Below are positions 1 to 64,000 of a stretch of DNA of 64,000 bases, one piece after another. The translations under genes were made by a program, and so were the position numbers. Source of the DNA: Morinoia aosen. Its lineage: Eukaryota; Arthropoda; Malacostraca; Amphipoda; Talitridae. Where the stretch lies: positions 24,546,683 through 24,610,682 of the forward strand of contig CM059560.1 in NCBI GenBank assembly GCA_030386875.1, read 5' to 3'. Every line of letters begins with the position of its first letter. The stretch's first letter is position 1. The notes under the pieces are model-generated. The model had not been told where the DNA came from. It was given only the letters and a program-made list of their open reading frames with translations, and did not search any database.

Positions 1-246
1 TTGTAAAGGGCTGGCAATTCGTCTGGGGTCACCATTTGTAAGGCCTGGTGTTGTTGTTGCTGCTTCGGCCCTTGAGTTCCATTTGAGGCGAGTGAGGCAG
101 CGGCCTTACATTTATACTCCTCTTGCGGTTGGTATCGGTGATACGCGGTGGAGGAGTTGTAACTTTCTGTTCATTAAATTTACATTGGTACATATTAAGA
201 ATACTGAACAGTTGCATGACTAGAAATTAGATTTTAGGTGTAACTT
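1..246 (-). mobile_element. LTR fragment, inverted
   Basis: Reverse-oriented copy of the same LTR found at 255-505 and 506-726. It shares the TATA-like block (GAGTATAAA read on the minus strand) and the segment ATATTAAGAATACTGAACAG. Together with the next copy it forms an inverted LTR pair around position 250. The left end runs off the window. Confidence 0.6.
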
Positions 247-254
247 ACGGGCAT

Positions 255-505
255 TGTAGTACCCTACCTCAGTTACCCCTAAAATCTCATTTCTAGTTAT
301 GCAACTGTTCAGTATTCTTAATATGTCCCATTGTAAATTTATTCAATACCCTAACGTAAATTTAACCAACAAAGAGTTCCAACTCCTCCACCGCGTAACA
401 CCGATACCAACCGCAAGAGGAGTATAAATGTAAGGCCGCTGCTTCACTCGCCTCAAATGGAACTCGATGGCAGAAGCAGCAGTAACAACATCTGCCCTTG
501 CAACT
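255..505 (+). mobile_element. LTR copy (about 250 bp)
   Basis: Starts TGTAGTACCC and ends CCCTTGCA, with an internal TATA-like GAGTATAAATG near 420. It is followed after about three bases by a second LTR, so the two are back to back with no internal region. This could be a two-LTR junction or a nested insertion. No coding sequence is present. Confidence 0.6.
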
Positions 506-746
506 TGTAGTGCTCTACCCTAGTTACCCCTCAAACCTCAATTCTAGTCTTTTTATGTTCAGTATTCTTAATATGTCCCAATGTAAACTTATTCAACAAA
601 GAGTTCCAACTCCTCCACCGCGTATCACCAATACCAACCGCAGGAGGAGTATAAAGTAAGGCCGCTGCTTCAATTACCGCAAACGGAACTCAATGGTCGA
701 AGGAGCAACAACATCATGGCCTTACAACTGGTGACCCCAGAGTGAC
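506..746 (+). mobile_element. LTR plus primer binding site
   Basis: LTR from TGTAGTGCTC to GGCCTTACA at 726, with a TATA-like GAGTATAAAG near 645. Immediately after it lies ACTGGTGACCCCAGAGTGAC (727-746), which resembles the TGGTGACCCC-type primer binding sites of arthropod Gypsy-like retrotransposons. A second LTR tail and PBS recur at about 755-815. The element family is an inference; no gag or pol is visible. Confidence 0.6.
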
Positions 747-893
747 CCGAAAAAAACGGAACTCAATGGCGGAAGCAGCAACAACATCTGGCCTTACAAT
801 TGGTGACCCCAGAGTGACTTCAGGTGACATGACTCTCCGTCATTAGTCTTCCTTCCTTCAAAAATAAAATTTGATGACCCCTTCTTGGTTGTT

Positions 894-1157
894 CTAGAGT
901 TCGAAGAGTTCGTCGTCTTCTTCAATCTCATTTCGGAGCATTTCTATATCTTCGTTCTCCGATTCCTTCAACATTTCAATGCCTCGTTTGGCTTTACTCA
1001 AGCACAGTACTATTTCCTCAGTACTGTTCGAATACTGCTGCAAATGTTTCATTTTTTTATTTATTGACTGAAATTTTTCTTCATACTTTGCTTGAAACGC
1101 TTTCAATGTTCGCACTTCTTCATCATGATGAGGGTTCACCCGGATGGGTTGGAACAA
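894..1157 (-). CDS. Small coiled-coil ORF, left palindrome arm
   Basis: An 87-residue frame, highly charged and heptad-like, with a strongly acidic C-terminus (EIEEDDELFEL). It is the mirror copy of 1363-1608. It reads antisense to the adjacent LTR, which is unusual if it were a gag product. I recognise no family. The identical C-terminal 75 or so residues in both arms reflect the palindrome and are not independent evidence of selection. It may be a captured host exon or a non-coding shadow. Confidence 0.35.
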   Translation of the reverse strand: MFQPIRVNPHHDEEVRTLKAFQAKYEEKFQSINKKMKHLQQYSNSTEEIVLCLSKAKRGIEMLKESENEDIEMLRNEIEEDDELFEL

Positions 1158-1362
1158 TTGCGGCTTCGTTTTACAGGTTTCTTCTTGTTGTTATCCATTT
1201 AGATTGCTACTTCAAATTTGAAACTTCGTGTGAACAGTAAGCTTAAAAACTGACATCTGAACAGCAATCTAAATTGATAACAGCAAGAAGAAACCTGTAA
1301 AACGAAGCCGCAATTGCGATGTAAGTGAACCTGGAACCTCTTCCGGGTTCCAACCCATCCGG

Positions 1363-1608
1363 GTGAACCCTCATCAGGATGAAGAAGTGCGAACATTGAA
1401 AGCGTTTCAAGCAAAGTATGAAGAAAAATTTCAGTCAATAAATAAAAAAATGAAACATTTGCAGCAGTATTCGAACAGTACTGAGGAAATAGTACTGTGC
1501 TTGAGTAAAGCCAAACGAGGCATTGAAATGTTGAAGGAATCGGAGAACGAAGATATAGAAATGCTCCGAAATGAGATTGAAGAAGACGACGAACTCTTCG
1601 AACTCTAG
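1363..1608 (+). CDS. Small coiled-coil ORF, right palindrome arm
   Basis: An 81-residue frame matching the left-arm ORF almost residue for residue, with HQDEE where the other has HHDEE. It is predicted to be alpha-helical and coiled coil by its Glu/Lys/Leu pattern, with an acidic tail. Upstream, CGATGTAAGTGAACC offers a splice-donor-like GTAAGT that the left arm lacks. The start codon is uncertain because the open frame may continue upstream. Function unknown. Confidence 0.35.
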   Translation: MNPHQDEEVRTLKAFQAKYEEKFQSINKKMKHLQQYSNSTEEIVLCLSKAKRGIEMLKESENEDIEMLRNEIEEDDELFEL

Positions 1609-1685
1609 AACAACCAAGAAGGGGTCATCAAATTTTTTTTTGAAGGAAGGAAGACTAATGACGGAGAGTCATGTCACCTGAAGTC

Positions 1686-1998
1686 ACTTTGGGGTCACCA
1701 ATTGTAAGGCCAGATGTTGTTGCTGCTTCCGCCATTGAGTTCCGTTTTTTTCGGGTCACTCTGGGGTCACCAGTTGTAAGGCCATGATGTTGTTGCTCAT
1801 TCGACCATTGAGTTCCGTTTGCGGCAAGTGAAGCAGCGGCCTTACTTTATACTCCTCCTGCGGTTGGTATTGGTGATACGCGTTGGAGGAGTTGGAACTT
1901 TTTGTAGAATAAGTTTACATTGGTACATATTAAGAATACTGAAAAGTTGCATGACTAGAAATTAGATTTTAGGGGTAACTGAAGTAAGGCACTACAGC
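1686..1998 (-). mobile_element. LTR plus PBS, inverted
   Basis: Reverse complement of the 506-815 LTR/PBS block. The PBS-like sequence occurs twice on the minus strand (near 1690 and 1750), and the LTR runs to about 1998, where its reverse-strand start is TGTAGTGCC. It forms the outer part of the right palindrome arm. Confidence 0.6.
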
Positions 1999-2660
1999 TT
2001 CATCTGTGCTATTGCTTCGTCTGTGCTATTGCTTCATCTGTGCTATTGCTTCATCAGTGCTATTGCTTCATCAGTGCTATTGCTTCATCTGTGCTATTGC
2101 TTCATCTGTGCAAATTGCTTCATCTGTGCTATTGCTTCTGTGCAAATTGCTTCATCAGTGCTATTGCTTCATCAGTGCTATTGCTTCATCTGTGCTATTG
2201 CTTCATCTGTGCTATTGCTTCTGTGCAAATTGCTTCATTAGTGCTATTGCTTCATCAGTGCTATTGCTTCATCTGTGCTATTGCTTCATCTGTGCTATTG
2301 CTTCTGTGCAAATTGCTTCATCAGTGCTATTGCTTCATCTGTGCTATTGCTTCATCTGTGCTATTGCTTCATCTGTGCTATTGCTTCATCTGTGCAAATT
2401 GCTTCATCAGAGCTATTGCTTCTGTGCAAATTGCTTTATCAGTGCTATTGCTTCATCAGTGCTATTGCTTCATCTGTGCAAATTGCTTCATCAGTGCTAT
2501 TGCTTCATCTGTGCTATTGCTTCATCTGTGCAAATTGCTTCATCAGTGCTATTGCTTCATCAGTGCTATTGCTTCATCAGTGCTATTGCTTCATCTGTGC
2601 TATTGCTTCATCTGTGCTATTGCTTCATCAGGGCTATTGCTTCTTCTCTGCTATTTCTGC
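1997..2660 (+). repeat. 17-bp minisatellite
   Basis: About 38 head-to-tail copies of TGCTATTGCTTCATCTG, with CAG/CTG variants and an interspersed variant where CAAATT replaces TATT. Because the unit lacks stops, several frames stay open and give Leu/Cys/Ala-rich translations. These are by-products of the repeat, not genes. Confidence 0.95.
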
Positions 2661-2811
2661 TCAAATGTTTACCCTAGGGTTCATTAAACTACTAGAAATA
2701 CGAAAAATAATAAAGAGGAGCTTCCGTGCTAAATGTGAGAATATGCATTAGGCATTTGTCTAGCAAGCGAACCTTAGAAGGATGCTGAACTATTTTTCGA
2801 AGCTGCGTTTT

Positions 2812-3180
2812 TATGCTGTTGAACTTAGATACTTAGGTTATGTGGTTTCATAATTTTTATGCTGTTAAACTTAGATACTTAGGTTAGGTGGTTTCATAAT
2901 TTTTATGCTGTTGTACTTAGATACTTAGGTTAGGTGGTTTCATAATTTTTATGCTGTTGAACTTAGATACTGAGGTTAGGTGGTTTCATAATTTTTATGC
3001 TGTTGAACTTAGATACTTAGGTTAGGTGGTTTCATAATTTTTATGCTGTTGAACTTAGATACTTAGGTTAGGGGGTTTCATAATTTTTATGCTGTTGAAC
3101 TTAGATACTTAGGTTAGGGGGTTTCATAATTTTTATGCTGTTGAACTTAGATACTTAGGTTAGGTGGTTTCATAATTTTT
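2812..3180 (+). repeat. 46-bp tandem repeat
   Basis: Eight copies of a 46-bp unit beginning ATGCTGTTGAACTTAGATAC and ending CATAATTTTT. The internal ACTTAGGTTAGG resembles two degenerate TTAGG telomere units. Confidence 0.95.
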
Positions 3181-3212
3181 CTCAGCATTATTTATTCGCA
3201 ATGCGGTTATTT

Positions 3213-4049
3213 TTGAGCGTGCGTCTGGGTGTTTGAGCGTGCGCCTGGGTGTTTGAGCGTGCGCCTGGGTGTTTGAGCGTGCGCCTGGGTGTTTGAGCGT
3301 GCGCCTGGGTGTTTGAGCGTGCGCCTGGGTGTTTGAGCGTGCGCCTGGGTGTTTGAGCGTGCGCCTGGGTGTTTGAGCGTGCGCCTGGGTGTTTGAGCGT
3401 GCGCCTGGGTGTTTGAGCGTGCGCCTGGGTGTTTGAGCGTGCACCTGGGTGTTTGAGCGTGCGCCTGGGTGTTTGAGCGTGCGTCTGGGTGTTTGAGCGT
3501 GCGCCTGGGTGTTTGAGCGTGCGCCTGGGTGTTTGAGCGTGCGCCTGGGTGTTTGAGCGTGCGCCTGGGTGTTTGAGCGTGCGCCTGGGTGTTTGAGCGT
3601 GCGCCTGGGTGTTTGAGCGTGCACCTGGGTGTTTGAGCGTGCGTCTAGGTGTTTGAGCGTGCGTCTGGGTGTTTGAGCGTGCGCCTGGGTGTTTGAGCGT
3701 GCGCCTGGGTGTTTGAGCGTGCGCCTGGGTGTTTGAGCGTGCGTCTGGGTGTTTGAGCGTGCACCTGGGTGTTTGAGCGTGCGCCTGGGTGTTTGAGCGT
3801 GCGCCTGGGTGTTTGAGCGTGCGCCTGGGTGTTTGATCGTGCGCCTGGGTGTTTGAGCGTGCACCTGGGTTTTTGAGCGTGCGCCTGGGTGTTTGAGCGT
3901 GCGCCTGGGTGTTTGAGCGTGCGCTTGGGTGTTTGAGCGTGCGCCTGGGTGTTTGAGCGTGCGCCTGGGTGTTTGATCGTGCGCCTGGGTGTTTGAGCGT
4001 GCGCCTGGGTTTTTGAGCGTGCGCCTGAGTGTTTGAGCGTGCGCCTGGG
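3213..4049 (+). repeat. 20-bp minisatellite
   Basis: About 42 copies of TGTTTGAGCGTGCGCCTGGG with scattered CpG-type substitutions. A pair of marker variants (GATCGT at 3831-3840, TTTTGAGCGT at 3871-3880) recurs 140 bp later at 3971 and 4011, showing a seven-unit higher-order duplication. Long open frames on the minus strand (RRTLKHPGARS-type) follow from a stop-free 20-bp unit cycling through all frames; I do not call them genes. Confidence 0.95.
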
Positions 4050-5084
4050 ATCTGAAGGAACATCTTACTGAACTGTCGTGGACTAGCAACTTGCCAGTAA
4101 GTAGTAAATACCATGTTGGTTTTGCTTTTTTTCTCCCAGAGTTGACCTTTTAGAGTAGTTAGATTCCAACGCAATCAGGCGATCGCGTTGTAAGATACAT
4201 GTAAGTTTCTTAGCTCATAAGGCTGTGCATGTTTGTGCGAAACAAAAAAAACCTGAAATTCGGGAAATAATTTCTTATGCTGTCGATAGTGTTACCCAGT
4301 ACGTTAGCTGTAAAAATGTTCTCTTGTTGGAGTTAGAACAAAATTTTTAAGAGAGGACTCTTTTAACACAAGTGCGGTTTCATTATACCAGAGGATCTCC
4401 TCACACCATGTTCCTGCTCGGCCGAGCCTGAGCGCCTATTTACGACGTGTACAAGACATCTATCATATAATAACTGGTTATGAATTAAGTACTATTCATC
4501 TCAAATTTGTTTTGATAATTCCAGTCAACCATTTCAGAAATAGGCGTCCTTTTGGCCTGCGAAGGCCTGGTATATCAGTATAGCAACCCCACATTAAGCA
4601 CTTATAGATGGATTCACACCAAAGCTACTGAACATTCCGGGAGAAGTAACCGCACGGGAAACATTTTTATCAGCCCTACACCTGCCTCGGTACACACACA
4701 CGCAGGGTAGTGCAATGTTTTCTGGGGGTTCAGGGCTTCAAATTATTTGATATTGTTAGTGATATGCAAGACTTCGTAATTTTAGAATTAATTTATTTCT
4801 CTAGGTAATAGCTTATATTAAACGATCAATGTAATGTAAATCCATTGTAATTGTTATTTTGTTAATAGACTCTTTTAAGAAGCCGGGTGAGCAACTCGTC
4901 TGCGGTTTCAGTTTCTTGTAATGTCTTTTTGTTAAATTTTTTAGAATTTGCGTAGCAGTAAGTATACTATTACCACCTAGCAGCCTCTGTCAGTTTACAT
5001 ACGTGCAATAATTTTTCTCCTGTGCCTCTCACTCATGCACTCAGTTGTGCGCATTGCAGTATGAGCACTGACAGTGAGCACTTT
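4050..5084. other. Unassigned intergenic sequence
   Basis: No ORF, exon or repeat recognised. The sequence is AT-rich with scattered short poly-A and poly-T runs. Confidence 0.5.
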
Positions 5085-6702
5085 TTAAGGCGCGGCTACA
5101 CTAAGCGTTTCTTCGTGCAACTCACGCGCGACTCGCCCTAATTTGACGCATGCATGTCGGATGCACGAGTGCTGCATGAACTTCGACGGTGTGCGGTTTT
5201 TGACGCGTCTTCTTGTGCAGCAAGCATCTGTGGCGCGTAGTTAGGAGTGAACTACACATCATTTCAGGGTCATCGCCCGACAGCTCTACTATTTTGCAGT
5301 TGTACTTCACCATGGAGTGTTCTATTGTACTTTTGTTTATTGCTTGCGCTTTCTACAATGAGTGATTGGCCACGCGAGCTGGTGCTCCAGCTCAGAGACC
5401 AATTTAAAGTAAAGGAATGCCTCTGAAACGTCAAAAATTCAACATATAAAGAAATAAATTGATAAGAATTTGCTTACAAAACTATATCAACATCTCTAGA
5501 CCCTGAGAAGGCATTGCCAGTTGATATAACCACTATTATAAAAGTAGCCGCGTACGTCCGTCTGTGTGACCCCCTCTTCTAATCGATAGCTTTGATAGCA
5601 ACAAGGATAAAGCTTAAGAAACACAAGAAATTATTCTACTGCATTATTTTTCTGTGGTGATTCAATTCTTTTTCATTTGGATTATGGTATTCAGAAGACG
5701 CAATCAGCATATTTTTACAAATACAAATTTTCTTTGAAGCTTTCTCTGTTGAAATTCATCATTTTGCTTTGACATTTCTAATTGATAATGCGAAAAAATG
5801 TTTTAAATTCGTTTGGCCAGTAACCTGGCTACCACTTAGTATAAAGCCCCAGATTTTGGAACTTGAGTTATCGTTTTCGAAATTGTGATTTCCTTGAAAA
5901 GCTCGGAAGAGATAATAGACATTTCAGAATAAAATTCCACCAAAAGAGGCCACCATGGATAGAAATGTTTTCAGGCTCAATTGACATTGTTTTTAGGTTT
6001 TTCAGGCTCAATTGACATTTCGAGCTTAGTTTTATGCTTGCTAAACAGAGGACGTGTAACTTTTCGTTGTGGTGTAACTCTGTCATTTTGAACTAGTAAA
6101 AATAAAATTCACACTTTGAAGACACAGTATTTTTAGGCTGAACAAAATGTTCAGCATTTAAAAAAAATCGAAGCAGGTACAGAGGAGGTACAGCGACTGA
6201 CCCAATCTTGCTATGATATGTTGTCATTTCTTAATGATGGGGTAGAGAGACGGCAGTCAACATCAAATTTGCATAGTCAAGTAGTCGCTCAGGTAACTCA
6301 CGTGTATTATTTATTTGTATATAGAAAATATACAAGTTAAATAATTCTTCCCATTGCATTTGTACCTGAATGAATAAAACCAAAATCGAAAATGAATACC
6401 GTGTATATATTTTTGAAATATATAGCATTTATTTCGAGTAAATCAACCCTGTTTCTTGTTAATTAGATAGCTTAACCCGAAATTAGAATGAAACATAGTT
6501 GGGTAGTTATGTCTTTGATTGACTGTCAATTACTTATACAAGAAGGTAATAGACAGGTAGCGCGAGTCACTTGTCGTTTTTTTTTCTTCCCTATCGCACA
6601 TGCGATAGTTATTAACCGGAGCGTACGTTCATCGACATCCGTACTCTCCGAGCCGCAGCATGCAACTGACCCCGCTGCTCCGCAGCCTCCGCGTACTGTA
6701 AC

Positions 6703-8773
6703 CAGGGTTTCCACGCGAGGAGACTCTAATTACCCAACTAAAGGGTGTGGATTACCCCAGATTACCCTAAAACAGCTAATCCTGACCTATGATCTATTAA
6801 TCAACTAAAAGGTAAATGGACTGGTTTCCAGAGCTCCGTCAGTATGAATAAGCCCTGTGTTACATACCGCATGAGCGTCAGGAGGGAAATCCAGTCGAAC
6901 GACGTTAGAATGCTGGTTTGATATCCAGACGATATCACGTACGAGATGTTTGTCAAATACCTGTCGAATTACGTTTGATGCCCGCTGTTTTCCAAGGCGC
7001 CCTTATTTTGCGACTCCTGATCTGGGAACATTGTTTTCATCAAACTAAAAGAGGCTCACACAATGAGATAGGGGTGCTTAGCTAAAAATGCACAAACTTG
7101 CAGTTCCACTTTACGAGCACGATTTTTTGAGAGGATCATTGGATAGCACATATCTGGCAATTGATAGTTTTTGCCACCATGGATTGTTGTTTGTGTCGCT
7201 GAGAGCATGTGACGCTTGATCTCCGATTTCCCACAAGTAATATAGGTTCGACAAACCTTAAAATATTCCACATCCTTTTGCTCTGTCGATTTTGAGAACT
7301 TGGCTAACCATCCCTCAAACTCACGTTCCGATGTCAACGAATTTTAAATTTCTGCTGGTAGTTTGAGCTTAGTTTCTAACTTTCAAGTGGAGCTTTCCTT
7401 TTTTCGAGGTGGTTTCGTTGGCTGTTTCTCACTCGGTGCGCGATCATCTGCTATGCTGCAAGAAATGCAATAATATGTGTTCCTATCCCTAGTACAATTA
7501 TTCATTTTTTTATTTAATTTTACATCCATTCATGCGCTTTAGCCATTCTTTCCACATGCTCAATCTAACCTAACACTTTGATCCACTCTCTGCGATGACT
7601 TTCTGGCTTCCCTCACACATGACTTTCGTCACATCTTTGCATAACGGATTTTAACCAATCTTGCTACACCACGTATGCTTCTCAGAGACTTCGTTGTAAT
7701 CACATTCACTTATCAACTCATAAAGTTGATCGTAAATAATCAAATTTATTCATTTCCTGAAGGGTGGGTGAGAAAATTCAGAGGTTATTGGAAAAAGATA
7801 CCTTGCCTTTATTGATATGCATAAACTTTCCTCAACACTCAGTTGCTAAAGGCCTTAGTGCTTCAATTTAGGTTGACGGAATTCTAGGCATGATCGCAGC
7901 AGCTACATCAAATTCTACGTCCGTGTTACAGCGCCTAAGAAAGAAAGTGAGAATACAAATATATATTGCAAGTTTTAAGTCGATAACTGTTCTCTTTTGT
8001 TTGTATGAATTTGTGTAACTAATTTTATAGCTTCTTCCTTTCGCTTTTAGTACCTTTTGTAACTCGAAGTGTCAAAGAACCCTGTCTAAATTTTTTTTGT
8101 TTACATCGCTACAATAACATGCTTTTTTGGCGTGCAACATGACTAAGAAATACGACGCCTCCCATCTAATTAGCTGGCAAAATACCGGCGCTGTGAAGCA
8201 ACACTGCTGTTAATTCAATGACTATCACAAGAAAGAACCTAGTAATTATTTCTACGATGAAATATATTAGCTGTGGTATTTAACAATAGGACAAACATAC
8301 CTGTCAATATTCTGTTGAAGCTCATAAACACGAGTGCAATCAGAATAGGACAGCGACTTTCGTCGACTGGCTGTTGCTGACTGTCACCGATCGAGTTTTT
8401 TATTAGCGAAATGCAACTCAGAATTATTTGTCAAAACGAAGTGGACAAGAGATATTATGGCTTCGTATCTTGACGCCGTCTTTCGTGAGCGATACCTGAT
8501 GACATTCAAATATGCGACACTAACCACAGCAGCAATGCAGTTTTGTGAACACTAAATTCTGACCCGTTTCATTACATTTCGTTCACGAGGTAACCAGTAG
8601 GGTGCTTGCATATTGGCTTTCAATTTTCTATTTTTCGTAGATTAGGCGGTCACTTCCTTCGCGGAGCTCTGATTACCCTAGATTTGCCCATAATTTTCAT
8701 TACCCTAAATATTACCCTAAGGTACCCCTGATTACCCTAAACTAGGGTAATTACCCTGCTCGTGGAAACACTG
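6703..8773 (-). mobile_element. hAT-type transposon, copy 1
   Basis: Starts CAGGGTTTCCACGCG and ends CGTGGAAACACTG, giving TIRs of the CAG...CTG type usual for hAT. ACTGTAAC lies on the left, but the right flank is CTCCGCGT rather than a duplicate. It is about 95% similar to copy 2. The transposase strand is minus. Confidence 0.8.
7056..7337 (-). pseudogene. hAT transposase N-terminus, BED-finger-like
   Basis: A minus-strand fragment with the BED-type arrangement (KVCRTYITCGKSEIKRHMLS). It sits in hAT copy 1 and would supply the DNA-binding head of the transposase. The first Cys of the expected CxxC is Phe here (FKVC), while the sister copy keeps CKVC. Only about 90 residues are open; no catalytic domain follows in frame, so the copy is dead. 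BED assignment rests on this short pattern and on the hAT TIRs and 8-bp TSD. Confidence 0.55.
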
Positions 8774-8789
8774 CTCCGCGTACTGTAAC
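8774..8789 (+). repeat. 16-bp spacer duplicated from left flank
   Basis: CTCCGCGTACTGTAAC is identical to 6687-6702, the sequence left of copy 1. Its last eight bases are the TSD. This shows that copy 2 arose as a tandem duplication of flank plus element. Confidence 0.9.
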
Positions 8790-9134
8790 CAGGGTTTCCA
8801 CGCGAGGAGACTCTAATTACCCTAACTAAAGGGTGTGGATTACCCCAGATTACCCTAAAACAGCTAATCCTGACCTATGATCTATTAATTAACTAAAAGG
8901 TGAATGGATTGGTTTCCAGGGCTCTGTCAGTATGAATAAGTCCTGTATTACATACTGCATGAGCGTCAGGAGGGAAATCCAGTCGAACGACGTTAGAATG
9001 CTGGTTTGATATCCAGACGATATCACGTACAAGATGTTTGCCAAAAACCTGTCGAATTAATTTTGATGCCCGCTGTTTTCCAAGGCGCCCTTTTTTTCTT
9101 CGGCTCCTGATCTGGGAACATTGTTTTCATCAAA

Positions 9135-9362
9135 CTAAAAGAGGCTCACACAATGAGATAGGTGGTGCTTAGCTAAAAATGCACAAACTTGCAGTTCCAC
9201 TTTACGAGCACGATTTTCGAGAGGATCATTGGATAGCACGTAGCTGGCAATTGATGGTTTTTTGCCACCATGAATCGTTGTTTGTGTCGGTGAGAGCATG
9301 TGACGCCTGATCTTCGATTCCCCACAAGTAATATAGGTTCGACAAACCTTACAATATTCCAC
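9135..9362 (-). pseudogene. hAT BED-finger fragment, copy 2
   Basis: Encodes EYCKVCRTYITCGESKIRRH, with the CxxC that copy 1 has lost. A frameshift relative to copy 1 near 9228 splits the fragment across two frames. The upstream coding sequence (higher coordinates) contains a stop-laden stretch, so no complete transposase can be made. Confidence 0.5.
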
Positions 9363-9877
9363 ATTCTTTTGCTCTGTCTATTTTGAGAACTTGGCTAACC
9401 ATAACTCAAACCCAGATTCAGATGTCAACGAATCTTTAAATTTCTGCTAGTAGTTGCTAGCTTTCAAGTGGAACTTTCCATTTTTCGCGGAGGTGTCGTT
9501 GGCTCTTCATTACTCGGTGCGCGATCATCTGCTATGCTGCAAGAAATGCAATAATATGTGTACCTATCCCTAGTACAATTATTTATTTTTTTATTCAATT
9601 TTCCATCCATTCACGCACTTCAGCCATTCTTTCCACATACTCAATCTAACCTAACACTTTGATCCACTCTCTGCGATGACTTTCTGGCTTCCCTCACACA
9701 TGACCTTCGTCATATCTTTTCATAACGGATTTTATCCAATCTTGTTACACCACATATGCTTCTCAAAGACTTCGTTGCAATCACATTCACTTATCAACTC
9801 ATAAAGTTGATCGTAAAGTTATCAAATTTCTTCATTTCCTGAAGGGCGGGTGAGGAAATAGAGGTTTTGGGAAAAAA

Positions 9878-10129
9878 CTACCTTGCCTTTATTAATATGC
9901 ATAAACTCTCCTCAACACTCAGTTGTAGAACCCCTAGTGCTTCAATTTCGGTTGACGGAACTCTAGGCATGATCGCAGCTATATCAAATTCTACGTCCGT
10001 GCTATTGCGCCTAAAAAAGAAAGTGAGAATACAAAAATATATTGCAAATTTTAAGTCGATACTTGTACTCTTTTGTTTATATGAATTTTTGTTACTAATT
10101 TTACAACTTCTTCCTTTCGCTTTTAGCAC
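9878..10129 (-). pseudogene. hAT internal coding fragment
   Basis: An 83-residue minus-strand frame inside hAT copy 2, matched by a more decayed stretch at about 7820-8060 in copy 1. It includes VEFDIAAIMPRVPSTEIEAL. I cannot place it in a named domain. Its position downstream of the element's right end and upstream of the BED fragment suggests a 5' exon or a transposase remnant. Confidence 0.3.
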
Positions 10130-10952
10130 CTTTTGTAACTCGAAGTGTCAAAGAACCCTGTCTAAATTTTTTAGTTTGCATCGCTACAATAACATGCTTC
10201 CTTGGCGTGCAGCATGGCTAAGAAATAGGACGCCTTCAATCTAATTAGCTGGCAAAATACCGGCGCTGTGAGGTAACTCTGCTGTTAATTCAATGACTAT
10301 CACAAGAATGAACCTAATAATTATTTCTACGATGAAATATATTAGCTGTGGAATTTAACGAAACAACAAACATACCAGTCAATATTCTGTTGAAGCTTAA
10401 AACCACTAGTGCAATCAGAATAGGACAGTGACGTTCGTCGACTGGCTGATGCTGACACCGATCGAGTTTTTTATTAGCGAAATGCAACTCAGAATCATTT
10501 GTCAAAAGAAGTGGACAATAGATATTATGGCTTCGTATCTTGACGCCGTCTTTCGTGAGCGATACCTGATGACATTCAAATATGCGACACTAACCACAGC
10601 AGCAGTGCAGTTTTTTGAACACTAAATTCTGACCCGTTTCATTACATTTCGTTCAAGTGGTAACCAGTAGGGTGCTTGTATATTGGATTTCAATTTTCTA
10701 TTTTTCGGAGATTAGGCGGTCACTTCCTTCACGGAGCTCTGATTACCCTAGATTTGCCCATATTTTTCATTACCCTAAATATTACCCTAGGGTACCCCTG
10801 ATTACCCTAAACTTGGGTAATTACCCTGCTCGTGGAAACACTGACTGTAACTGTAGACTGTAGTCAGTGTAGTGTAGCCGCTCAGGCATGCAGAAGTTAA
10901 AAAATGCTTGAGATTCGGGCAGTAAAAAACGGATAATGTAGCCGCGCCTTTA

Positions 10953-11290
10953 CGAGTCGTTGAGCGTGCCGGTAGAAGTCATCGCACGGGACGCGTGTTA
11001 GGAGCACCCTCCCATTCCAACACAAGGCAGCACTGGTTAGATCCGTGTGAGCAAATAATCAGTGACGACTGATTTCAAATTTCAGATAATACTTCGTATT
11101 CTTACGACCTACGTATATTTAAATCACTGTACATACACAAATTCACAAGAGACCTGAATGATATACCGAGAGCTTCCCCTTTGAAAATTATTAGCACCTA
11201 CTACAACAATAATAGCATAAATCTATCATAATATGTCCTATAGGTATTTTATTTTCTTATGCAGTAATCGTGAAGGAATTGTGTTGCCCG
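10953..11290. other. Unassigned sequence
   Basis: No gene or repeat recognised between the Harbinger-type element and the CT-rich tract. Confidence 0.5.
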
Positions 11291-11294
11291 TAAA

Positions 11295-11355
11295 ACTTTT
11301 TCTCCTTTTTTCTCTCTCCCTCTCCCTCTCTCACTTTCTTTCTCTCTCTTTGCCC
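11295..11355 (+). repeat. CT-rich microsatellite
   Basis: Imperfect TTTCTC/TCTCCC tract. Confidence 0.8.
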
Positions 11356-11384
11356 CTCAGGGGGATTCAATTATTGTATCTAAG

Positions 11385-11665
11385 GGAATGAGCGCTCCCA
11401 GGGGGACAATGTGAGAACCCGAGCTGAGAGTTAGGTAGGCCTTCTTTTTGTTGAAATAAAATGTTTTTGTTATGTTAAGGACCACCTTTTTTCGGTTCAC
11501 TGCTGTCCTGTTTTTCAGCACCTACTACTTCCTTCTTCAATTTTGATCTTCTTTCATAATCTTCTTTTCCAACTTACTGTTTCTATGCCCTTTCCGCGCA
11601 GATTCCGCGTTTCCTTAACTCCATACTAAATGGTGTCTTCCTCCTTCCTCTCTTTGGATCACATT
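11385..11665 (+). repeat. Interspersed repeat family A, copy 1
   Basis: Shares GAGCGCTCCCAG, CCCGAGCTGAG, GGCCTTCTTT and a downstream CTTACTGTTTCTATGCCC block with 21690-21990. A third, more diverged copy is at 22160-22395. There is an AATAAA after GTTGAA. It looks like a fragment of a retroelement 3' end or LTR; the class is unresolved. Confidence 0.6.
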
Positions 11666-11669
11666 TATT

Positions 11670-14600
11670 GCTGTTGGTATAGAGAGGCTAAAACTAACGA
11701 ATAATCTAATCTCTCTCTTTGAAAATATTTTATATGCATCTATGATCATTCCACAATTTAGCTATATTTCTGTATTTTGCCGCTCAAACTTGCATTTGCG
11801 ATACTGGGTAGCGTAGTTTCTGTAAAAATCAGATTAATATAGAATTCATTCTACGTCACATCGTTAGTTTATTTAGACCACAATTTGAATACTCGTTGAG
11901 CAACTTTGTAAACTTATCGCGTTTTCAGCATGTAGAAATTTATATATTTTTCTCCAGACTTTGGCCAATGAGGGCTGAGGCTTGAAACGTTTAATTAAAA
12001 TGATTTTAAAGTGCACTGCTATCACTTTCGTTGCTTAACTGCAAAGCCAAAAAGATATTCCTAAAATTTTCAAATGTACTGATGATAAGAGACGTTCCGA
12101 AACGTTTACTTCTAGAATTAGAATGCAAGATAGCGCATCGTTTTAGTGTAATTAGAAATGTCTCATTGGTGCTTCTATTAGAAATTATAATAAATTTAGT
12201 TTTCTGAAATTTCAACGAAACATCGATCAAAGGTGTGGGAACCATTCTTTGTGGAATGTAGTAGGGAGGCCAAAAGTAAAAATAAATGCACTAAATTTCT
12301 TTTAACGTTGATAAATAGCATGTGTATCAATCAATTTTCATGAGGTCTGAGCATACATTTTCTCACTTGGCGTGCTCTAATTGCTACTGTGATAACAATG
12401 CCGATGGATAAATAAGACACAACAATTCACAGGAATTTTTTTGTAGGTGAAAGATTACATGATAATTAACACTGATACGTTGGAAAATAAATAATTGTCG
12501 ATTTAAATATAATACGTCGATTGCTAAACGATTCTAAGACAAATTGACCATGCGTGCGTGACTCTAATCAATTAGCGCATCAGCTGATGTGATGTTGGTT
12601 GGTGAATTTTCCCTGAGCAAAGTTGTAAAACATTTTCGCTGCAGCGCCTATATAATCGCTTCAAGAGATACGCTTGCGCAAGTTATCCGGGTAATGCCTG
12701 CGATTGTTACTAAAGTAATGCCTGCGATTATATTACCCAGAGAGTGATCTGAAGAGTACTGGTTATATGACATTTAGTCGTGCTTTTATTTTGAAGGAAA
12801 ATTTTAAGTTGTTGTTAGCTGACCATTTTTTGCAGCCGTTTACACTGCTGATTGTGGAAAGAAAACAGAAAAGTCAGTGTAGAAATATTTTGATAATTCA
12901 GCGTTCAAAATAGTCCGAAGCAATTAATCAGTTTTTGATACAATCATTATATAATATGATATGAAATAATTTTGCTCAACTACTTGTAACCGGTTTCCAT
13001 AGCCGCGCATAAGTTTTTTTCATGGTGACTTTTATTTTACACTATCTTTTTTTTCCCCAGGCTGCTCTATTAATTCGATATTTTAGATTCCTCTTGTAAA
13101 ATTTCATCAATAAAGTTTGCTGCAAATTTTCAATTGGGTTTCGCCCTTTTTCACGTATTTTCGACCGTATCTGATCAATTTTTGACAAAATCTGCAAAAC
13201 ATTCGTCATAAAAAGAACTAAAAAAAGGATTTGTTACGTAAACATTCACGCTCCTCTCTCATTGGTCGAAGATAACATTTAGATATTATTGAAACACATT
13301 ATACCTGCTGGTTCATTCATGAATATAGTCAGATATTGGACAAGAAGACATAATCAATACCCAGTTCCCCGTACTTTTGTCCAAGGTTTTTCTGATTTTT
13401 GATTAATGAAACTTCAACACCGATTTTTTATATTATTTCACACAAACTGTCTGATGTAGAGCATCAAAATATGCTGATAAAATCACAAGTAAAAATTTTA
13501 GCTCAAAGTGAAAATTTGACGGCAAATGTGATGTTTCAAACTTATACATGCCACTCTATAGGTGCAGTACGGAAAGAAATTCAAGATAATAACTATGGCG
13601 TGTACGGCAAGCTGAAGGTGAAAAGGATAAAAATGATATTGAAGCACATAAACTGAGTTGAAAAAACAAAAATAGAGTTTAGAGCTCCGTACGTTTCCTC
13701 CAATTTTATCAACTGAAAGAATTAGGACTGAAAGTGACTGAGAGGTGAAACTTCAACGCGTTTGGAATGTTTTCGTTAGTCAAAGATAAAAAAAGCAATT
13801 ACAGTCGTGTGGATTTTGTATTGACGTTGTTGAATATGAATTCGAAAGAGTCATTGAGCAGGAATCTAAATGAACAAGTGGTGCCTCTAAGCAGATACAA
13901 TATTTTCAACTTATAAAACATTCTATTCTGAAAAAAAAATGCTTCTTTTGACATGTCTATTTCATGAATAAGCACATTGCCAATCCTTCCAAGTATTAGA
14001 AATCAAAGAGTTTCTAGCAACAGAAAGGTTTCTTATTGAGGAGTATATTTTTGCTTCATGATATGAGAACCGAAATTGCGGTTTTCGTTGTTTGCCTTCA
14101 TTGCTTATGAAACGTACCAAACGCAAGTGCGGGAGACTAAAATGCCGCGCAGGTGCGAAGAGAATGAGATCTCAGGAAACTTACCATCAAAGAACGTTTA
14201 AAAAACCTTGAGATGCTGAAAAATGGTCACAAACTGCACTTCTATTAAAACTTGAGGTCAAGTTCATTGAACCTTCAACGTGGATCCCAAGAGCTTCTGA
14301 AGTGTGTGTTCTAGCGGATATAATTTTAGAATTACGTTTTGATACGCTTTGGATTCAAGGTGTTTTCCATCACGTAATGCTAAAAAGTTCTGTCTCCGCG
14401 TAAAAAGTGAAGAAGACATCAATACAGCTCCGAGGTGAAACATGGTCGCATAGGAAGCTGTAAATGAATGAAAGACATCGAACGGTTTAGACTATACGAG
14501 CTACATATTAGAAAATATGGCCCAATCTAACTCATCAAACTAAGAAGAAGCTTGAATTATTTTTAAAACTGTTATAGTCGCTGAATTACTGAAGTAACGA

Positions 14601-14802
14601 TATGCTCTAACTACTATTTGCCCAATTTGCCTTTTTTATTTATTTTAACATTTCTTTCGAAAAAAATTTGCTCAAAGTCAAAAGAAAGATTATTACTTTA
14701 GTTACCGCTATCAAATTCAGATGAGCAGTTACTCGAGCCTTTTCTTGTTTTAGCTCTTGATTGAGTTGCAAATTTTTATCACAATGCCAAGATTGGAAAA
14801 AT
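11670..14802. other. Unassigned AT-rich sequence, 3' flank of lectin-like gene
   Basis: No recognisable exon or element. Small frames at 12006-12245 (minus) and 13399-13656 (plus) resemble nothing I know. TTTATTTATT near 14636-14645 supplies minus-strand AATAAA signals about 160 bp past the stop codon of the exon at 14803-15053, fitting a polyadenylation site for that gene. Confidence 0.5.
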
Positions 14803-15053
14803 TCAGTCAGCTTCTCGGGAACACAGAATTGGTATTTCTATATCAAATGGATTGCGAACTGCCCTTATGTTACCGTCTTTCGTCAAGACGCTCGCAGCAG
14901 AAAAGCCAGTCGTGTATTTTCCAATCTTATCAGCTGTGAAGACTCCGTCGGTCACCTTGACTCCGTCTGGCCAGCGACAGGATGATGCCTCCGTGCAGTC
15001 ACGAGCGGGAAGCCAAGCAATGTTTCCTTCATACATTGTCCACCGTCCTTTGT
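14803..15053 (-). CDS. Lectin-like gene, terminal coding exon
   Basis: A minus-strand exon of 251 bases, starting after the acceptor ACACAG and ending in TGA at 14803-14805. It encodes about 82 residues, including GNIAWLPARDC, CRWPDGVKVTDG and a C-terminal NPFDIEIPILCSREAD, which resembles the closing strand of a C-type-lectin-like fold. It begins in phase 1 and fits the preceding exon's trailing G to make Asp. Family assignment is tentative: the Cys spacing is suggestive but the calcium-site motif (EPN/QPD, WND) is not visible. Probably a secreted or extracellular protein. Confidence 0.65.
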
Positions 15054-18000
15054 CTGTGTTGTTGGCAATTGTATACAGATGTTAAGAATTACATTCTTCA
15101 CCTCGAAATGGATAAGTTTTTTGAAGTTCAGACATGGACGGAAACCAACATTAAAATGTTAATTTCTCTGGATTATAAGTAGCCTTCTTGTTGAAGGTTT
15201 AAATGACTCGAAGAAAAAGCTTCCAGTTTTTCAAAAAGTGAACATCGTCAGTGTTTTAAAATTACATCTTTTAATCGAGGTCATAAGTGATATTAATTGA
15301 TAATGTAACTCAGATCAGCCTGATATATCATAAAATAAATAGACATAATATGTAATGCAGTTTTATTTTTTATATAAATTTAATTACCATCTCTAAGTCA
15401 TCTATAATTCACCATATATGCTCACACTGATCTTGCAAATAAAATTATTCGCTCAGCAGAATACCATGAAACTCAGATGCGTTCGCTCTCCAGTAAAGGC
15501 AGTTATATCTACCGAGTATCTAACGTCATGATGTGTTAAGATAGCTTCTTCGATATCTTAACATGGTTTATTTAGGAACCCAAAAATTGGTTACGATATA
15601 TTCATGGTTATCATACGTATAATTATTCTTTCAGTAATATTCTGATAGAAAAAATCCATAATATTTTCAACGTAGAATTATTTTTTCTAGGTCGATAACA
15701 GAAGCAGTTTTAAATTAAATCTTAAATAAAAGTGTTTTTTTTTCGGAGAGTGCTTCTCACACAATGCTCATCGTCAGTTTTTATAAGCTCGTCTCTGTTC
15801 ATCAAACCTGATGTCTGGTTTCACTGCAGCGCTTCTACAGCGCTACAAAGCCAGGAAACGCGTCTATTGCAGCATACTTTTGTCCAGTTTGTACTGTTCA
15901 ATAATGGTAACATACGTTTATCATTGGAGAGAGCGTATTTTTTCCACTACAGAAATGATTTTAAATCTTTAATTCTTTCACAGTCTTGAATTTCAACATG
16001 TTGGCAACGTACAGTTATACTGCGCTATTCATAGAAGAGCTCTCGTTATGTATATGATAATGTTCGCCAATTTTTACTATGTCTTCTGTAACATCGGCTG
16101 CATCCAATAATCTAAGCTTTCAAATCCAGAGTCTTGTGAAGGGCATTTTCCCTAGTGCATTCACATACACTGTATCCTTGTCTGAACCTAGCAATTTATC
16201 CATCATTATGACACTACTCTCAAAAAGCGAATGAGCAAGAACAAAATAAAATTACCATAAATAGAATTTATTTCTCTTAATTTCACTAAAATTTGTATTG
16301 TTACCACTTATATACCACACAAATAAAATTTTATACATTCTTCATACCTTTAATAAGCTGTATGGCTTCTGCCTTCACATGCTCGGTTGTGATGACGAGA
16401 GGTATTCCTTTTTCTTCGGCACACAAAGCTCTCAGCGCGTCTGGCGTGCCGTTTGTAGTGAAAACAGTCATGAAAATTTCGACAGCAGGCTCCGAGTACT
16501 CTGAAAGTATTATGATGAGTTAAAATCTCTCAGGAATACTGTATGAACGAAAAATTTTGAACACAGGTGTCCACTGGGGACGTATGTTTGCTTATGATGG
16601 CTAATTTCAGATCGTTATCGAAGATCGAAAAATCACAACTGATTATTGTGAACGAAAGTATGTCACAAAAAACCAGTGATCAGTACGTCTGACAATGTTT
16701 ATAATGTGGTAATTTGGACACTTATTCTATAAATAGAAAAGCAAGGTGAAAATCACTCTTCGTATCATCATTTAATTTAGAAAATTAGCAGTCTAAATGA
16801 ATTTCGAATTCATCAATCTATGTTCAGCAAAGGTTTGGCGACAAAACAAAATAAATACGAGTAAATGAAAACTACAACATAAAAAGAAATCTAAAATGAA
16901 CAAAAATAGTCGTAGATGAAAAATTTTAGAATACAAACGAATGATAAACACAAACTTATAACCACGTGTTCACGACGAGAAGAGGAAAGGCACTTTAGTG
17001 TGCCATTTAGAGCGGGTCTGAGTTTAAAAATGTATAAAGACTCATGGATACGTGACGCAATCATACGTGGGGCATTTGAAAGATTTTAAAATGGTTCCCG
17101 GAAACCGAGACATAACAGTTTTCAGCGTGGGATCGAACTGAGAGTAATGGAGGGGAACCAAGAGGACAGCCGATTTTACAACTGCGGCTCGGCTACTCAG
17201 GACTTTAGAGTACGACAGGTAGAACCTACGTACTTGATTCAAAACGTGACAACTAAACTGGTAAACCAGAGACGAGCACATAGCAGAGGTGGCATCTTCT
17301 TAAAGCGGAAAAAGAAACCGATTGCAAAATCATTGACACGAATAGAATGAGCTTTGTGTTGCGGAAAAATATATTTGATCAGGAGTGGAAGCTCCTGATT
17401 CAACTTAAACCGCGGCTGGTGTCTGAAGTGTGGAAGCTTGAGAAAGAACTTCTGTTGATATGATTGAAGTGCTGGAGTGTGATCATAATTTTTTTAGAAA
17501 AATTTACCGATTTGCCTATCGATAATGAATAACGGAGAACCATTCTTTAAGAAAAAACTGTCGTAAAAATATGACTTCCTGATGCAAATATTGAAAGTTA
17601 GTACAAACTTTGAATGCTCAATAGATGAGGGATCGAATACCACTGAATGTTAAAGGACTGGACTCTGTACCCAAAAAAGGTCCATCATATTCCAACAGAT
17701 TTCTCAGAAATTTCCACTATCGGTGTGAAATCATGAAACGGACCTTTTTGGTTTCGGGTGTTTTTTCTATTTATTAAAAAATAAACTTTTTCGAAGAAAA
17801 TGAAAAAATTGGTTGAGTGGGAATTGCGACACCTACAATTTTTAAGTTACAGAACAACATTATTCTAGAAGAGTGGGCACAGCCCATCAAAAATGACGGG
17901 ATTCAATACCTTTCATTAACGAATTTTCCAGATGTGGATGATAAACAAATATATTCATCCTATCAGCACCCGTGATGAAAATATTCTTGTACATGTGCAC

Positions 18001-21000
18001 TGGTGAAACTCGTATTGATACGGTTATTATAACTATCCTTATGGGCGTGACAGAGAAATGAAGGAAGCGGACTCCAAACAAATAAACCAAGGGAATTATT
18101 AGGTAGCAACATGACTCGTGAAAATTCTACGGACGTCATCGTTAAACTGGGTGGACCCATGAAAACATTCAGCCACTCATACTAACCTAACCTATCCTAA
18201 CCCATCATATACTAACCTATCCTGATAAAATGTCAAACATTTCAATGCATCTAAAGGCGATCTTTCAATGTTACACTGAGGAATTCGGTATCCTGATACC
18301 GCAAACTCAGACATCCTATTTTCATTAGAAGCGGACACCAAACAAATATATAAATAAAAATATAAATAAACACACAACGGATATTATTAGGTTAGATAGC
18401 AAAATGCATTATCTGAAAATAATGTAAGTAAAATTTTGATAGTTAAATTCGTTGAATTTTAGGAATTTATTCTCAAAAAATTGTCCTATTTTCCTATTTT
18501 TTCCCACTATTTGTCATATCATTCCACACTAAATAATATTCTAAAAATCGATTCTAATTGATCAGAAGCTCTTTTTTAGCCCCGTCGAATTATACATTTT
18601 TGCCATTCCTGTATCTTTAAAACCGTATGAGGCGATAAATATGAAGCGACAACAAGTTCCAGTTTTCAGGAGGGCCTGACGCACAGTCGCCAATCTCGCC
18701 AGATTTGGACGCCAACCACCTCTTTCCCTCCACCTCCGTGTTGCTACAGTAAGTTGCCATTCGCACCAATTATTTAACTATGTAGTACTATTGAGGTTTA
18801 TTAACCTATCTGTTTGTTATACAGTTATTATTAATCACTGCGTTATAAACACTACAAGTACTTAGTAAGTGGATAGTACAGCAGAATACCAAAGTTAACC
18901 TGCATTAAATCATTATAATAAGTTAACCTAACTTGACCTAACCTCTTAACCTAACTCAACTCAACTTAACCTAACCTAAATTAATTTAACCTAACATTTC
19001 TGTAGCTGCTTGGAGGTGGTGCTGTAGCGTACCGGAGGTGGAGGGAGAGGGGTGGGTGGCGTCCAAATCTGGCGACATTGGCGTCTGTGCGGGCCTGACT
19101 AGAGGGCCGTTTACACTGGTCTACATTTTGCTGCAGGCTCACGTGTAGACGCCTCGTGTGGAGCTTCACAAGAGACATGTGCGTTTAGACTAGACACCAT
19201 TGGAGCGAGCCATGGAGCGCGCGCTGCTCATTACAGGGCTGCCACTCTAGATATTATATAGCTAGGTCTAGATGTTTTTGCTGAAGTCTAGATGTAAAAT
19301 TTCGAACCTAGATATTAGCTATAAAATCTATATAGTTTTTTCAGCGTACTAGAAATTTTCTAGCTAGAATTACAATTAAGCTATGTAAATGATAAATTAC
19401 TGTAAATTCGAATTATGAATTTACCATAATGGTTGGTTACTATTTCATTCTTATTATATTTGTTAATTTACTTAAGCAAATTGTCTGAATAGTGAAGCAA
19501 CCATATTCTGATCATGTTATGTTCAGATTATTAACGACACCTGGACGGCTACTTCACGGTTCATAAGCTAAATAAAGCACACTATCTCCAATTGCAAAAC
19601 TAGTGATGATATCAAAAAATCATGGAATAAAATGCACATACATTGCCAGAAATGTATTGTGGCCTCATTTTGACGAAAGACTGACCAATGATATTGGTAA
19701 CAATGAGTTCAGTTTATTGTTGGATGGAAGCAATGATATTTCTATCATGAAACTACTTGGTGTATCAGTTATATACTAAAGCAATGTATCTAATAAAGTA
19801 GAATCAACTTACTTAGTAATTGCAAAACTATTAAAAGTGATGAAGATAGCGGTGAGAAAACCTTAAAAAAATTGTTGACAAGTAGGAATCTGAGCATTGA
19901 TAATTGCAATGCAATAGAGACTGACCTTTCTACTCGCAACACGTGTGAAATTGAAGAATATTTGGATACCAAGCTTTATTAGGGTGAATATCAGGATACT
20001 AGATAATTTATATAAAGATAAATTGCCTAATATAAAGCAATTTATGATATAAATATTCATATATGCTATTGTTCAACTAATTTATTATAGTAGATAATTA
20101 TTTTATTTCTAGATATATTTTTGGATGTTTTATTTTTAAATCTAGATGTTTCTAGATATTTTTTGAGGTCACACTAGATTTTTTGGGTCAAACAAAAGTG
20201 GCAGCCATGCAGCACAAAACCAGTCAGTGTGGCCTGCTGCTATGAAATATGGATTGCTGTAGACGAGCTTGTGTGAATATTGTTGCTGCATCGTAAGCTA
20301 CGAAATCTCTTTATAATTTGCATGAGCGAAATGTTACTATATTCGTTCATTTTCATTAAAATATAATGGAAAGCAGCCTCCTTATGTTCGCAGCTTTTAG
20401 TCTGCCAAAGGTATTGATGGGCTTAGTACATTTCAATTAAAAGCAGTGTAGTTTCTCGCGGCAGTGTTGAGTCAGCCATAACGGATGAGCGAGAGGCGCT
20501 ACCTCACTTAATGACTATCAACTGCACACTGACCGGTCTAGAGCTGCGCCGCTCACACGTGCGGCGCGCTTCACGGATTCGAAAAAAACGAATAGGGAAT
20601 TTCGGACACACACACACAAATATGAACCTCTGTGGTGAGCCTCGTCTACACGAGTCGCGCCTCAAGGCTGAAATGTCCCCTAGTGTAAACACCACTTAAC
20701 TCGGTGCACTGTGTGGCCTGCTGCTACTCTAATTTCATTAGAATTGGTTTACTGTGTGTTCAAAGGTTTCGTTTTCATATTTATTTCGACCGAGAGCTGT
20801 GTGGCTAAAGCGCCCCATAAACGATCAATTTTATTGTCAACATAATTGTCGATGATAAATATTGACAATTTAATTGCTCGTTTGTGGGTTTGATTGACGA
20901 CCGTCAATTAATTGACTTGGTGGGCAAAAAAAAACTCCATCAATATATTGAGTCAAAGATATTGACAGTTAAATTGATCGTCTATGGGCCGCTTAACTCC

Positions 21001-24000
21001 CGCATGCTGAACGTTTGCAACTGCGTCGTCGTAGGGGGTCCCCTGCGCTTCCCCTAGCGCTGCAATGACGTAAGTGACTGGCCTTTCGCAAAATGTGGCT
21101 GACGAACGAACATACTTAAAAGGCGGCAAAGCACATCGTTGGATTCAGAAGAAAATTCTCTATTATGTGAGCTAAACACAGAAAATTAAAAACTTTTGGA
21201 TTTTGTGGGCACACCTAAAGTGGCTAGCCTTTCGCAAGCTGTACCAGACGAACGAACAAACTTACAAAGAAGTGAAGCAAATCGTACGATTCCTAAGAAT
21301 ATTTTCTATAACATGAGCTCATCAACAGAAATTTTATAATTTTCGAATTTAAAGGCGAAAATGTGATTCCCTGAAAGAATTTAAAACATTTGAAAAAATT
21401 TATGCTAGTAGATCCATCAATCTTTCCCTCTCTCGCGTTCAGTGATTCAATAACAGTTTCATGGAAGCAAGAAAAATGAGGCAACTAAGTTATTAAATTC
21501 AAGGAAGGCGATAACAATATTCCGTTTTCATTGTTGGATGGGCTAAAGCTGATCATTTATGACTTAATTCATTGGTGAAGTGGTACACGAATGTTATTTG
21601 AGTGTTCAGGCATACTACTGATGCAGATTGATTTACTTTACACCCGTCACGGGTATACAACTACTGTTTCTATCGGTATTATCGGTATTAGCGCTCCCAG
21701 CGGGAAAATGTGAGGTCCCGAGCTGAGTGTTATGTATGCCTTCTTCATTTGCTGAAATAAAACGTGTGCTCTCTTTTGTTAAAAATCATCGTTTTTTGGG
21801 TTCGCTGCTGTACTGGATTTTTAGCACATGTGGCATTCTCTCATATATTGGATCTTGTCTCATAGCCTTCTTTCTTAACTTACAGTTTTTATGCGCTGTG
21901 GATCTTGAGTGACACCTTGGGCATAGAATCTGCGTTCTCCTAACTCTAAACTAAATTGTGTCTTCATCCTTCCTCTCTTCGTAATGCCCAAACGAGCTTT
22001 CTTGCGCTCAAAAAATAGTAGAAGCTAATGCAACAAACACAAAAGAAGCCGTTGGAGGAATAAAAACCACGAGATTTGTCCAGTTTTATGTGTGTTCACC
22101 AAGTTTCTATACAGTTGAAAAGATATGTTTCACAATTGGAGAGGTCGCGAACTGAAGTTTACGCAATCCTTTTTTTTTAATAAAGGATGATGTTTGTATG
22201 GTTGCAGAACATCTTTTCTCGTTTACTGCTGATCCTTTCAACTGGAACTTATTATTTTCCTCATCAACTCTTAATTTCTTTTGATAGCTTCCTTCAATCT
22301 TACAGTTTCCATGCGCAGGATGTTGAGCCACACCATTTGCATAGATTCCCCATTCTATTAATTCCATTATAAATAGCACCATCCTCCATCCTATTTTGGA
22401 AAACTACTGTTTGGGTTAGGGAGTCTTAAACTGCCTTGTAAGCTAATTTATATTTCTAATTTTATTTTGCACGGTTTAAATAGTAAAATATGTAGTGAAC
22501 TTATGAAGATCAAAAGCACTAGAGGTTAGGCACTAGAGGTTAGGAAATTATTCCAAGCCCCCTTACACATTAAATAACCGAGTATATTTGGATTCAGTAA
22601 TTAGGTTACACATTTGTGAATCAATTTTAGGAAGAAAAATAATTGAAATATCATTATGCATGATACATGATAGGCATAATTTTACTTGCTCGCTGAAAGA
22701 CGAGCTTAACAATAAAAACAAACAGGTGGTATACTTGAGTGGATTATTTGGATTATGGATTATGGTGTACACTACATATTTTTCCAAGGTGTACTGGGTG
22801 CAAATTGTTAAACCCAACCCTGGTTACTTTGCTATGCAGTCGGGTACCCACCCAACTGCGTAGTAATGGATTCAAGTACCCAATGGTAGTAGCAGTTATT
22901 TTCAATGATTCTAAACGGAAATTTTCACTCTAGTTTTAGATATTGTAAGCATTTAGGAGAGCGTCCCCCCAAGAATTAGGAAATATGGGGTAAGATAGAT
23001 TTTAGCTGCCCTAAGAGGTGAAAGAGGTCAGGCACATCCCGTGAAAAATGAGGTTCGTAGGTTCGCTCGTTCGCCCGCTACGGGGATTTGAAGTATGGGA
23101 GGAGGGGAGGGGGGACGTGGTATTTCATCATGTTACATCCCACCTCTGCTGTTTCTTTCACAGCGCGACTCTGCTATCTCATCTTCTATGTCTATTGCTT
23201 ACTGCATAAGGATTTCAAGGGTACTAGCTGACCCCACAAAAAATAATGAAGAAAAATTGAGGTTGTTTACGTTTCCTCGTTTTGCTTTTCTTGGGAGGTT
23301 CGGAATGTGGGGTTTCAAAATGCATCTCTTCCTACAGTTTTCAAGCTACAGTGATAATTTTTGTATAATTTGATGCGGAAAAGCGTGTACATTATGGGAT
23401 GCTAAGGGTTACTCTAAAATTTGTCACGATCGAAAGTTGTGACGTCACAAATGAAAAACTTCCCCCCCCTCAAAAAAACGACGCCTCTAAATTTTTTTTC
23501 ATTATGTCTTTAGAGATTTCCTGTTAACATCCTGTAATCTACACGATATTCCGCATCCAATGCAATGATACCAAAATCATTTTTGTAGCTCAAAAACTGT
23601 ACGAGGGGTTACATTTAGAACCCCCCCCCCCCTAAAAAAAATCGTTTTCTATGAATATATTGTTTTCTTTGGAGAAAATCGCATTTTCGATAAAAGACAA
23701 ACGATTTCAAATTGCATTTCCTATCAGTGTACCAAATTTCATGCTCTAGGTTCACTAACAAAGAAAAAGGTCCGTAAGGGGGACGCCCTCCTTGATGATC
23801 GCGAATTTATTTTTGGACTAAAAGTGAGTGTGCCTTTTCACGCATGTTTTTACTTTTTATTTCTATCAGAATAGGTTTACAAATATTTAATAATATATTT
23901 AACTTCTAATTCGTGAATAATTGTTTACCGCTAGCTTAGTGGGCTCTTTACTGCTACTAATAATCGGGAAAACAGCCAGGCGAATCGCATCCGGGAGAAC

Positions 24001-27000
24001 GGAGGGGCGATGCCGTAGATAGTCAAACCCAGTCTAACTTTTTCGCCGCCTGTATGTTTTTTGTCGCTCAAGTAATTAAATCGTTTAGGTGGCGAAAAAC
24101 ATGCAAGATCCGGCGAAAAAGTTAAGCTGGGTAACGAAATATATATTTTTAGCACACGAACAGAGCTAACTTTATACTTCAACTAAAATAAAGTAATATG
24201 GAAAAAATTGCAAGTTTTCCCTGGGTCAGGAGAAGAACATGTAAATCCCGAGAAGAACATGTTATTCACTGAAATATCACAAAAAAAATATTTTCAATTT
24301 ACTCATCGGAAACTTGTTGAATTTCTTATTTTAGTTGAATATGATGCCGTCTGATACAGAAAGGAACCTATATAAAGGGACTGATATACGGGACAGCATG
24401 TTTAAAAAAGAATTGCTCATGAAACAGGAAATAAATTGTAGCTTGAAAATTATCAAGTTGTAAAATATGAAAAATAAGAGAATAATCCAGTCTGTTGGTT
24501 GATGTTAGTCATCTAAACCAATAATGCGTATACATGTAAAACAAAAATTTGTCCCAAAAAGGGCAATGCCTATTCTTTTACCCTTTACGGAAGAGTACCC
24601 CTTGATTTAGAAATATTTAGAGATGTTTATTTCAGCTGCTATGGGAATTGTAAGGTATCAGGTACATCCTTACTTGTGTAAATGTGTACGTGTCCACGCT
24701 ATGCGTATGACACTCTGTAGAATGCGTATGTATTGCCTCGATGTATAGAAATGCATTTGCGTATGCTTACGAGTCAGGTGTAAATATGTGCGTGGGTATA
24801 TGTGTGCATGTGTATGTGTAAATATTTACATGTATACGTGCATATATGTGTGTACTAGACTGACAACTAGCATTTTTACTAGAGATAATGGTATTTTTTT
24901 CAGTGCACTCTCAACTTGTAACATTACCTAACTCGTCATATCTTTAGTATTGTGAAGCATTCATGTAAAAACTATACATTTGTTGTGCGACCATCCATTT
25001 ATATTTAAATAAAATGCTTGTTAACTAATGACCGTTATGTTAAAATCGTTGAATCAGAAATACAAAACCTATAATCTTCTTGGTCCTCTTGCTTATATGT
25101 ACACACGTGTGTGTCCATGTTAACGAAAACGGTGTTTTTCGTAACCTAGGCACACACATGGCCGTAAAACGCGTGTATATATATGTGTGTGTGTGTGTAT
25201 GTGTGTGAGTGTGTGTATGGATATATACACACATGCATACGTATATGTACATATGTGTGTATGTGGGTATATATTTATATATATTTGTCTTTTTTTTATG
25301 CTTCCTCAAAATGACACTTGTAAACATTGACCGAAACAAGCGATTTCATATATTATTTCCTGGCGTCAAGAATTGCGCAGTCTTATGTCATGTACATGTA
25401 AACTGTCAAAAGTGTTTTCACCCCACAATGAAAATGCATCGTCCATGAAATTGTGTTATCTCTTACAATTTTCATTACATGTATTATCAGATGTAGATTA
25501 AGCTAGATTAGGAGTTCATTGCCCTCAATCATTTCTTTTGACTAGTGACACGAGTTTTTCAATACTCGTGTGTGTGTATCATCTAAGTGTATTAATTTTA
25601 AGATATTTTAAAAACCAATGATGGTACTTTTGTACCATCTCTATTGGAAATAAACCATTTTTTTTTCTTTTTTATGTGTACATATATGTGTATATATTTA
25701 CATGTATGTGTGCACATATGTGTGTACTAAACTGACAACTAGCATTTTACTAGAGATAATGGTCATTTTCTGTTCACTCTCAACTTGTAACATTACCTAA
25801 CTCGTCATCTCTTTATTATTGCAAAGCATTCATGTACCAACTATACATTTGTTGTACGATCATCCATTTATATTTAAATAAAATGCTTATTAACTAACGA
25901 CCGTTATTATTGTTGAATTAGAAATACAAAACTTATAATCTTCTTGGTCCTCATGCTTATGCGTACATATATATATATATATATCTGTATGTGTGTGTGT
26001 ATGTATGTATGTATATATATATGTACGTATATATATGTATATGGATTTGTATTTATATATTTTTTTTTCATGCTTCCTTAAAATGACACTTTTGAACATT
26101 TGCCGAAACAAGCGATTCATATATTATTTCCTGGCATCAATAATTGCGAAGTTTTATGTCATGTACATGTAAACTGTCAAAAGTTTTTTCACCCCACAAT
26201 GAAAATGCATCGTCCATGAATTTGCGTTATCTCTTATAATTATCATTACATGTATTGTCAAATGTAGATTAAGCAAGATTAGGAGTACATTGCCCTCAAT
26301 CATTTATTTTCGACTAGTGACACGAGTTTTTCAATACTCGTGTGTGTGTATCATCTAAGTGTATTAATTTTAAGATATTTAAAAACCAATGATTGTAATA
26401 CTGTACAATCTCTATTGGAAATAAAGTTTTTTCTTTCTTTCTTCTTTCTTTCTTTCCTGTGAAAAAATGAGGTTCGTACATTCGCTCATCCGCCCGCTAC
26501 GGGGGTTTGAAGTATGGGGGAGAGTAAAAGGTGGTATTTCATCATGTTACACTCCCCTTTGTTGCTTCTTCCCTTCTCGACGTTGCTATGTAAGCTTCTA
26601 CATCTCTTTATTACTGTATATTGATTGTAGGGGCCCTAGTTGACCCTAATAATAATAATAAGGGAAAAATGAGATCGTTTATGTTTTTTTTTATTTTATC
26701 TCTATTCAGCGGTTTAAGTGATGGGGTTTCAAAATGCATCTCCTCCTACAGTTTTTATGCTCCGTTATTGTTTTTAGTATCATTGGATGTGGAAAGACCC
26801 AGGCATTACCATAATCTATATGCCGATTCAGAATTCACTTTCGATCAACAGTTATGACGTAACAAAAAAAACGAAATTTTTTGAGAAAAATTTTGGCTAT
26901 CGAAATTTGTTTTAAGTTCAAAAGGGAAATTTAGGGTAAATCTGAAGGATATGACAGTTATCGATTTTGTAATTTTCGATGCCTGAGCATAGTTAATGAG

Positions 27001-30000
27001 ATCGAAATAAACAAGTTTTCTTTAATGCACTTTCCGTCTGAAATGAGTATTTTATTGGTTATAGCGGTAAATGACTTACCGCAACTCCAGTGTTATAAGC
27101 GGCAAGTAATTCAAGGAGCGCGTCGGACAGCAACACTGCAATGCACTTACGCTTCCAGCGCGATCGTCATCAAAGACGAAACCAAACCTACCGCTATACC
27201 TCGTTAAATACTTAGTTGACGAAAAAAGTGTATAGAAGAAAAGTTGTTTATTTCGATGTTATTACCATGATTCAAGCAACAAAAATAAGAAAATCGATGA
27301 GTAGCTGTTTATTCGAGCGCATTTGTCATCATAGACGAAACTAAACCTACCGCTATTACTCAAATATAATCATTTCAGACGGAAAGTGCAAAGAAGAAAA
27401 CTTGCTTATTTTGATTCAATTCATAAGGTTTAGGCACCGAAAAGTAGAAAATCGATAACATTCATATCCTTCAGATTTACCGAATTTAGAAAATGTCATA
27501 CAGGTTATGGTAATGCCTGATATCCGCATCCAATAATACCAAAATCATCACTGTGGTTCTAAAACAGTAGGAGGAGACGCATTTGGAGATGGAGGAGATG
27601 ACCCTCAAATTCCGTTTTTTATGGATATCTCGTTTGCTATACAGAAAATTGCATTTTTTACGCAAACAAAAACGTCTTTTCTATGCAGTTTTATATGTTT
27701 ACCAAGTTTCATTGTTCTAGGTTCCATAACAAAAAAAATTCGTAGGGTGTACTCTTTCCTTAATTATTCAACCTAATCGAATTTCACTAAATCTTTTTAT
27801 GATTGAACCTGGAATTAAGTGGCCCTATAAGTCAGTGTCATACTAAGGGCGTCACAATTTATGCCAATTTTTTCTGTAATTATTCCGAAATTAACGAGAG
27901 GTAGTGAAATTATCATTAAAAAGAACACACCGAAAATTGAGATGAATAACGAATAATTTTGTGCGACTATAAGCCAACGGAAATGATAATAAAAATAAAA
28001 AGGTATTAAACTTAAACAGCGATATAAGGTCCTAGAAGTGAAAGCCTTAAAACACAAAACTGAAGATGTAAACACAGTGCTGGGCAGTACTTCACTACAA
28101 ATGTATGTAAGTGCGTACCTAAGAATTTTTTCTCTACTTAACCTAAGTATTTGAGTACTTTCATACACCAGTACTTACGTACACACAGTGGGAGCGAAAT
28201 AATACAACACGTTGAATAAATCACCAGATTTCACGTTTCTAAACCAAGTAGAATTACGAAACTTGGACTATATATAAACAAGAGTACTAGAAGGTTAATA
28301 ATATGTATTAATACTACAAATGTTTATCACAAAAATATACAGGAACATGTATAATAAATACGAGAACAAAAGTTTACAACACATTTCAAAATATACATAC
28401 ATTAATGCTTCGTTGCATTACCGTTATTATTAATTATGGCTTCGAGACTTTTAAAGTCGTTCTCTACCAACCTTTTACAAGTTTCGGGCGTAATCATATT
28501 CGATTCTTCAATGCAAATTTCTAAGTTCAGCGACATCATTGAAACATCTCTTTTGAATCTTCAATTTCAATTCTGTCCACAAGTTTTCGATAGGATTCAT
28601 GTCCGGGGATTGACTTGACCATTTTGAAATGTTGATCTTCTACATCCTCAACCATTCCTTGCAGGGGTGGGCAGCGATAAATTTTGCGGTAAAGCGATAA
28701 CGATAAAGCTATCAATTTGTATGCTAAGTAATATAACGATAAAGCGATAAATTTCCTAGATACCTTAAAACGATAAGCGATAAAAGATAAATCCGGCGAT
28801 AAATCCAAAAATACTCTATTTTTGCTACTTATGCATTTAAAAACTTGTTTCTACATTTAAAACACCTTACATTACTTAATAACTGTCCTCTGGCTCCCTG
28901 CCGAGGAACATGAGGAAGCTCGAGCGGGAGATGGTAGGAATGTTCACTGATTCCGAACTCCCGGAAAAGTTTCGCTCCCTTTCCTGAGTCCCATCACTGC
29001 TGCTGGCCTTCAAGCGGTAAAAGTCCTCCACTGTCATCTTGCCTGACATCTTGAAACTCACTAATCACCAAATTCACTATTCTCGAACACTGAAGCGCGC
29101 CCGCCGCTACACTAATTAATAACGCAATATAAAACCAAAAAACCAAACGATTTCCTGAAATAGAAAAGTTAAAACACAAAATCGCGCGACGCTCGTACGA
29201 ACGGGAGACACGCCCGAGGCTCACCTCAAAACGCAAAAAAATATATAAAACTAATATATTTTGCTTAGATAGTTAAGATAGCATATAACCCACATATAGC
29301 ACATATATTAGACATAACCCGCAAAGAAGCTTTTGATCGCTGGTAACGCTATGAAATGCAGAGCTGAGATCAAATGCGTCCAGTTGTGGGGCTAGTCAAA
29401 GAAACAGTGACAATCAGGATTTCCAGATGAAAAGTTCCATAATAAGCCAAATAAGGTCTTAAAATAGCCAGAATTTTTTACTGGAAAAGCCAGAAAATTT
29501 CTGAAAATTGATTAGTGAAAATTAAATTATCTCACACGTCAGAATGCTCTCGAACAGGGGAAAATGGAGGTTTTGAGAAAATTGAGCCGGTTCTAAGGCT
29601 TCTACCAGAATGCTCGCAAATTCGAGTGCGAAGAGTACGAGATGTACATCCAATGTACTCTGATTCACAATTTGTATCGTTATATACAGGGTGGCCCATA
29701 AGAAATATACCTTGTTAAAACTATTATAGCTATAAAATTACAAATAATAAAGAGATTCAGTTAATTCAGAATCAAAAACAAAATATCAAAGTTTAATATA
29801 AATATTTAAATGAAACAATAAAATACGTTTAACTATGGATACCATATCTTTTGAATGAGCATTATTAATTTTGTCAAACAATGGCGTGCTCTTTCAGCGA
29901 TGGTGTTCATTACTTTCCTTAATGTCTCTGCTGAAATGTTGCTAATTTCTTGAATGATGCTTAGTTCAATTGCTGTAAAGTGTCAGGCATTTAACTGTTA

Positions 30001-32594
30001 ACATTTTTCTTCAAAAGTTTCCACAGAGAAAGAAATCAGGAGCACTTAGATCTGTAGATCGAGGCGATCACAGTCCATTGCGTAGCGATTCATTTTGAGG
30101 AGTAAATGTTATGAATTTTTAGGCGATATGCTGTGATTGTTGGTAGACTCGATAAGCTGGTAGAAAATTTTGAATCTCGTCATTCATTCTGGATTAATCA
30201 AATCTCTGTACCATTTGTAGTTGTATATTTGCAATAGTAATTTTTTGGTATACTGCTACTGCAAACCTAATGAGCACGTAGTATTATCTATAAAATTGTT
30301 ACACAGTGCAGTTTTTGTTTCTTTTTCGTCTTTGATCGTTGCGGTCATACATTAGCCATTTTTGACCAGTTCAAAATTTTGTCTTTAAACTGGAAAAAAG
30401 TGTCATTGCTTTCTTTATGTGAAAAGTGCATAGACCAGTGGTTCTTAACCTTTTTACTAGCACGCTTAAGGATATATTTTTCCTTCGAGCCCCCTCAGTG
30501 TTTTTAAATTGGTCCTCAAAGTTATTCAACTCATTTCAAACTTATACTTATTCAACAGTGAAAGTTTACATTTTGTCGCAAACATTACTGGGAAAAATCA
30601 GGCTTTACTACGCTCGCGCGTAGTAAAGCCTGATTTATTTTTTATTGTATTTACAGTATTTACTGGGAAAAGTCAGGCTCGCGCTCCCCCTGGAATACGC
30701 TCACACTCCCCTCCCCCCTCCCTCAGGGGGCGCGCCCCCAGGTTAAGAACCGTTGTCATAGACATTCTAACCTTTACTACCATTCGAATACATTAATTTG
30801 GTATTATGTGCTTATTATTTGTAAAGGTTTCCAATACAATTGACTGATTCAAATGACGTTGATTACATTCAGAATGATGTTTTGATGAAATTATTTCTGT
30901 ATAGCAATATCAATTTTTTTATAGCTATTTAGATGGATATAATAATTACGTACAATATTTATTTTGTGGAAATGTAATCTTCTCCTGAAATTGATTGATA
31001 TAACAATACTTTTTACAGAGAATTAACATTAATGATTGGGTCCTTGTAAATTCGTTATAATGTGGGGTTAAGTTGCGAGTCGGATGACAGATAGTAGGCG
31101 TAAGTTAAAATATAATTGAAAGTGCCGTCATTTCCGCTAATCATGTGACCGCAAACGTGTGTCAGTGATAAGCGTATGACACATTCAAGTTTGTCAGAAA
31201 TTCTTACTATTTTATCTCAGGGCATATATCTAGATAGTTTTTAAAGGTCGACTATTATACGTAATCATTTGAGCAGAAGCACCTGGAAAAATTTGTCACT
31301 TTTAATTAAAATAAAAGTTCGAAATGAAATTGACAAACTGCGTAATAATTTCACCGCCACAGAAAAAGTCAGTTGGAAATGAAAAGACTGAATTCTATAA
31401 TCACTCTCATTACGAATACTATAGAGGTATTTAGAGGTTTCAGTTCTACTTATTTTTGGATGAGGTATAGGATTTAAGTTTCCATAGATGTTTATATATT
31501 TTATTGACTTTTTCCGTACATTCTACGTTGTATTTTTCTTTGTTTTTACGCTTTAGCTGTGAAGATTTCTAACATTCCGAAATGTTAGCTATGAGAAATA
31601 ATGGCAATGTACTTTTTAACATTGATTTTCCTTTTCATCTTAAGCATGTTCCCTACGAATCATTCTATTGGAAATATTTGTTTTGATAATAACAAGTTTT
31701 AAACATCTTTTAACTTGTAAAATGAGAAAAAGTCGGTTCCTGAAACAATATAGAGTGCGAATCCACTTTAACTTTTCGAAAAGTATCATGGCCATCACTG
31801 ACTCTCCGGGAGAAGCTTTTTCCTTTGACTGCAGAGTATAAATATTTATTAAATTGTAAAACACGAGCAGTTTGGCATGAACAAATTTAGCGAGTCTGTC
31901 ACAGTTGGAGAGGAGAAAAGAAATAATGTTGCCTAATGTATTTAATCGAGTAGGTGATTAGTTTGAGAAAAGATTGCCCCATTCCGTAAATTTAGTATTC
32001 CGTAAATTTAGGGGATGAAACGATATTTTTATAGGATGTGAACATTATTTTTCTCGTTTCGTATGAATGGGTGTATGATTTCTACTTCGGGTACAAGTTG
32101 CCAGTTGGTTTAGGCTTTCATTTCTTAGGTTACTCAATTAAAAAATTTGTTCATCTCAAACATCGATCACTACACATGTTGCAGATAGTCTGGTAAACAA
32201 TTTTTCTACTGAACACACCTGTTTTAAATATATTACCCACAGCAAAATGGCTGTGATTTTTTTTAGTTTATTGGACGTATAAAAATCGACTGGGATGATA
32301 TCTAAACAGTTTTCTAATTTTCCTGTTACTTTTTCCAGTTATCATTGGTTCCTTCAATGAAAACTGGAAACTTTTAATGATAAATAGCAATTCAAGCTTT
32401 TTGTGTGAAACAATTCTAATCAAAATAAACAAATCAAATCGCCTTACGGTACTTGAAGAACGCGACGCTGTCGAGCAGAGGCCGCGTCCTGACGCTGGCC
32501 GGGTCGCCGTCGGTCATGGAGCAACGATCAGCCACGGCGTCGTAGGAGGCCGCCGTACAACTGGACTCCATTTGGCACTTGGCTCTGCATTCAC
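14803..32594 (-). CDS. Split host gene, PAN/lectin-like (partial, 3 exons)
   Basis: Three minus-strand exons (32448-32594, 16348-16500, 14803-15053) join in frame. Both internal junctions are phase 1, and the first exon seen is itself entered in phase 1. The splice borders are CATAG and ACC|GTAAGG, TTTCAG and AAG|GTATGA, then ACACAG. The combined C-terminal region is about 180 residues: a Cys-rich PAN/apple-like part, then a lectin-like part. The 5' exons lie outside or are not recognised. The first intron is 15.9 kb and full of repeats. RNA evidence would settle the model. Confidence 0.6.
15054..16347 (-). other. Intron of lectin-like gene
   Basis: Interval between the donor AAG|GTATGA and the acceptor ACACAG. 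AT-rich; no further exon or transposon recognised. Confidence 0.55.
16348..16500 (-). CDS. Lectin-like gene, internal exon
   Basis: Exactly 153 bases between TTTCAG and GTATGA, with the open frame in phase 1. It encodes about 50 residues, including YSEPAVEIFMTVFTTNG and GIPLVITTEHVKAEAIQLIK. The pattern Ala-Leu-x-x-Leu-Cys followed by Gly-x-Pro-Leu-Val-Ile-Thr and Ala-Ile-Gln resembles the first helix/strand of C-type-lectin-like domains. No stop in frame. Its length is a multiple of three and its phases match both neighbours, which is the strongest argument that it is real. Confidence 0.65.
16501..18180. other. Intron sequence, mostly unassigned
   Basis: No coding exon recognised. A 67-residue plus-strand frame at 17147-17350 has no known relatives to me. 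A segment at about 18060-18110 (GCGGACTCCAAACAAATAAA, then ATTATTAGGTAG) recurs at 18330-18410, a diverged direct repeat. Confidence 0.45.
18181..18226 (+). repeat. CCTAA-like tract
   Basis: Degenerate CTAACCTAACCTATCCTAACC units, resembling the insect (TTAGG)n telomere repeat in interstitial form. Confidence 0.5.
18673..19098. mobile_element. Foldback MITE, about 425 bp
   Basis: Arms at 18673-18755 and 19017-19098 are inverted repeats of about 80 bp (shared CGCCAGATTTGGACGCCA and GGAGGTGGAGGGA on opposite strands). The loop contains several CCTAACCTAA-like units at 18900-18995. No TSD could be fixed. It directly abuts the next element at 19103. Confidence 0.7.
18895..18998 (+). repeat. Degenerate CCTAA repeats
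   Basis: Repeated TTAACCTAAC and CTAACCTCTTAACC units in the loop of the foldback element, similar to the arthropod telomere unit on the C-rich strand. Confidence 0.55.
19103..20696. mobile_element. PIF/Harbinger-type element H1 (with nested hAT)
   Basis: Ends are AGGGCCGTTTACACT and AGTGTAAACACCACT. The flanks are TAG (19100-19102) and TAA (20697-20699), a slightly decayed 3-bp TSD. A second copy lies inverted at 45358-46923. It contains a hAT fragment at 19234-20209 and no Harbinger transposase, so it is non-autonomous. Confidence 0.85.
19234..20209 (+). mobile_element. hAT fragment nested in H1
   Basis: Starts CAGGGCTGCCACTCTAG and ends AAAGTGGCAGCCATG. The interior encodes a broken plus-strand hAT transposase segment around 19660-19780 with NEFSLLLDGSNDIS and MKLLGVSVIY. 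This is the region preceding the usual hAT dimerisation domain, as in ZMYM6/hAT-like proteins. Multiple stops are present. The same insertion is present in H2, so it predates the spread of the composite. Confidence 0.75.
20809..20993. mobile_element. Harbinger-type MITE, 185 bp
   Basis: TIRs AGCGCCCCATAAACGATCAA and, reversed, AGCGGCCCATAGACGATCAA, flanked by TAA on both sides (20806-20808, 20994-20996). No coding capacity. Confidence 0.85.
21065..21360 (+). repeat. Tandem duplication, about 160-bp unit
   Basis: The block with GGCCTTTCGCAAAATGTGGC and ACGAACGAACA near 21080 recurs near 21225 (AGCCTTTCGCAAGCTGTACC and ACGAACGAACA), then AGCAAATCGT/AGCACATCGT in both. Confidence 0.6.
21690..21990 (+). 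repeat. Interspersed repeat family A, copy 2
   Basis: Matches 11385-11665 from GCGCTCCCAGCGGGA through CCCGAGCTGAG, the AATAAA region, and the downstream AACTTACAGTTTTTATGCGC block. Confidence 0.6.
22160..22395 (+). repeat. Interspersed repeat family A, copy 3
   Basis: Diverged copy retaining CTTACAGTTTCCATGCGCAG and a final TAAATAGCACCATCCTCCAT similar to the ends of copies 1 and 2. The first part is missing. Confidence 0.5.
22400..22953. other. Unassigned sequence
   Basis: Two overlapping frames of 84-91 residues on opposite strands (22563-22863) resemble no family I know. GCACTAGAGGTTAGG is duplicated locally near 22520. Confidence 0.4.
22954..23793. mobile_element. Repeat family B, copy B1
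   Basis: An element of about 840 bp with imperfect TIRs (AGGAGAGCGTCCCCCC and, reversed, AGGAGGGCGTCCCCC). It contains an internal inverted repeat: CATCTCTTCCTACAGTTTTC near 23322 mirrors AAAAACTGTACGAGGGG near 23594, and CGCATCCAATG-type sequence on either side. Non-coding. Other copies are B2, B3 and B4. Confidence 0.7.
24579..24672 (+). mobile_element. Repeat family B, 5' fragment (B2)
   Basis: GGAAGAGTACCCCTTGATTT followed by a TTTCAGCTGCTATGGGAATT-like block, matching the first 90 bases of family B, then interrupted by microsatellite-rich sequence. Confidence 0.5.
24846..26445 (+). repeat. Two tandem copies of microsatellite-bearing repeat
   Basis: Units at 24846-25690 and 25720-26420 both run from GTGTGTACTA(G/A)ACTGAC through GTAACATTACCTAACTCGTC to CTCTATTGGAAATAAA and a pyrimidine-rich tail. 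The tail and AATAAA suggest a retrotransposon 3' end. Embedded (TG)n/(TA)n tracts occur near 25185-25290 and 25965-26060. No ORF is credible. Confidence 0.75.
26453..27757. mobile_element. Repeat family B, copy B3, with nested foldback
   Basis: Begins with a conserved block (GTGAAAAAATGAGGTTCGTA) right after a (CTTT)n tail, so its own left TIR is missing. It ends GTGTACTCTTTCCT followed by TAA. A foldback repeat occupies 26930-27485. Confidence 0.65.
26930..27485. mobile_element. Foldback element F, copy 1
   Basis: Arms of about 150 bp in inverted orientation: GTAAATCTGAAGGATATGA at the left mirrors TCATATCCTTCAGATTTAC at the right, and ACTTTCCGTCTGAAATGA mirrors TCATTTCAGACGGAAAGT. The loop includes CGGTAAATGACTTACCG. 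A related copy is at 41255-41890. Confidence 0.7.
27758..28073. other. Unassigned sequence
   Basis: A 117-residue minus-strand frame overlaps the next elements, but nothing in it is recognisable. Confidence 0.4.
28074..28181. mobile_element. hAT-type terminal fragment
   Basis: CAGTGCTGGGCAGTACTTC opens a hAT-like end, followed by a self-similar GTACTTACGTA region. The other end is not seen; the Tc1 remnant adjoins it. Confidence 0.4.
28182..28660 (-). pseudogene. Tc1-like transposase, C-terminal remnant
   Basis: Read on the minus strand from about 28630, the sequence gives KWSSQSPDMNPIENLW, the hallmark of Tc1/mariner DDE transposases (the E of NPIENLW is the third catalytic residue), followed by TELKLKIQKRCFNDVAEL. 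A stop and a frameshift follow, then a frame ending NNNGNATKH and a stop at 28417. The element end is CACAGTGGGAGCGAAATAAT at 28182, with TA beside it. The 5' portion was lost where a hAT-like end begins at 28673. Confidence 0.8.
28673..29240. mobile_element. hAT-like end with unrecognised ORFs
   Basis: CAGGGGTGGGCAGCGATAAA resembles a hAT terminus and is followed by many GCGATAA repeats (to 28800). Minus-strand frames at 28876-29061 and 28994-29236 overlap and look like two shifted parts of one decayed ORF. They match nothing I know. The right end is not located. Confidence 0.4.
29687..30265 (-). pseudogene. Mariner-like transposase remnant
   Basis: TATACAGGGTGGCCCATAAG gives a mariner-type end with TA. 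On the minus strand, 29860-30075 retains degenerate DLSAPDFFL, then a C-terminus resembling ISNISAETLRKVMNTIAERA. This matches the end of insect transposases that have PDF-FLWG near the last catalytic Asp. It contains several stops and frameshifts. The N-terminal half cannot be read. Confidence 0.6.
30436..30755. mobile_element. hAT MITE, 320 bp
   Basis: TIRs CAGTGGTTCTTAACCT and, reversed, CAACGGTTCTTAACCT. Flanks GCATAGAC and TCATAGAC are an 8-bp TSD with one change. It contains a 17-bp-arm hairpin at 30598-30635 around TCGC. Confidence 0.85.
30764..32447. other. Intron sequence, unassigned
   Basis: AT-rich sequence of the lectin-like gene's long intron. No exon, ORF or transposon end recognised. 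Confidence 0.5.
32448..32594 (-). CDS. Lectin-like gene, Cys-rich PAN/apple-like exon
   Basis: A 147-base exon between CATAG and GTAAGG on the minus strand, open in phase 1. It encodes ECRAKCQMESSCTAASYDAV and ends LLDSVAFFKY. The Cys spacing and the Cys-x-Ala-Ala-Ser-Tyr-Asp run match PAN/apple-type modules. The GC content is much higher than the surrounding intron, as expected of a constrained exon. Function is inferred as a carbohydrate- or protein-binding extracellular domain; the specific ligand cannot be told. Confidence 0.65.
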
Positions 32595-33324
32595 CTATGC
32601 AGGAAAGGAGTACGGAATACAACTTTTTAATGCCAGAATAAATTTCAAAACACATCTGAGTTGCACCATTGAAAGCACCTTAATATGAAACAAACGACAG
32701 CTACATTAGCATTTTCAAACCTGTATGAGCAAAGATTTAGTCTTTGCTCGTGTGAGGAAAGAAGAAATATGGTTGTGAGTACCGATAGTTAAATTTTAAG
32801 TGAAGTTTATTTTTCACGTAAAAGTTTGTCTAACTGTGAAATTTGTTCCCAATAATTTGCTGGAGTATCATGAACTTTTCGTCAAGCATGCCATTAAGAT
32901 TTTCAAGTTTACATGACAAAATTCAAACAATGAAATTTGTCCAATTTCTCTATAGCCATTTTAATATCGCACATTTTTTCACAACAAAGGAACCAGCTAC
33001 ATCTCTAAAAACACATTCTCAACCGTGAAATACGATATCGGAAGTCTTTTGGTTGTATTGGTACAAGACAATGCACATTTTCGAACGTATGGGAGCACTT
33101 GTCGGTTTGTATTTTTACAAATTTTTACTAAGAAAATAATAGCGAGGAATAAGGCTTTGAAACTTAACATTTTATATTAAAAGCTTTACTGTTAAAATTG
33201 AACGTTTCGATTTAATGTGTAATTCTCAACAAAATACTCTGGTAAAAACTGAAATATTCACATATTGAAAATATGAAAATAAACGTAAAGGTGAGGAAAA
33301 ACTAAATAAAACTAAATCAAATCC
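32595..33324. other. Unassigned sequence
   Basis: No exon or transposon recognised between the upstream exon and the Penelope-like element. Confidence 0.45.
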
Positions 33325-33698
33325 CTAAACGATTTGCATAGGAAATGCGGATAGGGAGTCATTTGAAAAAGGCTTTCGTTGTAAAATATAAAGAGATTCC
33401 TTAATACGGAGATCAACGGGATTTGGAGCAGAGGCTTCAATGGTAAAATCCTCTAATTTTATTGGAAGATTACACCTTTCAGCATGGATTCGTATGGATG
33501 AGTGAGAAGGAGCAGCAAGAGGACGGTTAGTGCGATAACTTCTGCGGGCATGTTCCGCAACGCGAATATGCAAGGCTCTAGTGGTAGAACCCACATACCC
33601 TGACGCACACTGTGCGCAACTGTGTTGATAAATTACGGAAGGGAGCATACCTTTCGGAAGTTAATCTTTGTGGTTAAAGAAGGAACCAATTGGATATA

Positions 33699-35565
33699 CA
33701 GGGTGTTTTTTTTACTTTGAACAAACTTCGAACTTAGGCACAAAAACTCAAAATAAATCGATTTTCATGAATGACAAAATGTCCAAAACTCTTTAGTTTT
33801 CGAGTTATGGCGTCGCAAAACATGTTTAGAAGTGCATGTTATAACTGGGCCGCGCACCAATTGTTATTTAAAGTTGTTAGTTTTCGAGATTGTCGAATAC
33901 AATTAAAGCATTTTTTCTCATTTCATTATGGGTTATCCATTCCATGTAATCAACGACAAGATTTCAAGATGCAATGTGAAACTGAAATAATGAAATGAAA
34001 TTTATTATTAACAATCTACATTACTGGAACGCACATGTTGCAGTATCAGTTCGCCATTTGTTGACACGCCGTTGCACTGTGACCATGGAAAGATTTACTA
34101 ATGCTGAGAAGGCAGACATGTATTTGATTTATGGAGCTGCAGACGGAAATGGTAGGCTCGCCCTGAGGATGTACAGAGAAAGGTTTCCTAGGCACGAAGT
34201 GCCTGAATTCCGGTATTTTGCTACTCTGCATACGAGATTGCGTGACACCGGCAGCTTCAACGTTAACAGAGGGAATGCTGGGCGCGGCCGTCATCCACAG
34301 GAGGATAGAATTGTGGAATACTTTGAGCAACATCCACGAACCAGCACCCGTGCAGCTGCTCAACGTCTTGGCTTGCGAAACCATACTACTGTGTGGAGGG
34401 CACTACATCGTCAGCAATTACATCCGTACCATTTCCAAAGAGTGCAAGGGCTCATGCCAGGTGATTTTGAACCTCGTATGCTGTTTTACCAGTGGTTAAT
34501 GCAACAGGAAAGAATGAATCGCTGTTTCTCAAAACTTATTCTCTTCACAGATGAAGCTTATTTCTGTCGTGATGGGGTTTTCAACCGTCACAATAATCAT
34601 TACTGGGCTGGAAATAACCCTCATGTTATTCAGCCTAATAGTCACCAGCACAGATTTAGTGTCAACGTGTGGGCAGGCATTATTGGCAATAATTTAATTG
34701 GTCCGTACCTATTACCTTCTCCTCTCACGGGACCTGCGTACACCATCTTCCTACGCGAAATTTTGCCTGGACTACTGGAGGACGTGCCCTTGGAGACACG
34801 CAGGCGAATGTGGTTCCAGTATGACGGAGCGCCAGCACATTACTTTCGTGAAACACGCCTGTTCCTGAATAACCAATTTCAAAACCGATGGATTGGCAGA
34901 GGTGCTCCTGTAGCATGGCCAGCTAGGTCGCCTGGTTTGACGCCACTGGATTTCTTCTTGTGGGGAACCATGAAAGACCTCGTGTATGCCACTCCTGTTG
35001 AATCGGAACAGGATCTGGTTGGACGCATTGTGGACTCAGCTGGCCGTATTACGGAAATGCCTGGCGTGTTTCAATCTGTAAGGCGCTCACTGGCTGTTAG
35101 ATGTCGTAAATGTGTTGAAGTTCATGGAGGCCATTTCGAGTAACTGTTGTAATAAAACTGTATTCAAGTTTGTTCTTGCGTTAAAGTTCTTACATTAAAG
35201 TTTGTATTGAATATGTTTTTTACCTGTGTCCTGCAATGCTTACTGATTAATGGTTAGCTTACATGATAATAATTGATAATTACTCATTTAGAACAATTTA
35301 TTCTTAGTCGTAAAACGTGTACACGCAAATTTCATTGTGAAATTGCAAAAATACTACATTAGTGGGGCCCAAAAACCTCTTTAACTATCAAAGGTAGCGC
35401 TAAAAATGGTGCGCGCGTGCAATCCTACTTGAAGTTCTAATATTCTTCAAGTAACTATAACTCGAAAACTAGAGAGTTTTGGACATTTTGTCATTCATGA
35501 AAATCGATTTATTTTGAGTTTTTGTACATAAGTTCGAAGTTTGTTTAAAGTGAAAAAACACCCTG
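33699..35565 (+). mobile_element. Mariner-type transposon, full length
   Basis: Ends CAGGGTG...CACCCTG within TA dinucleotides (33697-33698 and 35566-35567). TIRs of about 110 bp (33699-33808 and 35457-35565) are roughly 93% identical. It carries an uninterrupted transposase gene. It inserted into the Penelope-like element in the opposite orientation. Long TIRs and an intact ORF indicate a young copy. Confidence 0.9.
34085..35143 (+). CDS. Mariner-type transposase, DD41D, apparently intact
   Basis: A cut-and-paste transposase acting on the element's TIRs. From the ATG in GACCATGG (34085) it is 352 residues; the frame is open further upstream but that part lies in non-conserved sequence. It has an N-terminal helix-turn-helix of DUF4817 type (FTNAEKADMYLIYG, about residues 4-60), then a DDE/D domain. 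Catalytic acids are Asp156 (LFTDEAYF), Asp247 (QYDGAPAH) and Asp289 (TPLDFFLWG). There are 90 residues between the first two and 41 between the last two, so DD41D, the spacing reported for rosa/visitor-like mariners. The usual SPDL before the last Asp is SPGL here. No stop or frameshift is seen. Activity is untested. Confidence 0.9.
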   Translation: MERFTNAEKADMYLIYGAADGNGRLALRMYRERFPRHEVPEFRYFATLHTRLRDTGSFNVNRGNAGRGRHPQEDRIVEYFEQHPRTSTRAAAQRLGLRNHTTVWRALHRQQLHPYHFQRVQGLMPGDFEPRMLFYQWLMQQERMNRCFSKLILFTDEAYFCRDGVFNRHNNHYWAGNNPHVIQPNSHQHRFSVNVWAGIIGNNLIGPYLLPSPLTGPAYTIFLREILPGLLEDVPLETRRRMWFQYDGAPAHYFRETRLFLNNQFQNRWIGRGAPVAWPARSPGLTPLDFFLWGTMKDLVYATPVESEQDLVGRIVDSAGRITEMPGVFQSVRRSLAVRCRKCVEVHGGHFE

Positions 35566-36110
35566 TATATTTAGAAACACATAATGAAAGTAAACATGAG
35601 TGAAATATTTGGGTAGAAGTACATTCAATTCTTTCTTCATTTTTTCGATTGCTAACCGAAAATAGGGAGGATAATAATTAAAAAAAAATTTTTCTGCAGT
35701 AGCAACAGTAGGAGTTTGGTGGTGCATTCGATTGAAAAAAATTCCTCAGAGTAGTCTCAAAAAGTTACATAGGAAACCCATTAGAATGGAAAAACCTTTT
35801 TAAAAAAATAAACTCATAATGAAGATTGCTAAAGTTAGAACTAACTGCAAAGGCCCTTGACAATAGCGTTTTAATACCGTTCATTTTAAATCGAAAGGAG
35901 CAAAAACTAGAAAAACTGGTACCAAGACCCCAAGACCATTGAAACTGTATTTGCGAAAAACTGAACTACAAAAATGATTACTCTCTTTTGTAATTAAAGA
36001 ATCAAGGAAAGAAATGCTACCGTTCAGTTCAGTTTCTAGAGTAACGGTAATATTTGGGTGTTTATTTCTATTCTAAATCTATTCTAAACACCCAAATATT
36101 ACCTTCACTC

Positions 36111-37011
36111 CAGACACTTAACAGAACGCACACATATCAATGAAATAAAATAAAAAGTACAGCTATTCAATTTTATCTCACCAATGCGATTACAATTTAC
36201 TAAACCATTTCGTTTTTCTAACCAAGAAGCTCTGCGATCATGTAATCATAACACTGTACAACATTCAAAAAATCGTAAGATATTTGCGATCATTCTCGTA
36301 TGCAAAATGACTTTGGAAATCCATTTCTGACGTTTTTTTGTTGAATTAGGCATGGTTTTTGATGAATTATTGTCACTGTAGAGAATGTCTTTAAAAACAA
36401 TGAAAAATGGATTTCGCATTACATTTTGCATATAAATATGGTCACAGATGTCATGCACTCTTTTGAGTGTTCCATAGATTTTTTATCGAGTGCTTACACT
36501 GAGAAAAAATATAGGGTCATTTTGACACACTAAAGTGCGTCATATATTTGTCGCCAAACCGTCACACAATTGTGTCATGGAGGCGTTATGACACACTTTA
36601 GATTTTTACGATTTTTTCTAGGAAACTAACTTTAGATAGTCAAAAAACCTTGTCAATCATGTTCTAACGAACTCATTTTAATTATTTAACGCGAGAAATG
36701 CACTCCATTTGTGATATAAAGTGATAAAACTCAAGTTTTTGCTTCAAAATATCCTTGAAAATGTCATATGGGGGTATCCAGACGATTTTTTCCAGAAAAC
36801 TAACTTCTTGATATAGTAAAAAAACTGTCAATCTTGTTCTAACGAACTCATTTTGATTATTTAACGCATGAAATGCACTCTATTTCTGATATAAAGTGAT
36901 AAAACTCAAGTTGGTACCCTTACGATTTTTTCCAGAACACTAAGCTCTTTTTTATGTCCTTATCTGGCTTGTCACATAGTTTCTGAATCTTTTATATATT
37001 TCACTAGATAT
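36111..37011. repeat. Unassigned sequence with tandem pair
   Basis: Two copies of a block of about 155 bp (36605-36760 and 36782-36935) share GTTCTAACGAACTCATTTT and GATATAAAGTGATAAAACTC. Near 36510-36595 are several TGACACAC/GTGTGTCA-like motifs. No gene. Confidence 0.6.
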
Positions 37012-39234
37012 TCACCCTTCGCAAAGAAAAGCTAGGTACGCTTGAGGTTTCTTTATATTTATCACGATATCTTCAGTGAACCAGGGCTTTTGTTTATTTT
37101 TCAGTGTAACTGAACGAGTTCCAATTGGACAACACTGATTGTATGCGGTCATTATGGTGTCAGTCAACTTTTCTACTGCTTCATCTATGCTCGTTGTATT
37201 AATGTATTTTCGGGAGATGCGCAATGTTGGCATTCATTCTTCTAGTATGGCGCGCATTTCTCCCAATTTGTTTCGTTAACGCTACGATCTGAGTGTGCCG
37301 CACACCGCACATGTCTATCTGTAGTATTGTCTGTATCTGGAGGCCACCTATATAAAGCCGTACTTGTCGAGGCTCAGGTGCTCAGTCGTTCAATCACTTA
37401 CCCCCTGCCATCACCTGCCAATAAATCTCCGCTAAGCTTCACCAGTGTTTACCTTTGCCCCGCATATTTGGTGGCCAGATGTGTTGAACTGAACTCACGC
37501 TCGCATAATCGTGCATAAGTGATCTTTGATCAATAATCATGTGTTGAGAGCGCGTTTAAATTTCTTTTTAAATCTCTGTTTGGTTGATTGCGGTAGCATG
37601 TTAACAATTTAACAGTAAAAAAGTGGTTAAACATTTGTTTGGATGCGATGTTATAGTTATTGGTGTTTGCGGTGCGTGAATTTAATTTTCAATATTTCTA
37701 AAAATTTACTTAATACTATTGTTTTTTGGCGTTTAATTATAACCATATTGATGACTCAAGCGTTGGCGAATGGTAAATTGTTAATCGAGAATGTCTCTTT
37801 CTTTAACATGTTTTCTGAGATTTAATTTTTTCCTTGGAGGTTCTGATTTTTTTTTTGCGTTCTATTTTCGATGCGGTTTACCTATAATCATTTTAGTGAT
37901 GTAAACGGTTCTTCTTTAACAATTTTAGCTGTGCGTTTTTTTTTAGTTAAGGTTATTAACCATAATGGATCGATTTTTTTTAAACGAACGGGTACGTATA
38001 TATTGTGTTCGCTTAAGCTACCCTCGTCATTGCTTGTTTTTGCTTGAAACTATAATAATGCTTGGTATTGATAACATTTGTTGAGTTTCTTTTTGCTTTT
38101 TGATAATGTAAAGTGCGATACGGTTAACGTAATTTAATATAAAACGGTTTACGAGCGATTTCATAATAGTTATCTTTCATTTAAAATTGTGATTTAATTT
38201 TTTAATAATTGATTACTTGTCAATTCATTAATTGTCCTTTTATTGATTGCTTCAGTTCTGCGAATCTTTGAATTTTGTTTAACCGTTTTTATTTTTTTTT
38301 AATTTTTGAGTATGATGCTCTCTCCTGTGGGGGAAGGGAGCTATGTGCCGCACACCGCACATGTCTATCTGTAGTATTGTCTGTATCTGGAGGCCACCTA
38401 TATAAAGCCGTACTTGTCGAGGCTCAGGTGCTCAGTCGTTCAATCACTTACCCCCTGCCATCATCTGCCAATAAATCTCCGCCAAGCTTCACCAGTGTTT
38501 ACCTTTGCCCCGCATATGAGTAAGTTTTAGCCCGTGGCTTAGTGCAAGTGACATAGACATTTCTTAATAAGAAAAACTAGAAAATGATCTGATAAGTCAG
38601 AAGTAATAATTCCAGTAAGAAAATCAGTTGGGTCTGACAAAGATATTGCCGAGAGCATAGAAGATTCTGAGTATATTCGTGTAGGCTTGTGATGATCGGA
38701 AGAAAAGAATTAGGCTGCATGAGAGCCATTTAGGAAATTTGAGATTGGTTCACAGCTTTTATGTTTTAGTAGAACATAATTGAAGTCATCGTAGATTATT
38801 ATATAATTGTATAAGGACCTGTAAAACTGCTACACAATACGGTTGAGCTCATTCAGGAAGGTTACAGGACAGGCTGTAGCAGGCGTATACACCGTATCAA
38901 GCATAATTGGTTTACAATTTCTAGTCAGTTCTACGAAAAGTGACTGTATATGATCCCGATTTATAGTTGCACTTGCTGTGAGTCTCGAGTCTATGCGCTT
39001 AAATATGTACGTTCTGATGCCACCTCCCCGCTTTTTATTGCGTAGCAATTGTTACCTATGATGATTTTCCATTCTAACAATGTCTTTTGTTGAGTCATCT
39101 AGCCAGCTTCTAGTGAAGCTGATCACTTCGGGGTTATACTTAATTTCAGTTATAGTACATTGTATTTCTCCCAATTTCGGATAGAATGACCTACAGTTCC
39201 AACACAGCAGCGAAAAATCATTGCCATGATTCAT
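37012..39234 (-). pseudogene. LINE endonuclease-domain remnant, split by LTR element
   Basis: Minus-strand fragments show the apurinic-type endonuclease of a non-LTR retrotransposon. 39234-39052 has LLCWNCRSFYPKLGEIQCTI (NxRS motif region) and SRSWLDD-like RSWLDDSTKD. 39048-38830 has KRGGGIRTYIF. About 38600-38640 has SDLSDHFLVF (the SDH motif). 37233-37012 holds KPWFTEDIVINIKK, the linker to the RT. Frameshifts occur between pieces and the reverse transcriptase is absent. The clade (CR1/L2/Jockey-like) cannot be fixed from this part. Confidence 0.8.
37294..38516 (+). mobile_element. Short non-autonomous LTR element, 1.22 kb
   Basis: Two LTRs of 173 bp (37294-37466 and 38344-38516) differ at about two sites. 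Each has CTATATAAAG and AATAAATCTCC as promoter and polyadenylation signals. Flanking TGAG on both sides (37290-37293, 38517-38520) is a 4-bp TSD. A candidate PBS (TTTGGTGGCCAGATGTG) follows LTR1, and a purine-rich tract (GGGGGAAGGGAG) precedes LTR2. The internal 877 bp has no coding capacity, so it must depend on another element. Confidence 0.85.
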
Positions 39235-40000
39235 ATAGTTTCGTTTTATTTTGATATATTAGTATATTTGCAGTTATCAGTGTCGTTTAGGTTTGGATAT
39301 AGCCTGTTCAAATGATTGAGATCTGGGTCAATTTCATCGAATACATCAGCGTGATCAGTCATTTAAAATTAGTCAGCAGTAAGCAGTAAGTAATATATAA
39401 CTTAAAAGACATAAAACAGAGTTAAGATTAAAAAGATATTCCTATCTAAAACTAGCGTAGGAAGTAAGAGAGGAAAGAGAAAAAAACTAGCGCGATTTCG
39501 TGAGTGCACACATACTCTGTCCGGCCATGAACGAATAATATTGGAGTTCAATAATCACATCATTGGTGAGTACAAATTGCTGAAGGCGTTGTCGCAAAGT
39601 TCACATACATCAAGTAGCAAGTTGTAAAAATTTTGGCGACTTTGACGTATCTAATCAGAGACAGTTACATGTTATGAAAGGAATAGACGGATTGAGGTAA
39701 CAGTGATATATCTAATCGTATAAAGGTTGCAATTGATTTTGGAGGTTAGTAATAAAGGTTATACGCAAATAATAACCTTACGGGTAAAAATTACATCCAA
39801 ATAAGGTGGGAAAGCGAACAAGGTGGAAATGTAAATTCAATCACAACATTGCTAAGTACAAATTGTTGAAGACGTTGTTGCAAAGTTCACATACAACATG
39901 TAGTAATGCATAAAATTTTTGGTGACAGTGATATATTTAATCAGTGACAGTTACATGTCTATCAATAGTTATTTATGTGTATCTATACATTTGTGTTTAT
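39235..40000 (+). repeat. Direct repeat pair in otherwise unassigned sequence
   Basis: A block of about 130 bp at 39543-39675 (GAGTACAAATTGCTGAAGGC, GCAAAGTTCACATACA) recurs at 39842-39955 with substitutions. Nothing else recognised. Confidence 0.55.
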
Positions 40001-41254
40001 ACATGGTGACTACTGATATTTCATTTCCAAATTTTACTACTTTTTACTACCTTCAATGGCAAAAAAATTACTACCTTTTTTCACACAATGAATGTTGTCC
40101 AAATGTCCAGAGGTAAGTAATTGGCCTATAATGAGAAATTTGAGTCAATAATATACGCAATACCAAAGGTTCAAAAAAAGCTCCAAGTTTCTCAATACTT
40201 AAAATACTTGATACTAAATGGAGGAACCGAAGCTTTACGGAAAAAAAGTTTCCAAAATTCCTAAGGTACCCCCATCCTAAATGGACTCCAACAAAAGTTT
40301 GGCAAAGACCTTTTCTCAACATCTTTCAACTATGAGGGCAACAGTTCATCATATGGAAAAGATAAACTGACTGGAAACTAGTAGACACCAGGGGATTGTC
40401 AGATCCCTTTACAGCAGGGTAGAATATAAAGGAATTTCATTATGACCAAACATTATGGCACTTCAGAAATATGAGTTTGTAAGCCATTTCTATCATACCT
40501 CAAAATCTAAATCGGCATCCTAATTGCGATCAATAATAACAAATAGGTTATGAACATGTTATATTACAGAACCAATCACGAAAATGCAAATTTCATGTAG
40601 CTTTCCTACATAATTTTTTAGTAGAAGAATGAACTTTGATTACAAGAAGCAACTCCATGCTATGACGACATCCTGGAGGTAACTGAATCGCTATGACTGC
40701 CAAAAGTACTTCAAAGGAACTAAACTCTCGTTCAAATGATGACACATTGTATTAAAAGATAATTTTATAGCATAATTCTTTCTGTATATCAACATAAATT
40801 AACGTCACTGGAAAAAAAACTTTCAGCTTTACAAAGAGGTAATTTGGAAAAAAAACCTTATAGTTTCAGTCAATCGTTGTTTCCCCAAATCGAAGTGGAC
40901 AGAATAAACTCGTCTTTTCAAAGGAAGATAATACTGCTCACAATCAAGCTCAGGTCCAAAAAACACATTCTGGATATAAATGAACTGCGGAGAAGTTCCT
41001 TTGAAGTCATTGCAATGTTTCTATCCTGCCGCAACAACTTGGAGTGTGAGAATATTTGTCTTGGAATAAGAATTGGAAGGCTACATCAAGTTTATGATAA
41101 TCAATACCTAGCTTACTAGCCAAACATATGACTTTGAATTACACATTATTCATTAAGAGGAATTGAAATGTAATAAGTTTGATTCACGACTTACTCATCT
41201 GAAATGGCAGTAGGACTCTCTAAAAGCTAATTGAGAATGAGGTAATTGTTGAAG

Positions 41255-41890
41255 AGTTGACCATAATTGATTTTCCACTTTTGGATGCCTAAATATTGTA
41301 AATGAGATTGAAATAAACAAGTTTTCTTCCATGCACTTTGAGTATTTTACAAGTTATAGCGGTAAATGAGTTACCGGAACTCCAGTATTTTAGGCGGGGA
41401 AAATGTATAAGGGAAGCATACACCCTATTACAAATGTAAATAGGTTGGGTCGTGAGGGGTAGCCACAGTTTATTTTAGTGAAAATTATAAATAAACCTTT
41501 CTAGTGACATCCGTTTACATCGACTCCAAGGTGGCTGCCACCATGGCGCCACCCGGTACCCAAGATGGCGGCAGCCATCTTAAAGTCGATGTAAACGGAC
41601 GTCACTAGAAACCTTTATTTATACTTTTCACTAAAAGAACAGTGGCTACCCCTCATGACCCAACCTCTTTACGTTTGTAATAGGTTGTTAGCGATTGCTG
41701 TGAAAGGCAACTTCAAAGTTTAATACTTAATTACTTCCCGCTCCAAACACTACAGTTGCGGTAAGTAATTCATTCTTATAACTCGTTCAATAATTATTTC
41801 AGACGGAGAGTGCATAGAAGAAAAGTTGTTCATTTACACATAATTCACTAGGTTTAGGCACCCAAAACTTAAAAATCAATTATTTTCAAC
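41255..41890. mobile_element. Foldback element F, copy 2
   Basis: Diverged relative of 26930-27485: shares GAGATTGAAATAAACAAGTT, TTATAGCGGTAAATGA and the inverted end GTTTAGGCACCCAAAACTT. A palindromic MITE sits in its loop. Confidence 0.6.
41422..41687. mobile_element. Palindromic MITE, 266 bp
   Basis: Arms of about 105 bp are inverted repeats: AGGTTGGGTCGTGAGGGGTA at the left mirrors TACCCCTCATGACCCAACCT at the right, and TAGTGACATCCGTTTACATC mirrors GATGTAAACGGACGTCACTA. The centre is GC-rich near 41555. Confidence 0.8.
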
Positions 41891-43042
41891 TCCTCAACAT
41901 TTACCGAGAATAATTTTGTTTCTGTGCTTACGTTTGTGAATAAAATACTTTAATTTCTGAGTATCAAGTGCACAAAAATAACAAATATACCAACTATGCT
42001 ATATATCTTACAGGCAGCTGCATCCACTAAAGCTGAAATCCAATAAAATGGAATAGTTATTTAGTGATATATACAACTACCTATTTAAAAATTTTGGCTA
42101 GTTGTTAATGTTTATTCATGAAATTTGAAAGAAAAAGTTCACAAGATGTTTTACGTTTAAAAGAATTGTAATTTGTAATAAAATATAAATTATTTTACTT
42201 GACAAACATATTTCAATCAAAGCCACTTGATATGCTTCCACGAGAAAACATGTAGCTATGCTATTTCATTTTTCTTTGTGATGGTGTAATTCATATTTGA
42301 TACGTAAGAATAAAAGATGTTAAATGTCGACCTCATAAGCATAAATGCACAATTTATAAATCCTTATTTTATTTTCAATACTAATCCCTGATATCACAAG
42401 TTCCTAAGCTTGTATCTCAATGTAAGTGCGCACTAGTGTGTGCTCTAGTGTGTCCTCTAGTGTTTTCAACAATGCATCGCCACTGGTATTACATTTTTTA
42501 AATTTATATTTATACGATTTATGAAACCTCAATTACCGCATCAAAGCGAAAGCCGTTTTATTGTTTCACACAATTTTTTAATAATAAAATGGCTCAAATG
42601 ACCCTTCCATCATGAAACAATTGGACAACTATAAGATCAAACGGAATGAGAAGAAAAAGTGGACTGTTTTTACTATTGTTCGCAAAAATTTTGAAACTTT
42701 TTTCTATTTAGTGTGCTCCAATCCTAAAATTACACCCCACTCTAATGGAATATTTCCCATAAATCGAGGCAAATTTCAGATTATGGGAAAAATAAATTTA
42801 AAAAAATCTTCATACTCTATATAAATATATATGTAACATTACCTTAAATTTTCACAGAATTATTCCACTCAACAATTTTTTTACTACCATGAGGCAAATT
42901 TTACTACTTTTTACTACTTTTTTTACTACTTTCCAAATTTTACTACTTTTTACTACTTTACTACCTAGTAGACACCCTGTTATATATTTCTTACAAGGAT
43001 TACTGTATCAGAGGACATGCACATTGCACAGCTCCATCTGAC

Positions 43043-43200
43043 TAAAGGGCCGTTTACACTAGGGGACATTTCGGCCGTGAGGCGCGACACGTGTATACTC
43101 GTACGAGGCTCACCACTGTCTCACATTTGTGTAATGAAATGCTTGCACGGCGGACCTAGCCTGATGGTTTCAGTTACACTTGTTCACCAGCTTACTGCAG
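43043..43200 (+). mobile_element. Harbinger-type terminal fragment related to H1/H2
   Basis: TAA then AGGGCCGTTTACACTAGGGG, matching the right end of H1 and left end of H2 through the GAGGCGCGAC region. The other end is absent. Confidence 0.6.
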
Positions 43201-43260
43201 AGTACCAATAGCAATTTGTGAAACAAGCAGCTGTATTGTTGAACAGTAAGTTGTATTGTT

Positions 43261-43882
43261 ATGTATGGATCCATTACTGACAATCACACAATTAATCACA
43301 AGTTCTGTAAGCAGTTCAGCAGAACGTGCGATTTACAGGGAATCCATACTCTGGATCACACACGCGGTTGGTATCGGTTGTTTGACACTGTTCATTTGCT
43401 AAAGTGCATTCGCAACCACTGGATCACGGAGGAATCGCAGAAATTGTCTCTTGAATAAAAAAACAGTTGCGTCTTTCTCTGATGTGAAAGATCTGTACAA
43501 GGCGGAACAGGGCAACATTTTGAAGTCAATATTTTTAACCCGTTCAGCAGTTTGTCCTTTGAAACTTCAACTTCAGAATGTACAACATCTTCTAAGGGTT
43601 TTCAATGAAAGGGTCGTTGCCGCATTCACACATGAAGGCGCATGTGAGACGGCGAGTTTCATTTGGTTCAGTTTGAATTGGTGGAACACAATTAATGTTA
43701 ATACTAAGGGAAGAGATGTCAGACTAAGTGATCCAAACCGATGTGTCCAAGATAAAAATTCTAGGAGTCTAGAGGCTTTCTTGGAACAGCTCAAAGCAGC
43801 AGAGTCAGGACAGGGTGCCACTCGTGTTCAGTGCATAACTCATGAAACAAAAAAGCTCTTGTACAACCAACCAAGGGCATGA
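43261..43882 (+). pseudogene. P-element-like transposase remnant
   Basis: Plus-strand sequence resembling P-element/THAP9 transposases: ITDNHTINHKFCKQF, LFDTVHLLKCIRNHW, then LQNVQHLLRVFNERVVAAF and a Trp-Trp pair (LNWWNTIN). It is about 200 residues of the central catalytic/GTP-binding region. A single frameshift in an A-run at 43455-43461 breaks it, and the N-terminal THAP finger and C-terminus are missing. It lies just outside family-B copy B4. Confidence 0.75.
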
Positions 43883-43941
43883 TTACTGTATGCAAACATT
43901 TGTTTTCAATTGGGTTTGACTGTTCTTCTACGTAAAATTAA

Positions 43942-44433
43942 AGGAAGAGTACCCCCAAAATGTGGAATTTTCTTGAGATATTGATTTTAGCTTACTATAG
44001 GAAGTGGTTAGATGTCAGTTACATCCTGTGAAAAAATGAAGTTCGTACGTTCATTGGTTCGCCCGCTACGGGGGTTCAAAGTACGGGGAGGAGTGGAGGG
44101 GGAAGTGATATTTTATCATGTTACAACTTCCCCTTCTCACTTTCTACATGGCTTGACGTTGCTGTGCCATCTTCTATATCTCTTTATTACCCTATAATGA
44201 TTTCCAATCTCTAACCTGACAGAAAAAACTAAAAAACTTATAATTAAGATTGTTTACGTTTCTTTATTTTCCTTTTTTTGGAGGATCGGAATGTGGGGCT
44301 TCAAAATGTATCTCCTCCAACAGTTTTTGTGCTACAGTGATGATTTTGGTATCATTGGATGCGGAATGACATGGGCTTTCCGAAAACTAGCTATTCAATT
44401 GAAAATTCATTTATGATCAAAAGTCAACCATGT
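43942..44433 (+). mobile_element. Repeat family B, copy B4, left half
   Basis: Starts AGGAAGAGTACCCCC after TAA (43939-43941). Matches B1 through GTTCGCCCGCTACGGGGGTT and CATCTCCTCCAACAGTTTTT up to GATCAAAAGTC, then stops at the giant TIR element. The rest of the same copy resumes at 62438. Confidence 0.8.
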
Positions 44434-44741
44434 ACAAGAAGACTGATGGTGGAGTTGAAAAATGACCGGATTGAAAATTTTAAGTGAATTCAACGAAAGA
44501 TTAGTAACACCAGTAAACAAGAGTCAAACGAATCAATAGGCGAGGAGTAGCACTGATCGGGCCCGAGTGCACAACACGCAGCTCTTGCCGCACGCCAGCG
44601 CCCACCGCTTGACCCGAAAGACCTAGACCCAACGGCCTGTAGGAAAAAACAAAAACTTGAGCCTATAAGGACATGAAATAACCCCGAACAACTTCAACCC
44701 CTACCGAGGCAGCTGATATATCAGCTGCGGAATTGCATTCC

Positions 44742-45178
44742 AATTCTAATTATAAGTTTTACGTTATAAGGTTTCATTTATAAGTTTTACGTTATAAGGT
44801 TTCAGTTATAAGTTATACGTTATAAGGTTTCAGTTATAAGTTATACGTTATAAGGTTTCAGTTATAAGTTATACGTTATAAGGTTTCAGTTATAAGTTAT
44901 ACGTTATAAGGTTTCAGTTATAAGTTATATGTTATAAGGTTTCAGTTATAAGTTATATGTTATAAGGTTTCAGTTATAAGTTATACGTTATAAGGTTTCA
45001 GTTATAAGTTATACGTTATAAGGTTTCAGTTATAAGTTATACGTTATAAGGTTTCAGTTATAAGTTATACGTTATAAGGTTTCAGTTATAAGTTATACGT
45101 TATAAGGTTTCAGTTATAAGTTATACGTTATAAGGTTCCAGTTATAAGTTATACGTTATAAGGTTCCAGTTATAAGTT
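44742..45178 (+). repeat. 28-bp tandem array in left TIR
   Basis: About 15 copies of a 28-bp unit (TTCAGTTATAAG, then TTATACGTTATAAGGT). Some units read TATATG instead of TATACG. The right TIR holds a 28-bp unit alignable at about 21 of 28 positions. Confidence 0.95.
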
Positions 45179-45357
45179 CCAAGTACTGGGTTATGAAATT
45201 ATTCGAATGCGTGTGTGGCGTTGCACCCTAATTGACCAGAGCACGAAATTGATACGTTGACAGCAAATCACAATGGCCAACCAACCCACGTATCCCTCAG
45301 TGCTATCCAGTGCTTCGACGTAAGACGGAGAGGAGTAACACGGCCCACGGTGAGTTA

Positions 45358-46923
45358 AGGGGTGTTTACACTAGGGGACATTTCGGCTGTGAGGCGCGAC
45401 TCGTGTAGCCGAAGCTCGCCACTGAGGCTCAAATTTGTGTGTGTGAGCCCGAATTTCCCGATTCGCTTTGGTTGAATCCGTGCAGCGGCTACACGAGTGC
45501 GAGGCGCAGCTCTAGACGGTCAGTGTGCGGATGGCAGTCATCAAGTGAGGTAGCGCCTCTCTCTCACCCGTCATGGCTGACTCAACACTACCGCAAGAAA
45601 CTACACTGCTTCTAATTGAAATGTACTAAGCCCATCAATGCCTTTGGCAGACTAAAAGCTGTGAATATAAAGAGGCTGCTTTCCATTATATTTTAATGAA
45701 GATGAACGAATATAGTAACATTTCACTCATGCAAATAAAAAAGAGATTACGTAGCTACGATGGAGCAACAATATTCACACAAGCTCGTCTACAGCTGCAT
45801 GGCTGCCACTTGGTTTTGTGCTGCATGGCTGCCACTTGTGTTTGACCAAAATATCTAGTGTGACCTCAAAAAATATCGAGAAACATATAGATTTAATAAT
45901 AAAACATTCAAAAATTTATCTAGAAATAAATTAATTATCTACTATAATAAATTAGTTGAACAATAGCATATAAGGATATTTATTTCATAAATTGCTTTAT
46001 TTTAGGCAATTTATCTTTATATAAATTATCTAGTATCCTGATATTTACCCTAATAAAGCTTGGTATCCAAATATTCTTCAATTTTACACGTGTTGCGAGT
46101 AGAAAGGTCAGTCTCTATTGCATTGCATATTATCAATGCTCAGATTCCTACTTATCAACAATTGTTTTAATGCTTTCACACCGCTATCTTCATCACTTTT
46201 AATAATTTTGCAATTACTAAGTAAGTTGATTCTACTTTATTAGATGCATTACTTTAGTATATAACTGATACACCAAGTAGTTTCATGATAGAAATATCAT
46301 TGCTCCATCCAACAATAAACTGAACTCCTTGTTACCAATATCATTGGTCGGTCTTTCGTCAAAATGAGGCCACATTACATTATTGATAATGGATGTGCAT
46401 TTTATTCCATGATTTTCTGATATCATCACTAGTTTTGCAATTGGAGATAGTGTGCTGTAGCTTATGAACCGTGAAATAGCCGTCTTGGTGTCGTTCATAA
46501 TCTGAACATAACATGATCAGAATATGGTTGCTTCACTATTCAGACAATTTGCTTAAGTAAATTAACAAATATAATAAGAATGAAGCAGTAACCAACCATT
46601 ATGGTGACTTCCTAATTCGAATTTACAGTAATCTATCATATACATAGCTTAAATGTAATTCTAGCTAGAAAATTTCTAGCACGCTGAAAAAACTATATAA
46701 ATTTTGTAGCTAATAACTAGGTTCGAAATTTTACATCTAGGCTTCAGCAAAAACATCTAGATCTAGCTATATAATATCTAGAGTGGCAGCCCTGTTGAGC
46801 AGCGCGCGCTCCATGGCTCGCTCCAATGGTGTCTAGTCTAAACGCACATGTCTCTTGTGAAGCTCCACACGAGGCGTCTACACGTGAGCCTGCAGCAAAA
46901 TGTAGACCAGTGTAAACGGCCCT
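45358..46923. mobile_element. PIF/Harbinger-type element H2 (inverted copy of H1)
   Basis: Ends AGGGGTGTTTACACT and AGTGTAAACGGCCCT, flanked by TTA (45355-45357, 46924-46926). The right TIR keeps the unoccupied site GGAAGCCTAACTCACC at 61180-61195, which confirms the boundaries and the 3-bp TSD. It carries the same nested hAT as H1. Confidence 0.92.
45824..46794 (-). mobile_element. hAT fragment nested in H2
   Basis: CATGGCTGCCACT to AGTGGCAGCCCTG. Flanks TTGTGCTG and TTGAGCAG are a decayed 8-bp TSD (6 of 8). The minus-strand frame at 46283-46498 retains MWPHFDERPTNDIGNKEFSL, a hAT transposase core fragment. A short duplication of its end (GCATGGCTGCCACTTG) precedes it at 45798-45813. Confidence 0.75.
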
Positions 46924-47139
46924 TTAGGCTTCCATGGTCAGGTCACACGTCAGCGGGCGAAGAGGCGAACTCTGCTCCCTGACGGAGTGACCAATTCGCT
47001 CCTCACTCCACCACGGTCTTCCGGCGCCAAACTTCAGCAGTACCTACAGGCACTCTTTCGGTCAACCAAAATAGCTCCGCACAATCCGCAGCCCTCGACG
47101 ACGGCCACGCTGACCAGGATTGCAGGACAGCTGATAATA

Positions 47140-50100
47140 ATGGTGTATGGTACTCAATTACTCATAATGGCATACATTAGAACGTCTGAACCTCTTGACG
47201 ATAATCCTTTTGGAATCAAATACAATATCCCACCTTACTACTACCCTAGACACTTGGATGCTGCTTTAGAATTTGATAAGATCCAATTTTACGAGAAATT
47301 TCCAGAACTCGCTATGAAAAGATTTGAAATTCTAGGAGATGTAAGATTTGTGAACCATGACAATGGACGAATTGAGGGGAAGCATATCTTGGCTTCACTT
47401 GCTTCTCTTGTTGAAGGGAATGCAGCATTGGAGCAAAACAGAGCAAGGACATCCATGGAAACAATTATCGAAATAGTTGCAAAGGCACTGACTGTACAGT
47501 GTAAACAAATGGCAGAAGGGTTTGGACAATTTAATGAACAAATCTTGCAGGAAAAAATCTCTGTCTTGAACACCGATGACAAAGTAGAGAAGTTGTTCCA
47601 GCTGAAAACTTAAAAACTGGCCATTCATAGTGAACTCCAAGAATCAAGTCGCAAAAGAGAGAATCCGGCTGTCATTCCTTGCTTGCCTCAGATTATAGTG
47701 TACAAAGACGTCATTGTTATTAGAGGCATTTGGACTAAGCCAACTGTGGTCCCTCACGAATTTCTTATGTGTGCTCTAGACAAGTTGGAGGCAAAATTCT
47801 TGTCTCACATTTATGCTTCAATTGCCGATGCTACTCCCATTTATAAAAATGTGCCATTCTCTAAATACTTCCGTGAAGTATATGAGTTCCTGGACAGTCA
47901 AGTCATCGCACTTGGTAACGAATCAGCCAGACTGCTGAAGGCTCTGGAGCCTCTCTCTCTTGGTGTGTGCTTGCGATACAAAGGTGCTCCTGAGAATGAC
48001 ACTGGATTTCTACCAGAAGTCCTGAATGGCCTCTTGGAAAAGAATCCATAAGTGCATGCAGCAGCTTAACAGTATGTGGCAATGATGCAACACATGCTAG
48101 ACTGTCACAATGAACAGGGGATCAACATTGTACTGGAATTTCCGGGCAAGAGAAAATGCATTTTTATCCTGTTGTGGACAACATTGCAGGCCTAAAAAAG
48201 ATGAAAACCTACGGAACAGGAATAAGACTTGTGGACTCTGATCTCGTCAACGAGGTACTCTGCCAATTCCACATGGAGTGGATAGTCGCATCGTTCGCGA
48301 AAGAAGGAAAAATACCAAACTGCTGGTGCCCGCCTCATACCTGTGATGAGCTAAAAACTTTCTTACAGAGTGGAAACCCTGGAACTCTTGATCATTGTTC
48401 AAGGATTCCTACATCAGAGTGGGCGACAAGATTCGATTTACTAAACCACACGATAACAACTACTTCCCTCAAGTTGTAGAACTAATTGACGACAAAGGGA
48501 TGGCCCCTCACATTCCTAAATGCTACAATCTGTATGCTACTGATGTTGTAAAACAATTTGGTCTAAGGGGGAATGGACCACGTCCTAACACTAGACTCAT
48601 CTTAGAAGTCGTGAACTTGCAAGAATTAAATGTGGAATCATTCTTTGACCAGATTGAGGAACGAGGCCAGCTTCCAGATGACTGGAAAGTTATCACGTTG
48701 AAAGCAAAAGAGCGTGAGCTCAAGATTGAACCACGAGACTTTTCGATCATGCCCTTAGAGGCGAGAACATGTGCGGCTGTTAATGAAAAGAACATTGCAG
48801 AGGTAGTAATGCCTAAATTTGAGATACACTCACTGCTTCAGACGGGATCTGAATTGAAGACAACAATTGATCAACTGATCATACTGAATAATGACCCCAA
48901 CAGCAAATGGATTGTCTTCAACTTAGATCTCGAACAGTGGAACTAGTTGTGCCATTCACAGAAACGTTGAACAACATCTGTGGAGTCAAGCATTTTAATT
49001 TGGCTAACCACTTGTTCTATGACTGCCGCTTAATGAGCGCGAATAACTACCTTCATTCTGACCGTCCTGACATACGAACTGGATGGACTCATCGTATTGG
49101 GGGGAACCAGGGAATTTGTCAGAAATTATGGAATATTATCACATTCATGATAATTCGCCTTGTAATGAACAGGAACAAATGAACACATCAAATGACTGGC
49201 CCTGGGGACAACCAAGTGGTGGCAGTTAAAATAGAGGCCCATCAGGATGTAAAAACTCAAACCATCTTCATCAAAAAACAACTAGCCGATACTTTTTCAG
49301 CTGTAGGCTTGAGTTTGAAGATCGAAGAGACATGGTTCTCTGATGTGCTGGTTGCTTACCAAAGAAAATACTATTACCAAAGCATTCCAGTTCCTAATGG
49401 ATTGAAACAAACAAACCGGGCATTCTCAGTAACATCTGATTCTTCAGTAGGCCTCAATGCTGCAATTACTACTGCAATGAATGCAGGGAGCAGCATAGCC
49501 GAGACAAACTCTGACCCAGTTGCTGGAGCCATGATTGGCTACATAGAAGCCTTTACTACATTGCTAAACACTCCACACCTAACAGGGTTCAGAAAGTTAC
49601 CTAGACAGAGTCATCCGTTGTTGACAGCCTGTGGCACTGAGTTGGGCATGTTGCCTTTCTTACAACTGGTGCATTTCATGTACCAAGGGCACAAGGACAC
49701 AGTCTCTGACAACTTGAGCTTACTTAAATATTGGTGGGAAAATTATCCTTCGGTGAGAGGGATCATTGCCCAGTTAAAAAATTTCAAGTTTGGTAAAGTT
49801 GATGATGATTCTCGCTTGCAATTGGTGTTGGAGCCCTTTGCATTGAACATCAAACGCCCGAGCTCTGCAGAAGCTGTCACCCAGTTCCTAAAGAAGGGTG
49901 GTGCAGTAAAAAACTTGCAAGTGGGACAACTCTTCCAGTTATTTGATCCGAGAATCTAAAAAGAATTGGCAAGAGAACTCCTAAAAATCAGACCAGTTCA
50001 TGCGTCACTATTTCACAGCTTCTTCAAAAACTCACAAATTGGCCAAATCTTGACAACAGTCAACAGATTAAATAAGATATCATCAATCTCAAAAATGGTA

Positions 50101-51490
50101 GATAGAGATGAAGCAAAAAGGTCTGAAAAATACCTAAGGACTAGCATCTACATCTCCGATAAGCAATTGTCGACTCACTATCAGAGGACTTTGACTCCTA
50201 AAGATCCAAGTTCTAATAACTTTCTGACTCAAGTCATTGGTGACAAGCATGATGCATTTGAACAGTTCTGCCACCACAATGAGCTCGAACCAGATTGTGT
50301 GTTCAGTGTTCATTTGTTTCTGATGTCATTCTCTCATGGATTTGGAAATGAAATAGTGTTAGGACCATTGTTCCTCCTGCTGCTGAACAGTTGATCCCCA
50401 CTAGCAGCACTAACACTCCTAACTCCACACAGTATTAGACTGACTGCTGCTGAAAAATGCCCAACTGATTGGAAAGACCGTGAGACACTCTCAGTGGATG
50501 CTTCAAAACCTTCCTTGGGTCGAAAACCAAATACCCAGTCAGATCACTTAAATTAGTTAATCTTGACACAGACGACATCGGGAGGTCACTCCACCAACTC
50601 TTGAAAATCTATGCTTTGTTGATCAGCACCAAGTCAGATGCAAACACTGTGAACCTTCTCAAACAATTGCTGACTCATCAAGTGCCAGAACTTAGCCCTG
50701 TTCTAGCAGAAATCACAAAAGGGACTGCAGGGGGCACATTCTGTCATAGATACAGTGTCCCTGGGGAAGTCATAGACTGCTATGCGAGTTCTCCAAGTTT
50801 GACTTCAACATGGTACCAACTGAGTACCAACCATGCCACGGGTCTCCGAAGAGGAGAAAATGACAGGTACATTTTCTACCAGGACATCTTCCAACGGATA
50901 ATCTCTGCTCTCCGACTTGTGAATTTCACATCGGGGACGATAGAGGTCATTATCAGGATGGATTCCTGCAGTTACAAGGTGCCCAATGTGCAATACTCCA
51001 CAGCCCAACCTGTAAACTTGGATGAATTCGCAGTCCAAGCTATGACAAGCCTGTCCAAAGAGTCAATGGATCGTGTTCACATGGAAGCAATCCACCATCT
51101 TGTAGTGACTAGAGATAGAGGGCTGTCTACCCTGTCTAGTGAAAAAGCTTTGACTGCATTGACTGCTTTCCAAGTTGTTGGTAACATCAGAACTTTTCAA
51201 CTAGGTCGAGAGTCAGGAGCCTTCTCAACAACCACTGGGATAGGACCACAATCAACTTATAATGTTTCAATTCTGAAAAAAATCCGTTTGGAACAGTTTC
51301 TCAGGTCTTTCATTATCCAAGCAGCCTTGCACAGAGTGTACCACACTCACAACCAAATTGCGGCGGTTATCAATCATCTCATAAGGATGGGAACTACTTC
51401 TATCACCCTACATGCAGGGACTCCACTAATTCCATTCATTGAGGCACTGATCGTAAGTGGACATCTTCCTGAGCTAGCAAGGATTGCAGG
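47140..51490 (+). pseudogene. Endogenous viral L polymerase, N-terminal to capping region
   Basis: An old copy of the RNA-dependent RNA polymerase of a non-segmented negative-strand RNA virus. First ATG candidates (47140, 47167) lie at the inner edge of the left TIR. RdRp landmarks in order: KERELKIEPR before motif A near 48700, motif A DLEQWN near 48930, motif B GGNQGICQKLWN near 49099, motif C GDNQ at 49204-49215. The PRNTase-type capping region keeps GGTFCHRY with HR at 50745-50750. It is broken by in-frame stops at 47611 and 49957 and by several frame changes (about 48051-48156, 48400, 48944, 49190, 50395-50600). Nearest family is perhaps Chuviridae (Jingchuvirales); this is inference. 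It is not functional as it stands. Confidence 0.88.
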
Positions 51491-52760
51491 CAGGGCTGCC
51501 AGTCAACTTTTTCCAAAATCCCCAGACTGACCTCTGAAATTTCACCAGATCGTAAAATAAATCCCCAGATATTAGTAAAAGATATAAATATGAAATTTAT
51601 GCTTATCTTCAATACATTTTAGGTTTAGTTCGCATTTTCATCATGAATGTCAGCGGGAAAGCCAAGAGACTTTGATTCTTTTAATCGTTTCAATAGGTCT
51701 TGGTATCTTTGAAAGGCGGCTCCACTTATCCTTGGTCAGTTTTTAAACTTTTTAGTCGAAGATAAGTAGCACACTTTGCATTATTTCTTGCTAATTTTTT
51801 CTTGGCAAGGAAGCTGCAGTTTCTGGTTTTAAGGATTTTTAAATTTTTTTTAAACAGGTAATAAAGTTGAGGAAATACTTTTTTCAACAGATGCAGATGA
51901 ATGCGTAGCAAGTGAGACAAGTCATAAATTCTGAAAGATACCAAATTTAGGGTCGCCCAAGTCATCTTTAATTTCCCCTAATGATTTCCTATGCTGGGGA
52001 ATTATGCATTCCTTACCGATAGGTCAGCTGCAATTAGATGAAAACTTCTCCACTTGTCGTCTATCTTATTAACTGAGCTTCATCAACAAGCGAGGGGATA
52101 CTTGATCATCATCGTTAGGCGCTTTCTATCTGAAATTTTTTTTCAACTTTCGATTTGGGAAGTTCACAAGTTTTCTTATGCTTCTCGGATCCCTTGTGTT
52201 TCTGTAGGGTAGACTTGTTCGCACTTTCGATCATGACTATGCAACATTTACAACCGAGACGGTTTCCATCTATATTTTTCTGTAGCCAGTCTTTGAATTC
52301 CAAAAATTTTTTATTGTTCCACTTTTTAGGTGATTCCATTGTGTTTAACTAGAAGCTGATAATGCAATAAGGACAAAGCAACACCGCTACGTGTAGCGCT
52401 ATTACTTTAGGCGCACACTATAAGAGACAGCACCTCAGCAATACCAAATGAGTGACTGAGCCAGGCCCTCCATGAGGCGCCAATGTGCGCTGCATTCGGA
52501 TTCCATACAAACAATTGTGATGATAATTTGATTAATTTCTAGATCGAATTGTAGAAATTTTAATTGTTTATGAACCTTTATGTTAAACGCAAATATTATT
52601 GAGGTATTATTTAGGCAATTTCAGTTTATACATGCAGCATATTGTAAGAACACCCCAAATTCCCTAGATTCTTAGCCTTTTTGTATCAAATTCCCCAAAT
52701 CCCTAGACAATGTCCGAATTCCCAAGATCTGGGAAAAATTCCCAAGGTGTGGCAGCCCTG
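51491..52760 (-). mobile_element. hAT transposon inside the L gene
   Basis: CAGGGCTGCCAGTC to GTGTGGCAGCCCTG, flanked by a perfect 8-bp TSD ATTGCAGG (51483-51490, 52761-52768). The L frame continues across the two flanks. The CAGGGCTGCCA tips match the hATs in H1 and H2, so they belong to one family. Confidence 0.95.
52115..52339 (-). pseudogene. BED-finger N-terminus of hAT transposase
   Basis: A 74-residue minus-strand frame with FLEFKDWLQK, then a BED zinc finger: CKCC at about residues 30-33 and KHKGSEKHKK, giving a C2H2-like CxxC...HxxxxH arrangement with NKSTLQ between. It is the DNA-binding head of the hAT transposase. The rest of the enzyme is deleted, leaving a 1.27 kb non-autonomous element. 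Confidence 0.75.
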
Positions 52761-52768
52761 ATTGCAGG

Positions 52769-53405
52769 TGAACCTCTGAGATGGGACTCTGTTGTGAATC
52801 ATCTCCCAGTCATCCGCATTTTCTTCCAAGCATTAGGAAATGTTGGCAGATCAATGCTTCTCAAAAGAGAGAAAACTCCAGTATTACTGGAAGTTAAACA
52901 TGGGATGCGTCCTATGCCAGCTATCATGAAGCTGCTCTCATGGTGGAACTCAGGGTTCAGAATTGAGCACAGAGAGAAACGCCATCTCAATTGGTTGTAC
53001 AGTCTGAACAGATTCAGACAATTGTGTCCAACACTGAAGGTTGCTGCTGTGGCTGATGTTGAAAATGCATTGGAGTATGGTAGAAGACCTCAAATCATCT
53101 TGGAGGAACCACACCTTTACTCCACCACCCCTAGTGGACCTGAAATGCCTACTTTCTCTCAATTTCCAAAGCCAAATCCAGAGCTTAAAATCCACTCAGC
53201 TGCTGGAAGAGTGAAGAGCTCGACCAAGTGTTCTATAAAAAGACTCCATGACCTAGTCCAGGATCAACCCCATCAGCAATGGAAAATGGTGTCGAATGTT
53301 GAAAGATGGCCAACCTCTGCTTCTTCAGGAAAGTTCAAGAATCTTGAACTGTTGTTAGTCACTGGACTTGTGCACATCAATTTCAAACTGGTCGTCTCTC
53401 TAGCT
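52769..53405 (+). pseudogene. Endogenous viral L polymerase, connector region
   Basis: Continues the L frame after the hAT, starting EPLRWDSVVNHLPV. About 210 residues correspond to the sequence between the capping and methyltransferase domains. The frame is open up to LVTGLVHINFKLVVSLA and then a stop at 53406-53408, where BEL/Pao sequence begins on the opposite strand. No catalytic motif is expected here, so assignment rests on continuity. Confidence 0.75.
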
Positions 53406-53422
53406 TGAGCTGAAAAGTCCAT

Positions 53423-53683
53423 TCATGTTGTAGCGAAAGGTCGTACAAAATTAGTCCGACTGTCCGGCAAGGCAGGCGGGTCGGGATAAGAAAAAGCTTT
53501 AGCGTTCACTCGCTTGCAAACTATGCACTTAGATAGGATGCTGCGAACTGTACTCATACAGCGAGGTATCAAATAACCATCTAACTTTAGTTTTTGCACG
53601 GTTGATTCTACACCTAGATGATTAAAAGATTTATGAGTTTGCAAGATTAGAAGATAGGTCAGATGAGAAGAACTGGACAACAA
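53423..53683 (-). pseudogene. BEL/Pao integrase N-terminal region
   Basis: Encodes HLGVESTVQKLKLDGYLIPR (the HH part of the integrase zinc finger) and CIVCKRVNAKAFSYPDPPAL, where CxxC completes it, then LPDSRTNFVRPFATT, the usual boundary before the DDE core. The core is missing: the copy ends here and is joined to viral L sequence. Confidence 0.8.
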
Positions 53684-53693
53684 AATTGGGTTT

Positions 53694-54497
53694 CTAGTAA
53701 TGTAGTCTTAATTCCTCTGCTTGAATAATACGGATACTAGATCTAATTAAATTGTGAGAGTCAAAAAGCAAGTTGAAAGATCTAACAAGCAAAGGCGGAC
53801 GAGGATCCTTGTTTTTCAAGGCCTTTATCTCGCTGGCAAAATGCTCTCTTTGCATAGCGGAAATTAGACAGACAAATGATCGCGTCTTGGCCTCTCCCGG
53901 ATCTGCGTGCTTCCAGATTACTACAGCCCTAAATATCTTCTCTACCACACCTAACAGTTTGAGGTAGGGGGAAAAACGCTTAAGCTCCACAATTGAAGCT
54001 TCACCAGGTGGAGCGACATTAACGGCAACACATGTGTCTGAAATGAATTGCTGAGGAATACAACCCAAGTGACCTTTTGGCCACTTATCTCTACTGTCTC
54101 TTATCCAAGATGGACCTTCTAACCACAAGGGTTTACACTCTAGAAATTTAGACACCTTCAAACCACGAGTAAGCTCATCAGCTACATAAAACATTGTGGG
54201 CACATACTCATAGTTGCAGGCTGCTAAAATCTTACATTCAAGTTGCTTACGCATGGCTTCTATATCTTTCAATCTATTGCTTACAAATATATTCTTGCGC
54301 GGCGGTTTGCCACTCAACAGCCAAGCCAAGGTTACTTGAGAATCAGTTAGAAAAGTTATAGCAGATACTTTGAAAGGAAAGTTCACATCACTCAGAAGAG
54401 ATACAAGACACTGATAGGGGAGAAACACTGCCAAGAGCTCAAGGGAAGGAAGAGTTCGCTGACGAGAAGGCGACACTTTAACTTTAGAGAAAAGTAG
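53694..54497 (-). pseudogene. BEL/Pao RNase H region
   Basis: VKVSPSRQRTLPSLELLAVF is the (A)K-V-P-x-LELLA motif of BEL/Pao RNase H, followed by ITFLTDSQVTLAWL and VPTMFYVADELTRGL, which is the substrate-loop/Asp region. These are typical of BEL/Pao pol upstream of integrase. The upstream part (55023-55145) begins LVFCDANANAFGTCIYG; H3 interrupts in between. Confidence 0.85.
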
Positions 54498-55019
54498 AGG
54501 CCCCCTCACACGCGCAAATACATCTGCAGACAAATCTGAACTGGTGCTGAATTCGTGAATTTGTACGCTCATTTCAGGTTGGCACAGACTGTATCAGGGA
54601 ATTGAGCTATGCTTGATAATTTTGGAGCGACCGGCTGCAAACCTTGACATGACGTGTCAAGTCAGCCTTCGTTGTTGGTGCGCGACTGTACTCTGTCTCT
54701 CGCCCTGCTTGTGCACTTCATTAAGCAATTTCACATTTGTATATCCACTACTTTTTAGGAACCATTCTTTAGCCCATTTTGAGCGAGCCATTTCATCTCT
54801 TTTTTTCTTATTCATTGCAACTAGAGCAAATCCCATCAGCTGTACGAACTCGCCGTCTGTAGCCGCCGTTCTTGTGCGTGCCCTCCACCTAGCTGCTAAT
54901 GGCATACTGAAGCGTGTGCCAGTCTTTGTCAAGTTTGCATCGTGTGAGGGGTCTTGAGACCGACAAACCAAACTTAGTTCAGATTGTTCGCAGACATATT
55001 TGTACGTGTGAGGGAGCCT
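54498..55019 (-). mobile_element. PIF/Harbinger-type element H3, 522 bp
   Basis: Ends AGGCCCCCTCACACGCGCAA and (reversed) AGGCTCCCTCACACGTACAA, with TAG and TAA beside them. It encodes a minus-strand fragment, KKKRDEMARSKWAKEWFLKS, similar to the N-terminal basic segment of Harbinger/MADF-type proteins. A related copy is H6 at 57633. Confidence 0.75.
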
Positions 55020-55022
55020 TAA

Positions 55023-55877
55023 TGCGCTGCGTTCCTCTTGGACGCCATAAATACAAGTACCAAAGGCGTTAGCATTAGCATCACAAAATACAAGTTTAGT
55101 TTTAGTCTTCCCCAAAGTCATCCTAGGAAATTCAAAATCCTTCAACTTCGAAAACTCCAGACAATAGCTCTCCCATTCCTAACGTAAAATTCCCGGAACA
55201 TTCTGATCCCAGCCCAGTCTTAAAGGGCGTCAATTTTCTCAGAATAAGCTTACCTCGCACGGTAACAGGCAACAAAATCCCTAAAGGGTCATTAACAGAA
55301 GCTATTTCAGACAAAACTTCTCTTCGGGTTTTACACGAAGAGTCCAACTCTTTTACAGACAGAGAAAGAAGATCAAAAGGAGTCACATGGTCATAACCCA
55401 GGACTCTGGAGTGTACTTCTGCACTCAAAAGTTCTGGGTCTATTAGGGAAAGATCAGAATTATTGGATTTCCATTTGCGTAATGGTTTCCCACTCTCTTC
55501 AAATGCACTATGGGCGCTTCGAAAGGATCTAAGCGCTAGTTCGGGATTTTCAATAGTAAACACTAAATTATCGACGTACAGCTTGTTTGCCATAACGTCT
55601 CTAATCGTCAAATCTGTAATTGTTTGAGCGTGCAACTTGAGCTGATAATTAAGGATGTAAGGTGAAGCAACTAATCCAAACAAAAGAGTAGTATATCTAA
55701 AACATAAAAATTGATTGTCTTTATAAAGAATAAAGCTAAATTGATTTACGGTCAAAGTCACAGGCAAGTTTTACCTGTAAAAAAGCCTTAGAGATATCGG
55801 AAAGTACAACTACTGCATTTGCTCGGAAATAGACCAAAAGTCCTAACAAATTGTTTAACAGATTAGGACCTACATAA
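55023..55877 (-). pseudogene. BEL/Pao reverse transcriptase region
   Basis: Visible RT landmarks on the minus strand: VVVLSDISKAFLQVKLA (motif A, Asp), FGLVASPYILN (motif B) and MANKLYVDNLVF (motif C, YVDN in place of the usual YVDD). Thumb/connection follows through EIASVNDPLGILLPVTVRGK. A frame break lies near 55755. H4 sits between motif A and the upstream finger region. The second catalytic Asp of motif C is changed, another sign of a dead copy. Confidence 0.85.
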
Positions 55878-57030
55878 AGGCCTGTCGACACGTTCAGTGG
55901 GCGAGCGCTTCACCAGGAAAGAGAGGCTTAAACCACGCCCATTTTCTCTCGTTTCAAACTGAATGGAGCACTAAACAACAGTGTGTCTAGGTTTGGTCTT
56001 CGTCGAGCTATCCAATGCTTGCCAGTGCCATATGAAATGCTGAACGTGTAGGGTGTGTCGTCTCTGCTCTCTGCCTACACGTTCTCTTGCAAAAGTGGCG
56101 TTTAGCTGCCAAAAAACTTTTTTAAGCCAACGCTTCGCCCACATTTTCCTCATTCGATTTTTGTTTCTACTTTATAGCCGCGACAACTGATAAAGATTGA
56201 AATCGCCATTGCCTGTCGCAGAGCCACCTTCGTACTGTGGTGTTCTCCCTCAGGCTGCTTTACACTCCGGGCAGACTTGTGAATATCTATTGACTTGTGA
56301 ATATCGATAGACTTGTGAAATATCTTTGCCCGAAGTGAGTGCCTGAGGTGCAAACGAACCGGCAATGTGAGGAAAACACAACTGGAATAAACGCCGTATT
56401 ATTATGGAGATCGCCGACAATAATGGCACAAGGGAATATTACAGTCGAGTAATACAGTGACAGATGACGTCTTGGCGGACCGACGGTTGTCGGGGAGACG
56501 CTGCGTGGTTGAGGGACGAGAGCAGACCGGTGAGGCTGCTGCTGGCCGAGGGTCTCCGACCAAGGAGTACCAGAGGCGGTAGCGGAGAACTGGTGCGACT
56601 AGCAAGCAACCAGACGTGGCGGCTGGCTGTCGAGGAGGTGGTGAAGCCGACGGGTGAGGTGCTGGCGGAGCGTCGAGGCTTAGTGTGAATATCAGGGACT
56701 CTGAGAGTGTACTGAGCTCCGCTGGCTGCGCGGCTGTTTATATAGGCCTCGCTGGAGGTTGACTCGACCCGTCCGGGTCTCTGATTGGCGGGAACGCCTG
56801 TTTACTTTCACGTCGGACCGCGCGGTGTATTGAAGCGTGCGAAGGTTGTGGTGGTGTGTGTTCATACCACCACAGTACGTTCTCTCACTACCGCTGCTAG
56901 GAGCAGACCGAGGATTTTACTTGGAGCAGTGCTGAACCCCTGCCATGGTCCGTGTCGACACACTGACTCGACCACGTACTTTACTCATCTCATCGTGAAG
57001 CGCTCGCCCACTGACCGTGTCAACAGGCCT
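55878..57030. mobile_element. PIF/Harbinger-type element H4, 1,153 bp
   Basis: Ends AGGCCTGTCGACACGTTCAG and (reversed) AGGCCTGTTGACACGGTCAG, flanked by TAA (55875-55877, 57031-57033). The interior has a minus-strand N-terminal fragment (MRKMWAKRWLKKVFWQ) and a GC-rich stretch at 56400-56990 resembling a reverse-oriented LTR piece with a TATATA box. No full transposase. Confidence 0.85.
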
Positions 57031-57033
57031 TAA

Positions 57034-57632
57034 GAGGCTTCATTCAGACTGGGTAAATTACCGACTTTCAAAGAGCAATTAAATACGGGTCGGATTTTGG
57101 AGATTTCCACATGCGAACGAATTACAGGCCTATGCGGGATACATTTGTGCGCATGCACATCTATCCTTTTGACAGATATCGGCTCAATAATACCCAATTT
57201 AAGCTGCTGAAGGAAGACGTGATTATAGTTGCTTTCGATTCCCTTTTTAGCATTGTCATTCGCTACTCTACGAGCAAGATATCTTGCCAGAGCAAAATTA
57301 CTTGGCACTTTAGCCAAAAGTTGGCGGTTCCAGGGTAACTGGATCGAATACCTACCCTGGTCAAATTTAACCCTGTTTTTAAACCCTTCCAATTCCCGAT
57401 CATTTTCCTCCTCTTTAGCAGGAATACCCATCAACTCGTAAGTCCAAGAGTCGGTCAAGTCCCGTCTGAACTTCGGACTCGTCAGAAACGTCTAATATGG
57501 AGGCACACACTTTTGGTATATCAAAGAAACTAGTCAGAGTGTTACGGTATCGGGTTTCCTTCACTTTACATTTAGCAACTTTCCTTTTAATTTTTGGTTT
57601 AGTCTCGTCGTCAAGAGTCAGAAAAGGTTTAA
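57034..57632 (-). pseudogene. BEL/Pao region upstream of RT
   Basis: Encodes SFFDIPKVCASILDVSDE and, after a frame change near 57440, SWTYELMGIPAKEEENDREL, then LPWNRQLLAKVPSNFALARY and PVFNCSLKVGNLPSLNEAS. These match the segment between protease and RT finger domains of BEL/Pao. The 5' end is cut by H6. Confidence 0.75.
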
Positions 57633-58119
57633 AGGCCCCCTCACACGTACAAATATGTTGGCAGACAATCTGAACTGAATTTGGTTTGTCGGTCTCAAGG
57701 CCCCTCACACGATGCAAACAACACACTGCAAACTTGACGAAGACTGGCACTCACTTCAGTATACCAGTAGCAGCTAGGTGGAGGGTACGTACTTGAGTAG
57801 CGACTCCAGACGGCGAGTTCGTAAAATTGATAGGATTCGCTATAGTTGCAATGAATAAGAAATAAAAGAGATGTAAAAGCTCGCTCAAAATTGGCTAAAG
57901 AATAGTTCCTAATAAGTAGTGAACATACAAATAAGAAGTTGCTTATTGAAGTGCAGAAGGAGGGAGAGAGGCAAAGTACAGTCGTGCACCACACACGAAC
58001 TCGGGCATGACACTGACGTGGTGTGGTCTGACGTGGCAGTCGGAAAAGACCGCGCACATCGGGTCCCTTCCGAATCCGTTGCACTGGCTTCGAACTCGGA
58101 ATGAAAGTGCAAGCGCATT
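57633..58119. mobile_element. PIF/Harbinger-type fragment H6 (H3 family)
   Basis: Starts AGGCCCCCTCACACGTACAA after TAA. It shares with H3 GGTTTGTCGGTCTCAAG and CTCACACGATGC on the opposite strand, so it is inverted relative to H3. Its far TIR is not seen; H5 begins immediately at 58123. Confidence 0.6.
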
Positions 58120-58122
58120 TTA

Positions 58123-59968
58123 AGGCCGTTTTACACGTGCGGAGTTTTCAACGTCAATTGACTACAAGTGGACTGAACGCCGCCCATTTGCCTAACGCTC
58201 CGCCCACTTTTTGACTACTCACGATCGGGCAGTAGTCAACTGTGGCGATCAAGCATGTCTTGATTCTGTTGACAGCAGCTGCTAGCTTGCCGGTGGTAAT
58301 TAGGCGGCGAGTGCTTTGCGGGCAATTATTGTCGAGTATACACGATGGTGTTCCCTGGAGATGATGTTGGGATATTAATGGCGATGTATAAATACTCTCC
58401 TTGTATATTGAATACTAAATTGAAAGATTATGAAAATACAATCTAGAGATTATACGCAATAAATAAAATAACAAGGATAGTCGCTTTTAAAAGATCCATT
58501 ATCAGTTAGTTGTTTAATAAATAGAAAGACCTAAAATGATATATACAATTGAACGTTTCGACCACAGGGGTCATCTTCAGCATTAACAAAGATCTATGGA
58601 AAACAAAAAAATACATTTTATTCAAAAATAAGTGCAACAGTAAAAACAAATAAAAAGAAGGGGACGAAAAAGGATGGAGAACAATACTAACATGCTATTA
58701 ACAGAGAGAATGACGATTCAGTTTCATTTAAAATAGGTTTGTCTTTCATGTTAAAAAGAGATTCTGAAATACGAAGGTCTGATTGACTAGATGTGGTTCC
58801 TATTATCTGGAAGTCGTCCAAGCGGACTGGGAAGTCACACTTCTCGGCATGAGTGCGTACCGAAGAGTGAGGGGGAGAAGCAAGTGTGGTCGAAACGTTC
58901 AATTTTATATATCATTTTAGGTCTTTCTATTTATTAAACAACTGATAGTGGATCTTTTAAAAGCGACTATCCTCGCTATTTTATTTATTGTTAGACTTTT
59001 CAAAAAGCAAAACTAGATGTGTGAGATTATACGCATTGTGAAATTTTTCAAGTCTTCCAAATTATACAGTGAAAGCAGTAAAATCTAAAATTCGAACTAC
59101 AGGAATGAAAATATGGTCTTGAAGTAAATAAAAAATTTGGTTCTGGTACTGACGACGCATTGACGATCTTCTCTTCTCTGCTTTTTGAAAGATGTTTGCG
59201 GTAACTTAGCTTCACAATCTAGCTCCTGGTGGGATGGAGTTTCTCATTATTGCCGAATTTCTTCAGTCACTTTTTTGTGGAGAAGGTGCGCGGCAAGTGC
59301 CATACGTGCGGTTATTGTCGAGTATACACAATGGTGTTCTCAGGAGATGATGTGATATTAATCGTAATATACAAAGACTCTTCATGTTTGTTGAATACTA
59401 AATTAGAAAAATATATAAATATGAACTTCAGGGATGATGGGGTATTGGAAAATTTCTGAGTCTCTCAAATTATACTGTGAAAGCAACAAAATCTAAAATT
59501 CAAACTTTGGAACTGAAAATATGGTCTTTAAGAAAATAACAAATTTTGTTCTGGAACTGACGACGTGTTCTTCAAAAATTGTGGCTGACGATCTTCTCAG
59601 CTTTTTGACAGATGTTTCCGGTAACGTAGCTTCCCAATCTAGCTCCTGGTGGGATGGAGTTTCTCATTATTTTCAAATTTTTCAGTCACTTCGTGGAGAA
59701 GCTACTGAAACATAGGTACTAAAAGCCATATAACTTTCAGCATAATCTCTCATCAGTACTTAGCTCTTGAAAAATAGATCTGTGGCTACCAAGAGTTGGT
59801 CTATCTTGTAGCTGCTCCCTTCGCTACATTGATTGCGTTGACTGCAAACGGTAACTACGTGTATAACCATCGGCTGCAGTTGCGCACGCAATTACTCTGA
59901 TGGGCGTGGCTTCATGTGAACACGAGTAGTCGATTGACGTTGAAAACTCCGCACGTGTAAAATGGCCT
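58123..59968. mobile_element. PIF/Harbinger-type element H5, 1,846 bp
   Basis: TIRs of 43 bp with two differences, beginning AGGCCGTTTTACACGTGCGG and (reversed) AGGCCATTTTACACGTGCGG, flanked by TTA (58120-58122, 59969-59971). The interior has a duplicated block (58330-58440 and 59315-59420) and a Penelope-like insertion. No transposase. Confidence 0.9.
58448..58992 (-). mobile_element. Penelope-like element fragment with inverted flanks
   Basis: The minus-strand frame at 58687-58902 (PPHSSVRTHAEKCDFPVRLD) is the end of a GIY-YIG endonuclease, as at 33325. ACGTTTCGACC...TCATCTTCAG near 58553 is a common Penelope 3' feature. About 105 bp at 58448-58558 recurs inverted at 58888-58992, framing the fragment. 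Confidence 0.75.
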
Positions 59969-59971
59969 TTA

Positions 59972-60119
59972 GTAGTGAGGAAATGCGCTTGCCACCGAAG
60001 TTGTGAGGAACCCCCACCATTGCTCTTTTATTCGCTTATTATTCGTTATATAGCCTTTTAAGTCTATTGACTTGACAGAAGCCTAAGACCCCTTACAGCG
60101 GAAGGCTATTAATAAAACC
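59972..60119. other. Junction segment before resumed L gene
   Basis: Contains GTTGTGAGGAACCCCCACC and AATAAAACC; possibly a solo LTR scrap of the BEL/Pao or unrelated. The junction with L cannot be fixed exactly. Confidence 0.35.
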
Positions 60120-60970
60120 TTAATAAGCCCGCAAAGGATCTTGGGCTTAGAGCAACGGCAAGAATTTCCACAAGCTGAAGGAGCAGGATCTTACCTGAGT
60201 TTATGCTTGCATGAGTTTTCTGAGGCAAATGGTCTGTACAATTCGAAAATCCATCCTGAGTCTGTCTCACATGCCTACAGTGGCACCTTGGTACCTCCAG
60301 AATTAGAGTCTGAACACAATGTGAAACTCAGAGTTAAGAACCTCCCTTACAAGCCCGTCTCATGTGCTGATCTTAATAAAAAGGAGACGTGGGTTGAACT
60401 AATTGATCAAGTAAAAAGTCATAAACGATCACCCACCCATGTCACCTGGGACATGGAGGGCTTTACCAAAAATCGCCCAAGACTCTTTGGATTGTTGGCT
60501 TATTTCTTGATGAAACTGAAGATCCAGCATGCAATTGTAAAAGTCCTCCTTAGTGATGTTGATGGGAACTTAGTCCCGCTTCTAAGTAGCACAGACGCAC
60601 AGCTCACCTGGAAATTGATAATACCACAGAAGAGCAACATTGCATCAGAAGAGTTCTTTCTAGTAGCATACCCAGATGGCAAACACACGGATGCTCCACT
60701 CAACTTACTGACTTAACTCTTTGTGGGAAGATTGGTCACTGGAATTCGCATCAACATCTCCCACTTCACGATGGCAATCCTCTGCTATGATAATGGATTG
60801 GGTTGATTCTGTCCCTGTTTGCAACAAAACCAGTCCACGCAAGCCCACTGGAAACTTAAAGACTAAACATGCTGTTAATGCTGTGTGCCAGCAACTCTTG
60901 ACAATTGTGGAGGAACTGGTGTTGTTTAAACATGGGCCTCACAACCCAGATTTCGCCTCGCACAGTGTCA
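60120..60970 (+). pseudogene. Endogenous viral L polymerase, methyltransferase end
   Basis: The L gene resumes with GLEQRQEFPQAEGAGSYLSL; GAGSYL is the glycine-rich SAM-binding motif of the mononegavirus methyltransferase. Then VTWDMEGF and LLSDVDGNL supply acidic residues expected of the catalytic tetrad region. A stop at 60714-60716 ends this frame. The neighbouring frame 60721-61104 continues with KHAVNAVCQQLLTIVEELVL, so a frameshift lies there. The right TIR begins at 60975, within or just after the L C-terminus. Confidence 0.8.
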
Positions 60971-60974
60971 CTGG

Positions 60975-62437
60975 ATCAGCTGTCGTGCAATCCTGGTCAG
61001 CGTGGCCGTCGTCGAGGGCTGCGTATTGTGCGGAGCTATTTTGGTTGACCGAAAGAGTGCCTGTAGGTACTGCTGAAGTTTGGCGCCGGAAGACCGTGGT
61101 GTAGTGTGGAGCGAATTGGTCACACCGTCAGGGGGAGCAGAGTTCGCCTCTTCGCCCGCTGACGTGTGACCTGACCATGGAAGCCTAACTCACCGTGGGC
61201 CGTGTTACTCCTCTCCGTCTTACGTCGAAGCACTGGATAGCACTGACGGGTACGTGGGTTGGTTGGCCATTGAGATTTGCTGTCAACGTATCAATTTCGT
61301 GCTCTGGTCAATTAGGGTGCAACGCCACACACGCATTCGAATAATAACTTTATAACCCAGAACTTGAAACCCTCTAACGCATACCCTATGACTGAAACCC
61401 TCTACCGCATACCCTATGACTGAAACCCTCTACCGCATACCCTATGACTGAAACCCTCTACCGTTAAACTTTTGACTGAAACCCTCTATCGTTAAACTTT
61501 TGACTGAAACCCTCTACCGTTAAACTTTTGACTGAAACCCTCTACCGTTAAACTTTTGACTGAAACCCTCTACCGTTAAACTTTTGACTGAAACCCTCTA
61601 CCGTTAAACTTTTGACTGAAACCCTCTACCGTTAAACTTTTGACTGAAACCCTCTACCGTTAAACTTTTGACTGAAACCCTCTACCGTTAAACTTTTGAC
61701 TGAAACCCTCTACCGTTAAACTTTTGACTGAAACCCTCTACCGTTAAACTTTTGACTGAAACCCTCTACCGTTAAACTTTTGACTGAAACCCTCTACCGT
61801 TAAACTTTTGACTGAAACCCTCTACCGTTAAACTTTTGACTGAAACCCTTCACCGTTAAACTTTTGACTGAAACCCTTCACCGTTAAACTTTTGACTGAA
61901 ACCCTCTACCGTTAAACTTTTGACTGAAACCCTCTACCGTTTAACTTTTGACTGAAACCCTCTACCGTTTAACTTTTGACTGAAACCCTCTACCGTTTAA
62001 CTTTTGACTGAAACCCTCTACCGTTTAACTTTTGACTGAAACCCTCTACAGTTTAACTTTTGACTGAAACCCTCTACCGTTTAACTTATGACTGAAACCT
62101 TCTAACGTATAACGTATAATTAGAATTGGAACGCAATTCCGCAGTCGATATATCAGCTGCCTCGGTAGGGGTTGAAGTTGTTCGGGTTTATTTCATATCC
62201 TTATAGGCTCAAGTCTTAGTTTTTCCCTACAGGCCGTTGGGTCTAGGTCTTTCGGGTCAAGCGGTGGGCGCTGGCGTGCGGCAGGAGCTGCGTGTTGTGC
62301 ACTCGGGCCCGATCAGTGCTACTCTTCGCCTATTGATTTGTTTGACTCTGTTGTTTACTGGTGTTACTAATCTTTCGTTGAATTCAATTAAAATTCTTAA
62401 TCCGCACTTTCTTTAACTCCACCATCAGTCTTTTTGT
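60975..62437 (-). repeat. Right TIR of the 18-kb element
   Basis: Inverted copy of the left TIR, without H2. It contains the empty H2 site at 61180-61195 and a longer 28-bp array. The outer end is CAGTCTTTTTGT at 62437, adjoining family-B sequence. Confidence 0.9.
61363..62112 (-). repeat. 28-bp tandem array in right TIR
   Basis: About 26 copies. On the plus strand the unit is ACCCTCTACCG then TTAAACTTTTGACTGAA. Inner-edge units read CGCATACCCTATG; units near 61940-62090 read GTTTAACTT; the outermost reverts to CGTATAACGTATAA, close to the left-arm unit. Confidence 0.95.
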
Positions 62438-62791
62438 TCGAAAGTCGCGACGTCATAAAGTACGAAATTTGACGAAAGAAGTCATTCCTTGGAATTTTTT
62501 GTGTTCTTCCCATTCAAACTAAAAGTGTGGAGTATGACCAGTTATTTTCTGGAATTTACAGGTACTTCTGCATCCAATGACACCAAAATCGTCACTTTAG
62601 CTCAGAAACTGTAGGAGATGTATTTTGACAACCACAAAATTTCGTTCACCATAAATATTTCGTTTTCTATGATTAAAATCACATTTTTCAGCGATAAAAA
62701 ATTATTTCTAATTGCATTTCATATCAGTATACCAAATTTCAAGCACTATGTTCAATAATAAAGAAAAATTTTTAAAGGGTTACTCTTCCCT
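62438..62791 (+). mobile_element. Repeat family B, copy B4, right half
   Basis: Begins TCGAAAGTCGCGACGTCATA, colinear with B1 at 23430, includes GCATCCAATG and CTCAGAAACTGTAGGAG, and ends GGGTTACTCTTCCCT followed by TAA (62792-62794). The TAA on both outer sides (also 43939-43941) is a Harbinger-like TSD for family B. Confidence 0.8.
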
Positions 62792-62794
62792 TAA

Positions 62795-63030
62795 AAGTGG
62801 TGGAAAAGAAGGGAGAATTTTCAGTCTATGGACAGTCAACGGGAGCAATTCCTATGTGGTAGGTCCTGGTTTCGGTGTCGCGGAATTCTTATGACCTGGC
62901 CTGCGCGACTCCCACTTTCACCAACCTAGCCAACGTACAAGCACGGGTGAAGGGCCGTTTCCCTATTCAATGTTCCGCCTCGCTATTCCAACCTCTCTCA
63001 GGAGCATCCAGGACTCGACTCAGCCAACAG
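62795..63030. other. Unassigned sequence
   Basis: No gene or repeat recognised; moderately GC-rich. Confidence 0.4.
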
Positions 63031-64000
63031 CAGGGTTGCCAGATAACTTCATGAATTTTAGGCCAAATTTTACCATGAAAAAAGCCAAAAAAGGCCAAAT
63101 TTATTTATAGGTAAACTAATATAGCAGGTAGATGCCCATAGAGCAGGGGTCTTCAAACTTTCCAGACTTAGGGCCATACTGATTACTCCAGTAAGTTCCA
63201 AGGGCCAAAAAACTTTTAATTTTCCTTTCATTATCTATAATTTTTAGAGTAGTCGCCGAGTACGCAGTCGGCTTAACCGTCGCGGGCCGGATTCAACACA
63301 CTGGCGGGCCGGATTTGGCCCGCGGGCCGTGGTTTGAAGACTCTTGCCTTAGAGTATCATAATTCTACTAGCCATTAAAAAAATCTTATTACAAAGGAAA
63401 AATAGACCTAACTTACCCTATTCTTCGAGGAATAACATAAATTACTTTGACTTTTCTTCCTCAGCAGAAGTTTGAGAGGTAGAAGCAGCTAGAGAGCTAG
63501 TTCCTTGGTTTCAGTTTGGCAAAAGATGCTCGATTTGATATTAGATTGCATTCTTGAAGCAACTTCGAAGTCCTTACAACAAAAGAACTATTGTTGAGAT
63601 GTGCTCGGATTTGCACTTTTTCATCTACCTTTCAAGTTCGTAATCTAATGTTGGGCTTTGTTTTGACTGCTATCACCATAGAAAACATTCTTCCAACAAT
63701 AGCATTGCTAGCGGGAGTCACCAGGCAATCAATGAGCGCACAACCTGAGAGTTCTTTAACCAAGTCAAAACTGCATGGTGTCTTTAGGAATCTCAACACC
63801 GCCAAAATGCCCTCCTGCTTCCAGTCTATGATACTGATTTTTCGGTACTGCGGCTCACTAATGTTGATACAATCCTGAGCTATATACAGCCTGTGCAAAC
63901 CTGCAAATTCTCCTTTGATTACTTGATTTGATATTCGCAAAGGATTTAATAACATTCAGCCAGATCTAGCTGATCCTGTTGGAGACTAGCTGATCCTGTT
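63031..64000 (-). mobile_element. hAT element, partial, with transposase C-terminus
   Basis: CAGGGTTGCCAGATAAC opens a hAT-type end at 63031. On the minus strand, 63955-63632 encodes FLKTPCSFDLVKELSGCALI and LVTPASNAIVGRMFSMV, the hATC dimerisation domain (TPASNA...R-FS). Stops follow downstream. The element runs off the window and has a MITE nested at 63144-63346. Confidence 0.75.
63144..63346. mobile_element. hAT MITE, 203 bp
   Basis: TIRs CAGGGGTCTTCAAACTTTCC and (reversed) CAAGAGTCTTCAAACCACGG. Flanks CCATAGAG and CCTTAGAG form an 8-bp TSD with one change. Internal GGGCCGGATTTGGCCCGC is typical of this MITE type. Confidence 0.9.

Follow-up and report, generated by a model that had tools for sequence, protein, structure and literature searches.

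How did an RNA-virus gene come to lie between the arms of what looks like a DNA transposon? The question is raised by a locus of the amphipod Morinoia aosen, where a unit bounded by inverted arms (positions 44434-62437) has a broken, nearly complete mononegavirus polymerase (L) gene inside. Retrotransposon machinery and break repair are generally regarded as the usual routes by which non-retroviral virus genes get into animal genomes. The positions used here are those of the window, which is the whole stretch of 64,000 nucleotides that was analysed (contig CM059560.1, 24,546,683 to 24,610,682). An earlier note, made from the sequence alone, had described the unit as looking like a DNA-type mobile unit whose only cargo is a viral polymerase. 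The features are as follows.

43942-44426, plus strand: left half of host repeat X, 75% to 22955-23380 and 71% to 26455-26852; its last bases are the left copy of a likely target-site duplication (TSD)
44417-44426, plus strand: likely TSD, left copy; 8/10 bases as on the right
44427-44433, plus strand: seven-base stretch that lies outside the inverted repeat and, assuming a 10-bp duplication, has no counterpart at the right end
44434-45357, plus strand: left arm, comprising the outer part, a 28-bp minisatellite (44750-45178) and the start of the inner part
45358-46923, no strand: MITE-like later insertion splitting the left arm, flanked by TTA; the corresponding site of the right arm is empty
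46924-47135, plus strand: left arm, remaining inner part
47140-51490, plus strand: broken L gene, with pieces from the N-terminal side, the polymerase region (motifs A-C) and the capping region
51491-52760, no strand: hAT-like MITE within L, a later insertion; 11-bp perfect ends, 8-bp duplication
52761-53408, plus strand: short L piece, assigned solely from its position and open frame
53409-60086, no strand: later nested-transposon block, outer limits approximate
60087-60974, plus strand: L piece carrying the methyltransferase motif; its frame stays open until 60713, and the remainder as far as the arm is unassigned
60975-62437, minus strand: right arm with a 28-bp minisatellite (61389-62108)
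62438-62447, plus strand: likely TSD, right copy
62438-62768, plus strand: host repeat X, right half; the match is firm from 62549 on, at 71% to 23532-23768, and gappy up to there

The viral gene

The motifs of the L protein were located in separate open pieces: DLEQWN (motif A) at 48926, GGNQG (motif B) at 49099, GDNQ (motif C) at 49204, the HR of the capping region at 50745 and GAGS of the methyltransferase at 60180. Three further HR dipeptides are present and are taken as chance. Mononeg_RNA_pol (PF00946) was matched by five open pieces with E values between 5e-4 and 7e-17, of which two pass the curated cut-off and three fall short of it. One other piece matched Mononeg_mRNAcap (PF14318, E 7e-7, above the curated cut-off). 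The methyltransferase piece reached only E 0.04 against PF14314, under the cut-off, with the GAGS motif present. The polymerase family and motifs A, B and C in order place the gene as a Mononegavirales L, and the earlier description of an almost complete L gene with these motifs between the arms is borne out by the two family matches and the located motifs. The N-terminal L piece and 49960-50391 were assigned to L by position only, and the piece at 52761-53408 gave no family match and no structure match. The cargo amounts to about 5.9 kb. Its first in-frame ATG is at 47140, and the left arm stops four bases earlier.

In the structure search, the piece with motif C matched four chains of 1711-1756 residues (E 5e-9 to 9e-9), which are presumably bornavirus L proteins, judged by their length. 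The piece that ends at motif A matched 6ueb (E 8e-11), which we take to be rabies L, and the L protein of vesicular stomatitis virus (5a22, E 1e-8), and matched the four chains more poorly (E 0.002). Because the two pieces favour different L chains, no virus family is assigned. Four L pieces had no significant match in this search, and for 47614-48048 the best hit was an L chain at E 0.81. A protein search with the motif-C piece scored 0 of 589 candidates, with a tool that skips the full-length relatives of its query piece. Three L pieces scanned against viral contigs gave 18, 25 and 7 pattern matches, none of them confirmed, and one L piece modelled with AlphaFold2 without an alignment had a mean pLDDT of 38.7. 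With eight in-frame L pieces as queries, no further match below E 0.07 was found in the window.

Inverted arms and later insertions

The inverted arms are present where the earlier note had placed them, the left arm in two parts and the right arm in one. With the minisatellites left aside, the two arms agree at 657 of 691 aligned bases and show 34 mismatches plus indels. Each arm consists of an outer part, a 28-bp minisatellite and an inner part. This is the anatomy of foldback elements, in which the terminal inverted arms are long and composite and enclose tandem repeats. The left and right minisatellite units are homologous: 21/28 bases agree in the best rotation, which none of 5000 shuffles equalled. 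Unit sequence and copy number are not the same in the two arrays. Sub-periods of 7 and 14 bases occur in the left array; no 14-base sub-period was found in the right one. Both arms match up to the same inner edge, which on the left adjoins L. No further arm copies were found elsewhere in the window.

Long inverted repeats are difficult to assemble, and the earlier note had named an assembly-induced inverted duplication as an outcome that would undo its reading. This explanation is highly improbable and was rejected because the arms are too diverged: the 34 differences are accompanied by indels, the arrays are unlike in both unit sequence and copy number, and the TTA-flanked MITE-like element is confined to one arm.

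Later nested transposons account for about 9.5 of the 18.0 kb of the unit. The MITE-like insertion in the left arm, presumably PIF/Harbinger-like, has a second copy at 19099-20702 (92% identity). The MITE at 51491-52760 is hAT-like. The block at 53409-60086 contains minus-strand BEL/Pao fragments, in which PF05380 was matched by three pieces (two above and one just under the cut-off), and two more TIR elements (55877-57031 and 58122-59969). The statement that the arms enclose no other gene does not hold, since the region from 51491 to about 60086 contains the hAT-like MITE, the BEL/Pao fragments, the two TIR elements and the short L piece.

The L gene has at least three in-frame stops and four frame changes, a count that omits one near 60712 whose place in L is uncertain. 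For the ten in-frame L pieces, 6.2 stops and 7.9-19.7 indels are expected under neutrality since the arms were identical; the indel range follows from taking 2, 3 or 5 indel events in the arms, and some of the five are trimming effects. L has decayed no more than neutrally since that time, an estimate that is rough because the arms may already have differed at insertion.

Interruption of a host repeat

The whole block of arm, L and arm occupies a single break in host repeat X and has a likely duplication at its outer ends. AAAGTC occurs in both flanks at the same position of X1, one of two copies of X, and 8/10 bases are alike in register. The register of the right flank was read from X1, and the other copy, X2, was compared as a whole. 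A run of at least six at a fixed register occurred in 308 of 100000 random pairs. A shared hexamer regardless of register occurred in 2198 of 20000 and is hence weak by itself. The in-register match is likely to be a target-site duplication of 8-10 bp, the range of foldback elements, with an exact core of six at this one locus. An X interrupted with an in-register duplication supports a DNA-type unit with the viral polymerase as its original cargo; that part of the earlier claim is supported, and the idea that L is the sole content falls, given the nested transposons.

It is possible that the arms were never one element and that an older L insertion ended up between two separate foldback copies in opposite orientation. 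Rearrangement is common among foldback copies, and a single copy is compatible with such a history. We consider it improbable nonetheless, as the block as a whole fills the one break in X and is bordered by the likely duplication, and the arms share an inner edge that on the left adjoins L. Somewhat less unlikely, and still doubtful, is that foldback transposons carrying a viral L multiplied as units in the host genome, with L perhaps transcribed from the arms. The presence of the whole unit inside X with a likely duplication, the close fit of L against the left arm and a lesion load small enough for L to have been intact at the time of arm identity are all in keeping with this; the arms and the L pieces alike are single copy within the window, which speaks against it. 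At first sight, the 18-kb size and the long TIRs also suggest a virus-like DNA element, Polinton/Maverick-like or other, into which L was taken up. Such an origin has hardly any probability, as about half of that size (9.5 kb) is later insertion and the likely duplication is 8-10 bp, compared with 6 bp in Polintons. It was rejected because no PolB, integrase or capsid family was found among the subset of ORFs scanned.

The explanation that we favour, with a probability of roughly 0.6, is that the unit is a non-autonomous DNA transposon of the Foldback/Mutator type with a nearly complete mononegavirus L as cargo, i.e. a Pack-TIR, in which a single TIR element encloses sequence of non-transposon origin between its arms. 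Of the two origins that the earlier note had offered, we prefer the one in which a TIR element captured L to the one in which repeats formed around an integrated L. The Mutator assignment is made from element structure alone, and no Mutator-type transposase was found among the subset of the unit's ORFs scanned. L would have been converted into cDNA, perhaps from its mRNA; the lack of a poly-A on the 3' side of L (longest A run 4) counts against a complete mRNA copy. The cDNA may have been copied between the arms via template switching or gap repair, and a transposase supplied from elsewhere would then have moved the filled unit into X. Alternatively, the element may already have been sitting in X and been filled with L there.

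Relation to known elements

The Tm1 Mutator/Foldback family of root-knot nematodes has TIRs with motifs of ~14 bp and TSDs mostly of 9 bp (8-10) (PMC3169594). Like the unit described here, Tm1 has composite multi-domain TIRs, a tandem ~14-bp motif, nested insertions and some members with a gene, the comparison being one of structure. Tm1 has 7-bp motifs outside the inverted repeat, whereas the M. aosen unit has a seven-base extension at one end only, and the Tm1 cargo is non-viral. Tetris of Drosophila virilis is likewise a non-autonomous foldback element with tandem repeats in long TIRs and TSDs of 8-10 bp, and was placed in Mutator by its authors on structure (PMC4079207). Its repeat unit is ~220 bp, compared with 28 bp here, and a captured virus gene is not mentioned in the portion available. 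Composite TIRs with tandem repeats and TSDs of 8-10 bp are known in Foldback/Mutator elements, and the name Pack-TIR covers TIR elements that have taken up other sequence. Given this fit, the element class is not unknown, and the earlier statement that no described class with this layout is known was too strong. What is unusual is the cargo, an RNA-virus L, for which no precedent in a foldback element was found in searches of open-licence PubMed Central papers.

Pack-TIRs, among which Ssk-FB4 of Drosophila is a foldback, also carry non-transposon sequence between TIR arms (PMC8277862). Their cargo is short (median 224 bp) with a known parental copy, whereas here it is an RNA-virus gene. The survey reports no Pack-MULE in 100 animal genomes; with these figures, a cargo of about 5.9 kb lies far outside the surveyed range. 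If our reading is true, Pack-TIR cargo would stretch from that median to several kilobases, and a DNA transposon would have been the capture site, and possibly the vehicle, for an RNA-virus gene. This would be a possible route by which genomes acquire such genes, suggested from one copy.

Endogenous sequences from RNA viruses are known in other settings. The endogenous bornavirus-like L of Eptesicus bats is also large and derived from a negative-strand RNA virus (PMC4865735). Its ORF is intact, unlike the broken L described here, and it has a poly-A and a 9-bp direct repeat and was attributed to LINE-1; the word "inverted" is absent from the text of that paper. In horseshoe crabs, endogenous viral elements derived from RNA viruses also lie near DNA-transposon sequence (PMC12282059). 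The transposase domains there are in the flanks, within 10 kb, and the viral sequence is not cargo between TIRs.

Arms of the unit and its insertion site

The unit at 44434-62437, read as a non-autonomous Foldback/Mutator-type DNA transposon, carries between its arms pieces of L, the polymerase gene of a mononegavirus (a negative-strand RNA virus), in their original order.

Features of the unit
44434-45357 and 46924-47135: left arm, in two segments split by a MITE-like element
45358-46923: MITE-like element, TTA at either side
51491-52760: hAT-like MITE splitting L; 11-bp ends perfect, 8-bp duplication
roughly 53409-60086 (~6.7 kb): nested transposon block splitting L again
within the nested block, minus strand: BEL/Pao fragments (PF05380)
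55877-57031 and 58122-59969, within the nested block: TIR elements
60975-62437: right arm

Both arms consist of an outer ~316 bases, a 28-bp minisatellite and an inner ~375 bases; with the minisatellites excluded, the arms align over 691 bases, 657 of them identical. The arrays hold 15.3 copies in the left arm versus 25.7 in the right, and their consensus units agree at 21 of 28 bases at the best rotation, a value equaled in 0 of 5000 shuffles; on this comparison the arrays are homologous and have since diverged. Base identity at a 28-base offset is 99% in the left array and 97% in the right, which indicates that homogenization acted inside each arm but not from one arm to the other. Sub-periods of 7 and 14 bases (0.69-0.71) are present in the left array, and no sub-period above 0.45 was detected in the right array. 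Mismatches between the outer arms (44434-44500 and 62370-62437) are concentrated near the outermost bases, with much of the remaining sequence near-identical; possible causes of this cluster are gene conversion and a mixed ancestry of the arms.

The MITE-like element has another copy at 19099-20702 (92%), and its insertion postdates the existence of both arms because the right arm is an empty site for it. The hAT-like MITE and the nested block are also later guests, and subtracting all three leaves ~8.5 of 18.0 kb as the original unit.

The flanks of the unit are the two halves of X, a host repeat with other copies at 22955-23768 (X1) and 26455-26872 plus 27519-27767, indicating that the unit entered X as a single block. 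AAAGTC occurs in both flanks, and separate local alignments place each at X1 23432-23437. In register, 8 of 10 bases of the likely flank duplication are equal and both differences are transitions. With the register fixed, 308 of 100000 random pairs gave a run of 6 or more, and without it 2198 of 20000 shared a hexamer, so the weight of this evidence rests on the register. Assuming a 10-bp duplication, 7 bases lie beyond the inverted repeat at the left end and 0 at the right. X (22955-23768, 26455-27767) has its own central inverted repeat, and thus the insertion placed the unit inside a repeat that can form a hairpin as well.

The viral polymerase cargo

Five open L pieces match PF00946 at profile positions 184-299, 346-424, 435-609, 609-703 and 710-961 (two above the curated cut-off and three below), one matches the capping family PF14318, and a further piece has a GAGS motif at 60180 and matches PF14314 below the threshold (E 0.04). 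The segments 47140-47610, 49960-50391 and 52761-53408 were assigned to L from position and open frame only. The first in-frame ATG of L is at 47140, 4 bases past the left-arm edge at 47135, and the open frame of the last L piece runs to 60713; L would span ~5.9 kb provided that it continues to the right arm. None of the L pieces recurs elsewhere in the window. One piece is closest to L chains of bornavirus length and another to rhabdovirus L; these matches place L in Mononegavirales and no finer.

L is now broken, as reading along it requires at least 3 in-frame stops and at least 4 frame changes (stop-to-stop table, large insertions excluded). Starting from an intact L at the time of arm identity, the divergence between the arms predicts 6.2 stops and 7.9-19.7 indels over 5445 bases. 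The observed load does not exceed this expectation, so an L intact when the unit formed is possible, not proven.

Proposed origin and comparable elements

Capture of an L cDNA between foldback arms is favored. On the N-terminal side L sits tightly against the arm, suggesting that the cDNA terminated near the mRNA 5' end, and mononegavirus mRNAs have short 5' leaders; a complete mRNA copy is disfavored because poly-A is missing at L. The filled unit may have transposed into X, or an element already in X may have been filled, and the single copy fits both.

By its cargo the unit counts as a Pack-TIR, a TIR element with captured non-transposon sequence, as passages of PMC8277862 use the term; there, gap filling with template switching is given as the main source of single-copy Pack-TIRs, and template switching followed by transposition as that of multicopy ones. 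Passages on Tm1 of root-knot nematodes describe composite TIRs with ~14-bp motifs, TSDs (target-site duplications) of 8-10 bp and 7-bp motifs beyond the repeat (PMC3169594). All three components (foldback elements, Pack-TIRs, endogenous L genes) are known on their own; their combination was not found in the literature searched. Transposase domains are reported in the flanks of horseshoe-crab EVEs in passages of PMC12282059, which describe transposase proximity rather than packaging, whereas here L lies between the arms.

Other structures in the window

A large imperfect palindrome at 506-1996 (90% over ~1.5 kb, with 73-bp repeats within its arms) is followed at 1997-4049 by three tandem arrays with units of 17/83 bp, 46 bp and 20 bp; 506-4049 is possibly another foldback-type structure with adjoining satellite DNA. 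Additionally, a ~2.1 kb tandem duplication (92% identity) lies at 6687-10843, and a 385-codon open frame at 33986-35143 matches DUF4817 above the cut-off and, more weakly, Tc3-type transposase helix-turn-helix families. These weak transposase-type matches, along with the BEL/Pao fragments, suggest that the host is an animal. A 174-base direct repeat at 37294-37467 and 38344-38517 (98.9% identity, ~1.05 kb spacing) is perhaps LTR-like.
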